Shown here piece after piece: positions 1-64,000 of a stretch of 64,000 nt of DNA. The stretch lies in the NCBI GenBank assembly GCA_003024175.1, contig MDYQ01000151.1:1-64000 (forward strand), given 5' to 3'. The notes below the pieces were generated by a model. That model did not search any database. It was not told the origin of the DNA and saw nothing but the letters and a program-made list of their open reading frames with translations. The translations under genes and the position numbers were made by a program. This stretch comes from Planoprotostelium fungivorum. Lineage: Eukaryota; Evosea; Variosea; Cavosteliida; Cavosteliaceae. Position 1 is the first letter of the stretch; each line of letters starts with the position of its first letter.

Positions 1-676
1 TGAGTTGTCTCCTTCTCAGTGCTCTCGTCAGATTTAGCTACTTTAGCGGGTGGTTCCTCAGTAGATTCCTGAATGAGTTAAGACGATGAATTCGTTTGAA
101 TTGAATGGATACCTCCTCATCCCTCTTCTGCTTCTTGGGTGACTTCTCAGCACGCTCCTTCTCCTTCTCTGCTTTCCTTGCAGCTGCCTTTCACAAGTAA
201 GTCAAGTCCTCAACAATTACGCATTTACCGCCTTCTCTTTCTCCTCTTTCTCAGCTGCAACCTGCTCTGGTGATTTCCTCAGCCTCTCAATGAGCGCATC
301 TTTAGAACCAGAGGTAGACTGGCCTGTTTTTCTCACTGCATCACGTAGTCCATTGACTGTCCATTTATCATACTGGCTCAATCTAGAATGCATACGTCAG
401 CGTAACATCAAGAGAATTCTTGAGATACTCACTCCAATGATTCTCCCTTGTCTTTGAGGATGGCTTCAATGGCCTGCATTTCCTATTACAAGGAAGTTCA
501 GAGTAGATCTCACCTGGTCCTTCTTCAATTTAGATTCGCTTTTGGCCTCTGCGATCAGACACTCGGTGGACCAGTTGAGCAGCTCCTTCTTAACAGCGCT
601 TCATTAAATCAGACATAGGGATACATACATGGCCTCACTCTAATTTGCTGGGCTCAGTGGAAGTTTGCTCAGTCAT
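1..676 (-). CDS. SAP-domain protein, 3' end beyond window
   Basis: Starts MTEQTSTEPSKLE at 676 and reads leftward through exons separated by introns of about 30-45 nt. After an acidic/lysine stretch (KKELLNWSTECLIAEAK) comes a SAP motif near 260-385 (LSQYDKWTVNGLRDAVRKTG, then SKDALIERLRK), followed by a highly charged Lys/Glu tail (KEKERAEKSPKKQKRDEE, ESTEEPPAKVAKSDE) that continues past base 1. SAP motifs (helix-extension-helix) bind DNA or RNA in chromatin and RNA-processing proteins, and the charged nuclear-signal-like tail agrees with a nuclear role. The exact function is not recognisable and the C-terminus is missing. Confidence 0.65.
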
Positions 677-839
677 GTTCTTAGTTTCTGGTGCTCCTTT
701 CTTGCAAGATGTTAAAACGTGTAACGGCGGTTGGTGATTCGAATGAAATAAAATTGATAATTTCTATTCTTCAGAGTATTGATTTATTGCGTATACCAAC
801 TGGTTTCTACCAGAGCAGCCTTCGAGAAATTCTATAACT
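677..839. other. Short spacer upstream of SAP gene
   Basis: This holds the SAP gene's presumed 5' UTR and promoter, which is AT-rich around 740-800. No coding frame is seen. Confidence 0.4.
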
Positions 840-1170
840 ATGAGCGCAGTACACCGAGACAACAAACAACATGCTCAAGCAAAATCAGATTGGGCAACAA
901 GTGGAAGACGCATTTGCCAAGTGTTACAACGATGTAGAGAGATGAAGAAATGCAGATTTCGTCAAGAATTGGTTGAGTTCATTGGGTATAGGATTGATTC
1001 AATTGTGAGTGACCTGTATTGAAGATTGGAAAGCACCTTGCAATCCAAAGGCCCACAGTTGTTCGTAGGATTCTGCAATTTCTATCGATTTTTCATCAAG
1101 GATTACTCTTCAATTGTCTTGCAGGTCACATGGGAGGCAAGAAGACATTTGAACTTATTGACCAAAACCG
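840..1170 (+). mobile_element. Fossil fragment of a Ty3/gypsy retrotransposon (reverse transcriptase part)
   Basis: Short stretches resemble the C-terminal part of gypsy reverse transcriptase: a VEFIGYRI-like segment, then FVGFCNFYRFFIKDYS, matching the family's 'fLGfcnyYRrFIknfs' region. Only this piece is present. No gag, integrase or LTRs were noticed on either side. It is broken (about two or more breaks) and looks old. It lies between the SAP gene and the F-box/LRR gene. Confidence 0.6.
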
Positions 1171-1347
1171 TTACACTGCAACCCAGTATGACTTCACACT
1201 GGTACCTCCTCCATTTGAGATGCAAAGGAGGAAGGAGCAGAGGATGGATGATCGTTGTGCGCTTTATAATCAACACTTGTAATGGAATAGGGAACATGTG
1301 TTAAATCAGATTAATAGTCAAGAGATTCATAGATCATTTAGAGCTGA

Positions 1348-2862
1348 TTAATTCAAAGTGATTAATGTCTCCTCTTCTTCCAACATTAGTATCAGTCTCT
1401 GCAATCTCGGACACTGCACTATCCAATCAGGATAGCTTTCACCTGTCCAGGTGATCTTTAGTTCTTCTAGATGGCTCAATTGACAGACAAGCTCAAGTCC
1501 CTCAGTTAGTCTCTAATACAATCAGCAACAAAGAGTTTCTTTTAACATCACACACAGGGCATAATGGGATGTGTAATGTTCTCAATGGTGACTTATGCTC
1601 TGAAAGGCAGAGGAGGGCTTGTGGCTCAAGAAGGGAGTATGTAGCGTAGAGAATTTGAAGGTGAGGCAATTGAGAAAGCAAGAGGGTAAGGTGAGGATAG
1701 CGAGTGAGAGACACATTCAGTTCTCTCAATTTGTGGCATCCCACTCTTGCCTCTATGACTGCCTCTTGCGCTGATAGTAGATTTGTGCTCACATCCAATC
1801 TTTCTAGCAGAATACATTCTTCCAGAACGAGATGGAGAGCTGACACCATATTCAGAAGATGTTGTTGTACCCCACTCTCACTTGACACATCAAGAAAACA
1901 ACACGTGAGCGTGATCTCTGTCAGTGAGTGTAACAGAGCACACTTGAGGTTGTAGTATAGACTGTGTGTGCCGCTTAATTTGATTGCCCTCAAGTGGAGG
2001 CTCCTCAGGTTTGTGCAACGATCCAAATGCAGATGACCATGATACGAGATGTTCACCAACGACAGTGATTCTAAATATCTTCCACTCCTACGTTTTCATC
2101 AGATGTAGTCTTTCCAGATGATCTAGTAGAATGGACTCACGGTAAGAGGATTTGGTCAAAGAAGGAGAGATCAGAATGAGCCAGATGAGAGTCTTGAGCG
2201 AACAAAATCTCATTCACCTCTAATCTCCTCAAGGTGGGGCAGTCGACAGAGAATGGCTTTGGCTCTGTGATATCAATCTCTTTTACAGAGAAAGACTCGA
2301 TGGAGAGATAATTAAAGAGTTGAGTCAAGTGCCTGGGGGTGGTGATGATGTGGGATAGACGGATCGTCTTCAGATTAATGCAATAGCATGATACGTCAGA
2401 AAGAGATTGATCCAGTCGCTGCTTCCTCCATGAAGTTGAAGAGATCTTCCGGGGTCAACACTTCTTACATGATGTGCTCACCGTGAGTGTTTGTAGATGC
2501 TCACCAGCCGCCTGTGAGATTGAGGACAGAATACGATCCGTCTTCTTCAACCTTCCAGCATTCATTCTGATCTCTATGCTTCTCCACGTATTATGTAGAT
2601 TGTGAATCAGATTGAAAAACCTGTTCCAGTCATTGTTGCAATCGACTTGAGCCTACCAGACAGAAACACGTAAGAGGAAGATGAGCTCTGACCAGTGCAG
2701 ATGGCTGAATATCGCCTCGACAATCTCCCAAGGTAGGGCACGGAACAGTTCAGGTGTGTGAGTTACGCTAGATCTCATCCTCTGATTGAAGATGCGCAGT
2801 CTCTGCGACCTATTCCTCCTGTCATCCTCTCTGTGGGTGTGAGCATGATCAATTCTCTGCAT
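1348..2862 (-). CDS. F-box protein with leucine-rich region
   Basis: Starts MQRIDHAHTHRED at 2862. An F-box lies near residues 35-65 (ELFRALPWEIVEAIFSHL), the Skp1-binding motif of SCF ubiquitin ligases. Several exons downstream form an irregular leucine-rich region (LRSLHLRAIKLSGTHSL, LLERLDVSTNLLSAQE, HLTLLLSQLPHLQILYATYS), the usual substrate-binding part of FBXL proteins. The last intron appears to lie at about 1485-1540, joining ..HIPLCP to GLELVCQLSHLEELKITW, and the reading ends ..EEEETLITLN at 1348. The 2090-2140 and 2440-2480 regions also look like introns. The overall family is clear; the substrate is unknown. Low similarity between repeats suggests fast evolution. Confidence 0.7.
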
Positions 2863-2903
2863 CTGTTGCGCATGGAAAGAATAAATGGATTTCTGCTCAA
2901 AAT

Positions 2904-5900
2904 CTATTTCTGTGACCTCTTTCCCTTCTTGAAGACCCTCTTCGTTGAGGAATTGTTGGAAGAAGCACCAATGTTGAAGCCACCAGTATTCTCACCACCG
3001 AAAGCAGCAGGTGAACCAAAAGGAGAGGCATTGAAGGGTGCTGGGGTGAAAGTAGCTGGTTGTGGAGCACCACCAAAGGCGGGCTGTGGGGTACCGAAGC
3101 TGGAACCACCAAAGGCTGGCTGAGAATCTGCACCAAAAGTGAAGGTGGATGTCGCAGGGGTGGAAGCACCAAAAGAGTAGCCAGAGGGTGTGGGAGCTGC
3201 ACTGTTGAAGGTGAAGGGTGCGTTTGGAGTGGGAGTGGGGGTGGGTGCATTGAAAGCGAACGAATTTGAGGCAGGGGGTGTAGAATCGAACATGGATGTG
3301 GACTGTGTCTCCCCTCCGAAGGGAAATGAAGACTGAGTCTGAGCACCGAAAGCGGGGGCTGCTGAGGCACCAAAGGTGGCAGAGCCAAAGGCAGAGGGAC
3401 CGGTGCTGCTTCCAAAAGCAGAAGGGCCACCAAAGGTGCTAGGTGTGGATGCACCTCCAAAGGCAAAGGGTGTGCTGGCATTACCACCGAACGGTGTGGC
3501 CTCTCCATTTCCAAAGGCCGGCGCAGCGGTTGTCATAGTGGAACCAAACATGGAAGGTGTGCTGCTTTGTGAAGATCCAAAGGCAGGAGTAGAGGCTGCA
3601 CCGAAGGCAGGTGGGGCTGCAACAAAAGTGGGTGTAGATGAGGCACCGAAAGTTGGTGCAGAGGCTCCATTGAAGGCGGGGGTAGAAGCTCCACCAAAAG
3701 TGGGTGCAGATGAAGCTCCAAAAATGGGAGTAGAAGCTGCACCAAAGGCGGGTACAGTGGCTCCACCAAAGGCGGGGGTAGATGGAGCTCCGAAAGTGGG
3801 TACAGAGGCACCACCAAAAGCGGGGGTGGAATCACTACCGAAGGCGGGAGTAGATGAGATGCCAAATGCAGGTGTAGAGGAAGCACCCAATAGGGGAGCA
3901 GAGGAAGCAGCCAAGGTGGGTGTAGAAGAGCCTGGAGCCGAGGTATTGCCGAAAGAGGTAGATGCGGGGAAGGATGAGAGCCCGGTGGTAGTGGAATTCG
4001 CAGGTACAGAGGGAGTGGTAGAGGTTCCGAAGTTGAAGCCCAGATTGATCGCTGGAGCAGTGGAGGATCCGAGGGCACTTCCAAAGGGTGCTCCCACTGA
4101 TTCCTGTTTCCTTTGAGCTCTACATTCATTTCTTCTCTCACAAACCTGCTCCATACTTTCGTTTGCCTTTGTCTCCGTTGCAGGAGTACTCAATTTGGGA
4201 GCGGCCACCGAGGAGGTCGCAGAGGGCAGTCCAAAGTCTATCGGATGTGAGTCTCTTCTGATACCCATCGACTCACTGAATACAGGTGCGGGGATCTTGG
4301 GTTGTGTGGTAGTGGATACAAGAGAGGGTGTGTCCACTGCTGCAGGGGTGAAGAGACTGGGAGTCTCCACCTTCTTGGGCTCTGTGCTGTCTGAGGAGAG
4401 AGACAGTCCCACTGGTGCGCTTGATGCACCAAAGCTAAAGGGTGCACTCGATGCTCCCGATGCTGCTGGGGCCATACCAAAGCTGAACATTGGCTTATCA
4501 CTGGTGGCAATTGGGGTCGCACCTACGCCTGCCGATGAGTACTCGAACATCTGCTACAGACTCACCGAAATTGAAAGAGCCGGAGGGTACAAAAGATGAG
4601 GCGGGTTTCTTCACAGGAGGATCTTCCTCACTATCGAGATCGCTTCCTGAGGAGAGTCAACCTTGAAGAACTCTAAGCCACTCACCATCATCCCCATCGT
4701 CTCCTGGGTCGTAGAACTCTGCACCATCCTCCACGATGGTCTTTCCTTTCGGTTCTTCTTTCTTTGGGACGAAAGAAGAGAATTTGATGGGTTTGTTCTC
4801 TGCAGCTGGAGTGGTGCTCGACGGGAGGCTGGTGAAAGGGAGACTGGTGGAGGGGAGAATGGGCTCGTCCACCTTTCTCTTGGTCTCCACTGGCTTGGTC
4901 TCTGCAGTTGGCTTGGTCTCTGGTAAAGGTGAAAAGTTGAAGATGGCCTTGGGTGCTTCGAAAGCTGGGTTCGTCTCTGTTTCGGACGTCTTCTTGCTTT
5001 CAAAGGATGGACCGAAGTTGAAGATAGGTTTATCTGCTTTGGGCAGCTCTTCTGACTTCTTTTCCATTCCACTGATCTTGGGTGCCTGTTGCTCCTGAAT
5101 CATACGGAAGAAGAGCCCTCTCACCTCGCTTCCGACGCCAAACTTGGGCTCGGATGTTGGTGTGGGGAGACTGAAGATGCTCGGTTTCTCCACTGGCTCC
5201 TTTTCCTTCGGCTCCTCTTGAGTCACGTGGTCTTCTATGAGGGATTTCCTCTCGGTGGAAGGTGGAGTCTCCTTTTCGGATGTCTTTCGATAGGGTGTCA
5301 TCTCTCGTGAAGGCTGAACGACTGGTCTGACGGGTGCCAGTACGTCGACAGAGGCCATAGCAGGCTTTCTCAGCACAAGTTCCGCCTCTTCTGGCTCTTC
5401 CCTTGGCTCAGTGGTGGGGGCTCGACGTTGGGCTGGACGTCCAGCTCGCTGGTAGGGTGTCGGTTGTCTCACTGTGCGACTTCTTCCTGCCTGAACGAAC
5501 ATCAGAATCCCTGTTGGATGAATGGATCACCATCTGAGAAAAGTTGCTGATTTCTTTGTTTGGAGTGGAAGCGATGGGAGGACCCTCTCCTGGTATTCTC
5601 TTGACAGCGGTATTTCTGCCGGGAGTGGCAAAGATTCGGCTCGGTGTCTTGGGTGTCTGTACATGTCACTCATCAATTCAACTGTTCTTCCCCACTAGTG
5701 CGGTTTGTTCAACTGCTTGTAATTGACTGACGGCATTCTTCACTCTCTCATCCACTGGAACAGGATCGGTTCTGTACACTGTTATTATCGGATAGTTGAT
5801 CGTGTCACAGCACCTTCCCCTCTTGCTCTTATGGTACGATCCTTCTTCTGGCGATGAATCGATTTGACGTTTCTTCGTGATTCTGGGGGTGGTGGACAAC

Positions 5901-6852
5901 GATGACGACAGCGATGCCTGGCGTTGGGGTGTAGGTGACGTCAGGGAGAGTCTTGAAGTGTTGCTGACAGATGCGGCACCATTACCAGAGCTAAAATTGA
6001 TCATAGGGGCAGCACGGTTGTTCGAATCGAGCTGTGGAGCTGTGTAATGCACGACTGAGAAGGATTAGTATGGCGTTGAAGTCTTATTCTCACATGGAGA
6101 AGAAAATGCCATAGGTACAGCATACATCATGCTAGAATACGGTCCTGTGGGGGTCATCGAGACGGGATACGGGAACATGGGGGGCATAGGTGGCATGGCT
6201 TGAGGTTGTTGAGCGGCAGGACTGTTGAAATTGGGTACATTGTTTGGTGATTTTGCAACGGGGCTGCGTAGGGTCATTGAGTGACGCAAGGAGTTGGTTG
6301 ATGCGGCCAGTCCGTTGCTACTATTGATAGATTCGTGTCCTGTGGATATATTGTAGCTCTCTCCGTTGTCCTCTTCTCCGTCCTCCACGAAATCATCCTC
6401 ATCCTGACCATCATCTGATTCCTGTGGACCTCCAGAGGAATAAGTCAACCAGCTCAAACCGTATCCAAAGACCTTGTCTTTCAACTGGGAGAAGAAAGAG
6501 CTGCTAGGCTTCTCTTTCTCCTCTCGTTCTTCTACTTGTCTCTGATGTAACTGTGAGAACTAGTTCTATATGTACAAATACTTCAGAGTGAAGAGTTAAA
6601 ACTCACGTTAGTTTTCTTTGGAGCCTGTTTTCTGTCATACGGTGTTGCATGGGAGCGCCTTTGACGAGGTGCCTTTCCGTAATCCATACCGTCTTCAATG
6701 ACAAACGGCTGGCTTTTTCTGAATCTCCCCTTGTGAAGATGGAACACAAGCTGATGATGATCCTTCTTCTTAACTTTTTCAGAGAAAAAGTCATCTACAA
6801 CATCATCTTTTTCTGAGGGAGAGCTTTCGCGTTTAAAAATCGGGATTACCAT
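2904..6852 (-). CDS. FG-repeat nucleoporin (Nup1/Nup153/Nup136-like)
   Basis: Seven exons can be chained by good splice sites: 6852-6608, about 6556-6095, 6055-5695, 5655-5541, 5500-4702, 4662-4579 and 4541-2904. This gives about 1,240 residues. The N-terminal half is charged and disordered (MVIPIFKRESSPSEK, RKSQPFVIEDGMDYGKAPRQRR). The middle carries FxFG-like motifs (IFNFGPSF, IFNFSPLP) and STPxxR stretches. The last exon is a dense FG domain (SAPFSFGASSAP, TPAFG, PSAFGS, PAFGGSSFG) ending FKKGKRSQK. FG domains line the nuclear pore and bind importins; a long unstructured start before the FG tail fits nuclear-basket nucleoporins. The first ATG at 6852 overlaps the stop of the CFAP300 gene upstream, so the true start may be further in or in an unseen exon. 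Confidence 0.8.
3575..3930 (-). repeat. 24-bp coding minisatellite: 8-residue FG units
   Basis: About 15 tandem units of eight residues, consensus GASSTPAFG minus one position (for example AFGISSTP, AFGSDSTP, TFGGASTP), encoded by 24-bp units inside the last nucleoporin exon. Several copies have lost Phe or Gly (PLLG, AFNG, TFVA), showing drift between copies. Confidence 0.75.
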
Positions 6853-7822
6853 TTATTGATGATTAGGGTGACATTTCTTCTCAACCTATCCACGATGACA
6901 TAGACTCGATTTTGAGCTGACATTTCCGTGAACAGAGGTTGATTCTTGCATTCTATGGACTCTACCAACAGGATGATTGAGGTGATTTCTGCACTCCCAC
7001 TATGTGGATTTCTTACCACGCTTCGATAGTTAGAAGGTAATGTTGTGCCGAACGAACAACCTCACGAGGTTTTTGTACAGATTTTTTGTTACAGAGATAT
7101 ATGGATTTAACCTGTCCTCAAACTGACATAAGCGTCCTCCTAATTGAAGAAGAGAGAATAGATGCCAAATGAATTCATTTCTATCGACTTGAGAAAAGAC
7201 AGAGTATAACCTGTATCTATTGTCAGATGTCGAATTTGAAATCTCTCGCCTTGATTCCTCATCTAATATCATTTCCCTCAGACGATCGTAAACTTCAAAT
7301 GCACCGATATAATCCGGCTGTCTCTTGGATAGGATCTGGTCAGGGCCTCTTGCTATCCCTATCTGCGTTATAACTGATCACACTTTCATCTCACCTTGCT
7401 CTGATATTCGATCAAAGAACTTCATGTTCATCACGGTAGCATCCAGCTTCTTGCAGCTTACCTCATTGACTTTACCCAATCTGATTCCGTTTCTCTAGGG
7501 ACATTCAGATACGGCACAGATGATCGATGATACCTCCAATAGATCTTGTACGACCTCATCGTTCAAAAAATCTATCAAGAATTCCACAGCCTGCTCCATA
7601 TAGAATCTGAACCAGTTTAATACTATTCAAGTTATAAACTAACCTTTTTTGTGAAGTGAAACGGAGTATAGTGGGTGATATACCCCTGATTGTATCATTA
7701 GGAACCAGCCTCTCATCACGACCTCACCACTTGGTTAGATATCTCTTGGTATCTATGCTCGTGCGCGAACTGTTCTCTTCCTCTCCTATAATAGAGAAGC
7801 TCTGGTCGATTTCTTCGATCAT
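6846..7822 (-). CDS. CFAP300: Cilia- and flagella-associated protein 300 (CFAP300/C11orf70)
   Basis: Starts MIEEIDQSFSIIGEEEN at 7822. Exons separated by about 35-50 nt introns give a protein near 240 residues, slightly shorter than the human protein (about 267). Recognisable blocks in order: RYLTKWGI, MEQAVEFLIDFLND, MNMKFFDRISEQ, YSVFSQVDRNEFIWHLFSLL, LGGRLCQFEDRLNPY, NLYKNLV|SVVRNP and VYVIVDRLRRNVTLI. These match the human order, including FSQPDREEF and LGGALCQYED. CFAP300 is a cytoplasmic factor needed to assemble axonemal dynein arms, so the organism probably makes motile cilia. The stop (taa, 6846-6848) overlaps the ATG of the nucleoporin frame. Only 69 bp separate its start from the divergent gene at 7892. 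Confidence 0.85.
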
Positions 7823-7891
7823 TGTTGTGGGTGCATCAGATCGGGATCGGGAAGTGTTTTTTGGTCCTTTTTCTTTTCAATTTGGACAAGA
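7823..7891. promoter_or_regulatory. 69-bp divergent promoter
   Basis: The start codons of CFAP300 (minus, 7822) and the membrane protein (plus, 7892) are separated by only 69 bp, so both promoters and 5' UTRs must share this stretch. It includes a T/C-rich tract. No TATA box is obvious. Confidence 0.5.
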
Positions 7892-9112
7892 ATGAGTATC
7901 ACACCTCCATCTACTCCCATTTCAGAACATAAATTCGATGGAACACTCTCTATCGACTCTGTGAGTCTGGCTATTTTTTGTATACAATGGGAGTGATTAA
8001 CTGCGAATAGTTGAAGAAGAGCCCGACACCAAAACACGTGAGTGAAAATAATAACCACATCTAATGCAGACGTTCGAGCAGAATAAAAAGCCAGGAGAAA
8101 TACTCCGTAGATTCTCGCTCTCCATGACGAGAATTGCAGCCAAGGATAAAAACAAGTCTTCACCTATTCCTATCTACGAGGTGGACGGTAGCGATGAGAG
8201 AGATTCACCAAGGACACCAGGTTAGTCTTTTTCTGCTGTTATCACTGACACCACAAAGAGAGCAAGACACCAACACGCACGCGGAGTAGCCCATCAGAAT
8301 CCATGATCATGTGAGTTTATGTTATTCCTTGGATCCAAACGCTTCCAGCAGGAAGAGACAGACCATCGACGTGACACCAATGTCCATCCCCGCAGCGCTG
8401 ATAACACCGATCTGTGAACACAACGAATAGTGAATGTGGCTGACCGAGGCAGACGAGCCAAAGACGTCAGAACCGATCACACCAGGATCGACACCACCAC
8501 ACGCCAGTAATATTGTATTGACCGACCCTCCCCGGGAGAGAGGACTTCTCCTGCCACCGAGAGAATATGTCACACCACATAGAGAGTGAGTGTGGGAGAG
8601 ATGTCCTGTATTGATCATCTTGCAGAGGAAAGCAGCGAAGCGGGTGAAGAGAAGAAGAAAAACAGGAGTGAAGAAAAACAGGTCAACACCAGGGAGATTG
8701 GCCACTTCATCTGATGTCATCGAGCATATCCTGCCCAAACAGAAGCACACCTTCAGCGATTTCAGAAAATCTCTTGCTGCGTTCCCAACCAAGAGAAGCA
8801 GAAAAAGCAAAGTGGAAATTGCACCCGAAGTGAGTGATGAAATCGAACCATTCACCAAATAAGTAGGCACTGGAGTCACCAAGGATTGTTTTGAAGAGAA
8901 ATGACACGGATGAGAGTCTGGAAGAGAGAGTCTTCTACATACTATTCGAGCTCGGTTTTCTCTCTTTCAGCCTCATGCTTGCAGTCGTAGTGTGCTATCT
9001 GCTGTTATCAAAGGTGATCATGGTGTCAATGATGGATTTCGAACCGAGACAGGGATCTGCAGAGGTAGAAGCCTGGTTTAGGCGAACACAAGATCCGTTC
9101 ACATGGGGGTAA
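7892..9112 (+). CDS. Single-span membrane protein with basic, Ser/Pro-rich N-terminal region
   Basis: Starts MSITPPSTPISEHKFDGT at 7892; exons are split by about 30-70 nt introns (for example 7960-8010, 8028-8060, 8600-8623). The N-terminal two-thirds is rich in S/T-P sites (LKKSPTPKH, RDSPRTPE, SEPITPGSTPP), then a very basic segment (RKAAKRVKRRRKTGVKKN). Near the end is one strong membrane span (YILFELGFLSFSLMLAVVVC) and a short tail ending WFRRTQDPFTWG at 9112. No family is recognised. A basic nucleoplasm-like region plus a C-terminal span could fit an inner nuclear membrane protein, but this is a guess. Exon limits in 8300-8600 are uncertain. Confidence 0.55.
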
Positions 9113-9131
9113 CACTTGGTTTATTTACATA

Positions 9132-12100
9132 CTAAAAATTGCCCTCTCGATTCATCTGCTTCTTCTCTTTGCTTTGCCCAAAATTCTGGTTGAAGGAGGC
9201 TGCGATGTCTCCCTGCTCCGCCTTGACCGAGTCTGATGCCAGTCGAGCTTCAGCCTCCAGCTGTGCTTGGCGATGTTGCTCTTGATAGATCTCGCATAAC
9301 TTGTCGTGGTTCGATCGATCCAGCATCCTGTGTTCTTCCGAGCACCAATAGATGAGATGGCACTGGGTGCATCGAATCAAGTTGTTGGACTTCTTCTTCT
9401 TCATGTCCCACGCAGGCTTTGCACAGACGACGCACATGCTAGTGGGATCCGCTGACCAATTCACATTGTCGTCTGACCCTGTGGGCCTGAAACGGTCCTT
9501 CTGCACTGCCACCGTTCCAATGTCGGTCTGGGGCAGAGCGGTGAACGTGGGCGTGAAGCTAGAGGTAGGAATCTTCTTAGTTTGTTTCTTCAGAGCCTCT
9601 CGTCTCTTGTTGATGTCTTTCGCTTTGCCGATCAGTTCTTGCAGTGCGTTTTGTGTCTGCACAGATCAGCTATTGCCATTGACATCCATTTTTTGAGTTA
9701 CCTTGTTGTCAGGAGACGAGATGAGTTGCTGTATGACTCGATTGACTGGCTCAATCAGAGCAGCCATTTCGTCATTGAGGGCTTGGTGTTGGGCCTTCAA
9801 TTCAGGATCGGTGCATCCATCAATCAGCTCTTGTCCACTTTGGACCTATCATCTTGAGACAGTGCGATCAACATTTGTCCTCACCTGTTTTGTGATCTGC
9901 TTGATATAGCTCTGACCACCCAAACATCTCTCGATCTTTCCAAAGACGTCCTCGAAGGTCTTCTGATCCATCAGCCCAGCCGAATGATTCGGGTCAAGCT
10001 TCAGTAACTTATTGTGCTCGTTCTTTGCCTTTGAGATTAGAGACTTCATGTCACCTTGAGCCTACAACAGGTTAGAGAGGTTATCTTGAGTGAGACCGAC
10101 CTGATCTCCGGGAGATTCCAAGACTCTATCCACAGCACCAGGAAGATCAGCCATGACCTTCCGGATGGCTGCACAGGCCTCTGCAATGCCCTGCTTGGCC
10201 GTAGGATTCAAAGATCGCTCCCCAAACTTAGAGGCTATATCAACCTCCTTCTGCATGGCGGTCACAGCTTGAGCGGCGAGCGATTGTGGTGTCTCATTGG
10301 TGATATTCTCATTCTCTGCTGCAAGTCGATTCTGATTAGATGGAGGCAAGGAAGCTCCATACTCTTGGGCCAACTTGCTGAGAGCCTGAATAATTGATGG
10401 GATGGCTTCGTTGATCTACGCAGTCTGTTAGGTCGCAGATAGACTCGACTTCGATATCTTACTTGATCCTCAGCTCCCAGCTTGCGGAGCTTGTTGGCGA
10501 TTCCCTTTGCCTTGTCTACTAACTGACCGAGCGATGAAATGTTATCCTCTGGCTTGACACTGTCGGGGAACAACACAGCATTCATAGTGTCGCTCAATTC
10601 AGCTCCCAAGGCTTTCATCTCTTCCGCTGATTTCTGAAGACCAGTTTTGTTGGGATCCTTCACTTTACCAGAAGATTGACGTATGGCCGCCACCTGCTGT
10701 CCGATCTAAAGGTGAATGAGTCTCAACTATTATTGGTCAACTCACAGCTGCAAGAAGGGGTCCAATGATCTTCTTCACTTGCTGTTGATCCTCGATCTTT
10801 CGTTTTAAGTCATCTTCTAAGGGTAATTCTGCATAATGTTTGGGAGGATTAGCCGCCTGTTGGGTCACTTCGATCGCCTGAAGAGAGTGGGTGAAGAGGA
10901 TTAGGAGTATCCTTACCTTTTCAGCAGCGATGATGTCCGGGTGATCAGGAATCAACTTCTTCAGCTGACCAGTCATCTGACAGGCAACGTTGAGCAGTTG
11001 AGAGATTTTCTGGTTGTCATCCGCCACCCCCATCACTGCCATCCCGATCTTGGTGAATTTATCTGACATCTACGATCTGATCAGCTCATCCATCATTCTA
11101 TTCATCACCTTGGCCACTTCGGTCTTCTGTCTCGGTTGTGTCAATGAGTCGGCCAACTGTTTCGTCAGAAGTGCCTGCTTGTCTAAGGCTGCCACGAGAG
11201 AAGGCAATGTGGCCTTAACCGCTACGATATTTCGGAGGGCTGGGTTCTCAGCCACCAGTTCGTTGTTCTTCTCTTCCTCCCTCGATCGACTATGCACCAG
11301 GTTCCTTTTGGCCTCTTCGTATTGCTCAATCAATGAATCGATCATTCGGATGCCCGCTTCGTTGTCTGCCATCATACCTAACAGAGTTCATTTCGTTATC
11401 ACAGTGTCTGTCTCACCCTTCGTCCCTCGAATGATATTGTCTGCATTATCCAGAAGATCGGAGAGATGCTGGTAAGATCTTCCTGGCGATTGAAGCCCCA
11501 CGCTGATCGAAGTGCAAGCGTCCTCCAGTTTGGGTAGAAGATGCCTCAGTAGAGCTGTCATTGTTGGTAATTCGTTCCTTTCCGTGGTACTCTTTGGACT
11601 GACTGCCTCAAATCCCTTGATCAACGTGAGGAGAGCTTGACTCAATACTGCTGATACTACAGGATCAGCCAAGTCAGTCATGCCAAGACCAGAAATCTCA
11701 TCGATAGAGCTTGGTCCCGTGAGAATGCTCCTCAAGCGTTTGGCCTTATCCTGCAGAGTTGACTCGTGATCACTCCACCCCGGCGTATTGCTCTCGTCGA
11801 GCAGTTTAGATAGATGAGGGATTGCCTTCTCCTCAATCTTGTCGATCAGTTTGCTCAGCTTCTGGCTGGCCTCCTCTGCGTCCCCCGTTGATAGTCCCGC
11901 CGTGACTTCAGATACCACAGGACAGAGTTTCTCTCCAATGTGTTTTACTCCATCCATGGCTTTCAGATTCTACTGTTCATCAATCCCTCGTGAAATGAAG
12001 GTGCATCACCTCCTTCCTGGCCTTTCCATCACTGATGTTGTCGGCTATCTTCTTTCCTCGCTTCCTGGCAGCATCCAGAATATCAGATACCTCCAAGGAC

Positions 12101-15100
12101 AATTGAACCATCTCCGATTTTTCGTCCTTCGATAATACTCTTGACTTGAACTTGGCCTTCCCGTGGACATTCGTGAATGATGTGCGGTCATCATCGCCTT
12201 CGATTTGACCGTCCTCGGAAGAGAAGGAACTGTTCTTCTTCGCCATCTGTTCTCTCCTTCTTTCATCGTCCAGACTCGAACTTGTTCTCGGAGTGCCCTC
12301 TCCCTCAGTTGGATGAGGTCTATCTCCTTGCATTTGTACTTCTTGTCTCTCTGGTTCGATGAGGTGGTATCCCTCTCCTTTCTCTGGCTCTGATGCTTCC
12401 TCAGGTTCATTGACAATTCCCTGTCCTTCTATCCCTATAAGGCTCTCTGAGTCATCCGCGTCTCTCGCTGTGAAAATTCAGTGGAGAATGATGAGTAGGA
12501 GTACCTTTGTGCATTTCAGATTCGTCTTGGAAGGGGATAAAATCATCGGGGACATCCATGAGGACGGGTTCCATACCAAAGGCTCTTTGGACGACAATCT
12601 GTGCCGTCTCATAGTCTCTCAATTTAGTCATCAAGAGAGGGTTGCTGCTTAGGATGTTGTTTGTTTTGATCAGCGTCTCATGGGCGTCGTCCATCAGTTT
12701 GGACAACTCTTGCAGTTTCTGTTCCCTGTTCTTCCCTGTCTTAGCCTCCTTGGCTACCTTGGATAGTTCCTTGGCAATACGATTCATTTCGTCCTTCAGC
12801 TTCCTCAATGGATTATTTCGATCCAACTTCATCTTGTTGGCCATGGCATCCACCACCTACAATCGTCAGCAACCTCGTGAACTGTTCATTTACCTTGGCA
12901 GTGTCATTCAGGATGGCCACGAGTCTCTCTACGGGCTCGAGTTGAGCGATGAAAGCATCGTATCTCTCCTGTGCCACGGCATTCTGGAGTTTGGGAAGAT
13001 TGTTTCGAATGTACTCCAACATCGGAAGAGCTGTCTCAGAGACGACCATTTCCGTTTCGGGTGCTACACCAACGACCGACTTGCAACCCTGGTTGATGTT
13101 GTCGATGAGAGTTGCCAGTTTGTTGATGGTGTCCTCGTTGGTGTTGTTGAAGATAGCACTCATCACTTGAGGCAAGGCAATTCTAGCCTTCTGCAATGTC
13201 TCGATGGGTTTTAACAGGTTGCTTCGATTTCTGCCCGCTGGAAGATTATTCGCTGCCTCTTGAGCCAATTGGATCTGTAGATATGAATCACACGAAAGAT
13301 ACAGCGAATGAGTTGAGCTATGGACTCACTTGATAGTCGATGGGGTCTAAGATAGTCTCAGCGTTCTGACCGATCTCATCCAAGAGTGTGGCTACACTGA
13401 TTTTCGGAGCTGGAGGTACATTCACCGCCAGAGCCTTGGCGAGTTGGTATTTCTCCTCGATACCATCACGAAGCAGATTCAATTGGGCATTCAATTGATC
13501 CACCTGTTTCCCTTTCAGAAAACCAATCATTTGAAGCATCTCACCTCTGGATCTAGGCCGTGGTGTTCCCCAGAGATCTTATTCATGATCTGTGTCGCTC
13601 GGTCGATTGCATTCTCAAGCTCAGACTTGGCTCTGTCGTCCGTGTTGTTGGGATCTACAGATCTGAATATGATGAGATCAGTGACGAATTCAAGCGAAGA
13701 TTTCATCGGGATGCAAACTTACAATCCTGCGTAGGGAACGATGCGTGCCAACTTCCGCATCTGAGCTTGATCCTCAGGGTCGTATGCTTTGTTTGCCCCT
13801 TCCTCAATCACAGCACTCGCTCGCTGTAGCAGCTCTGGTCCAGTGAATTCTCTCGTGTCTTCTGCACACAGGATAGGTCGATGATGTTCATCGTCCTCCA
13901 GCTCAGCAGGTGCCTTCATTTCTCAGAATCAACTGTCTTGGGATCTCTCACCTCAATCTGTGCCCTGACTTTCTTTGACTTTTGACGGGGGATCTGTTGA
14001 TCGATCGATGCAAACTGTTGAAGAATGGGATGCACTGCGTTCAACATCTCCTGAGTGGGGACCGCTTTACAGGCCATCTCACACACGGCCTCCACATCGA
14101 ACATGATCTACCTCGTCAGATTTGACACAATGATTCATCTCACCTCGCTCAAATTCTGTATGTTCTCTTCCGAGCGATCGGACATGGCTGTGATCGCTGG
14201 TCCAATTGCTGCTGATGCATTGTCCAACTCACTGGCGGCATTTAACAAGTTGGCCCTCTCTAATGGTGGCTGGTAGTCTGCCACATATCGGAACCTATTG
14301 GCTAACTCTTCACCGATCTATATGTCTCAGTATAGAACGACAATGGAAGGTTCACCATTCTGGATATCTGCTTCGCTACTTCTGCTAATAATCTCTGCTG
14401 TTCTTGTAAAGCCGCTCCCTCTGTGATAGAATGAGAATTGTCATCGTCATTACACATCAACGATCAATGGATACAGACAAAACGTACCTTTCGGTAATCT
14501 GAACCATCTACGCATGGCCTTATCAGCATCCCTGCAATCCTTGCTTCTCCTGGTTCGCTCATCAGGATCATTGCTGAGAGCTTCCTTTCTGGCCGTTCTA
14601 CAAGCGAGTTGAGCTTCATCCAAGAGTCTCGCCAGGTATTGATTATTGGTGGGATTGGGTGGTCCTGTCATCACCAAGGCAGATGCATACTTGATGCCCT
14701 CAGCTAGTGTGTGGAGTGTCTGCCTAGCCTTTGTTTGTTCCTCCTTGATGGCAGGCTCCGATGCTCTGTGACCCGCAATCAACGCCATGGCTGCTGAGTC
14801 ACACAGAATCGATATCATGTCTGTCACAGGATCTAACGCCTTCAGCTTCCTATCAAATCACATCTCACTCTTCTCTCCCGGATTGGGTGTGAACACAGTT
14901 GCCGTCTTGTTTCCGGGTGCAGCAGCCATGGCCGGTTTCAGTTGTTCGATGCTTTCTCGGATCTGTTCGTGGATCTTCTGGATATCTGCGTTGCTGGGAT
15001 CCGCTTTGCCCAGTGCTTGTGCAGCTACAGCGTTGGAATCGATCATTCTGCACAGCTGGTAGTGAGGGTAATTGCTCTCGGGGTAGATCTCATGAGCCAC

Positions 15101-18100
15101 CACGGCCTGCTCCACTGCCTTACCGATTCTCTTGAGACGTTCGTTGGCCCTCGATGCGTCGGGCTTCGTGTCTGGGCCAGCATTATCCATGATCATTTGA
15201 GCTAGAGGCAGAACTTGGGCCACTGAGCTGGCCACAGTTCTCGCGATCATGTGAGGGAGTCTCTCTTCGGGTGTCAAGTTCTTCAGATCCTCCGGTACCA
15301 CTGCTTCACTCAGTTTCATCTCTCACTTTCTCTCACCTTCGTAGATTTCTTCCAGTTCTTTCGTCGGGGTGATGGAGAGAACAGACTTCTCTCTGACCAC
15401 TTTCCTCTTGATGTCATCAGGCATCCCCAATCTCTTCTTGGCATCGACGACGTGCCTATCGATATCTGCTGCCTTGGTGTTCAAGTGTGGATCACCCGCA
15501 GCCAGTCGAGCCGCTCGATGAACGTTCTCGTGGGCTTGATTCAAAAGCTCAGAGAGTCTCTGGACGTCAGCCTCCTGCTCTGGTGTCTTGTTCTGTACGG
15601 TCACATTGGACACCACGGAGGCGGCGAGGTCAGCCATGGCGATTCCTATCTTCTCCATTTCAGATTCTAAATGCTGCAGCGATGCTTTCTGCTGTGGGTT
15701 CGATGCTTTCTCAGCCACAATGTAGCACATGGCCGCTGCATTATGGATGTCCTTCACTACATCTTCCAAGGCCTCTGCGGGTGTATTGGCAGCTGGTGGA
15801 AAGTCAGACATAGAGCGATAGTCATGAGATACTCGCTTCTCTGTTGTCCTTCATCGGTGCCTCTCCTTCTCATGTCATCCAATCTGGGCAGTAATTGTTT
15901 CAGAGCGTGGATACCATTCAATGCGTCTCTGACGTCTTCGTTGGGCACAGAGCCATTTATGATCTTGGCACCCTCCTCAGCTGAATCGAGGAGAGACTTG
16001 AGTAGTTCGAGAGGATGGACCGCATCCGTGTGGATCAGAGATGATCGAAGCAGAGGAGCCACCTCGTTGGCGGCACGGAGTAGATCGAACGAGGCCTTCA
16101 AGCAGGCCGTACGGTTGCCTTCCTTCGCCTCGACCGTCTGGCTCATCTCCTTCGTGGCTGCAGAGAGACGCTTCAGAGCAGGTTCCAAGTGAGAGAGAAT
16201 GGCCTCCGGTGAACCCGATTCCAATGACATGGAAGGAGGTGGCTGGTAGGTCTCCTGATCGTGCTTACTTCTCCTTCCTTCTGCTTTGGGGAGATACTGC
16301 CTGAACACTTCTGGGTATTTGATGATCTCGGCGTGTGGTTGTCCACTCTTCGCTTCTCCACTGAGGACTACGAGTGTCCTCTCGTTGTCAACTAGATCCT
16401 CCAGAGAAGTTAACAGTTGCTCCTGAGGTGCTGGGTTCTCTGGTTCCGCTCTGATCTTCTCCACTAATTTACCAATTATCCTCGCTGTGTCCTCCAACTT
16501 GTCCTCGATGGTGCCCAGAGTGAAGCCAATCTCATCACCTGCCATAAATTTTGCCCTCTCTTTCGCCACTTGAGCCTAATCTCAATCAGTCTCTGAGAGA
16601 AAGAGATCCGGGTAGATCACCTGCTGATTAAGGATGTGCTGTATCTCATGAACGAGATCGTGGAGCATTCCCTTATTCATCGGAGTGGTCGTGGCTTTTG
16701 GATCACCCAGCTTGGGCAGCATCTTCTTCATTCTCGTCGAGAAGTCGGGGATATCTGCTGCAGCCTTGCTCTCTCCCAACTCTGCATCACACTGTATCTC
16801 TTTTAGTTCAATTCCTCCGTGTGAATCTCACCCTGATGATCTGGTCGTTTGAATCTACGATTTGTTCGAAGAGAGAGTTCAGCATCTGATAAGACCGCTC
16901 TCCGTTGGGTTCAGCTTCCACGGCCCTGACAACATCCAGTAGCTCGTCAGCCGCCCTCTTCATCTGCTGACTGGCATTATTCAGTTTGCCCGCCATGAGA
17001 ATATCCGCGTGCTTCTTGTCGCTGCTGTTGATCAGAGCCTTCGCCGCGATGGCCGCTTCCTTCATCATCATCTCAGAGGCTTTTTGTGCCAGAATGGCAA
17101 GAGGATCCCGATCGGACAACAACTTGGACACTTGAGGGTACATCTTGGCTAGTCGCTTGCGGTAGCTATCGGGCAGATCGATCAGATCAGAGATCAGTTT
17201 GTCCAACTCTGGGCTCAAGCCACCGTTCATCTTGCTGGCGGCCGAGGCCACTTGATCGAGGATGGAGGACAAGTTCTGATAGGTGGTATCTGAGTGAGGA
17301 TCCACCTTCTGTCCGCTCAACATCTCGGCTCCCTGTCTCAGCTGTGCTGCCAACTTGAGCATGTCCGCCTTGTTCTTGCCCATCAGCTTCGAGGCCTCTA
17401 TCAGTGCTGCCTGTGCCATCTCGATCATCTGGGAGGAGAATTGGTTCATCTCCTCATTCGGTGGCTTCCCGATGTTGACTCGAGGTGTGGCCGGCATCAT
17501 CGCTCTTCCTTGCTTCAGTTGCTCTCCCAACTTGGGAAGAAGGTTCCTCGTGCCCTCCGGAAGACGCATCGCTGTGGCATTGGTCTGGTCTCTCGATTCA
17601 AGACCCAGTTGTGTCGAGCTGGTCTTCGCCTCGATAGATGATGCATCGTCCAATAGCTCTGACTGTTTCCTCATCTCTGCCTCTGTTCCTTGAGCTCCTA
17701 TCGTCCCTTCCTTCTTTTGGGTTCCTGCTGTTCCTTCCTTCGCCTTGCCTGCCATTGCTTCCCTCTGTAATCTCGCTGCTTCCAATCGAGCGACTTCTGA
17801 TCGTGCTTGCTTCATGTCTAGACTCGTGGATTCGTCCTCTAAGCTGCTCGATGTTCGGGCCTCTCCTGTCTGAATGGTTTGACCCATATTCCGATCAGAT
17901 GTGTCACTGGTGGAGGTACCGGAGGAGGTCATCTTTTTCGATCCTAGTTGAGGCAGCAGTCGACGGATGACCTCCGGAAGTCCGGCCACTCTTCCCAAAC
18001 ATTCGATGGCTGTCGCTGAATCGACTCCCTCTGTCAACTGAATGGCTTCTATGCAGAGTAAATCGATATTCATTAGATTGTGAGATGATGTCACCTTGGA

Positions 18101-21100
18101 GTTCATCTAATAGATTCGACAGTTTTTGGGAGTCTTCTACTGATGCCTGCGGGGATTGGACACGCTCGACCATATCCGTAAGCTGATCAGCACAGGCGAA
18201 CAAGACTTTGGAGGCCTTCAGAAGGGCTGACGATCTCTCACGATTGGCTCTGCCGGCAGCAGCCCCCAACTTGGTAGCTGCGTCTCTGAAATCATCTTGA
18301 TCGATCAACTGGGCGATATCCTTCTCGCTATTCTTCTTCTTCTCCACGCTCGTCTTCTTGCTCGCAGTGATGCCCGACAGAAGCTGCCTGACTGCCTTGA
18401 TCGCTTGTTTCGACTTCTCCAAAGAGGTCATGGGAGGAACAACCGTCTTGGCCTTATCGATCGTGTTCTCTGCTACATCCATCAATCGAGATAGCTCCCC
18501 CGTTTGTTCTTGTATCGCGTTGGGCTCATCAACCATCGGTTGTAGTGCTCTCACCACCCTGCGCAGTTCATTGACGTTGATGTTGAGTTGGTCTGCCTTG
18601 TTCTCGTCGTTGTCATGCGTGGCCTGGGCTGCACATAATTCAAGAGACGAAGCTGATTCCTGTAGAGAAGCTTGACAGTCGGAGATGACCGTGGTGGGAG
18701 GCAGGTGGATTCTCCTGTTGGCATCCATTCTGGGGAGGAGCTTACGGAAGGCTTCTGGTATATCGTGCATCTCTAAGCTAGCTCGTGACTTTTCTGTACC
18801 CGGTGCAATCTGGCATGCCTTCTGAAAGTCTTCTTGGGCGATGTCCAATAGATCGGATAATCTATTCTTTCAGTCACATATACAACCCCCATAAATGAGC
18901 TCACCTCTGTACGGGTTCTTCAGCTCCTTGTTGAATGCGATCTATACAATCATTGATTGATCTGGCTGTTCTGCGCAACTTCTCCGCTGTCTGCTTGATC
19001 TGAGTAGGAGAGATCTGCCCGGCGGGTGTGGCCGTATCTGCAGCACTGTCCAAGAGATCAGCCTGGCTGTTCATCGAGTTTGCCATCGACTTGGCTATCT
19101 CGAGGAGCGTCTGGTTGCGCTCATTCAACTTAGGCAGTAACTTTCTGAACGTCTGAGGCATGTCTCTGATGTTTTGATGTCCTCCTGACCTCTTGACATC
19201 CTCGGATAATCTATTGTATTCAGCAACTCTATCACACGTGATCCGATGAACGATCACCTTCCAGAACGCTCGTTGGTATCTGTAAGTTGATCTAAGCATT
19301 CGGATAACTTTTGATAGGGGGCCTCTGCGTTGGGCGTCTCGCACAGTTGAGAGCATACCTTGGGTATTTCTACCGCCAAGATGGCCATGTCTTCGGCCGA
19401 TCTCAGCAGCTCTGTGATGCTTGCTGGTGATGAATCTTCCTGCTGAGATGTCTCTTTGATCAGTTGCGCCTGCTTCTCCAGCGTGTCCTTCACTTTGAAG
19501 GCATATTCTTTCAACTCAGCCGCAATTGCCGAGCGAGGGTTCAATCCGGGAAGAAGATTCTTGAAGGCCACCGGAAGATTGTCCATCTTGTCGTCCAGAT
19601 CCGAAGGAAGAGCTCCGTAGTCAGGAGAAGATGCCACGTTCTTCCAAGAGTCGTGTGTTTCATCGAGGAGATTCGACAGATCGTTGTACGCTGCGGAGTG
19701 AAGCAGATGAGATGGTTGGGAGTAGATCGATAGATCCTCGGAGATCTTTCCTAGCTCTGCAGCCAAATCCAGCATCGCCTCGCTGTCCTTCGTGACGCCT
19801 CCCGAGCGATAAGCTTGTTGAACGTTGTCCGATTGAATGGAAGCCAGATCAGCTGCCTCGGCAGCCAGCTCAGAGAATTGTCGTCGGGCTTCGGGGTCTC
19901 GTGCGTTGAGTTTGGACAGCATCTTTCTCAATCGTTCGGGTAATTCTCTCGCCTTCTGTGCACTGAGCTTGCTCTCGTCACTTTGTACCGCAGTAGCCAC
20001 TCTCTCCGATGCAGAGGCGGCATCTTCGAGTAGTTGTGTCAATTTCTGATCGGGTACCTGCACCCTTCAGTGCCATTCACGTCAGACTCTTCACCTTCTC
20101 GATGGTTTCGACCACCTTGGGAAGCTTCTCTGCGGCTCTCCTGAAAAGCTTTGCAGAATGATTCAGGGCCTCGGCAGATGCAGGGGAGATGGCTCGACTG
20201 GCCAATTGTTCGGTTGCAGTAGCCTCTTGGTTCAAAAGGAGGCAAGAAGACTTGACGAGATCTTGCAGGGCGCTTGGCTTCTGCTCAGTTCTTCCGTGGA
20301 CTCTCGCTGGGAGTCTGGTCAACAATCTTCTGAATGCATCTGGTATAGAGACAGCGTCGTGATGAAGTTGGGTGGTGGTGACGCTGAGAGAAATCTCTGC
20401 GATCTTATCGTTGTGATCGGCGAGCTGTTCTTTGTCAGTAGGAAATAATGCAAAGTGATGGATTACCGTGTCTAACAATTGAGCCATCTGCTGGTATGGA
20501 CGATTGAGATTGGGATTATCTTGGATGGTCAAGGCGAGAGAGACGATACCGTCTGCATTCCTCTTTAGATCCTCCGAAATCTTCCTCAATTGTGTCTGTG
20601 ATGGTCCACTCTGTTGGGCTAGTTGGGAAGCCTTTTGAGATTGTTGTGAAATGATCGCAGCAGCTCTCGAAGCGAGAGAAATCAATTCGGAGCCTCTCTC
20701 TCTCTTCTTCGTATCACCCAGACGAGGCAACAATTTTCTGAATCTCTCTGGTAATTGATCCAGACCAGTAGACGTCTACACTAGTTCAGTTACCGATCGC
20801 ATCGCCAACATCACCTTATCCGTCTCCGGTGCGAGCTGTCTGATCTTATCGTTGGCCTCGGCAACATCATCTAAGAGAGAGCTAAGCTGTTGGAACGGCC
20901 TCTCCGCGTTCGGATTAGCGCACAGACTCTGCACCATCGGTCCAACGGCCTCGGCCGCCTTCTCCAAGCTCTCCGCCATCTTAGCCAACTCTACTGACTT
21001 CTTCGCACCCGCTGCTCTCTTGGCTACTGCGATGGCTGACTTGGCTTGCTTCTGCACTGCCTCGGCCAGTTCAGCTCCCAACACGGACACGGCCACTTGT

Positions 21101-24100
21101 GGCACCGTCGTCTTCTCCTTTCTGGATAGCCACTGAGCCAATTTGGGGATCAGCTTCTTGAAGCCATCGGGTAGTTCTGAGATGCTTCGGTGACCCTTCT
21201 CGGACATGGAGGGTGCCAGCTCTGCCGCCTTGTCATCCGCATCAATGGTCTGATCCAATACGAAGGCGAGTCTCTGGTATGGTTCTTCACTCAGGGATTC
21301 TTTGCTCGCAGCTTGGGCCACGTCTTCAATTCTGTCGCGATGATTAGTTCAGTGGGGTCGAAAGATTCACCGATTCATGTTCTTAGCGAAGATTCCGTTG
21401 GTGATTGACAGAGATCCCATCACTTCGGCTGATTTCTGAGCGGCGGTCTGTGCACTGGTGGACGCAGCATCCAGGATTCTCTTCGCCTCTTGACCGAATT
21501 GAACCATAGTTGACTTTGCTTCCTTTGATTTTGAGTCAAACTTTGGCAATAATTGCCTCAGTCGATCGGGAAGAGATAAGACCTGACCTCAGTCAGATAC
21601 ATGATGCACTCTCCATGGTTGGTATTAGATCACGATGTCTCACTTGTTTGTGTTCATTGCCATTACTAATGTTGAATTGTGACATCTTCTTTTCCTCCTC
21701 TGCCGCATCGTCGATCAATCTAGAGAGATGGAGGACTTGCTGCTCCGTTGGGTCATTATTCTGCGCTTGCTTGATCATGGGCCAAACTGCGTCAGAGGCT
21801 TTCTGTATGGCGTTCGCGGTCTTTGATAATTGAGACATCTTAGCTGCCTCTTCTGCAATGGCAGCGGCTAGCTCCTCAGATCTCCTCTGTATCGTTGCCT
21901 TCGCCTCGGATGCCAACTGCATGACTGCCTCCTCCGTCTTAGTGGGAGCCTTCTTCGCCCTAGAGGCTAACTTGGGAAGTAATGCATTGAATCTATCTCG
22001 CAAGGAGGTGATGGTGCTGTGCTGTGGCCTCTTTTCTGCTCCAGAATTGAGGCTGACTAAACTATTCTCCGTTGTTTCGATGTCGTCCAGTAACTTGGAT
22101 AGATGATCGAGAGCCTCTGGAGCATCACAATCTCTCTGAATATCCAGGACGGCCACAGTCACCGCGGCGGCGGCACGGTTCAGAGCAGTCGAGGCAGACT
22201 GAGAATCCTCTCTCTTAGAAGCGAATAGAGCCTGTTGGGTGAGAGCCAAAGTGGCATCAGAGGATAAAGCTGAGAGTGCCGCGTGTACATCAGGTGGAAG
22301 TTTGTAGGCGGAAGAGCACAGTCGGGGTACATACTTCTTGAAATGTTCTGGTAGGATGATGATGTTGTTGTGGGATTTGATGCTTGACAGCTCCGGAACG
22401 ATAGAAGCCGTCTTGGCGTTGGCTGCGAGGCAGTCATCCAGCAGCTGACTCAATTTCTGAGGTGATGAATCATCGCTGGGATCGTTGATCAGGCTCTGCA
22501 CCAGACCGGGAAGAACCTGATTGAATGTTAACCATGAATCAGAGATTCAACCCACCTCTGCAGATCGTTTCAGCACTTGGCTCGCATTCATCAATTCGTT
22601 CTTCTTGTTCGTCTTGCCCACGAGATCATCAGCTGCGCTTGCTTGCTGCTGGAGGCACAGAATCGCGTGGTGAACCAATCTTTGCAGTGCCTGTCCACTG
22701 CTCCCAGCTCTTCCACCACTCTGTTTCGCCACTGTCATTCTGGGAAGTAATCTCTTCAGGCGGCTGTTCAGGTTACCGATGGACCCTTCGGTGTCATTTG
22801 AAACGAGGGAGAGGACATTGTCCGTGAGGGTCGTTGTATAGTCTAACATCTGTGAAAGAGACTGGCTGGCCGCTTCGTTCTTTGGATTGCTTTTGACTAA
22901 TTCTGCCGCCTCGACAAGGGAAGCACTGCTCTCTTGTAACTTCTTTGAGATGTCTTCTGCCTGCTTCCGTTTCTTTCCGCCTAACTGTGGAGCCATGCTC
23001 TTGACCAACTCCGCTTGTTGCTTCAGAACGGATGATATCTGATATCGTCAGATGAATGAATGTCAGACAACGTCACCTCGTGAGCTGTGGAAGGTAATTC
23101 GTCCACGATCATCTTGGTCTCTGCCTCTGGATCGGCTCTGAGAAATAGACCCAACAATCTCCTCATCTTATTCATCACTGGTGATGTCTGTTCTTTGAAT
23201 TTCTCTCCCACATCTGAGGAGTTTCACGAAACATTTCATCTTGCATCTCACCTTTCTGGATCTTAGAAGATACGTCATCCATCGCTGTCGAAGCATGATC
23301 CAGCAGTTCACTCAGCTGCTGTGTTCCTGCCTCCTCCGTAGCCACTGCAGTGGGCACCATCTTCTTCATTCAGACCTCATTCACTCGCCACCTCTCACCG
23401 TCTTCGAGCATTCGAACAGTTTCTTTCCGATCAATTTTGCATCCGTAGAAGAAGAGAGGGGAATGAGCTGCTTGCACTGATCCTTCAGCTGAGCACCCAA
23501 CTGCTCTGCACATTGCACTAACTCTGAGGCGATCGTCTTGTTCTTTCGACTCTCGATCTGCTTCGTGAGGACGGACCTCTGAGCGAGTCTAGGTAGCATC
23601 GTGCGTTCGTATTGACCCAACAGAGTGGTCAGATCTCTCTGTGCCTCCATCGTGACAGGAGAGTCACCCAGCAAGCGCTTAGTATCATCCAAGGTATTCG
23701 TAGTGGCATCGATCATCTTGGATAATTGCTGCTCGAAGGCCAAATTATCTTCCTGCTTTGAGATGTATTCCAACGTGCTCCCCATGTTCTGTAGATACTC
23801 CACGCCCTGTTTAGGATTAGAAGGTAGAAATAAACGACTTTCACCTTGATCAGCCTCTGCTGCTTCTCCGCATTCTTCTCTGTTGCAGACAATATCTCCG
23901 AAGCTAACCTTACGAGGAATCAGGCGAGGATGTACACGAGAGGAAGTGCTCACCTCTTCGAATGAGTGATCATTCCGTCAGTGATGACGGCTGACGGGAG
24001 TGATTCCTCGTCAGCCAAGGAGCAAGAGGCAGCCTCCGGAGCAGAGGCCATGACAGCGGCGTGCACTAACTTCCTCATCTGCTGAACCGATTCGGTCACG

Positions 24101-27100
24101 ATCTTCCCCTGCCTCTGGGCATCTTGATCTTCTGGCGTCAGGGATCTCAGATTGAAGCTGTCGTTATCCACTTGGTCCAATAACCTGGACAACTTCTGTG
24201 TGCCATCTGGATCCTTCGCCGCATCGTAGACCGTCGCCTGCTTGACGACTGCCTCGGACACAGTCTCCAGCAGTCTCGCACACTGCTGTCCCTCCTGCTG
24301 TTTATTGCTGTACGTAATATCTGGTTCAAGTCAGAGGAGTGTGAAGAGTATGCTCACTCTTGATCTTTGGTTCCATCGTCTTCATCTGATTGAGCACGGC
24401 CGAGCGGATCTCCCTGGCGTGATCTAACACGGCCGCCTTCTCGATGGCTCTCATGTCATAAAGGCCAGTGTCCGAACTGAACCTCTGGAGAGACTGCAGT
24501 CGTTTCCTGGGATCGTAACGATCTTGCAATCTCCTCAGTTGATCGTTAAACTTGTACTCGGGCACGATGTTGAGACTGTCTTCGGGGAGCATGGATCCAA
24601 CTGAGATGAAGGTGTCACCGAGTTCGGCGAGGAAGGAGGAGAGTTGCTGGTAGAGGGTCATGTCCTCTGGTGCCTTCTGCATCAGTTGCGTCGTTTCAGC
24701 GATCTTCTGGGCGACGATGGATATCTTCGCTGCGCTCTGCTGCAATTTTATCCTCTTGTTGCCCTCCATCCTCGGTGCCACAGTTTGACATAACATCAGC
24801 AGCTGTCGTCTTCAGAATGGAACGTGACATCCTTCATTCACCTTCTGTATCTCTACGAAGGTGGGCATATCTTCAGGCGCTGCGGCTAGTGATTCGATCG
24901 TCGTGGATTCTGCGGGCTCAGCGATCTCCGTTTGATTACTCGGTTGAGCACCAGGCTGCATCGATGAGTAACGAGCCAACTAACGATGACTCACTACGTG
25001 ATGTCGGATGACCATGAACTTCCCCAGCTTGGGTAGAAATTTCTTCTGTGATCTCTCCAATTGATTCAGCAAGTGATCTCCAGTCAGCAGTAAATCCTCG
25101 TGATCCGGTACAAGGTTGAGGAGAGTCTGATGAGCCTCGCTGGCCTGGTAGATCAGCTCTGCCAGTCTGGCCTGTGCCTTTTCGTCATCCGGCTTCGCCT
25201 GTACGGCGGCGGTGGCCGTGACAATGTCCTTCGAGACGGCCTTCAAATTCGCTGCCACTTGTCGCAATTGCCTACGTTGGTCTGCCGTGTTCACCGTTCC
25301 GCTACTGACTCTCTCTTCGGCGATCTTAGCCTCTTGCAGTAGCGTGACGGATATGTCTTGCATCATCTACTCGAATCAATCTGCGCTTCTTCTCATTCGA
25401 CTCACCTGTCTCTCTTGTTTCTGATGCTTCTCTGCGGGAGACTCCACTGGAACGTCGATTCTCTGGTGGATCTTCTTATCTAATTCGCTCAACTGGGCAA
25501 AGGCACCACTGCCTTCGTCCATCAATCTGTTGGTGGTCAGTCCATTGAAATTGAATGTCTCTCACTTGTGGTCCTCTGGTAGATGCTTCCTGAGACCTTT
25601 CGCCACATTATTCAGCTGATTGAGCATCTCTGATAGCACCACGTATTGCTCTCGCTTGCTCTCCACTGGCTGTGGAGACTTGTCGATCATCTTGAAGGAG
25701 GTCAACACCTCATTCAGCTCTCTCTGGAAATCATCCGCCAGCGCAAACAGTTGCTCCCTCTCTCTCGTCTGTGATCCGTTGAACATTCCCCACTTCTGCT
25801 CCATCTGTTCCAAGGTTCCAGCGATGCTGGATAACTGAGCTGCGTCTACAACGGATCGTAAGACTCTAGTGGTGGCATCGTCGAGGGCGAAGATGGAATC
25901 TTCCACGGCCTTGTGATCTTGGATGATGAATTGCTCGTCGTTACTCAGTTTGCGGAGGTTGTTGTTCAGCTCGTACGCGTTCTCGATGAGATTTCCGAGC
26001 TTCTCCGTTCCCAGGATACTCGTTCGGTTGTCCGACCACTCTTTCGTGGCGAAGACGATGTCACGTGACAGGTTCTGCAGCATTCCGGCGTATTTGGAGG
26101 CCAGCCCTCCCTTCTGACGATTTCCAGCGGAAGTGAACTGTTGAGAGATTCGTTGGGCGTTCTCAGACTGCTTCGTCAGCCCCTCCGACACCACCTGAGC
26201 TAGTTTCTCCTCGGGTGATACAGCCGTCTGTTCCATTCAGTATCACGGATGAGATGGAATGATAGAGGACAGTCAAGAATAGGAGAAGCACCTCTTGTGG
26301 GGCAGATCTAAATCCGAGTATTTCCTCCAGACGGTTCATGTTGGCGATGGTCTCTGCCTCGTTCTTCGACAGATTCTGATCATCAGGAAGCACTGTTCCC
26401 ATCTGAAAGATCTGCTTCCTACATTCCTCCAGAATCTCAGCCAGTGGCTGTCGGCTCTCTTCAGAAACTTGATCGGATATGAACTTGGGTCCGCTCTGCT
26501 TCAAAGTCGCTCCAGCCCTCTTCAATAGATCGTACGCTTCGTTGATGGCAACCTATTTAAATTGTGAGAACCAGAAACACACCGAAATTCCTATGAAATT
26601 CAATGAATCTGCCCACCTTCTGTCTCGAAGTAGATGCAGCGGCAGAACCTTCTCTTCCGATCTTGAGGTGCTTCTGAATGCCCCGAATGACATCCGTCAA
26701 CAGACCCTCTAGACTGTTCTCCGAAGACACATACTTCTCCTTCACATCGTTCGCCAGCTTGAGCAGCTTCGTGAGCTCATTGTTGATGGCCTTCTCGTTT
26801 CTCATGAATGTGTTGGACTCGGAGGACCACTGCTTCATCTTGGACGATGCCTTCTTACCCACTTCTGCCAATTTCGAGAGGTTCTGCCAGTTGGTCGTGT
26901 TCGTTGGATCCGACAGGATGTCGTTGATGATGGGCACGATACGCTCGGAACATTTCTTGAGGCTGACGAGAGAGTCTGCACCCACCCTCTTGGCATCTGA
27001 GTCACTGTTCTTCTCCTTCAGATTCTTCGCGATCTTCGCGTGAGTCGCAAAGTAATCGGAGAGGCTGGTGGCGTGCATCTGCATCTCGTCCTTCTGTGGA

Positions 27101-28671
27101 ATGTCCAGCAGAATCTTTCGGGGTTGAGAGGGAGACGCAGAGGCGGCGACTCTTCCGTTGTTGTCCTCTTCATCACTGATGTGAGAGGCGATGGGGATGG
27201 CATCGGTGTAGGACGTCAGCTCTCCTCTCTCGACTTCCCTCGAGGATCTCGTTCTTCCTCCCCTTCCCTCTCCGATCTGGCGCAGTCTGGCTATGGGGGC
27301 TAAGAATCGCTTGGAGTTACGCTGGATGGCCTCGGTGACGGAGGGATCGTCTTGGGATAGAAGCTGTCTACGTCAGACGATTCCATCTTGGATGTAGAAT
27401 GAGAGACAATTCACCTGGGATGACTTCTCCTCCAGTGTTCGACAAGTCTGGGTGAGTCAATCGTCGAAAAGATGCGTGGGGCTCGAATCTTATCGAGTAG
27501 AGTCGTCTAGCCGAAGAAATGTAGGAAACGAAGAGGTATGAAAGGAAGGCGAGATGAATAGAGGAGGTCACCTCGATCCATTGCAAGATTCTACTGTTTG
27601 AAGGAGAGCTGCCACCCTGTACAGATAACTCCATCTGCTCTCCCATTCTCTCCATCTCCAAGCAGACTTCGAGTACAGTCTCTTTCTGTTTTGCGGTGGT
27701 GAATGTGCTGGAGGATAGGTATTGTACAAGCTGCGCGTGGTACACCAGTGTGTTGACGAGAGCCATGATAGCCTGCTGCGTCGTTGTCTTCTCGTTGATC
27801 TGTGCTGCTCTTGGTGATCTCGGTCGAGAGGGCATCAAAGGATGATTCTCTAATATCCTGGATTAATGGTGAGATCGAAGATGCAGTCACATGATTGTGA
27901 TGAAAGAGCACATCAACGTGATTACGATACGTACCCCTGTGAAACGTCTCTGAGTAAATCATTGTTGGTGGTCAATCGTGGTTGAGATGTGACAATACGT
28001 TTGATCCGTTCGGCGGTAGACTGAGAGGTGAAGATGACCTCTGATAGCGTCTGAAAGGGAAGTATATCTGCAGGACTGGAGAAAGCATCCTTCTTCGCTT
28101 TTTGAAACTTTCGGGCCAGTTGATACAAATCATTGTTGGCCGAAGAAACTTCTGGGGATTGAGATGTTCGGGTGACCTAACATCATGTGTGAGCAATCTA
28201 AAAGAACTGACGATCGCTCACCTCTTCACTCAACAGAATGTGCCGCTGGATGCTCAATTCGAATTGACGAGCCAATGAATCCACATCCTTGCCATCGTCT
28301 TCACTCTGTACGCCTAGAATGTTCTCCAGTTCAGAGATGAGTTCCAGTGCGGTAAACGTGATGATGCTCTGATCCACATCCTCGAAGTTGATAGATTGCG
28401 AATTTTGTTTCCTGTTTCGCAATGTCAATGGGTTCGCATCGTTGACAGAAGATCACCTCTTCCTAGCGGCAGTGGCTTCCGTTAACCTTCTCTTATATGC
28501 AGCAGTATCATCGCTCTCGGTAACTTTAGAACTGGAAGGCAACTCATACAGAATTGACAGAATTGCCTTAGCGTCTGAACTTATGCCAGGTGCCTGTGTG
28601 CGTGAAGGTACCGCGGTCACCCATTCAACACTTCTCTCGACATACTCTACAGCCCTCCGGATGAACTCCAT
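9132..28671 (-). CDS. Giant tandem helical-repeat protein with C-terminal MYND zinc finger
   Basis: One minus-strand reading chains from MEFIRRAVEYVERSVEW (28671) to ..KKQMNREGNF (9132) through roughly 50 introns of about 35-60 nt. I tested several joints by frame: 15320-15350 (IYE|VVPEDL), 14815-14865, 20430-20465, and a probable GC-AG intron at 15793-15836. The estimated length is 5,500-6,000 residues. Composition is Ala/Leu/Glu/Lys-rich and helical, talin-rod-like (for example AKSAIAVAKRAAGAKKSVEL). The centre holds at least 18 units of about 130 residues. Low-complexity linkers lie near 12000-12430 and 17640-17900. The C-terminus has a MYND finger (9270-9440). I see no FERM, I/LWEQ, actin-binding or membrane segment. 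A large cytoskeletal or docking scaffold is inference. Division into two or more genes cannot be excluded without RNA data. Confidence 0.75.
9270..9440 (-). other. MYND-type zinc finger at the end of the giant protein
   Basis: Ordered ligands CVVC, then CTQC, then YWCSEEH and HDKLC fit the MYND pattern C-x2-C, C-x2-C, (Y/F)C-x3-(C/H), H-x3-C, with His in one position normally held by Cys. MYND fingers mostly bind proline-containing peptides such as PxLxP. It is separated from the helical region by a Pro/Thr-rich linker (TSSFTPTFTALPQ) and followed by a Gln/Ala-rich helix. Confidence 0.8.
15879..22755 (-). repeat. Array of at least 18 coding repeats, period about 403 bp
   Basis: A motif of the form [F/L/I]+xLLPKL recurs at about 22745, 22332, 21981, 21552, 21150, 20731, 20322, 19923, 19553, 19141, 18737, 18380, 17956, 17541, 17152, 16720, 16293 and 15890. 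Spacings run from 351 to 432 bp with a mean near 403. Examples are LKRLLPRM, FKKYVPRL, FNALLPKL, FKKLIPKL, FRKLLPRL, FKNLLPGL, FRKLLPKL, TRNLLPKL and LKQLLPRL. Between them each unit usually carries a second marker, QLSxLLDDxxxANDKI (LSQLLDDCLAANAK, LSSLLDDVAEANDKI, LAFVLDQTIDADDKA). Looser copies extend to both sides (LLRHLLPKL near 11555, FLPKLGK near 25030). Confidence 0.85.
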
Positions 28672-28804
28672 CCTCCACTGTATATATATACGGATTATGA
28701 ACCTGTGGAGGGCTATCTGAGGTTATGGCCTGTCGGTGCCCGTGGCGTTGTGTTGTATATCTACCGTTCTATTTCTGGTCATATGGCAAATAGGAAAAAT
28801 TGTG
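28672..28804. promoter_or_regulatory. Divergent promoter with (TA)n tract
   Basis: The 133 bp between the giant gene's start (minus) and the WD40 gene's likely ATG (plus) contains tatatatata at 28681-28690, a candidate TATA-like element. No other gene fits here. Confidence 0.4.
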
Positions 28805-30241
28805 ATGACAACCAGGCAGGGTGCCGTGAAGGCTCTATTCGAGAATGATATCAAAGAGTTGGACGGTCTAGATGGAACTGTGCGATTCAGTCCAAAGGTC
28901 AACAGGAAACCTGCAGAAAGTTTCCGGCAGGCAGTCCCGCTCTTATCCTGCACATCTGGTATAACGTGCATATCAACCAACGAAGAGAACAACACACTGT
29001 ACACCGGAAGTACAGATAGTGTCGTTCGCAAATGGGACCTTGAAAGCCGGTAGGAAGATACGGGCCATCACACAGCTCTGAAGGGTTTCTAGGCAATGTA
29101 TCGTTGAATTACGAGGCCACACAGATACAATTGCTTGTCTGAAGGTTCAACAGTCTATCCATCCAGGTTCGATGATCAGCAGAAGTGAGGATCTGTGAGT
29201 TGACGTTAACTAAGGCCTGGACCCAGCTTTGGGATCTCCAAGTAGATTCAAGAATAAGGTCTCGAGAACGGTTTTGTTTTCTGGATCGTGGGACCGCAGT
29301 GTGGTTTCGTGGGATGTTGGGGTGATCTATCGGACCCAGCTCGTCCCTGACTTTTTATCAGACGGGAAAGAAAATCTCAAGCTTCAAGGGGCACAAATCA
29401 GCCGTACAATGCATCGACTCCACAGAGAAGATCATGATCAGCGGTTCGAAAGACCGCAGTATTCGAGTTTGGATGTGGAACGTAGTGGTGACGACCTATT
29501 GATGCGTGACGTCGTGAACTTGTGATGAATGAATCCAGGAACCGCAGTGTATAGAAGTATTGAATGGACACAAGGGAAGTATTACCTGTCTGAAATATGT
29601 AGCCACTGAAGGACTGCTCTTCAGTGGATCCGAGGATGGTTTTATACGCTTATGGGATCTGTGGGTATTGTGCCAGATCTCACTATTCCATCTCCTCAAT
29701 CAATGCAGGGCGATGCGCAGACAGATCGATGTTTGAGGGCGATTTCGACCCACTCAAGAGCCGTGCGGTGTATGCTCGTTATGAACGGGGGAGAGGTGAT
29801 ATGTAAGTGTGATTATCAAATACAAACGAAACTTCCAGACGATTTGGACTGGAGGTGGTGATGGCATCATTCGATGTTGGAACGTGAGGAATACACACAG
29901 CATATTCTTCTGATCCTTTACAGGTGAGAGACAACGGATGTGTCAATGAAATCAAGGGATGCTCTGGTCCCATCGAAACTTTGGGTCAGCTATCGGCTGA
30001 CGGAAGGATGATCATTAGCGGTGCATTCGATAAGACAGTCAAGATCTGGGATGCCGAGGAGGACACATGTGAAGCCGAATTGTGTGGTCACAGTTGGTCG
30101 GTAGGGGTGATGAGCGTGAGTAAAAGGATCGTGTACATCTCGTGACCCCAGAAGGTGACACAAAATGGGCAAGTTTATACAGGTGACGCAGACGGGACTG
30201 TACGCCATTGGAATCTGTCACATATAATACAAACACCGTAG
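28805..30241 (+). CDS. WD40-repeat protein
   Basis: The likely start is MTTRQGAVKALFEND at 28805; an upstream in-frame extension with a hydrophobic stretch lacks an ATG. Several exons encode about seven WD40 blades: LYTGSTDSVVRKWDLESR, LFSGSWDRSVVSWDV, MISGSKDRSIRVWM, LNGHKGSITCL..SGSEDGFIRLWDL, STHSRAVRCM..GGGDGIIRCWN, MIISGAFDKTVKIWD and LCGHSWSVGVMS..YTGDADGTVRHWNL, ending HIIQTP at 30241. The repeats should close one beta-propeller, a protein-protein platform. No extra domain is visible, so the partner is unknown. The next gene, an Shk kinase, is co-directional, 230 bp downstream. Confidence 0.75.
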
Positions 30242-30472
30242 CGCGAATATGGCCCTGTCACCGTTCTTGTAGTGTATTGTTATGCAACTCTGCTTCTTAC
30301 CTTGTGTTCACAACATCTTCAAATTGACAAATCAGGGTGATGAATCTCGTGAAATCATCCAAGGATGAACGCTCGTCGAAGTGCTCCGGCTGTCATCCAG
30401 TTGTAAAGATGTGAAGATGAACATCGCGAGAGAATTGTCAATAATCGAATCTAGTGGCGGCAACCCAACAAC

Positions 30473-32745
30473 ATGGCGCAATTGTCGCGCTCTAATTCCT
30501 TTCCACTGGTCGAACCATTGGTGTGGAATCCTTGGGTGGAACCTGAAGAAGTTACATTGGAGCAGCCAGCACTTGGAGAGGGATCTTTTGGTATTGTATA
30601 CAAGGGAAGATTAAGAGGATCCACAGGTTAGCAAATCGGATGTAACATCACCTCATAATCTGCAAGATCTTCTTATTTTTGAGGATCGCACCGTTCTATA
30701 ATTGATTTCGAGCAGTTGCCATCAAATTACTTATCAATCAACAACTAGATGATGATGGGCTTACATTTTTCAAAAGGGAGATTCAGATACTTGGGTGATG
30801 CTTCAGACGAGATTCGAATGACACGGCCTGACATCATAATAGGGGACTTCGTGCACCCAACATTGTACTCTTTTTAGGTGAGAACACATGCATCATCTCA
30901 GAAGATGATTTAGAGCAGGCGCCTGCTGTGAACCAGGACATTACATGATTATCACAGAATTGATGCCTGCCGGTGACCTGGACACCATTTTAAGCAGCAG
31001 AAAGATCAATTTAAGCTTGTTTATACGAATGAAGATGGCTCGCGATGCAGCAGGTGAGCATCACGACTCAACAACAATCTTAATTTGTTTCAGCTGGAAT
31101 GTGTTGGCTACATCAGAATAAACCGCAGATATTCCACAGAGTGAGAATTGATAGATGATACGACAGACTGAAAGAAAATGCAGGACCTGAAACCGAGTAA
31201 CATGTTGGTCGATCGAGACTCTTATCTCATCAAATTATGCGGTGAGTATCTCTCCATGTCATCAGTTGGCGTCTGATCGATGGTGGAATTGAAGTAGCGA
31301 ATAGATTTCGGTTTAGCCGCAGTGAAAGGAACAGGCAGCGGGCCAGACGGAAGAGGGTCCACCCCAGGCACTCCCACCCAATCGAGAAAGATGTCTCCCA
31401 TGTCTCCCAATGAGATCGGTGTATGTCCTTCTTCTCTTCTCCTCTCACCTCCCACAGAAACATCCTGCCATAGGAACACCGAGCTGGGTGAGTCCTGATG
31501 AAGGAATGCACTGACGCGAAAAGATGGCACCAGAGATCATGAGATCACAACCGTTCACCACGAAGGCAGATGTATATAGTTTTGGTGAGTTGAAGGGGGG
31601 AAGAAGAGTGACGCCACAATAGGAATCGTCTTATGGCAATTATTGACACGGCATCAACCGTTCGCCGGGTTGGAAGAACACACGGCCATCTTTGATGCTG
31701 TCTGTAATCTGAAGCAGAGACCAAAGATCCCATCCAACACGATACCCGCTCTGGCTGCCCTCATCACTCGATGTTGGAGCCAAGATCCTCTCAGGAGACC
31801 CGAATTTGGAGATGGTGCCCTTCTATCTCTCATGCCTACATCCGCTTCCCATCAGTTCAACTCTTTCTCCCTCTTACCTTCACAGTCATCCCAGTGTTAG
31901 ACGAAATCATCGTCGAGAGCGCAATCGAAAACCACGATGGATCCGAGTTTTGGAAGAAGCACTTCTTGACGATGGTGCGTACGAAGAACAATCCTCTCGT
32001 TGATCCTCTCAGTCCGAAGTTCCGTGGTCAGCCTTCTGGAACGCCTTCTCTGAAATCATCCCAGAAGATACAGTCACCGATGATAACGTCGAGATCTTCT
32101 ACCAATTATTAGGTGATGAGTGATCCTTCATCATCGATGTGACTCAATCGTCAAGGAATCACTCCAGCCACATCATCCAACATCGAGCCGAAGGTGCACA
32201 TCGAGAATTTTGGAAAAGTTCTCAGCTGGCTGCCCGGCTCTTTGGAAGAACTCCTTCCTTCGGTGATGGATCGAGACGTACCCATTTTATCTGAACACTT
32301 CTTCAGTTTAAAAAGTTGTGCTCCCAACCTTGGTTCTTTGGTTTCCTCGATGCCATTCGTGCTGGAGAGATCCTCTCCGGAAACATCGAGGGAACTTTCC
32401 TCATTCGATTCAGCGTCAGGCAACCTGGTGAGATCCTATCCATCACCTCTTCCTCATCTTCATGTGATTGATGGGTGAATGACCATCCATAGGTGTCTAC
32501 ACGGTGTCCATAGTTGAGCACGGAACGGTCACTCACAGTAGAATCAGCAGAGAATCAGAAGGTGAGAAGGATGAGAGAGAGGAGGTAGCTGAGAGAGGAC
32601 AGAATGGGTTTACGATGGGATGAGAGACAGATCGTTGATCCAACTGATCACGAAGGTGAAAGATAAATTGAAGAGACCGTGTCCAGGGTCACCCTACGCC
32701 ATCACACAGAAAGAGAAGAGCACCGTTTATCTTTATGATGAATAA
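30473..32745 (+). CDS. Shk-type protein kinase with C-terminal SH2 domain
   Basis: Starts MAQLSRSNSFPLVEPL at 30473; about 12 exons. The kinase domain has the P-loop GEGSFGIVYKG, VAIK lysine, E of KREIQIL, HRDLKPSNMLVD catalytic loop, CDFGLAAV (DFG), GTPSWMAPEIM, a DVYSFGIVLWQL block and a final RCWSQDPLRRPEF. After a linker (SEFWKKHFL, VTDDNVEIFYQLL) comes an SH2 domain near 32310-32580: WFFGFLDAIRAGEIL, then GTFLIRFSVRQPG with the phosphotyrosine-binding Arg, then VYTVSIVEHG. It ends KSTVYLYDE at 32745. This kinase-then-SH2 order is that of Dictyostelium ShkA-E. The kinase signature is TKL-like or dual-specificity rather than tyrosine-only. A low-complexity insert between DFG and APE (GTGSGPDGRGSTPGTPTQS) may carry regulatory phosphosites. 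Confidence 0.85.
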
Positions 32746-32784
32746 ATTCTTATATACGAGCATAACTGGGATGATGTTGCGTCA

Positions 32785-33375
32785 TCAATGGTGTCTCCCC
32801 ACAGTCAGACCGATGCTGAGGGAGATGGCAGTGGCCAGCACCAAGATGCTGAGCAACACTAACCCTGTTATACCCAATGCTCTCGCTGCTCGATTGTTCT
32901 TCTGAGGACGTTCAGCGGGCATCGGATGGTAACAACTCCACCTGTTTGTTGACAAAGAGAGCGCCCAATATCCATATCGGAGGAAACAAGAAACCGAAGA
33001 TGAATATGAGTATTGGAAAGACGATCCGTCTTTGTGGCTGCTGATTGACGGTGTTGACTATGGTCGATTTGTCGTACATCTCAATGTCTCCCTCTGCATA
33101 ATACCCTGGAAACGGTTGTTGCTGTGGTTCGTACGTGAGGAAGAGAGACATCATCACGAACTCACCTGTGGGTACGCCTGTTCTTTTGGCGTCAGAGGAG
33201 GCACATAAGAAAGTCCAGGGGGTAAGTAGCTCACAGTGGGAGAGAAAGTGTTGTCTTGTGAAGGAGCGGGTTGTGGATATCCAGAGCCTGTCCCAGCATA
33301 ATCGAAATCATCAACACTGTCGCCCCCAGCACTTCTGAGGGAATCATTTCTCACTAATGTAGGAGGAGCAGACAT
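32785..33375 (-). CDS. Proline-rich protein with two membrane spans
   Basis: Starts MSAPPTLVRNDSLRSAGGD at 33375. The N-terminal third is Pro/Tyr/Gln-rich (YPQPAPSQDN, LPPGLSYVPPLTP, PFPGYYAEGD). Two predicted membrane spans follow: VFPILIFIFGFLFPPIWILG and, after an intron of about 40 nt near 32900-32940, LGITGLVLLSILVLATAISL. It ends LTVGRHH at 32785. Two other introns are supported (33120-33165 gtgag donor). The PPxY-like N-terminus facing the cytosol could recruit WW-domain ligases, which is a guess. No named family is recognised. Confidence 0.65.
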
Positions 33376-33686
33376 CGTGAAAGGGTGTTAATATATAGTT
33401 CTTTGATACGTGAATCGTAATGCGTTGCGTGTTGGGTGATGTGATGAATATGCTTTGAGCGGAGTTTCTTGTTGAAATCTCCGACAAAACTGGTTCATCT
33501 CGGATTTCCTCCTTACGTCTCTTTCTGCAGTAGTAATCCTTCAGATGATCTACGAAGGTTTCAAGTTGGTTGTGCACGTATGTATAACCGACCGGTTCGA
33601 ATGCACAACGTGATGACGATCTTTGTCTTTGCAAGGAGAATTCACACAAGAACGAAGGAGACGTTTGTATGTTCAACTTTATAACT
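33376..33686. other. Intergenic, no gene seen
   Basis: This is the 5' flank of the two-span membrane protein and 3' flank of the GPI protein, both on minus. Short open frames exist but lack coding texture. Confidence 0.4.
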
Positions 33687-35074
33687 CTAAGCCAAAACCA
33701 TCAGGACTCCAAGAGCGAGGACGGCAAGGGAAACACCAATGGTGCGAGCGTCACCAGTAGTGGTGGCAGTGACGGTTCCGGTAGGAGTGGTGATCGTGAC
33801 AGTTCTGGTGGGAGTCGTGACTGTGCCTGTGCTTCCACCATTTCCGGTAGCACCACCATTTCCCGTGGCACTACCGCTGTTACTCGTGTCCGTCGAGGTG
33901 ACAGTAGAGGTTGCAGAGGGTGAAGTGGAGGTCTCAGAAGAGGTGGACGTTGTGGCAGTTCCGGAGGCTGAGGTGGAGGTGGTGGATGATGCACTGGTCG
34001 AAGTGCTGGTGGTCGATGTCGTTGAGGATCGGGTTGGGATGTTGATGGCAGTGGAGACGGGGTATGGGTTTCCAAGAATGGCGAATCCGAAGGGAACAAA
34101 ATCGGCGGCGAGGGTGCCAGCGGTCGTGGCAGTTCCAGTGGCCAGGTCGACCTGAGATGATCAGCGAGATGGAGGTGTCATCGTCTCACCGTGGCGACGG
34201 TAGAATCTCCGTTACCAGAGACGTTGTAGACCACGAGGACAGCCTGATTGGTAGCTCCGTAGTTGACGGTCAGACCACCAGTGCCTGATGCGGTGCTGAG
34301 TCCAGTGGTTCCGACCTCAGTGCCGAGGGGTCCTCCGGCGGGTGGCACAACGAAGAGGTTGACTGCACGATGTGAGTTTCATAGTGACGTCATGGTGTGA
34401 ATACGCACTTGCGTTCGATGAAGCGTTGGCAGCTAAGAGGTAGAGGGTGGTGGAGTTGTTGACAGTGTTGTAGTAGTACGAGATGCCCAGAGCCTTCACC
34501 GCGGTGGTGTCGGAAGTGTAGTTGACCAGAGTCTGAGGAGTGCAAACCTCTGTGAATAATGAGACAGGAGCAATGTAGAAGAAATAACTCACGGGTGGTG
34601 GGGTTGACATAAAAGAAGTTCGATGCAACAACATTGCCGTTGGCATCTGTGGCGGGAGAGATGGTGAAGAGAGCGATGATTCCGGTGACTGGGTTGATGT
34701 CCAGAGACAGAGCGCTGGCGTTAGTCTGGCCGGTGCAGTTCACACTGAAGAGTAATGAGGCACTCTGTCCGTCTCCGCTGATTCGGTAGAAGTTGCCAGT
34801 GTTAGAGTATGCCAGATAGGGTTGGCTGCTGTTTCCAGCTCCTGGAATGGCAGTGAAGCCTCTGAGGAGCTCTTTGCCCGAAGAGAATGGGAGCGCATTC
34901 GCAAAGTTGCTGGCAATTATTCAGTCGCAGTTGAGAACATCTTGTGAATGCTCACGTATTGGTCGAATTGGCGCTGACGTTAGCTTGGAAGACAACTGCA
35001 CCGTTGGTGACCACCAAGTCCAATTGAGCAGATGCGAGGGCCACGAAGGCGGCTAATACCAATAAATTCCTCAT
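33687..35074 (-). CDS. Secreted, Ser/Thr-rich, GPI-anchored surface protein
   Basis: Starts MRNLLVLAAFVALASA, a clean signal peptide, at 35074. The ectodomain is rich in N-glycosylation sites (NVSANST, NCTGQTNAS, NYTSDTT, NNSTTLYLLAANASSN) and small beta-strand-like segments (FTAIPGAGNSSQPYLAYSN, GGLTVNYGATNQAVLVVYN). A long Ser/Thr stalk follows (TRSSTTSTTSTSTSASS and on), then a C-terminal hydrophobic tail IGVSLAVLALGVLMVLA, typical of GPI attachment. Introns lie near 34930-34960, 34545-34590, 34365-34405 and 34155-34190. The fold is not recognised; an adhesin or coat protein is possible. Confidence 0.75.
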
Positions 35075-35622
35075 CTCTTGAGTGGGTTCTCTTTTGTGTT
35101 GCGCCGAATTATGACCCACCGCTGCCGGTTAAAATGAGATGCGTATTGTTTACGTTAGCTAACGCGAAATTACCGTTACACAGGCGGGTTCCCGCTTATC
35201 GGGAGATGCGCTCATTTTCTGCCGATAATCTGAGGATCTATTCAAGGAAATGGGCACTTCGAGCCTCTGCGTTTGTGTGCCCGAATTCACAAACACAGTA
35301 CAAGCATCTGTCAATCGATAGGGCCTGCGATTTGAACTGCTAATGATGATTGAGCTTATGCAGATGTCATATGAGATGATTTTGTCAGATTTTCTGAAGC
35401 TTGATGAGGTGAGCGCCGTACGTAGGGCCGACGATTCATCTCGCAAGATTATGCAATTTATACGAAGGTACAGACCGATCTCTGTCTGCGAAGCGTTGTA
35501 GTTGATAGCATTAATAAATAATTTTTGGTTCAGGTTACATTTGGTTCCAATATTGGACTTCCTCGGCCGTCAGCTTCGAAGAGAGTTACAGACCGTCGGG
35601 TCTTCAGCGCAGAGCACCCGAT
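35075..35622. other. Divergent intergenic region, no gene seen
   Basis: Separates the GPI protein (minus) from the DUF2254 gene (plus). It should contain both promoters. It is AT-rich near 35450-35530 (ttaataaataattttt). No RNA gene or coding frame is recognised. Confidence 0.4.
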
Positions 35623-38073
35623 ATGTCTGACCGAAAGCAGAAGATGGAGGCCCTCGAGATGCAAATCAGAGAGGGCCCACAACCAGTGGTACAAGAGGGA
35701 CCCGCACCGGGCAGCTTTTTGGAGTTTTTGGGGCCTAGAGCCGAGGAGAAAATGAAGGTGTTCCAGACTACTGCTGATGATGTTGAGAAATCAAACGCAT
35801 ACATGACACCAAGAGAGACCGCAGAGTATCTATTGGAGCTGGGAAATCGAGTGTGTCATCGTTTGAGTCGGCTTGCGACGTGACGAACGCCAGGAACTGA
35901 AAAAGGATTCGAAACTGGGACAAGAGCATGAGCTCGATCCCTTTCAAAAGCAGAGGAAACCGCCATTTCGTATGTCCACGCGTAATTGGATATCTTACGG
36001 TGAGCCTTCTTCGATGGTGTTCCTCTCCGTCACACAGACACAGGAATCATTCCACTCAGCAGTTTATCTCTGTGCATTGTTTGTTTCTGGCTAGACCAGG
36101 CTACATCAGACATCGTCAATCGCTCGTATAACTTCCTGGATTTCGCTTGGTCGATGTTCAACCCTGACTCCAACGGTAGTCAGGCCACTGTGATGGCAGC
36201 CATCAGGTGAGCGGGGAATGGCTTGGTATCTCCACTCACATAGATAGCACGATGTCCTTGTTATTCGGTATCTTGATGTCCATCATTGGTATCATCCTTC
36301 AAATGGCTGCTGAAAAGATCACACCTTATGTGACTATTCTCTTCTTCAATGACACCGGGATTCTCGTCATCATTTCTTTCGTCATTCTATCCAATGCATT
36401 CGTCGTACAGACCGTTCTTCTAGTGAGCCAGGAAGCCAGATATCTGCCCAGGTATTTTCTCATTCAGGGATAATTCCCAGTCGGTGACGGCGCAGCAGGT
36501 CTGCCGTGGTGACCAGCTTGCTGCTGGTGTTATCTCACATGATCCTCCTCTTTCCATTCATGAGGTACCTGTTTTATTTCCTCGAACCCGATCGGGTTGT
36601 TTCGAACATCATGATGCAAGGTCTGCGAGCTACGGCAAACGGAATCAATAACCGTGGGAAAGATCTACACAAACAACAGGTATTTGTCTGCCTTAAACGG
36701 TGAGCTGACGTTCCACTTCTCAGGTGAAAGCTACTATCTCGGTGGAGATGTTATTAGACGCCGCATCCAGTGCTTTGAAGCGAAAGGACAAGGTGAGAAA
36801 TACAATAACCGTCAAGGTGTGACCTTCGAGCAGAACATCACCGCCGAAATTGCAGATGCTTTGTGCTCCTTCACAACTCATTACGGCCATTACAAGATTC
36901 ACATGGACGTCTATTGGTTTCGCATCCCCCTCTGGATTCGACGAAATACCGACTTCCTCATGCTTTCGGACGAGGCCATCAGTGACATGAGACAGAAATG
37001 TGTTTGGATGGAATGGAAGGTGCTCAGGCAGTACCAAGTTCTGTTCAACGAATCCCTCCTATCGATGAAAGAGATGTGCTACCACATTGCCATGAACACT
37101 CGAATCATTGGGGAGGCTGCTGCTAAGCGCCACGATATCCACACGGTAGACATGGTCATCAAATTCTTCAACACCTTCATGAGAGCATCACTGAATGCGA
37201 TGGATGTTCGTGAGTATACATCCACCGTCAGATCTTCTCACCACCATAGGGACCTGTTATAACGTTCTCTTTCAGTACAGAAAGTTAGGGCAGCAGATCG
37301 TCGGCATATCAATGGAGAGTCAAAATTTGCACACATCCAGCAAAGCTGCGGAGATGTTTGCAGAAAGTGAAATAGAGAAGAGAGCTGTAAGGTGAGAAGT
37401 GACCATTGGGGATCATACTGAGAAGGTACAGATTGACGAAATATCTTCGATTTTATGGAAGTGTAGCGGCCCAGATGGGAGTCATTTTTCTGGTGGAGGT
37501 TATTGCTCACGACATCCGAGTCATATGTGAGACATGTTGGACATCGAAGAGTAGAATACACGATCAGATATTGAAGGTAGAGTCCAAATATCGATGATTG
37601 CGTTGAAATCGACCAGATCTTCCTCTCATATGATTCCATCGCTTCGAGTGATCCCGCCAAATTGAGCGTCCGCAGAGCGCAGGTGATTCTGGCCACCTTC
37701 TACCTCCTCAACAAGGGCGATGACCACGCTCGAGTGAGCGACCTAAGTTCATATGGGGTCACTGACATACACAGGCCATTTACGAAGAGATATCAAACGA
37801 AGGCTATCGGCAACTGTGGACGGTGGCTCAACAGCTCTTATACGTTCAAGACAAAGAACTTTGGGAGGTGAGTAGAGGAACGTCTGATGTGGCTGAGACT
37901 GTTAGATATCTGAGAGAGGAGAGAACTTTCTCTTCATTCCGATGGAACAGAAGAAGAAGATCGGTGTCTTTTACCATTGGTTCGAAAATTTTGTATCGGC
38001 GAAAGGACAGCAACACGGAACGAGAGAGCTCAAGATGTTCCAACGGAAGCAAGAACTACTCAACTTCGACTAA
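35623..38073 (+). CDS. DUF2254-family membrane protein
   Basis: Starts MSDRKQKMEALEMQIREGP at 35623; about ten exons, ending QKLLNFD-like (..RKQELLNFD) at 38073. After a charged N-terminus come about three membrane spans: MSLLFGILMSIIGIILQMA, ILVIISFVILSNAFVVQTVL and VVTSLLLVLSHMILLFPFMR. A soluble region follows with MVIKFFNTFMRASLNAMDVRT (the position where bacterial DUF2254 proteins have 'alSPgINDPtTA') and VAAQMGVIFLVEVIAHDIR. The order of spans, ANGINN linker and VEVIAHD block fits DUF2254. The function of the family is unknown. Its last codons overlap the stop codon of the opposing F-box gene by 4 bp. Confidence 0.6.
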
Positions 38074-39598
38074 TCATCATGTAAATAGACGAGAGACTTT
38101 ATCTTCTTCACAAGCTCACGGCTTGAAATGTACCACATCTCAATAGAGGTAGAGACATCATGCACCTGTGTACGGTATATCCCTCCATCTTCCACTTCCC
38201 GTCTTCCAGGCTAATCGGTCTCTGTCTCTGGTCAGAAGCAATCCTCTACGTCCCTCCTTACCTGACAGATCATGCTGATTTCAAATTGGGATGAGAACCC
38301 ATACATGTTGATGCCCAAGGCTAACATCCCTCCTCTCATCGTACCCAAAAATTTAGACATGTGGTACGGCTCGGGTAAGGCCTCCACCTACATTCATCAG
38401 ATTGTGGTCGGTGTAGATCGATGCTTACCTCTCCGCAGATGGCACCGAGGGGTCTGTTGCCCTTGGACATGTCTACGATCAATTCTCTGTGTTCTGTACA
38501 ATCGACGTACGGCTGTCTCATTTCACGAGATGTGGGGGAGGCAGCTGACTCACCTCTAAGTCGGTGAAGGTGAACTTCCACCTGGATTGAAATCTATAAG
38601 TGTCCCTCCAATCTGAAGGGAATGTGAGGAGAGAAGGTGGACGGATCTGACCTTGTTGTGGCATCTGTTGGTAATAAGGTTCCATGATAGACCAGGCCTG
38701 GACGGAATGCATGTTGTGTTTCGACAGCATTGACACTCCGCTGGTGTCTTGCCAGTCACTGACCCATGTGTCTACTCCATCGTTAATCTCTCCATTCATT
38801 CATCTCTTATTTCGTGATCTCACTGATGCAGTTGGATTCAGAAGTAAATTCCCACAGGCCCACGATGAGGCTGGAGTTGAAATATTGATACAACATGGAC
38901 ACCCAGTTACCCAGTCGCACTCCCACCAACTCGAATGGTCCCCAGGGTGCTTCTCCCCCTCCGATGACGATCCGATCACTTGACTTTGAAGGCTGGATGA
39001 GACCTCCTTCTCGATCATGAAGGTCGAGCTTGTAGCGAATCATGGGGCTCATGGTCGATAAGCCAATTCGTACCCAATAATTAAAAGTTCCAACCGTGTC
39101 GAATCCTTTTCTCGATGAGATGTCGTTTCATCAAAAGGAATCACCTCTCAGACGTTGAAATACCGATCTCCAAGAGGAGGACTTCTGTGTGAACTGTCTG
39201 ACGCGCTCTCGAAAAGGTTCGGTTCCATTCTCTTCAAAGATGGCGTCTCCATCTTCATCCCACGCGGTGATCACCTGCATCGGCATGTGTATCATTTCTT
39301 CTTTTGCATCTCTACAGCTGGTTCAGATGATATAGGTATATATCCTTCTCTCACTCCCGAGTGGGATACCACGAAGATTCCTCAGTGTAGCGTTCTTTAC
39401 AGCGCTCTTCCCAGTAAGAATCTATCTGTGATAGCTCATTGAAATACTTGCATACCCTCTGGCATCTGCAAAATGAGGAGATGTCTAATTTGACCAGAAT
39501 GTTCAACCACAATTCAGCCGCTGTGATGGTTATTCCGGGTAAGCCAGATACGCTGTCTCACGCAGAGTCTCTATCCAGTTGACCTCAACGTCTCCCAT
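38070..39598 (-). CDS. F-box protein with long C-terminal domain
   Basis: Starts MGDVEVNWIETL at 39598. The first intron splits the F-box, LP|AELWLNILVKLDISSF, followed by RCQRVCKYFNELSQIDSYWEE and a SSSWRSVFQR block typical of the region after F-boxes. The rest (WVRIGLSTMSPMIRYKLDL, GPFELVGVRLGNWVSMLYQ, YDFQSRWKFTFTDLE-like, NRPLGAICGE, MSKFLGTMRGGMLALGINM) is probably the substrate-recognition part and matches no family I know. It ends KIKSLVYLHDD with a tag stop at 38070-38072. SCF adaptor function is inferred from the F-box. It converges on the DUF2254 gene with overlapping stops. Confidence 0.65.
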
Positions 39599-39986
39599 GT
39601 CCCGATGGAAATCTCATTTTTTGAATCCATTTGCTCGTTGTTCGCAGTCCTTCATTTCCTAAGGATTAATGATGTTCAATATCGAGACCAACCAAAAAGG
39701 ACAACCCATACTCACTCTCAAACGAACGTGTCAGTCTTCGACCGAGATTGTTGCATCAACACGCAGAGAGAGAAGCGATATTCATCGTGAGTCGAACGAG
39801 AGCAGCCGAAGCAGCAGGGAAGATAATCTGAGACGCAGATATGGTATATTATACAATACCTCGTCGATTCGATGACACAATTCTCGACAGAGTGCTATGG
39901 AATGATTTGCATTCACCGGAGAGCATTAAGAACACTGTGAGAAGTGTTTAGCATGACAGGGTGTTGATATACGTTTATGAACATTC
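39599..39986. other. Intergenic between two minus-strand genes
   Basis: No coding frame with recognisable content. It contains the 5' flank of the F-box gene and the 3' flank of the NDUFB3-like gene. Confidence 0.35.
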
Positions 39987-40248
39987 TCAGTGTCCCTTCG
40001 AGTTGTGACCGTGATCATCGTCGTGATGTTTCGAAGATGATTTCAAAAACAACGCATCTGAAGTTCATTTCAGACGCTCGCTCGACCGTATGGATATAGA
40101 TCTGAATCTCACCAATAACAAGGTAGCTAGAGAAGATGATGACGGCGCTACCGAGTCCGGGAAAATAAGACTTCATGCCGAGAGGGCCGTATCTGGCGGT
40201 ATACATGGGATGATTTCTCCACTCGTGAAGTCCTTTGCCGAAGACCAT
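39987..40248 (-). CDS. Complex I B12/NDUFB3-like subunit
   Basis: Two exons give about 68 residues: MVFGKGLHEWRNHPMYTARY, then PGLGSAVIIFSSYLVI, then after an intron (about 40051-40105) DALFLKSSSKHHDDDHGHNS and a stop at 39987. The order 'DEWRKHPM..PGLG..one membrane span' is that of the plant-type B12 subunit of mitochondrial NADH:ubiquinone oxidoreductase, a single-span accessory protein of the membrane arm. The His/Asp-rich tail recalls the His-rich N-terminus of human NDUFB3 but sits at the other end. It lies head to head with the TMEM135-like gene, 144 bp apart. Confidence 0.65.
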
Positions 40249-40392
40249 TATTGCCCTTTCTCTGCTTCTGTGATGTCATCTTCCCCTCTTGGCTCAGTGT
40301 AGACAACTTAGTTATCAACAATTTTCCTTTTTTCCGCAAATTCCCTGGCACCAACTGGAGGACGACAAAGTCGATGAAGGACATCATATCAA

Positions 40393-42582
40393 ATGGAAGA
40401 TCAATCATCCAGTCAGTATTCCGTGATCATAAGTTTGGTTAGCTCAGTAATCATCAACAGGAATGATAGGTACGGTCCAGCCATACGAGCTTTCTACAAA
40501 GCTTTCCTGTTTGGATATACTGTAACGGTTGCACCGAAACTTCTCAAGTACTGGGTGGCGTTTCTCTTCGTTCTCTTCAAAAAAGGGTGCGTGCTACATG
40601 ATCTCTTTCCGGTAAAAGATGATTAGATCATCGAAGCATCCATTGGGCAACACCATCTGGAACACAGGACGTGCGTTAATCCGTGCATTGAGGCCGAGAG
40701 GTGATGTAGCATCTCGGACGGTTGACAGGACGCTGACATGATCACCAGCCTTTGCAATGGCCTGCGCATTTACACTCGGTGGCTGGAGACTGTCCGATGA
40801 ACTCTCAAAGTACGTCTTTTTCATCGTTCCTCATTCATTGATTCTGCAGGCCTTTCTTCGATCAATTGGTGACCAGATGGCGAATCCATCGGGAGGGGAG
40901 AGGACAGGTGTGATTCTCGAGCGTAACTCTTTACCGACGAGATGAAGACAGCATCAGAGACGGAGACCACCGATCGAGACAAGTTGATCGCTTCACGCGT
41001 CCGAACTTTCGTCTGCTCCTCCATCTTTTCCTTCCTCGGTCTTTGCATCGTTCACTCCAATCCCAGGTGACATTGATATCCCACTCTCTCCTCCCTCTGA
41101 AACGCACCCAGTGCAGCTCCCAAATTGGCACCTTACTTCATGTCCCCCACCTCAAAGGGTAAGAGCAACCGACCCAGGTGAGTTCCTTTATCTCGTTTAC
41201 AGATGATTTAATCCATTCATCGATTAGATCCTACAAGACCATTCAATCCCCCACCCTCGATCTCACTCTGCTCCTGGCGGTGAACGTTTGATATCGTGAT
41301 GGATGGTGACTCGGTTCAGGTTCGCGCGGCCGATTCTCTCGTGAGGTTGATGTACTTCAACATCCCCACACTCTATCGCCTTCCGTCCCACCTCACGGAC
41401 ATGTGTGATGTCGTCGTGTTCTCCCTCTCCTGCGCCAAGATCATGCACTCCTGGTTCTTCTATCCCGACAGCCTGCCTCCGGCTTACAGTCAATGGTGGG
41501 AGATGTGTAGATCGTATGATTCACATGATCAGGATCACGAAGCTGGCAGATATGGACGTCAGATTGTTAGAAGCCTTACGTTACATGCGTGACGGTACAT
41601 TGAAATACGGTGAGAGGAAGGGATGATAGAGAGTGACGATGAGTAGGAGAAGGGAGACACAGGGAGATACTGATGGGTCTGTCGAAAGACCTTGGCTTCC
41701 CGAGAGAGATCGCAGACATCAAGACCAGGCGCAGTGTAGACTGTCGTGTCATCCACGGTGGTGTGGCGGACAGTTGCCACGGTAACACCATCGTTCGATG
41801 GGGTAGATCCTTCTATCAGAGTCTGATGGTGAGCCTACGTCCTTGTCTTGTCTCTCAATGGATCACAGATCTACCTCCCCGTGCACTTCATCCCTCTACT
41901 CCTCTTCCGAATGAAGGAACTGAAGACGTCACCCTTCTCCCTGATGTTTCACACTCTGATGAGCGTCGTACGATCAGCCAGCTTCTTGTCTACCTTCGTT
42001 GCCTCCATCTGGTTTTCTGTCTGCCTCACTCGAACTCTCCTGGGCCCAAAGTTATTTCCAAACGTAAGTTCAAGTTGATTCTTTCGATCTACGATTCACT
42101 ATTCCTTGATGAAACGAGAGGAGGGAAGAATTATTAATCCGTCATACAGTTGAGAGATAATCTACCGTTAGACAACCGAGTAGGATTGATCGGATCGCTC
42201 ATCTGTGGTCTCAGCATTCTGATCGAGAACAAGAGGAGGAGGTCTGAGATGGCCCTGTACGTGTTACCGAGAGCTCTTTATATTCTATTGGATCAACTCT
42301 ACCTGGGAAGAGGTCTATCCAATGGAAAGAATGACGCTCAGGTGAAATATTCATGTGACATCTCTTCTTATCTTCCGTCAGATCTTCGTAGATCGTCTGA
42401 GTCGCACGATGAGGTGAACACAGTCATGAAGACCGTGTGATGGATGATGATGAACTGATGCGATCAGGTGGGAGAAGTTGGTGTTCGGATTGTCCATGGG
42501 AACGGTGGTGACGAGCTTGCGATATAAGCCGGAACTAGTTCGAGGGTTAGTCAAAGGCGTATTGGGTTGGATGATCAGATAA
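40393..42582 (+). CDS. TMEM135-like membrane protein
   Basis: The likely start is MEDQSSSQYS at 40393. N-terminal block: GPAIRAFYKAFLFGYTV..PKLLKYWVAFL; then ITS-type spans (RVRTFVCSSIFSFLGLCIVH), TLDLTLLLAV, VRAADSLVRLMYFN and FFYPDSLPPAYSQW. The C-terminal half has MGLSKDLGFPREIADIKTRR, spans in HFIPLLLFRMKE and SVVRSASFLSTFVASIWFSV, and the signature GLSILIENKRRRSEMALYVL. It ends VLGWMIR at 42582. TMEM135 proteins act in mitochondria and peroxisomes and are linked to organelle dynamics and lipid handling. The family call is firm from the 'LSILIE..RRSElALYVLPRA' block and 'PDSLP'. Exons between 40600 and 41300 are only partly resolved. Confidence 0.75.
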
Positions 42583-42776
42583 CATCTGTTCTCTGTATCA
42601 TGAAGAAATAAACAGTGTACACACGCAAATCTCTCCTCTACCGAAGGTATCGAACCCCCATACCATTCTTCGCCTGGCATAACATTAGTCTCTAGTGGTG
42701 GATAAGACAATAATGGAGATCATTGTTCTATATTCATTAAGAAAGGAGAAGCATATGTTTGACTCAGTTTATCTTT

Positions 42777-43610
42777 TCATTTGACCTTGATGACGATCTC
42801 TCCGTTCAAACTGCCAAAGGTTGCATCTTCTGTGACGATCCACTGGTCCCACGCTCTCTCCATATCCTCTATCTGTTCTTTCTTCCACTTTCCATCTTGC
42901 AAGAGCTTCTCCCTCATTCCTCCGTCTCTGAGGCGTTCTCTCATTGCTCCTCCCCACATCTTTCTCTCCTCGGGGGTGCTGTAACAGAACGATCCAACCG
43001 AGTAGGTGATGTCTTCTCTCTTAACTCCGGCCTCCATAGCCCACGCCACAAGTTTAGAACCGGCGTTCATGCAGGAGGTGACCTGGCCGATGGCCTGCTG
43101 GAAGCTGCGGAGGCCTGGGAGCTCGGGATGGACGGACCATGCCTTGAGATCGGCGTCACGGATTGCGATGATGCCTCCTGTCTTACAGACGCGCAACATC
43201 TCTTTCACTGCTCTATGAGGTTCGTTCAAATGGATCAACACTTGGGACGCGTGCACTATGTCGAACGAAGAGTCATCGAAGGGGAGAGAGTACACGTCGG
43301 CGAACTTAGTCTTCACGTTGTTCTGTCCACATTCTCTTGCATGAGATAGAGCTCTCTCTAGAACTTCGTCCGAGATGTCGGTCGCTGTGACTGTTCCTTC
43401 GGGAATATACTTGGCTAAAGAGGCCGAGATGGTGCCCGGTCCAGCTCCCACATCAAGGAGGTCGATCTGAGGATGACTCTCGGCCATGTTCATCAGGTGA
43501 GGAAGGAGGTAGGCAGCGTGACTTTCGGCGGTTCTCGATGCGTGATGCTGGATGTGACTAGCTTTGTAACCGTGGATGTAGGTTCTATCGGTGGTCTCGG
43601 CTTGTGCCAT
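42777..43610 (-). CDS. SAM-dependent methyltransferase (class I), intronless
   Basis: A 277-residue open frame starting MAQAETTDRTYIHGYKASHI and ending LNGEIVIKVK. Motif I is LLDVGAGPGTISASLA; motif II is TVTATDISDEVLERA; acidic NFADVYSLPF-type loop is KFADVYSLPFDDSSFD; motif IV region is IVHASQVLIHL; then EMLRVCKTGGIIAIRD. This is the small-molecule or UbiE-like methyltransferase pattern; the substrate is not predictable. It is the only gene of this size in the window without introns, which could mean recent acquisition or retro-copying. Its stop faces the TMEM135 stop 195 bp away. Confidence 0.85.
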   Translation of the reverse strand: MAQAETTDRTYIHGYKASHIQHHASRTAESHAAYLLPHLMNMAESHPQIDLLDVGAGPGTISASLAKYIPEGTVTATDISDEVLERALSHARECGQNNVKTKFADVYSLPFDDSSFDIVHASQVLIHLNEPHRAVKEMLRVCKTGGIIAIRDADLKAWSVHPELPGLRSFQQAIGQVTSCMNAGSKLVAWAMEAGVKREDITYSVGSFCYSTPEERKMWGGAMRERLRDGGMREKLLQDGKWKKEQIEDMERAWDQWIVTEDATFGSLNGEIVIKVK

Positions 43611-43898
43611 GATGGTTCAGGGAGATGTGCAGAGAGCACCGCCTAATGTTTACGATCCCCGAAATTTCGGTCGGTTTTGACGTGTTCTGACGAATCGCTG
43701 TGTACAAGACCTGCCCCCTAGTTGGCTAGCCTCATGATGGGGCAGGTATCGTGATCTCTCACCAAGAGGAATACCGACCCTCTGGGCAGAGGAAGAGATG
43801 TGATCACATGCGCAAAATTGAAACGAAAAAGACTTCCATACGATACAAACCGCCACTTTTTATTTGAAAACGGAGACATCAATCCCACAAGCAACAAG

Positions 43899-44406
43899 AT
43901 GCAATCACCACGCCTCGTTCTATTGCTTCTATCCGTCGCAATCGTATCTGCAGTCATCCACCTCAACGGTAATGGCATGGCCACCGGAAATGTAGATCAC
44001 AGAACCATCAATCTCCTGGGTACGGCGATCTCCGCACTCAAACCACTGTAAGAGACGAATGATTTTCTTACCCATATTGATGGCATGATGTAGAACCAGC
44101 AAGGAGATGAACTTGATTAGACCAAGAATGGCAGGACTATTTGAAGTAATGAATTTGAGACAAGAATCTATCAACGCTCTTGTCAAAGGTGAGCTTTTAC
44201 TCTTCTGTTTCATCATCCACTTACATCTTCAAACAGATGTTTCTTACAAAGGACTGACGATGAAGGAAGTCGATTCGGCTTCTTTACCAAGCAGCGTAAA
44301 TAGAATGAGAGGACCCTGCACATACTTCCTGGCCACGAGAAGAGGAAGACAGACAGTCATATCAGTCACAACAGGAGAACCCTTCTTATCCTTCCAAGAC
44401 ATCTAA
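43899..44406 (+). CDS. Small secreted protein
   Basis: Starts MQSPRLVLLLLSVAIVSAVI, a signal peptide, at 43899. Three exons; introns at about 44049-44096 (gtaaga donor) and 44189-44236. The mature part (about 110 residues) includes HRTINLLGTAISALKP, NLIRPRMAGLFEVMNLRQE, VSYKGLTMKEVDSAS, one Cys (RGPCTYFLATRRGRQTVI) and ends GEPFLSFQDI. No family is recognised. A TATA-free, AT-rich 288-bp flank separates it from the methyltransferase. Confidence 0.65.
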
Positions 44407-44609
44407 GAATAAATACCTTCGAATATCAACTCGTTCATGATACACATCATACACTGTGACAACACTTGGACTATTCACACTTTCATTTGTCTCTCCGCAG
44501 TCATACGAGATATGCACCATCTGCATGCTCGATTGAGCTCATCTCACCTCTCAACTCTTCTTCACCTTGGAACACAACCAATGACATCCAACATCTATTC
44601 ACAACGTCT

Positions 44610-47600
44610 TCATTTTCCCAATCGAGAGATGAGGCCAGGCAGGTACTCCTCTGCAAAGGAAGAGAAATAATACTGTGACGGGTCACCTCTATGTCTGATC
44701 TCATCTCACCTCATGCTGAGCGTTGTGAGCGTCTTCAAAATTGTGAGCGAGCTCGTGTGCGGTAGTCATGAACCAATAGATGAGAGCCTTATCCTTCTCC
44801 TTGGCGTGGTCCAAGCTGACGAAGAACTTCAAGTTGAAGAAGAGGGAAGTCGAACGGTTGAAGGCGATGGTGTCGCTCTTCTTGTCTACGTAGATGTGGA
44901 TCGCTTCTGTCGGTAGTCGGTAGATCTGTTCTCTCTCATTCATCCGTTTCATATGTTTTATTTCCTTTTATTTTCTCTCATTTGAGACTCACCTCAGAGA
45001 CAATCAACAATAGATCGGAGAAGAGATGGATGTCCTTCTGATGATCTGACATGATCTGCTCCACAGACAGATCTTTGTCCAAAAAGATCTGTATGACGTC
45101 ATCATTCGTCATCGTGATGTCACACCTTGATGTCCCCGATCTTTGATACGAACTGGAGCTGGTGCCCCGGCTTCACGTCGCAGTAGCTCGTCGCCATCTC
45201 TTGTACCTTCCCGCCTTTTCAGCGAGATCTCCGTGAGATTTCATCATAATTTCACCTGCTTCGTCGCGCTGATGGTAGATGATTCGTTTCCTTGGCAAGC
45301 GGCGATGGCCTGCTGCAAACTCCTCCTCATCATTTCCTCCGATACCTTCGGGTCTTGGACTGGCTTCTGCGATTGCGACTGCGACTGCGCCATCTGCTGT
45401 TGTAGATGACCGGGGTGGGGCGTTCCCCCTCCGACGGGTCCGGAGGCGCCAACGGATTCGGGACCGTCCCAAAATGACTTTTTGATATAAGAGAAGAAGG
45501 ATGATTTCTTAGGCTCTTGGGGTGGTGCGATGGCAGCAGCTGCCGTCGGTGTTGGCTTCTTCTCCACGCTGGCGCTACTGGAAATTCCGTCAAATTTCCC
45601 CCCACTTTTCGACGAATCTTCCTCACCGGCTCCTCCCCTCCTGCCTCAACTTTCCCGCCACTTTCTCCGCGTGATTCGAATTCTCTTCTCTCAGCATCTT
45701 CTTTAGCCTGTCGTTGTCCACGTTCGGAAACTGTGCACCCAATTGACTGACCAAATTCATCTCTTCCTGTGCAGTCATCTTTGATTCGGACAGTTCTCTC
45801 TTCTCTCTCTCCTGTGCTGCTGCTTTCCTCGCCAATCTCTCCGTATCCAAGATACGCTCCACCGGGAATCCCTGTCACGTGTTAATTGATGTGACATGTG
45901 ACATGTGACATGTGACATGTGGCACTCACTCTTCTCTGTAGTTGAGCGAGGGAAGATTGTAGGATGGTGGTCCATAGGATGGGGAGGTGAGGTTTACTCT
46001 TCTTCAGCATGATTCGACTCAGGGCCAATGCCACGTCATAGTGATCCAGCTCTCCCTCCCTCGCTACGAGGAAGTACCAGCCCCCTTGGGTGTAGTTCAC
46101 CGCACAGGCTGTCATAGTTTGTGATTTGACTTGGTTTGTAGGCTTGAATGTTCTCTTGATCTCGATGGAGGGTACCTCATTCACGTCAGTATGCATCTCT
46201 CCACCATCAATTGTACGATAATAGGATGTAAATCAATGCATTGTAGTGACGTATCGATGTGAGATGTTCACCTCTGCAAATTGGAGATCGTTCAGTAACC
46301 ATTTGATGGTGTGGTTCATATTCTTTCCGATCTGATCGTGGAGTAGAAGAGAAGCTCTCTGTATGATCAACTTCCTCACATCCTCCGACCTCTTTCCAAT
46401 GGCAGGCTGTCCCTTCGGTTCGTACTTCTCTTCCACCAACGTATTCATCCACTTACTCCCTAACGCCTATCCACATCAGATCCATCCAGATCCATAATAG
46501 ATCTCACCTCGTATAGATCTTCCAAGACTTGTTCCATGGGAGCACATAAGGGTGAGAAGATCTGTCGAAGGAGAGTATTGTCCACGAGACAGATGTCTCT
46601 TGCCACAGCCAACTCGTAGTGCTCCATCACAGGCTTATCTTGTCCTTCTTCCATCTCGTTGTGATCTTCCGTCTGTAGTTTGTCAATGGATGATATACAC
46701 TTTCACGTACGCGTCGGATTCCGAGTAAGAAGGGTGATTTCTTCATGTTATCCAGTAGCTTGGGAACTTGAGTGATGGATTGTAGATTCGTTGAGATCAT
46801 GCGCAGGACGGCCAGGTAACGATCGTATCCCACGTTCTGTACGTGTCAGATGTTGTGGATGGAGATGGAGGCACCGAGTAGTAGTCTCTGGCGGATGTGA
46901 CCAATATAGAGGCCAATTCGGAAGGTGAAGGTTCATCTTTCACTCCACAAGTCCTCAGAAATTGATTCGCAATCTCTCCAAAGTTGACGTAGGTGAAAAA
47001 GTTGTCGCTCTACAACCGTCATTCGAGAGACATTTGAATTGATTCACCTGCTGACGATCTGGATTGGAGAAGTAACAAGTGGAAGGTGAATATCTCTTCA
47101 CGTGCCCTTCCGTCTGTACGGGTATGAACGCAAGTGTGGATAGTCTACTCCAGTGATTCTTCTTGAATTCTACCGCTCTTCAATCGGTGGATGGAGACCG
47201 TCGTCTCACCTCCTTGTCTCGCTGCGAGGTATTGGAACACTTTTGTCGCTTGGTTTTGATCTGAAGGTGGATTCTGTGTCAGACGTTGTACTAGTTGGTC
47301 GGCATCGGGGTTGCTCCTGGGAAGAATGAATACTCGCGTAGATTTCGAGTCGTGACACGTACTTCACTCCCAATGGAGCCACGGAGTTTCGGAACTCCGA
47401 GGTGACTACGGGGAAATCCATTACGGCAGCGTCCGAGTCCGAGAAACAATTCTTGGAAATTTCAGTGTAAGGATGAGTAAGGGTACGTACCGCGGGTATC
47501 TCTGCTTTCTTACCATCACCTATGGGAATGATCGGATGTGTGACATTCTTCGCTACGTATTGATCTTGGTACTCCTTAAAGTGTTGAATGAGATATTGTA

Positions 47601-50600
47601 CTGCATTGTTCCTCGTCGCATCTTTTCCCGCCAAAACGAGGAGGTCCTCCAGGATCGGATGCATTTTGAGACCCAGAGCGATCAGAAATTTCGCTGAAAC
47701 GTGTGAGACGTGCTACAAATCTCCACTGCACCTTCATCGGAATTTCGGTTGAATTTCCCCTTCCATTCGATGATGGGAAAACCCAAGTTCCAAAAGATCT
47801 CGTTGGGTGCGTACAACTTGGATGCTTCGTACTTCTGATGGCTACCAGAGATCTCTTTCGTGTTATTCGCATTCGCGTTGGCATTCTGCGTCTGTCTCTC
47901 TGACATCTGAAGTGGTGAGAGAAAGTACAGAGGGGTAATGTCTGTTTACCTCTTGTGGGGACTGTGATCTTCCGGGGAAGATGGGGGTGACCTTCAATCT
48001 ACAACGCGTCAGATGGAATCATACATCACTTGACGAACCTTCCCATCTCTCTCTGATCTAACAGACCATCTTTGTAGACACCGGATAGATATTTCAATAG
48101 TGCGAAATGATCCCAGCTACCACCGACGACCATCCTCTCGAATAATAATTGTAGATCGACGTGCTGAGAGATGTCATCCGAACATTCATGACAAGTACGT
48201 CACCTTACGCACGCCCAACACCTCCAGCATCTTGTTCGGGACCATCTACATCTGTCAATATGGAATCGCAAATAAATAAAGCTCTCACCTTTGGATCGAA
48301 CGCAACGATGGGTAGATCTTCAAATAGATTGACGTTGTTAAAGTAAGATTCTCCCGGTAATTTCATGCCTTTGTTCGTGACGATGCATCTCTTGTTCTTA
48401 AAATGACTCAGGGCCTTGTTCCATTCTTGCTGATGTACACTATTACTGGCTCGACTGATCACTCCGAGAACTTTCTCGGAAAATGTGGGGGTATCGAGTT
48501 GAGGTAGTTCAGACACGTAAGCTGACCATTCAGACAGGCTGAGCTCTCCCCAATCGTGGATGTAATGTAGTTCCTCCGCTTTGAAATGCTTCGAGATGCT
48601 GTAAGGTAGCGTGGTGGGTGGGACGGGCACATCTGATGACGTCATCACATGTCAAGTTGTAGATCATTGAATCTATTGATATCTCACCATTGGGAGGGAT
48701 GATCTTAGGATTGACGTAATACCGCAGTTGGCTCATGGGCGTAGGTTTGTCTCCGATCTGAAACAGCGCCGAATTTTGAAAGTGTTTCGACCATTCTACA
48801 ATGGGTGATCCGTTTCTGTTTTTCCTCTCTGCGATGAACCATTTGAGAAAGGCGACCATCTCTTGTTCGTTGAACACACGGCTCTGCAGCTCCCCCAATA
48901 TGTCTTGATACGTTATCTTCGATATGACCTCTGTCCAATGTTACGAGACGGCAGGGGTTAAATGATTCGCTCACTCTGTTGTTCGTAAAAGGCAAGAAGG
49001 TCCGTGCAGGCCTTTGTCATTCGAATGGAAACTACGGGAGTTTTCTTGATGAATGGTCGAATGGGTTCATCTGGAAAAGCTCTCAGAAGATTCGCCGGCA
49101 TCATCCCCTGGGAAGACAACAGGGTGATGATGGGAAATTCTGTGAAAAATCCGGCCCTGATGTCTCGAGCGACCAGAGGGGAAGGTGTACTGTCTCTGAC
49201 GTGAAACGATTGCATGTTGTGTATGGCTCTCTCTTCAAAGATCTCTTTCACACTATCTATGGCCTCCATCTGTACGAGGTCATTTCATAGATTCGAAACG
49301 TAAACGGACCTCAGCGGGGGTGATGGGGGAGAAGGAGGCGGGAGGGACTACCTCTTTGTACTTGACATCGATCTTGTTCATCTCTTCCTCGTAAATGATA
49401 CGAGCCAATAGACCTCCCATGTACAGCAACTCGTGATTCCAAACGGACAACATGCGATCTACAAAGCTGTCTTCTGTCAGATGGACATCCATCGACACGT
49501 CTCACTCGATGTTCTCCCTCTCTACCGTGGGTATGAATCGTCCCGCCACGTGACTGCTCAACCCGGTGGTCTGATGGGTGGGAAATCCGATGAAAACTCT
49601 TCCCTGGTGTGGGAAGGGTATGAGGTCACTGATGATGGGGTTCTCGGTAGAAGATGCTTCTTTCTCATCTCTCGATGTGAACATCATCTGGATGCTCGTG
49701 TTGACCGGTGGCTTCTTCTTGTTCGTTCTCTCCATCTCTGCGCCCATCTTGGGAGGAACGCGTGATTGGATGTTGGCAGAGGCGATACGAAGGAAAACAC
49801 TCAAGTCATGAAGAGGAGGTGGTTCACCGAATTGCATCTATTCACATTAGAGGACATGAAGAGTAGGGATGCAAGAGAGGATGGAGATGTGATGACGATA
49901 TTACCGATTTTGTCGTATCGATCTGGAGAAGCTTGAGATGGATGGGAATGATCTCGACAGTCTTCAATTCAAAGATCTTGTTTGGTGAAGTGCGTGGGAA
50001 ACTCTTTGAGATGGGAAGAGGAGTCGCCGACTGCTTCTTCTTCTCCAATCGTAAGAGGATGACCTCATTGAAGAATACGACGATCTCTTGTAGATTTGTC
50101 GTGAAACTCTGCGAAATTTCAATTTCTAAGTGAAGCTGTACCAGATACTCACCAGTGACCTCGCCAGAAATTGTCCAAATTTATTGAGCTCGGGCATCTT
50201 CTCGCTCTATCCTTGTGTGAGTCTACAAAGTTGTAAAACGTCGAATGTACCTTTCTGAGCTCCATGAAAAAGGAAGTCCATGTGTTATCACCCTCTCTCG
50301 TATCATCTTGTGTTCCTCTCTTCGTGTACAATTGGTCCTTGTCCCAAAAAAACGCCATATTCTCCCTCCCAGATGCGATGAAAGGGTCTTCACAGACTGA
50401 AAATAAAGAATAGAATCCAACACCGAAAGCTCCTATCTGTCATATGTGAGCGAGAAGAGATGATGAATAATCCACTTCATTACCTTCTGTTCGTCAGGAT
50501 TTCCTTCGGCAATCTTCTTCAAACGCTGCCAATCTTCAGAACGGAATGGTATTCCGTCGTTTCTGAAGACGATCTTTGAGATCTTGGTGGTGATGTCCAT

Positions 50601-50909
50601 CTTTGATCCAGGGACGGGAAGGTTCTCCGTGTAAAAACGTAATTGTACCGACTTGGCACCAGCATCGTCCGAATTCTGCATGAGTTCACGATAGACAACA
50701 TGCTCTGCAGAGTATCTGAACGATCGTTCATTCTCAGATATTTCTAACACGAAACTTACCTTGCCAATATCTTATCAATGAGATGGCGTTGATTGACTGT
50801 GATGTGTAAACAGGACGATTCGTATGAGATGGCCCTCACCCTCTACTTTTTCTTCCTTTGAAGAGCTCTCTCGAGCCCTTCGCTTAGCTTCCTCCAATGC
50901 AGTCGTCAT
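44610..50909 (-). CDS. DUF3684 protein with GHKL/HSP90-like ATPase domain
   Basis: Starts MTTALEEAKRRARESSSKEE at 50909; more than 20 exons, about 1,650-1,750 residues. The N-terminus joins over three short exons to RHLIDKILARYSAEHVVY, then the ATP-binding N-box ELMQNSDDAGAKSVQLRF and IVFRNDGIPFRSEDW, as in sacsin-like and DUF3684 ATPases. The middle is long and weakly structured, with a Pro/Gln-rich linker (PHPGHLQQQMAQSQSQSQ) near 45380-45440. Near the end is TTAHELAHNFEDAHNAQHE, joined to YYFSSFAEEYLPGLI and stop at 44610; this HELAHN..HN.H block is typical of the C-terminus of fungal DUF3684 proteins. Role unknown; chaperone-like activity is inferred from the fold only. A heptamer repeat sits in one intron (45891-45921). 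Confidence 0.8.
45891..45921. repeat. Heptamer microsatellite (gtgacat)n in an intron
   Basis: Just over four perfect copies of a 7-bp unit, partly self-complementary (acatgt), lie inside the intron spanning about 45872-45929 of the DUF3684 gene. Confidence 0.8.
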
Positions 50910-51782
50910 CTTGACTGATTGTTGTGACGTGAAATTTACAATTTACCGGAAATCGTCTTGGAAATAGATTATTCATCATTGTAGATAACATCTAGTGGCG
51001 GGCCTTCAAAATTCAAAAACGGTTAGAACAGGAAAAGCAGCATCAAAGGGGGAGGATATTTTCATGAGAGCTGCTTGAGATGGAGAGTCACAGAATGCAT
51101 ATCCAAATTGAATGGCAAGGTGGTTGTACGTATCTTGTGAATCAGAATCCACCCATAGAGCAGGAGGGAGGTTGAACTTGAAGAAGCCGTTTTCAAGAAG
51201 AAGATTAATGAGATTGTCAGTCTGCAAGCACTTTCTCTGACACTGCAGTGCAACTGTTGAAGCGTTGTTCAGCAGATATGAGACGAGCACCCTTGCTTTG
51301 TGCTAGAGCTCAGAAAGTCTGAAGAACCTTCATTGGACGGTATCATTTCTTGCATTATCAAGGTGACTAGCAAAAATTTTAATTGTTCTGACGCAGCTTG
51401 GGACGAGCTGGCTGAGAGTGGGTTGAACGCTAGGTGTCGTATTGTCCATTGTGATGTGATTGTGTTCACCCCCTCTCGCCCTCAAAATGACCTTTATCTA
51501 AAAGATCTCAAGACGACTAACTATAAGAGAGATGTCCTTGCTGCCAACGTTACAAGACTCACCAATGAAGAGGCTGATGGTTCGGCAAACACGGCCAGTT
51601 TTGCTTGGATAGAGACCGCTTCTCCAGGCGATTTACATCATCTGCACCGTCTAACCGTCCGAAATCAAATCACCCGTCTTCATTCATCTCGCCCATCGAC
51701 GAAGAGCTGCACAGACACACGATCACAATCCAAATGAGACTTCTATCAGGTGATTTATCAAGCAACAAGGAGGTAGAACATC
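50910..51782. other. Unresolved stretch with competing open frames
   Basis: On minus, 51006-51290 reads smoothly (LINLLLENGFFKFNLPPALW, YNHLAIQFGYAFCDSPSQ), with a possible upstream exon to about 51469. On plus, 51300-51737 is also open (AWDELAESGLNARCRIVH, FAWIETASPGDLHHL). Neither has an ATG at its start and neither matches a family I know. One small gene or a decayed gene is likely; I cannot choose the strand with confidence. Confidence 0.3.
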
Positions 51783-52800
51783 TTAAGGACGTTTGGAGAT
51801 GACACCAGAGGCCCTGCAGTTCCTGTTGTTGACGGATAGATCTCCGTTCTTCAACCAACAACGTCCATTGCCACATGTGTTGAAGGCGAAAGCAGTGCAA
51901 TCGCTTCTCCTGACACACTTGTCTTGACAATCTGTGGGACCACGTGACGTCAGCGTGTGATGGACATCATGATCATCATCTCACTCGTTGGCCTTGAGAA
52001 CAGCGATGTCGTCACCCGGAAGATCTTGGTTGTTGATGTCACCGTAAGGAGCATTGTAATTGTTGTTGTTGTTGTTATTGTTTTTGTTGTCTTCAGAGCT
52101 GCAGCCGGTAGCAAGGTCTAATAATTCAGCACCGATGCCGAGACTGTTCTTTCCCTTGTCAACTCTAAGGTAACCGTGCTCTCCCCAATCAGACCCCCAA
52201 GAGTTCCTTATGATCCGATCAGATCACGAATGAGATCACGATGGTGACGGCGATGATGTGTAACTCACTTGACGACCCAACATTGAGCCGCTCTACCATT
52301 GCAATCGGTTGTCAAGGCAACAGCAGTCACGGCGTGGTTCTGATCGCTCGAGTAGCCCGCGCCGATGACGCCGGAGCGGTAGTTCTGAAGGATGTCTGCG
52401 TCTAAACACACGGACACGGCTCCCTTCTGCAACATGTTCTCCAATTGATCTTCTCCCTTGCCTGAGATTCTCTGCCCGACATGAATTCTGTTCTGGGTAG
52501 AGTGACACGATCCATCACGTTGGGTGTATGGATAATCTGATGGAGATGAGTCGGTCCCGTCGGACGGTGGTGCGACAGAAGATGAAGGAGGAGATCACCT
52601 CTTTCGAAAGACTGCCTATTCTTCTTGGCGTAGTCGGTGGCCTCAGATGGCCAGCCATCTCCGGGTTCACACTTTCTGGAACACAGCCTCTGCATGGGGT
52701 GTATCAGGTTATTCCATCTGGCTATTCACTGCCATCACAACCTCGCCCAAATTCCAGAGTGCAGCACAAAGACTACTGGCGCGGACAGGGACCAAAATAA
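51783..52800 (-). CDS. Papain-family cysteine protease with C-terminal PAN/apple domain, lacking its N-terminus
   Basis: Reading leftward: a block aligned with the papain active-site region (VPVRASSLCAALWNLGEVV, where papains have 'VRdQGsCGSCWaf'), then CEPGDGWPSEATDYAKKN, DYPYTQRDGSCHSTQ, the catalytic His in SSDQNHAVTAVAL and the catalytic Asn in NSWGSDWGEHGYLRVDKG. An Asn-rich run (near 52050-52090) and a PAN-like domain with Cys pairs (DCQDKCVRRSDCTAF, NTCGNGRCWLKN) follow, ending at 51783. No signal peptide or propeptide (normally about 100 residues) can be found upstream; the tRNA gene begins about 200 bp away. The Gly-rich oxyanion loop before the Cys is altered. A decaying or 5'-truncated copy is likely, though a missed distant exon is possible. 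Confidence 0.65.
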
Positions 52801-53004
52801 GTGATTGTAGAACAGCTCTCTTTCAAATAAATCAGTGTTCTTAGCCGTTTTGCAACACGAACAGCACAAGCAAGGTCTAGAACTCTTTCATCTCAATAGT
52901 ATATCGTTATTAGGCCCCTCCTAACAGAGAATTTCTTGATTGAGTCTGTTTCGAATTTATATCAAATCATAAACGAAGTGTGCTTCACCGCGGCTGATCA
53001 CCAC

Positions 53005-53099
53005 TCCTCGATAGTATAGTGGTGAGTATACAAGCCTGTCAGAAACGCTATAGATAGCGCAGAACGCTTGGGACCCGGGTTCAATTCCCGGTCGGGGAG
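53005..53099 (+). tRNA. tRNA-Asp (GUC) with 23-nt intron
   Basis: The acceptor stem TCCTCGA pairs with TCGGGGA (one G-T), discriminator G at 53099. D-arm TAGTATAGTGGTGAGTAT carries the internal A box. Anticodon stem CAAGC (53031-53035) pairs with GCTTG (53066-53070); anticodon GTC is at 53038-53040. The T arm is CCGGG-TTCAATT-CCCGG (B box). An intron of 23 nt (53042-53064) sits right after position 37, the canonical place, and can fold on itself (CGCTA..TAGCG). A Pol III-type T tract follows at 53102-53105. The 3' CCA is not encoded, as usual in eukaryotes. Confidence 0.93.
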
Positions 53100-53520
53100 C
53101 TCTTTTAATATTTCAGCTTCGTAAATCGAAGAGCAATGATAGTGATTTTAATCTTGCGTTCAATTGAAATGGTTGAATGTACAGAATTATATAGCTCAAG
53201 CAGCTAGATGAGACAACTGACGAGGTAATAAAATATGAAGAATACATTATTTGATCATCTTTTTTGTGCCTGAGAAACGTCGATCGATTGCGATGCGCAC
53301 ATGAGAAGGCAAAAATCTGTTACATTCATTTCCGAGAGAATAAAACGTCCGATAATCCTAGAGAATAATAATCGTTGTAGATACATCTTCTCCAGATAGA
53401 GGTGTTGCTGTAGTTTCAGCAGAGGAAGCAAATAGAGAGACGATCTATCGTGGAAGACCAACACTCTGCAATTCATCGATACACAAAAGAAGCATCGCTT
53501 TCTACAGAATTTATCGATCA
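53100..53520. other. Intergenic, no gene seen
   Basis: AT-rich spacer between tRNA-Asp and the 3' end of the carbonic anhydrase gene. A short minus open frame (53255-53521) has no family features. Confidence 0.4.
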
Positions 53521-54573
53521 TTACAGCATTAGGGATGCCAAGAAGACGATCATCACAGCAGCGACACGGATAGCCACTGCCTCAGACGTTGTCGCAGTGG
53601 GACGTCCAGAAGTTTTGATGTCCACCGCTTCTGGGGTGTAGAGTCCATACTGCACGAGGGTTCTGTTGTAAAGGCCTTGAGTCGGACGGTTGGTGTTGGC
53701 CATGGCGGTAATGAGAGTGTTCAGATCCTCACGAGTGGCACTGAGGACTCTCGTGTGCACGAACCACTTGACGCTCTCGGTGCAAGGAGGTGTGGTGAAA
53801 GAACCGTTGTAATGGACGTAGTTGTCATGTTGATTGAAGAGATCGGTCAAGTTGAGAGACGAGATGAGCGTAGAATTTCCCTGAAACGAATCAATTTCGG
53901 TGATGTGATGTGTCTCCTCACGTATTGGGGAATCTCGTGGATCTTCTTAGACAATGTCTGTAAGAAGCCCTCGGTGTAAGTGTCTTGCTTGACGAGATAT
54001 CCGAGGACGGCGAAAGAACCATCGGCAGACTTGTGGACGAGATGGACTTCGAGGGGGTAATGGTTGCTGTCGATGGTGTGCTCGGAGGGAGAATGGAAGT
54101 GGAATTGAAGGAACTGGTATTTGGATGCTGCCTCTGTCACGGTGATGAAACTGGTCTGGTTGATGTTGACCTGAACGGTGTGGCCATCGTTGAAGAACAT
54201 CTGCTCCTGCAGTGTTGTGTATGATGTCTTCAGATTCTGAGGAAGTCAGAGATCGAATGCGGGTCGAAGGAGGTCACCAGGTTGGCTGTGGGATGAGTGA
54301 TAATGAAGGAGAGGGGGATGTCGATGGGTGTCTGTCTCTGTCCCGTCTTGCATGCGATCCACTCTGGGCAGAGATCACCCCAATGAGATGGTCCAGCGTC
54401 AGAAGATGCATTGTAGCTGTCGACCTTTAGCATCCGAATCACGTGTGTCCAGTGTCTCACTTCCAGATGATGGTCTGATTGGTCGAGGGGCACTTGGCAC
54501 CTGGTCCGGGGAAGGGAGAGACACTGGCGAAGACGGCGACCGAGAGGGTCAATAGGAGCAGTTGTCTCAGCAT
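53521..54573 (-). CDS. Alpha-type carbonic anhydrase, secreted and GPI-anchored
   Basis: Starts MLRQLLLLTLSVAVFASV, a signal peptide, at 54573; introns near 54428-54460, 54240 and 53880-53925. The alpha-CA core shows WGDLCPEWIACKTGQRQTPI, the zinc ligands FHFHSPSEH and EVHLVH, and YNGSFTTPPCTESVKWFVH (the conserved 'GSLTTPPC' substrate-pocket block). The tail AVAIRVAAVMIVFLASLML is a GPI-attachment or membrane signal. It reversibly hydrates CO2, here outside the cell. All three zinc His are present, so it is probably active. Cys in CPSTNQ and PPC could form the usual disulphide. Confidence 0.92.
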
Positions 54574-55882
54574 TGTTGCGATGAAAATGTGAATTCCCTC
54601 GGCGGTACTGCACGTTCCTCCCGCGACAGCGAAGCCGTGGAACCTCCGGTAACAAACGCGTTTCATTTACCTTTTCGAAGGTAAAAGCAGGTAGTCCATC
54701 CTGTGCCCCGGTACAGCGTTGAGATTTGGACCACCTGAGCCGATCCGAAGGATGTCCGTCTGTCGTTAGCGTGTCAAGGTCAAGCTCTGAAGATCTTCTG
54801 CGTGTCACCGTCCTGTTGTGTCTGGAACATCTTTTCTGGAGTACTTTTACCACTACCCGACAAAAGAAAAGAGGGCACCTGAGAAGAACGTGGCTTCACT
54901 GTAGTTTAGAACTTGTAGATCGAATTAAAATCGCAGACAGGAACCGCCGTCTAATTCGAGGGATCTCTTAGAGCTGTTGTCTCATCAACCGCTAACTGGT
55001 GCCGGTCACGTGACCTGGTCCTAAAGCGGTCTCGGAGCAAAACAGCTTTTGCCATTACGAGGTCCCATAGTCGGAAAATATACGGAAAAATTGACCCCCT
55101 TTGTAAACTACAGTGATTGTATATTTATGCAAATTTGGAGGCGTCAGTAATTTCCATTGCGACATCATCATCGTTAACAAGTCGTCGATTGTATCATTTG
55201 AAAGAGATTCTAGTCATCAAGCACATCATTCGCCTTTTTCAATCCATCATTTGCTTGAGCTCGGGTAACGTGGTCGATTCTGACCACCTGACGGAAGCTC
55301 AGAGTACAAGATCACAGGAGCTGGGTGTTCCGCGTATGGATCTCAAAAGATCACAGAGAGGAAGAATGCGAGATGACATCGATTGCATTCCGCGATGATG
55401 TCGACCTCTTCCATTGACGGAACAGGAAATATAACTTAATGGAGAAAACGAGAGGAATCAGGATCCTAGAGGAGACGGTCGCAGCTGTAGAAGTCCTCAG
55501 ATCCCTACTGTAGAAAGTACGACCACCTATAGGTCTTCTCTTTTCTCGATAACCGTGACAAAGCAAACACTCACCAGGGCAATGTGTATTGCTGTCCCGA
55601 TTAAGGTGATCGTTTCACCTGAAGACCTTTCTCTTCCCACGAAAGATGGTGAATTGAGCCCAGTGCACCGAACCGGACACGTCAGCGTTCTCTAAAATGT
55701 CACGAAAGCATCAGACTAGTCCGTCTCAGTTGAGGTTGATTATTCCACTTCTGATGCATGAGCCCCGTTCGGTGATACAGGAATACTCCAATGGAATGTT
55801 TTAAGAGCTTTCACTCAAATCGACGATCGCTGTGGTGATCCGCTCAGCCTCTCTTCACAATCATTCTTCAGCGGTCCGATAG
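54574..55882. other. 1.3-kb intergenic region, no gene recognised
   Basis: The longest gene-free stretch in the window. It contains an 8-bp-stem inverted repeat TTTACCTT-TTCG-AAGGTAAA (54666-54685) and a 12-bp palindrome GGTCACGTGACC (55004-55015) with an E-box core. A plus open frame at 55117-55398 is possible but unsupported. The right end must hold the promoter and probably a first exon with the ATG of the surface-protein gene. Confidence 0.4.
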
Positions 55883-58800
55883 TTGAGCTTGCAGCTCTTC
55901 TTCTTCTGTACCCTCCTCTCCTTGGCTTTAGCCGCTTGTCAGTACGGTGTGGCTCACCCCTACTATTATAGTGATGACGCCTGCTCATGCTACCCCGGAT
56001 TCAGCGGCAGCAATTGTACCGTCAGACCCAGCAACCTGTGTCCCTACCGCCCAGTGTCTTCCGTCAATTCTGCCTTCGACGCTCAGGTGTCTACCTATTC
56101 CTCCCCCTGCGGTCTCAGCGTAGACGTTCTCGCCACCTTGGAGCAGACACCTTATCTCTACCCCTCTTCGAACGACACTCTGGCCAGTGACGATACCGCC
56201 TACGTGGCAGACACCACCATCACCTTTGGTAGCGTGGCCACACCCTGTGACTACCCAGGACGCCTCTGGTCCGCTCTGTCCCCCAACTACAACTGCAGTG
56301 ATCACTTGGCGGGAGAATTAGACTGGCGTAGCCTTCTCAACACTTGCGGTTTCGTGAGTAACGGAGCCGGCGCCTACAACGGAAGTCTCACGGCTACACG
56401 TACGTATTCTATTCCCACATCCTTCGGTCCCATGGCAAGAGTGGAGTCCGCTAGTGTTCCCATCTACATCACGTGAGGGACAGTTTTCGAGGAGATCTCT
56501 GACGATGTCAGGTTCCCCCTGACGGTCACCGCATCGACCGTCGCAGTTCAGGACAACGTTATCGTTGTTGTCAACACCACCGTCTTCTCCGTATCTCTTC
56601 TCTCCAAGGTGAGATCGTCACATCGATGAGAGTCATTGACCTCCACACAGGTTGCCTTCGATCCCATCACGTTCAATTGGAACATCGTCATCACCACCGT
56701 CACAGCTTCTCCTTATCAGCTCAACCTTCTCAGCCCCTCCACCAACGACAACGGCCGTACCGTTTCCGCTGGCATCTCCAATTGCAACATCGTCAACGGT
56801 AACTGCGTCCAGACTGCAAGCTTCTACGCTCCAAACTGTGCCGCACTCAACGTCATCATCAATCTACCATTCAACGCCACTTGCAGAGCTGGCATCACCA
56901 ACTGCACTCAGCCCACGTCGAGCAACGTGAACGCCGCCGTCACCGTTACCTCCGGTAGCTCTTGCCCCATCGCCACAACCATTTCTTTCAACGGAGCGAC
57001 TCTGTTTGCCTCTAACCGATCTGATCTGGCCACCCAAACCAGGACATTTAGTGCTAAGGACACCGGATATTTTGGCGCCAACTTGTACTCGAACCAAGCG
57101 AAGATCAACTCCCTTACTCCCCTACATGTCTGCTACAGGTACAACTACACTGGATCTTCTTACAACATCACCAACTGCCCCTCTAACGTTCCCACTCCAC
57201 ACCCAAACACAGAGGTGAATTTCCGCGGAGGTGTATTTCACTCATCATCTACTCAGGTCGATTATGCTCTCTCGACTGTGTCTTCCAACTCTTATTTTGG
57301 TATGTACAACAGTATGTCGGGTGACGGTCTGTGGTCCGCCGGTAGCTCTTATGTTCTCGACAAGGTGTACATCTACTCTCATGCCAACAAAGCCAGTCCT
57401 CTCCTCACCCAAGTCATCAACGTCGTAGGAACCGCCAATGGTAGATTCGGTGGCTCGCTCGCATTGTCGCAGAACGGAAACATCCTCGTAGGTGGGTGAC
57501 ACTCATCTCACCTTCACATCTAACACTCGACAGTCGGAGCTCCTCTGCAGGGTACTTCTTATGATGGAAGAGCTTACATCTTCTCTCGAAGTGGTCCCTC
57601 TCAGAACTACACCCTGCTCACCTCTCTTGTCCCCCCCGCGTGCGACAGATGCTACTTTGGTATGGCTTCGGTCATCTCGGGTGATGGAAGCACTGTCATC
57701 ATTTCCGCCCCTAACAGCGACGCCGGTGCCAGCAAGAGTGAGTTTGAACACTGCGACATTCTTTTCATCTTTCTTCAGTCTCTCGTGTCTACTTTTACAC
57801 CGCCGCCAGCTCTTGGGCCCTCCAGAAGACTCTGACGTACAACAACATCACCTTTGGATCTTCTCTCGCCGTGAACTACGACGGTTCCGCAATGGTTGCC
57901 GGAGGTGATATCACATTCACATCGATCTTTCTTCTAATCTTTCTGCAGTTCGTGACTACAGCTATGCTGCTCAGTACTACTCCACCGGTACCGTGTATCT
58001 CGCCCTCAAGTCCACCAACTGGGCTCCCGTCAAACTGCCCGATCAGCCTCCCTCTGTCAACTGCGCCCTCGGTCTCACCGTAGCCATGAGCAACGACGCC
58101 AACACCATCGCAGCCAGCGGACAATTCGAGTGCAACTACATCTTCACCAACATCAACGGTAATTGGGCTTACTCTCAGATCAAGCGTAGCTCCCGCTTCG
58201 GACAATTCGGAATGTCCGCTGACGGCCTCACCACCGTGTGTGAGTACTTCACCCGTACATCACGACATTGATCTGATTTGGTGTGATAGTGGGATCCGAT
58301 AGCGAAGGGGCAGCTTATCTCATCAAGCAGTGGACTGCCGGAAGTTTCACTACCGAATTGATCACCGGTCCTTCTTTCGTGTCCGGATTGTCTCAAGGTG
58401 GCACTGGAAACACCTTGACCCTCTCTTCGAACGGTACCGTCTTGTCTCTCAGTACTTGGGGCGCCACCTCTGCAGGTCTTTCCAACGTCGGAAAGATGAC
58501 TTACATCTCAATCCAATGTGGACCCTCTGGTGCCGTCTGTGCCACCAACTCTGACTGCTGTGGAACCGGTCTTGCCTGCAACTCTGGTATTTGCACCAAC
58601 ACTACATCTTGTACCACCACTCAAATCAACGTGATGGCAACATCCGATTGCCTCCCCCTCAACTGGACGTCCAGCGCCCCCGCTGGTTACCGCGCCGGAT
58701 TTATCATCCCCTGGGCTCAAAATCCCACCGCCAGCAACAAGGGTGCTGTCACTGTGTACGCCACTTTGAAGATCAACTGGGATGGAATCAGCAAGAAGCG

Positions 58801-58981
58801 TTCGTCCAATGAGGCACTCATCTCCGCCGGCTCGGTTGTCAGCTTCACTGATGCACCCATTCAGAACGACTCCCCTGCAGTACCTCTGACCACACACGAG
58901 GAGAGTGGAAGAATTGTGGGCGCCGCAGCAGGTCACTTTTTGGGTGTCGCCGTTGCCATCCTCTGTGCATTATTCGCTTGA
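55883..58981 (+). CDS. Large surface protein: EGF-like module, FG-GAP-like propeller, GPI tail
   Basis: The first visible exon gives a signal peptide (LQLFFFCTLLSLALAACQYG) but no ATG, so the start is probably in an upstream exon. Then an EGF-like motif (CSCYPGFSGSNC), a Cys-containing beta-rich domain with many N-glycosylation sites, then repeats of the type FGGSLALSQNGNILVGG, FGMASVISGDGSTVIISAP, FGSSLAVNYDGSAMVAG and FGQFGMSADGLTTV, as in FG-GAP/integrin-alpha-like propellers. A second Cys-rich patch (CATNSDCCGTGLACNSGIC) precedes the GPI-type tail AAAGHFLGVAVAILCALFA, with stop at 58981 and aataaa at 58998. About 880 residues. An adhesion or recognition role is inferred. Confidence 0.75.
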
Positions 58982-59481
58982 TGTTCCATCACCTTTAAAT
59001 AAATTATCACGGTAATCGAAATCTGTGCACCGATTGGACTCATCAGAAGAGCACAAACGACTCGGTCTCTCACATGCTCCTCTCGGAGCTGCGTTAGACG
59101 CCACGGTAACACTGAATACCACGCGGAGAAGAGGAGCGTCGACTCTCCTTCTGGCATCGCTCACCTACAATATCACCCAACATAGAGACACGCTATCTCT
59201 ATGACGTTAGCGAAAGTGAAATACACGTGGTTCAGATCTGTCGCTCGTGCGATCAATGGACAAGGTGATTTGAATGTCCCTCCCATGAGATCAGGCGGAA
59301 TGTACGCTCCTGACCTTAGCGTGTCACAAGAGAGAGTGCATAGTGCACTCAATTGGGTGATACGATATGTCGTGCCAGCTTGGATTTCGGGTTGATAGGT
59401 CACGTGATCCGCGTCCCGGGTCAGTTGTTTGCGATCGAAATTATCCGTGATCACATGCACATCGAACACAAACCTCCAGCC
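58982..59481. other. Intergenic, no gene supported
   Basis: Contains the surface gene's 3' end and the QNG1 promoter. Open frames occur on both strands (for example minus 59173-59697), but they overlap QNG1's first exon and show no family features. Confidence 0.4.
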
Positions 59482-60929
59482 ATGATGACCGTGGAGGATC
59501 ATACATCTCCAGTGGTCGAGTCTGCAAAGTTCATAACACAGAACAGCGAACATGTCACGATAGATATGTCCGGCTCTGCCGCTCAGAAGGTAAACAAGAT
59601 CGATTCGTCTGTTTCTGAAGATATATTCAGCTGGTTGATGCATACAAGACCGGATCATTTCGTCTGGAGAATTGGAAATCACACGAGTTAACTCCAAAGA
59701 CTATGGATGAAGACACTCTTAACTGGTATTTGTTTCAACCAACGTGTCTCGCTCACACATGATGCAGGATCTTCGTGGTAGATACGCTCAACTTTTGCTT
59801 CTGGACATCACCCGACAGACCGGCGTATGAAGCGGAATATAATGGTACCACGTGAGTCACAATCCCTCTTAAATCCATGACACGTGCAGATACACCGGAT
59901 ACTGGTCCATGGTGGCATCGATCAATGCCGCATTACAGGTGATCGTGTTTTCCTCCTCGATTCGTATCGACAACCAACCACACACCCCATCTCTTCACAT
60001 GAACATCTTCCATTCATGCATCGACAGAAGGATATTCCCGTCTGTGACCCTAAATACCTCTCCGAATTAGACGAACACAAATTGAGACAGATCTTCGTGT
60101 GAGCTTATGGATGTCTCCTCCATCAGAGCAGCCATGATGACAGACGACAGACCGTGTAGAGGAAGAGATGTACCGATGTTTCACGAGAGATTGACTGTAC
60201 TGAGAGAAGCTGGTACAGTGCTGATGGAAAAATTTGGCGGGAAATTCTCCAACTGCATCCAAATGGCGGGAAAAAGTTCACAGAAACTTCTCAGAACGAT
60301 TGTGAAAAATTTCTCATCGTACCGTGACGAGAGTGTCTTTCGAGGGAGGAAAGGTGAAGACATCGTTCGTTCACCGAATGAACCAAACAGTTTGCCTGTA
60401 CAAGAGAGCTCAGATTCTCATCGCTGACATCTGGGCCTGTTTCCTAGGCCAAGATTTTGGCGAATTTTCTGACATCGATAGCATCACCATGTTTGCAGAT
60501 TACAGAGTTCCCCAGGTGAATTCATCTACAACGTTGTAGGACGATTTTTTATAGATTCTTAGATACTGGTGGCCTTTGGTGTACTGAATTATTCCGATTC
60601 TCTCATGGAAGACCTGAGGAGGGGTGACCTCATACCACCGGGTGAGTTGTAGATCGTCCCAATCGATTGGTCCACCGACCTACCCAGGGGACCCCAGGGA
60701 GGTGGAAATTCGTGGAAATTCCATCATGGCCGTGGAGGTGAAGTGACGTCACGGCTCGTTTGACATTGAACAGATGTTGAGAGAGAAGATGTCTGCACTC
60801 ATCGGATCTGATCGATCACACCCTCTCAACTCCATCGTAATCGACTTCTATCTGTGGGACACGGCGAAGAGCTTGGGGGACAAATTGAATCACATTCCCA
60901 TTCACAGGACCCTGGGAATCTTCTATTAA
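59482..60929 (+). CDS. QNG1: Queuosine 5'-phosphate N-glycosylase/hydrolase (DUF2419, QNG1)
   Basis: The likely start is [20 protein letters not shown] at 59482. Exons join to [19 protein letters not shown], then [114 protein letters not shown] and a final [15 protein letters not shown], ending LGIFY at 60929. The catalytic-pocket segments 'LDTLNFCFW' and 'FADYRVPQ' are those of the DUF2419 family. The enzyme releases queuine from queuosine 5'-monophosphate so that it can be reused by tRNA-guanine transglycosylase; eukaryotes cannot make queuine and salvage it from food bacteria. Length (about 360 residues) is normal. Confidence 0.9.
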
Positions 60930-61221
60930 AGAGAATCGTTATTTCGCTCCTCTTGTCGTCCCAATGACATTTAAATACCCCCAAGCTTCTCCTCGGCCAT
61001 ACGTCGTGTTTCGGAAGTCCACAGCCACAAAGGTGAGAACACCTTTGTTCTTTTTTGAGTACGAATTCACGACCGGAAACGAACACATTCGCCAGACTTC
61101 CAAGACACAGTCTCTTTCCTGCATTCATCATAACAAACAACAACAACAGCTCAACAGCCGATCTCCCTCTCTCGGCAAGTGACCGTCTAACCACTCAAGG
61201 TCCTAAGATGATGCAGGTACC

Positions 61222-61707
61222 ATGCAACAGCTCCTCCTCTTCACTCTCTTCGCCTTCGTCGCTGCCTCCGCATCGGTAGCCTCCACCCAATACGAGGTCG
61301 ACCAGCCCGACCTCCTTTCGCACCTGCATCAACGACCTCTCAACCAAGGACCTTTCACAGAAGTCCACGTCTTCACGGAACACTCCAGCTTCTCCACTAC
61401 CAACTTCCCTCGCAAGTACAACGTCTCGGGTGACTCGTTGGACTCTCTGTCCTTCACATCCCTGGAAGATGGTTACTTCTGGTGTGAGGCAAAGAACGTT
61501 GCAGTCGATGCCAAAGGACGGTTCAAGTTCCAGTGCGACAGCAACGGATTCGGCCAGGCCGTCTGCCACGGGCAGTTCACCGTGCTGCACCACTGTCACT
61601 CCACTCGAAATGGACCCGTCTGTGGTTATTCCGTGAAGACCCCTCTCACCTGTGCGTCTTTGGAGGGAGAAGGTCACCACAAGATCGTCGTTTCTTACAG
61701 CAGTTGA
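61222..61707 (+). CDS. Small secreted Cys-containing protein
   Basis: An intronless 161-residue frame beginning MQQLLLFTLFAFVAASASVA (signal peptide). The mature protein has Cys at FWCEAKN, KFQCDSNG, AVCHGQ, HHCHSTR, PVCGYS and LTCASLE, enough for three disulphides, in a beta-strand-like context (RFKFQCDSNGFGQAVCHGQF). No family is recognised. It sits between QNG1 and the convergent GT69 gene. Confidence 0.75.
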   Translation: MQQLLLFTLFAFVAASASVASTQYEVDQPDLLSHLHQRPLNQGPFTEVHVFTEHSSFSTTNFPRKYNVSGDSLDSLSFTSLEDGYFWCEAKNVAVDAKGRFKFQCDSNGFGQAVCHGQFTVLHHCHSTRNGPVCGYSVKTPLTCASLEGEGHHKIVVSYSS

Positions 61708-61786
61708 CGACCTTTCTGGACCGAACATTGTTTACATAAACTTGTCATTCATTACCTCACGTTACAACTCTCTTTACAGCTCGTCT

Positions 61787-63180
61787 TTATAGGTGCGTCT
61801 TCCTCCAATCGTTCGACCCAAAATCATAATTTCCTCCAATGCATCTCGACTTCTCCGGTGCAGGCTGCCATTCGACGTTGGGGGACAGCAGTCGCTCGTC
61901 ATACTTTCTCTCCGGTTCGTTTTTTCCCCTGACGTACTCAGCCAGACCCAATTGATAGGCAAAGTTGACGCTGGGGAGTACTTGAACTCGATTGTAACCT
62001 GATCTGGTGAGTCGTGACGAGACGATCATCATCATCATCACCTGCCGCCCAAAAGTCTTTGATGATGCGACTGGCTTCCCCCTCGTCACATTCACCTTCT
62101 TCACTCTTTGGTGATCTGAATCTCACTCCACCATCATAGAAGGGCTTGGCATCCATGACCAAAATACCTCATCCTCTCAGTCGACATTTCAGATTAGTCG
62201 ACTCACCGTTCCAACACACGTAACATTGTACGGGTAATTTCGATTCGTAACGAATTCTACTGGGCGGATGATTGCGGAACAATTGTTCTCCTTTCGAACT
62301 CGGCCACTGGCCCCAGCTCCACTCTTGCTCTACCTCGTAGACGGTGGGGGAGAAGAGGTCACCAGATATGTCTCTGGCGACCCACAAGTCATAGAATCTC
62401 TGCTTGTCCTTCCAGTCGATGCCGCACGTGACGTGTGCCTTCTGCTGGGTGTGATGGAGGAGGAGTTCCATCATGTCTCGAGGACAGAAGTAGACGTCGT
62501 TGAAGAAGAGGGAGAGATCGTAATGGGTCTTGGATGATCTCGAGAAGAGGGGTGAGACGGCGTGATTACGGACGTTGGCTAATGATTGGATTCTTGTCTT
62601 TACACCCTTCATCGATGGCCGTGTCGAGTTGGTCGTGGTGAAGATTCGATCTCGTGGGACACCCAATCTCTCGAAGATAAGAGGAATGACCTCTCTGACG
62701 ATGACGGATGTCGGTCGATGAAGTGGTGTGCCTGATTCGTAAGCCGAGATGCCCCAAGTGATGTGGGGGAGGGATAGAATGAGATCGATTAGAGCGTGCA
62801 GTTGTGTGGGTAAGATGTCGTCTTCGTTGTACATATTACCGGTGAGGAGGACGGATAGGTTGGTCTTTCCTAAGGGTGCATATCGTTGGATATCGATCAT
62901 TTCACATCGCATGCGAGGTGGGAGGTTTCCGTTATAGATGGGGAGTAGTAGAGAATCTAGATACTGATGAACGTGCTTGGCGTTGATGGTGGAGAGATTG
63001 TTGTGAATGGTTGAGAGGTCTCGTACATTGCCATATTCAGGCCACGGCCGTGTAGGTGCCGTTGATGACCAGTAAAATGGAAGGAAGATTAGAGAGAAGA
63101 ACCAAGATATAATGAAGATACTTCGAAGAGCTCTCGGAATGTGTGCTGTGCTTCGGAAGATATTAAATTGGGATCGATCG
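61787..63180 (-). CDS. GT69 (CMT1/CAP59-type) mannosyltransferase, type II membrane protein
   Basis: The N-terminal exon shows a membrane anchor (IFIISWFFSLIFLPFYW) followed by DLSTIHNNLSTINAKHVHQY. The catalytic part has VLLTGNMYNEDDILPTQLHA, GISAYESGTPLHRPTSVI, YDLSLFFNDVYFCPRDMMEL, HVTCGIDWKDKQRFYDLWVA and VQCYVCWNGE|GILVMDAKPFY. After an intron with a TGA-triplet run (about 62019-62060) come VQVLPSVNFAYQLGLAEYV and the end of the protein at 61787. 'FFNDVYFC' plus 'CG.DW' and 'VYWNG' are hallmarks of Cryptococcus CMT1-type alpha-1,3-mannosyltransferases, which act in the Golgi. The ATG is not resolved; an extra short 5' exon near 63240 is likely. This family is mainly known from fungi. Confidence 0.82.
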
Positions 63181-63454
63181 GTCGAGTTATCATGGAACTA
63201 TTGAGAGTCAATCAGAATCGTATCGTGATACAAAGAATCCTCACGACATGATCATTTCGATTCCGGGTCGATGCGTCATCAATCATCCCGCTCCAACTGC
63301 GATGGTGCAGCCAATGTGATGCCGTTTCTGCGATGGTGGAAGGAATTGGCACGGCGATATAATGGGCTGTGCCAACCCAAATTGCGTTGTAAATTGAGAT
63401 ACCTCATCTTCAGACCTCATCTCACAACTTGTGCCTCTCGTAAACACAAAGACC

Positions 63455-64000
63455 ATGGACAGACGATCGAGAGACGATTACGGCGACAGACGAGGAGGTC
63501 CACAGAGGGACCAGAGGGAGGACCGTGATAACAGAGGCAACAAACGCTTTGACAGGGACAATCGAGGTGGAGCACCTTCAGCTTACCAGAGACCTCCTTA
63601 CAGTGGTGGTGCCGGCAGAGTTCACCGGGAGTACATAGATATTGTCACCAACCTATATCCTGTCGACTTCGACCAGACGATATTAGACAATGTGACCCAA
63701 TACGAGGTATTGTGAGGCAAAACTCACATTCATTTTGATATGCATATCAGGTTGCCATTGTCAATCGATTCAACGAACCTCTGGGCAAGAAGCCAGATGA
63801 AATCGATCAGAAGAAATTCCTCATCAATCGACTCTTCTCCACACCTATGTTTTCCAACATCAGAGTCATCTACGATGGAGGTCGCATGCTGTACACCTTG
63901 AACGGCAGGCTCGAGAGAGCGCAAGATATCCAACCAAAGGAGGACTTTATCAAGCAGGGCGGTAGAGAAGTGTAACGCTGGATCACGATCCGCATCTTCT
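63455..64000 (+). CDS. Argonaute/Piwi-family protein, 5' part
   Basis: Starts MDRRSRDDYGDRRGGPQRD at 63455. The first 50 residues are Arg/Gly/Asp-rich (RGG-like), as in Dictyostelium Argonautes and Piwi proteins. An Argonaute N domain then begins: REYIDIVTNLYPVDFDQTI, intron about 63710-63750, VAIVNRFNEPLGKKPDEIDQ and FSNIRVIYDGGRMLYTLNGR, matching the family's 'vvYDGrknLYt' block. The frame stops just after KQGGREV at a gtgtaacg that is probably a splice donor (63973). PAZ and PIWI domains would lie beyond the window, so slicer residues cannot be judged. Confidence 0.8.

Follow-up and report, generated by a model that had tools for sequence, protein, structure and literature searches.

A predicted giant tandem-bundle protein of Planoprotostelium fungivorum with a C-terminal MYND finger, possibly a rod of the vinculin/talin class

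Within a 64,000-nucleotide stretch of Planoprotostelium fungivorum DNA (contig MDYQ01000151.1, positions 1 to 64,000; hereafter the window), a motif of the type FRKLLPKL recurs many times on the minus strand. The question raised by this locus is what kind of protein such an array encodes and which known family, if any, its units resemble. The evidence assembled here points, with somewhat better than even probability, to a giant rod of vinculin/talin-type bundles that ends in a C-terminal MYND docking finger, a resemblance that may or may not reflect shared descent with that class.

A predicted gene and its repeat array

The array lies in one predicted spliced eukaryotic gene, which runs on the minus strand from 28,671 to 9,132 and was drafted ab initio by GT-AG dynamic programming under seven intron penalties. 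The draft followed here has 46 predicted exons and 5,462 aa; over the seven penalties, predicted splicing gives 5,255–5,462 aa, slightly shorter than the 5,500–6,000 residues estimated in an earlier, sequence-only reading of the locus. The reading frame across the whole array is joined via predicted introns.

9132..28671, minus strand: whole gene (ATG at 28671 imposed, stop at 9132-9134)
28457..28671, minus strand: first exon, N-terminal stretch MEFIRRAVEYVERSVEWV, amphipathic by eye and without a named domain (Pfam negative)

The stop codon at 9,132 was recovered by unconstrained drafts. These start at 27,835 and 28,624, not at 28,671, an in-frame ATG that equals the coordinate of the sequence-only reading and was imposed on the draft. 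The protein is rich in alanine, leucine and glutamate.

15903..22759, minus strand: core array, 18 FRKLLPKL-type motifs in 17 intervals (mean 403 bp genomic, 124 aa protein)
17561..17944, minus strand: S/T/E/K-rich low-complexity stretch replacing most of one unit (residues 2983-3110; from sequence)

The 18 motifs of the spliced draft run from LKRLLPRM (22,759) to LKQLLPRL (15,903). They are 351–433 bp apart in the genome, with a mean of 403.3 bp over 17 intervals, as the sequence-only reading had noted (18 copies, about 403 bp). In the protein they are spaced by 107–139 residues (mean 123.7), which makes the unit length of about 130 residues in that reading slightly high; the genomic period is inflated because introns often occupy part of the interval. 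An LLDDxxxANDKI-like marker had been assigned to each motif: a strict pattern (LSxLLDD...) finds it in 12 of the 17 intervals, and the other five are divergent and were judged by eye. The S/T/E/K-rich stretch gives only a partial unit match, at its end and after iteration.

A unit profile built from 14 hand-cut units was searched against all 1,631 six-frame fragments of the window of at least 25 aa. At E≤10 it matched 37 fragments, every one of them on the minus strand and inside the gene; ten contain seed material, and 17 of the 27 seed-free fragments have E<0.01. It is thus confirmed that the repeats are real and, within the window, confined to the giant gene. Matches lie both N- and C-terminal of the core, where looser copies had been noted.

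22800..28176, minus strand: N-terminal divergent units, motif mostly degenerate (unit-profile matches)
9669..15850, minus strand: C-terminal divergent units (unit-profile matches)
12010..12428, minus strand: acidic low-complexity linker exon among the divergent C-terminal units (from sequence)

The N-terminal matches (27372-26560, 26236-25565, 25366-24983, 24811-24329, 24330-23953, 23977-23384 and 23369-23178) have E-values from 5e-9 to 0.004, and a further fragment, 28176-27925, matches at E 0.015; in the draft, nine first-pass domains lie upstream of the core, or eleven once the profile is iterated. Those on the C-terminal side (15850-15326, 15322-14861, 14857-14453, 14317-14138, 13325-12816, 12856-12455, 11969-11391, 10705-10265 and 10415-10065) range from 6e-10 to 0.005, and several weak C-terminal units score within the range of the reversed control.

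Between residues 349 and 5,317 of the spliced draft, the profile finds 36 domains with an i-E below 0.01. In matched controls, each searched as a single sequence, the reversed protein yields five domains at that threshold, the best at 8.7 bits, and shuffled versions (50) yield a mean of 0.02, the best at 5.1 bits. As 30 of the 36 forward domains exceed 8.7 bits, about 30 units clear the controls, and the six lowest-scoring ones are individually insecure; iteration raises the count to 40, although iterating on the protein's own sequence inflates scores. Mean identity is 0.217 between adjacent units and 0.210 over pairs of the 17 core units: neighbouring units are no more similar than distant ones, which gives no sign of recent local duplication. 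A recurrent intron site within the repeat was also considered and rejected (largest bin 3 of 25 phase-0 introns, null mean 2.6, P 0.54 by profile alignment); the apparent recurrent position came from rough coordinates and was gone with the profile alignment.

Family searches and the terminal finger

9294..9434, minus strand: MYND zinc finger, C-x2-C-x17-C-x2-C-x5-C-x3-H-x7-H-x3-C (PF01753, last exon)

On the open frame of the last exon, PF01753 scores 27.3 bits against a gathering cut-off of 22.7, with the zinc ligands in order; within the 2,487-aa C-terminal part the score is 22.6 bits. The finger is whole in four of the seven drafts and split by a predicted intron in three, and a phmmer search of it against the PDB gave no match at E≤0.1. 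It differs from other MYND proteins in its fusion to a giant rod and in having C-x3-H at one ligand position, where the MYND consensus is C-x3-C. The protein had been described as lacking any named domain, FERM and I/LWEQ included; this finger is the exception, and neither of those two modules was found.

No protein-family model tried here covers the repeat. No Pfam model exceeded its cut-off on it in any scanned fragment or spliced part, and among the matches listed for 14 single units (25 of 48 weak families) the best E-value was 0.0071. FERM gave no match at E≤1 in residues 1-1,539, the upstream minus-strand fragments being read by eye, and the 2,487 C-terminal residues match 12 families at E≤10, I/LWEQ not among them. 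In ten fragments, the N-terminal 1,539 aa and the C-terminal 2,487 aa, neither a talin rod match nor a spectrin-repeat model appeared; a single spectrin family, ANC1_spectrin, was seen among the matches listed for the units (25 of 48 families), at E 0.012 in one of 14. The vinculin model PF01044 was not matched at E≤1 in the ten fragments or the N-terminal 1,539 aa, nor at E≤10 in the C-terminal 2,487 aa, nor among the matches listed for the 14 units (25 of 48 families), the middle part being covered as fragments and units. Relaxed matches to the vinculin-binding-site consensus, LxxAAxxVAxxVxxLIxxA, number zero in the giant protein, one in its reverse and 0.07 on average in shuffles. Relatives of the canonical unit were not found among the viral contigs or genome contigs searched, and the titles and abstract openings of the literature surveyed describe no such protein.

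Predicted fold of the units and its relatives

20815..21330, minus strand: canonical unit plus context, 172 aa, modelled with AlphaFold2

The model of the canonical unit (mean pLDDT 75.6) contains three long helices, at residues 76-105, 109-138 and 143-166, and a motif helix at 47-69, with loops interrupting the helices about every 30 residues. Blocks of residues 81-170 have pLDDT values of 84-93, and those over the motif helix 56-64. The three helices are thus confidently predicted for one unit and the motif helix with low confidence, and the prediction is extrapolated to the remaining units. A two-unit model was poor (pLDDT 62.9), and its Foldseek matches, a mixture in which talin R7R8 came second (E 0.079), were set aside for that reason.

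Searched with Foldseek, the canonical-unit model finds vinculin tails at ranks 1-4 (TM 0.60-0.64, E 0.018-0.054; rank 1 at TM 0.63 and E 0.018), with no match under E 0.001. Thirty of the best 50 of 391 matches belong to vinculin or metavinculin (26), alpha-catenin (3) and talin R3 (1).

Profile searches of the PDB lean the same way in two of three alignments, where the vinculin relative VIN1 is the best natural protein. With 29 units it reaches E 2.1e-5, matching over a stretch at i-E 0.004 and three weak ones, and is followed by talin-1 at 0.07-0.5 and vinculin at 0.25-0.5 in a list that also holds unrelated natural proteins (sensor proteins 0.07-0.12, GGA3 0.18). With 14 units VIN1 has E 4.1e-5, and the unrelated Med15 0.006. 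The context alignment gives Pyk2 FAT at 0.002-0.018 and vinculin at 5-10, VIN1 being absent among its 49 matches. Designed coiled coils top all three lists, in the first two above VIN1. The reversed control, made with the 14-unit and not the 29-unit profile, reaches a designed protein at E 1.3e-5, which means that composition alone can yield such E-values; VIN1, vinculin and FAT are all missing from its 58 matches, and two talins appear weakly with the reversed units, R3 at 1.2 and a second one at 3.9. Against a VIN1/vinculin segment chosen as best match, hhalign gives probabilities of 79% and 76% forward and 0.1% reversed. The reciprocal search is not significant for the whole giant protein (E 22, worse than 13 of 20 shuffles); its best single domains score 8.4 and 6.8 bits, against 0.9 for the reversed protein.

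Model, Foldseek and profile agree with the talin-like texture, helical units and private signature described from sequence. The proposal of a new family holds insofar as no Pfam model describes the repeat, but the weak similarity leans toward the vinculin/alpha-catenin/talin bundle class. No strong talin or vinculin match emerged against it, the best, VIN1 at E 2e-5, being moderate and outscored by designed coiled coils.

A proposed bundle rod among its alternatives

Vinculin and alpha-catenin (VIN1, PDB 6bfi; vinculin tail, 5l0j and 1rke) consist, as the giant protein would, of antiparallel helical bundles of similar size, but with a handful per chain instead of at least 30; the giant protein has its own LPxxFRKLLPKL helix and C-terminal finger, and lacks a visible Pfam vinculin match. 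Talin, whose rod has 13 bundles, shares the long tandem, and its R3 bundle appears in both fold and profile lists; the giant protein would exceed it two- to threefold in bundle number and differs in its MYND finger. Pyk2 FAT also falls broadly within this class of helical bundles, but it is one domain of a kinase as opposed to a tandem array.

An independent family of tandem bundles that converged on the vinculin/talin shape, and that would still act as an extended scaffold docking through its MYND finger, is a possibility well short of even. It is plausible because alanine-rich amphipathic helices build similar bundles without shared descent, and it is consistent with the missing Pfam match, the private signature, the reciprocal result and the designed bundles that outscore natural proteins and also appear with the reversed profile. 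It gains some weight, at the expense of the vinculin/talin-type reading, from the absence of VIN1 in the context alignment and from the 1e-5 attained by the reversed profile. Against convergence, VIN1, vinculin and FAT are lost on reversal, the fold matches concentrate on vinculin, and the VIN1 alignment spans some 100 residues, is broken by a lone gap of one residue and preserves the NP loop that separates helices two and three, situated alike in VIN1 and in the giant's units. That the protein is a highly divergent member of the talin/vinculin family proper, for instance a talin minus its FERM head and actin-binding tail, would agree with the Foldseek resemblance and with tandem bundles of talin-like size; the negative searches for FERM, I/LWEQ and talin rod in the parts scanned and for vinculin-binding-site helices, together with the MYND finger, have already weakened this reading and leave it improbable. 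Least probable of all is a giant of spectrin-like or generic coiled-coil type, its regular spacing reflecting internal duplication without bundle-specific function: composition and the coiled-coil designs in the PDB lists fit it, but the lone ANC1_spectrin match among 25 of 48 listed families and the loops that break the modelled helices do not.

Under the favoured reading, a rod of vinculin/talin-type bundles, the single spliced gene would yield a mostly helical protein of about 5,400 aa whose tandem units, some 124 residues long, number at least 30 and perhaps 36-40. Every unit would form a three-long-helix bundle akin to the vinculin/alpha-catenin/talin class, with the short amphipathic LPxxFRKLLPKL helix joining or capping adjacent units, and the chain would be a very long, flexible rod. 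In the cytoplasm such a rod may serve as a scaffold or tether, its bundles presenting many similar docking faces. Talin bundles unfold one by one under load, and by analogy those of the giant may do likewise. MYND fingers usually bind a short proline-containing peptide, a mode by which the C-terminal finger might dock the rod onto a partner. More tentatively, these rods of 30-40 bundles, distinguished by a private capping helix and a MYND end, may represent an undescribed family of mechanosensitive tethers that evolved apart from talin and coupled a vinculin-class rod to a signalling-type zinc finger, not to an integrin/actin module.

If true, vinculin/talin-class bundles occur in a rod with two to three times talin's bundle number, in which no FERM head, I/LWEQ tail or vinculin-binding helices were found and which ends in a MYND finger instead. 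Rods of this class would then seem not to be confined to integrin-type adhesion, and the protein would offer a natural test of bundle number and order as determinants of rod behaviour. For Pfam, too, the repeat fills a gap, as roughly 5,000 residues are without a model. As a minor observation, six LD-like strings are present in the giant protein.

The repeat array and its gene

By appearance this stretch is eukaryotic, since putative short GT-AG introns interrupt the coding frames. Unconstrained drafts of the gene of the giant repeat protein ended at 9,132 and started at 27,835 or 28,624; the in-frame ATG at 28,671, which equals the end coordinate of the sequence-only reading, was imposed on later drafts. 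Seven intron penalties gave 40–57 exons and 5,255–5,462 aa, and the following feature was whole in four of the seven drafts and cut in the other three:

9,434–9,294, minus strand: MYND zinc finger (PF01753), last exon, 27.3 bits against a cut-off of 22.7

The working draft (penalty −12; 46 exons, 5,462 aa) keeps this finger whole, and its repeat score is nearly the highest. Some of its exon ends are surely wrong, and one in-frame intron is probably retained in the unit around 20,440.

On the minus strand, the spliced draft contains 18 FRKLLPKL-type motifs between 22,759 and 15,903. Their spacing in the genome averages 403.3 bp (standard deviation 24 bp), which reproduces the value of about 403 bp previously noticed by inspection. 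The protein period is nonetheless 123.7 residues (range 107–139), because introns fall inside many of the intervals. The strict pattern of the second marker (LLDDxxxANDKI-like) is present in 12 of the 17 intervals, and divergent forms were recognised by eye in the remaining five.

The window yields 1,631 six-frame fragments of at least 25 aa, and all were searched with a profile built from 14 hand-cut, aligned units. At E ≤ 10 the profile matched 37 fragments, all on the minus strand and within the giant gene (between 28,671 and 9,132); ten include seed material, and among the 27 others 17 have E < 0.01. A first pass over the draft protein found 36 domains at i-E < 0.01 (residues 349 to 5,317), 14 of them scoring 86.9 to 132.4 bits, compared with five in the reversed protein (best 8.7 bits) and a mean of 0.02 in 50 shuffles (best 5.1 bits). 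Since 30 of the 36 outscore the reversed-protein best, the giant holds at least 30 units, the weakest six domains being less secure. An iterated profile gave 40 units, with scores inflated because it learns from the same protein.

In these scans no Pfam model fits the repeat. Ten fragments, ten further pieces and both ends of the protein (N-terminal 1,539 aa, C-terminal 2,487 aa) showed no family other than MYND above its cut-off, the middle being covered as fragments and units only; the best E for 14 single units was 0.0071, with no vinculin or talin among the 25 of 48 weak families listed. No comparable architecture appeared among the papers listed by literature searches, and eukaryotic orthologues may well bear the label of uncharacterised proteins.

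Shape and descent of the bundles

For the most canonical unit plus its flanking context (172 aa; an alignment of 13 rows, all from the window), AlphaFold returned a mean pLDDT of 75.6, with 84–93 for residues 81–170 (most of three long helices) and only 56–64 for the motif helix that precedes them. Nothing in the PDB matched this model below E 0.001 in Foldseek. The first four ranks are vinculin or metavinculin tails (E 0.018–0.054, probability 1.00, TM 0.60–0.64), and 30 of the best 50 of 391 matches are vinculin/metavinculin (26), alpha-catenin (3) or talin (1). A two-unit model was poor (pLDDT 62.9) and gave mixed fold matches that include receptors and pore proteins; talin R7R8 ranks second among them (E 0.079). 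In shape, the bundles probably belong to the vinculin/talin type; common descent is suggested but unproven.

Against PDB sequences, a 29-unit profile ranked designed coiled coils first; among the best 60 of 91 matches, the best natural protein was the vinculin relative VIN1 (6bfi; 2.1e-5, with a single stretch of i-E 0.004 plus three weak stretches), with talin-1 (0.07–0.5) and vinculin (0.25–0.5) lower, interspersed with sensor proteins (0.07–0.12) and GGA3 (0.18). The 14-unit profile gave VIN1 at 4.1e-5 and Med15 as the next natural protein (0.006); when reversed, it matched designed bundles, the best at 1.3e-5, as well as talin (1.2 and 3.9), and VIN1, vinculin and FAT were absent from all 58 matches. 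An alignment of units with flanking context matched Pyk2 FAT domains (0.002–0.018) and vinculin (5–10), and not VIN1. In hhalign, a three-sequence VIN1/vinculin segment gave 79% (29 units) and 76% (14 units) forward versus 0.1% reversed for both, a result that is not independent because the segment was picked as the best hit. The reciprocal search, with a profile of this segment against the giant, fails (E 22 for the whole protein, worse than 13 of 20 shuffles), though the giant's best single domains score 8.4 and 6.8 bits versus 0.9 for the best in the reversed protein.

A candidate rod and its neighbours

As observed or predicted, the protein is a tandem of helical units with two low-complexity stretches and a terminal MYND finger. 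The zinc ligands of the finger stand in the right order (C-x2-C-x17-C-x2-C-x5-C-x3-H-x7-H-x3-C), and its score falls to 22.6 bits, near the cut-off, inside the 2,487-aa C-terminal part. Such a protein could form a long, flexible rod and serve as a scaffold or tether; its bundles may open under load, and the finger would dock its C-terminus. Talin is a force-transmitting rod, amoebae included (PMC12686525, for part of this statement); the giant would resemble it as a long rod. The talin-specific features looked for (FERM, I/LWEQ and vinculin-binding helices) were not found in it.

By eye, no FERM head was recognised upstream in the minus-strand fragments of 28.7–34.4 kb, which resemble other short genes. 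The one at 32,788–33,387 (minus) has a proline-rich start and hydrophobic stretches and possibly encodes a small membrane protein; at 33,690–34,378 (minus), a long S/T-rich tract followed by a hydrophobic tail looks, also by eye, like a cell-surface protein with a putative C-terminal anchor. Also on the minus strand are an FG/SAPxFG-rich low-complexity protein (2,907–5,526), FG-nucleoporin-like by eye and without a Pfam match at 0.001 in the two frames scanned; a 279-aa open frame (42,780–43,616) whose SAM methyltransferase domain matches Methyltransf_11 at E 4.9e-23; a DUF3684-matching fragment (47,209–47,712; E 3.1e-15); and a region (62,172–63,197) that strongly matches PF11735, Cryptococcal mannosyltransferase 1 (E 1.2e-35).
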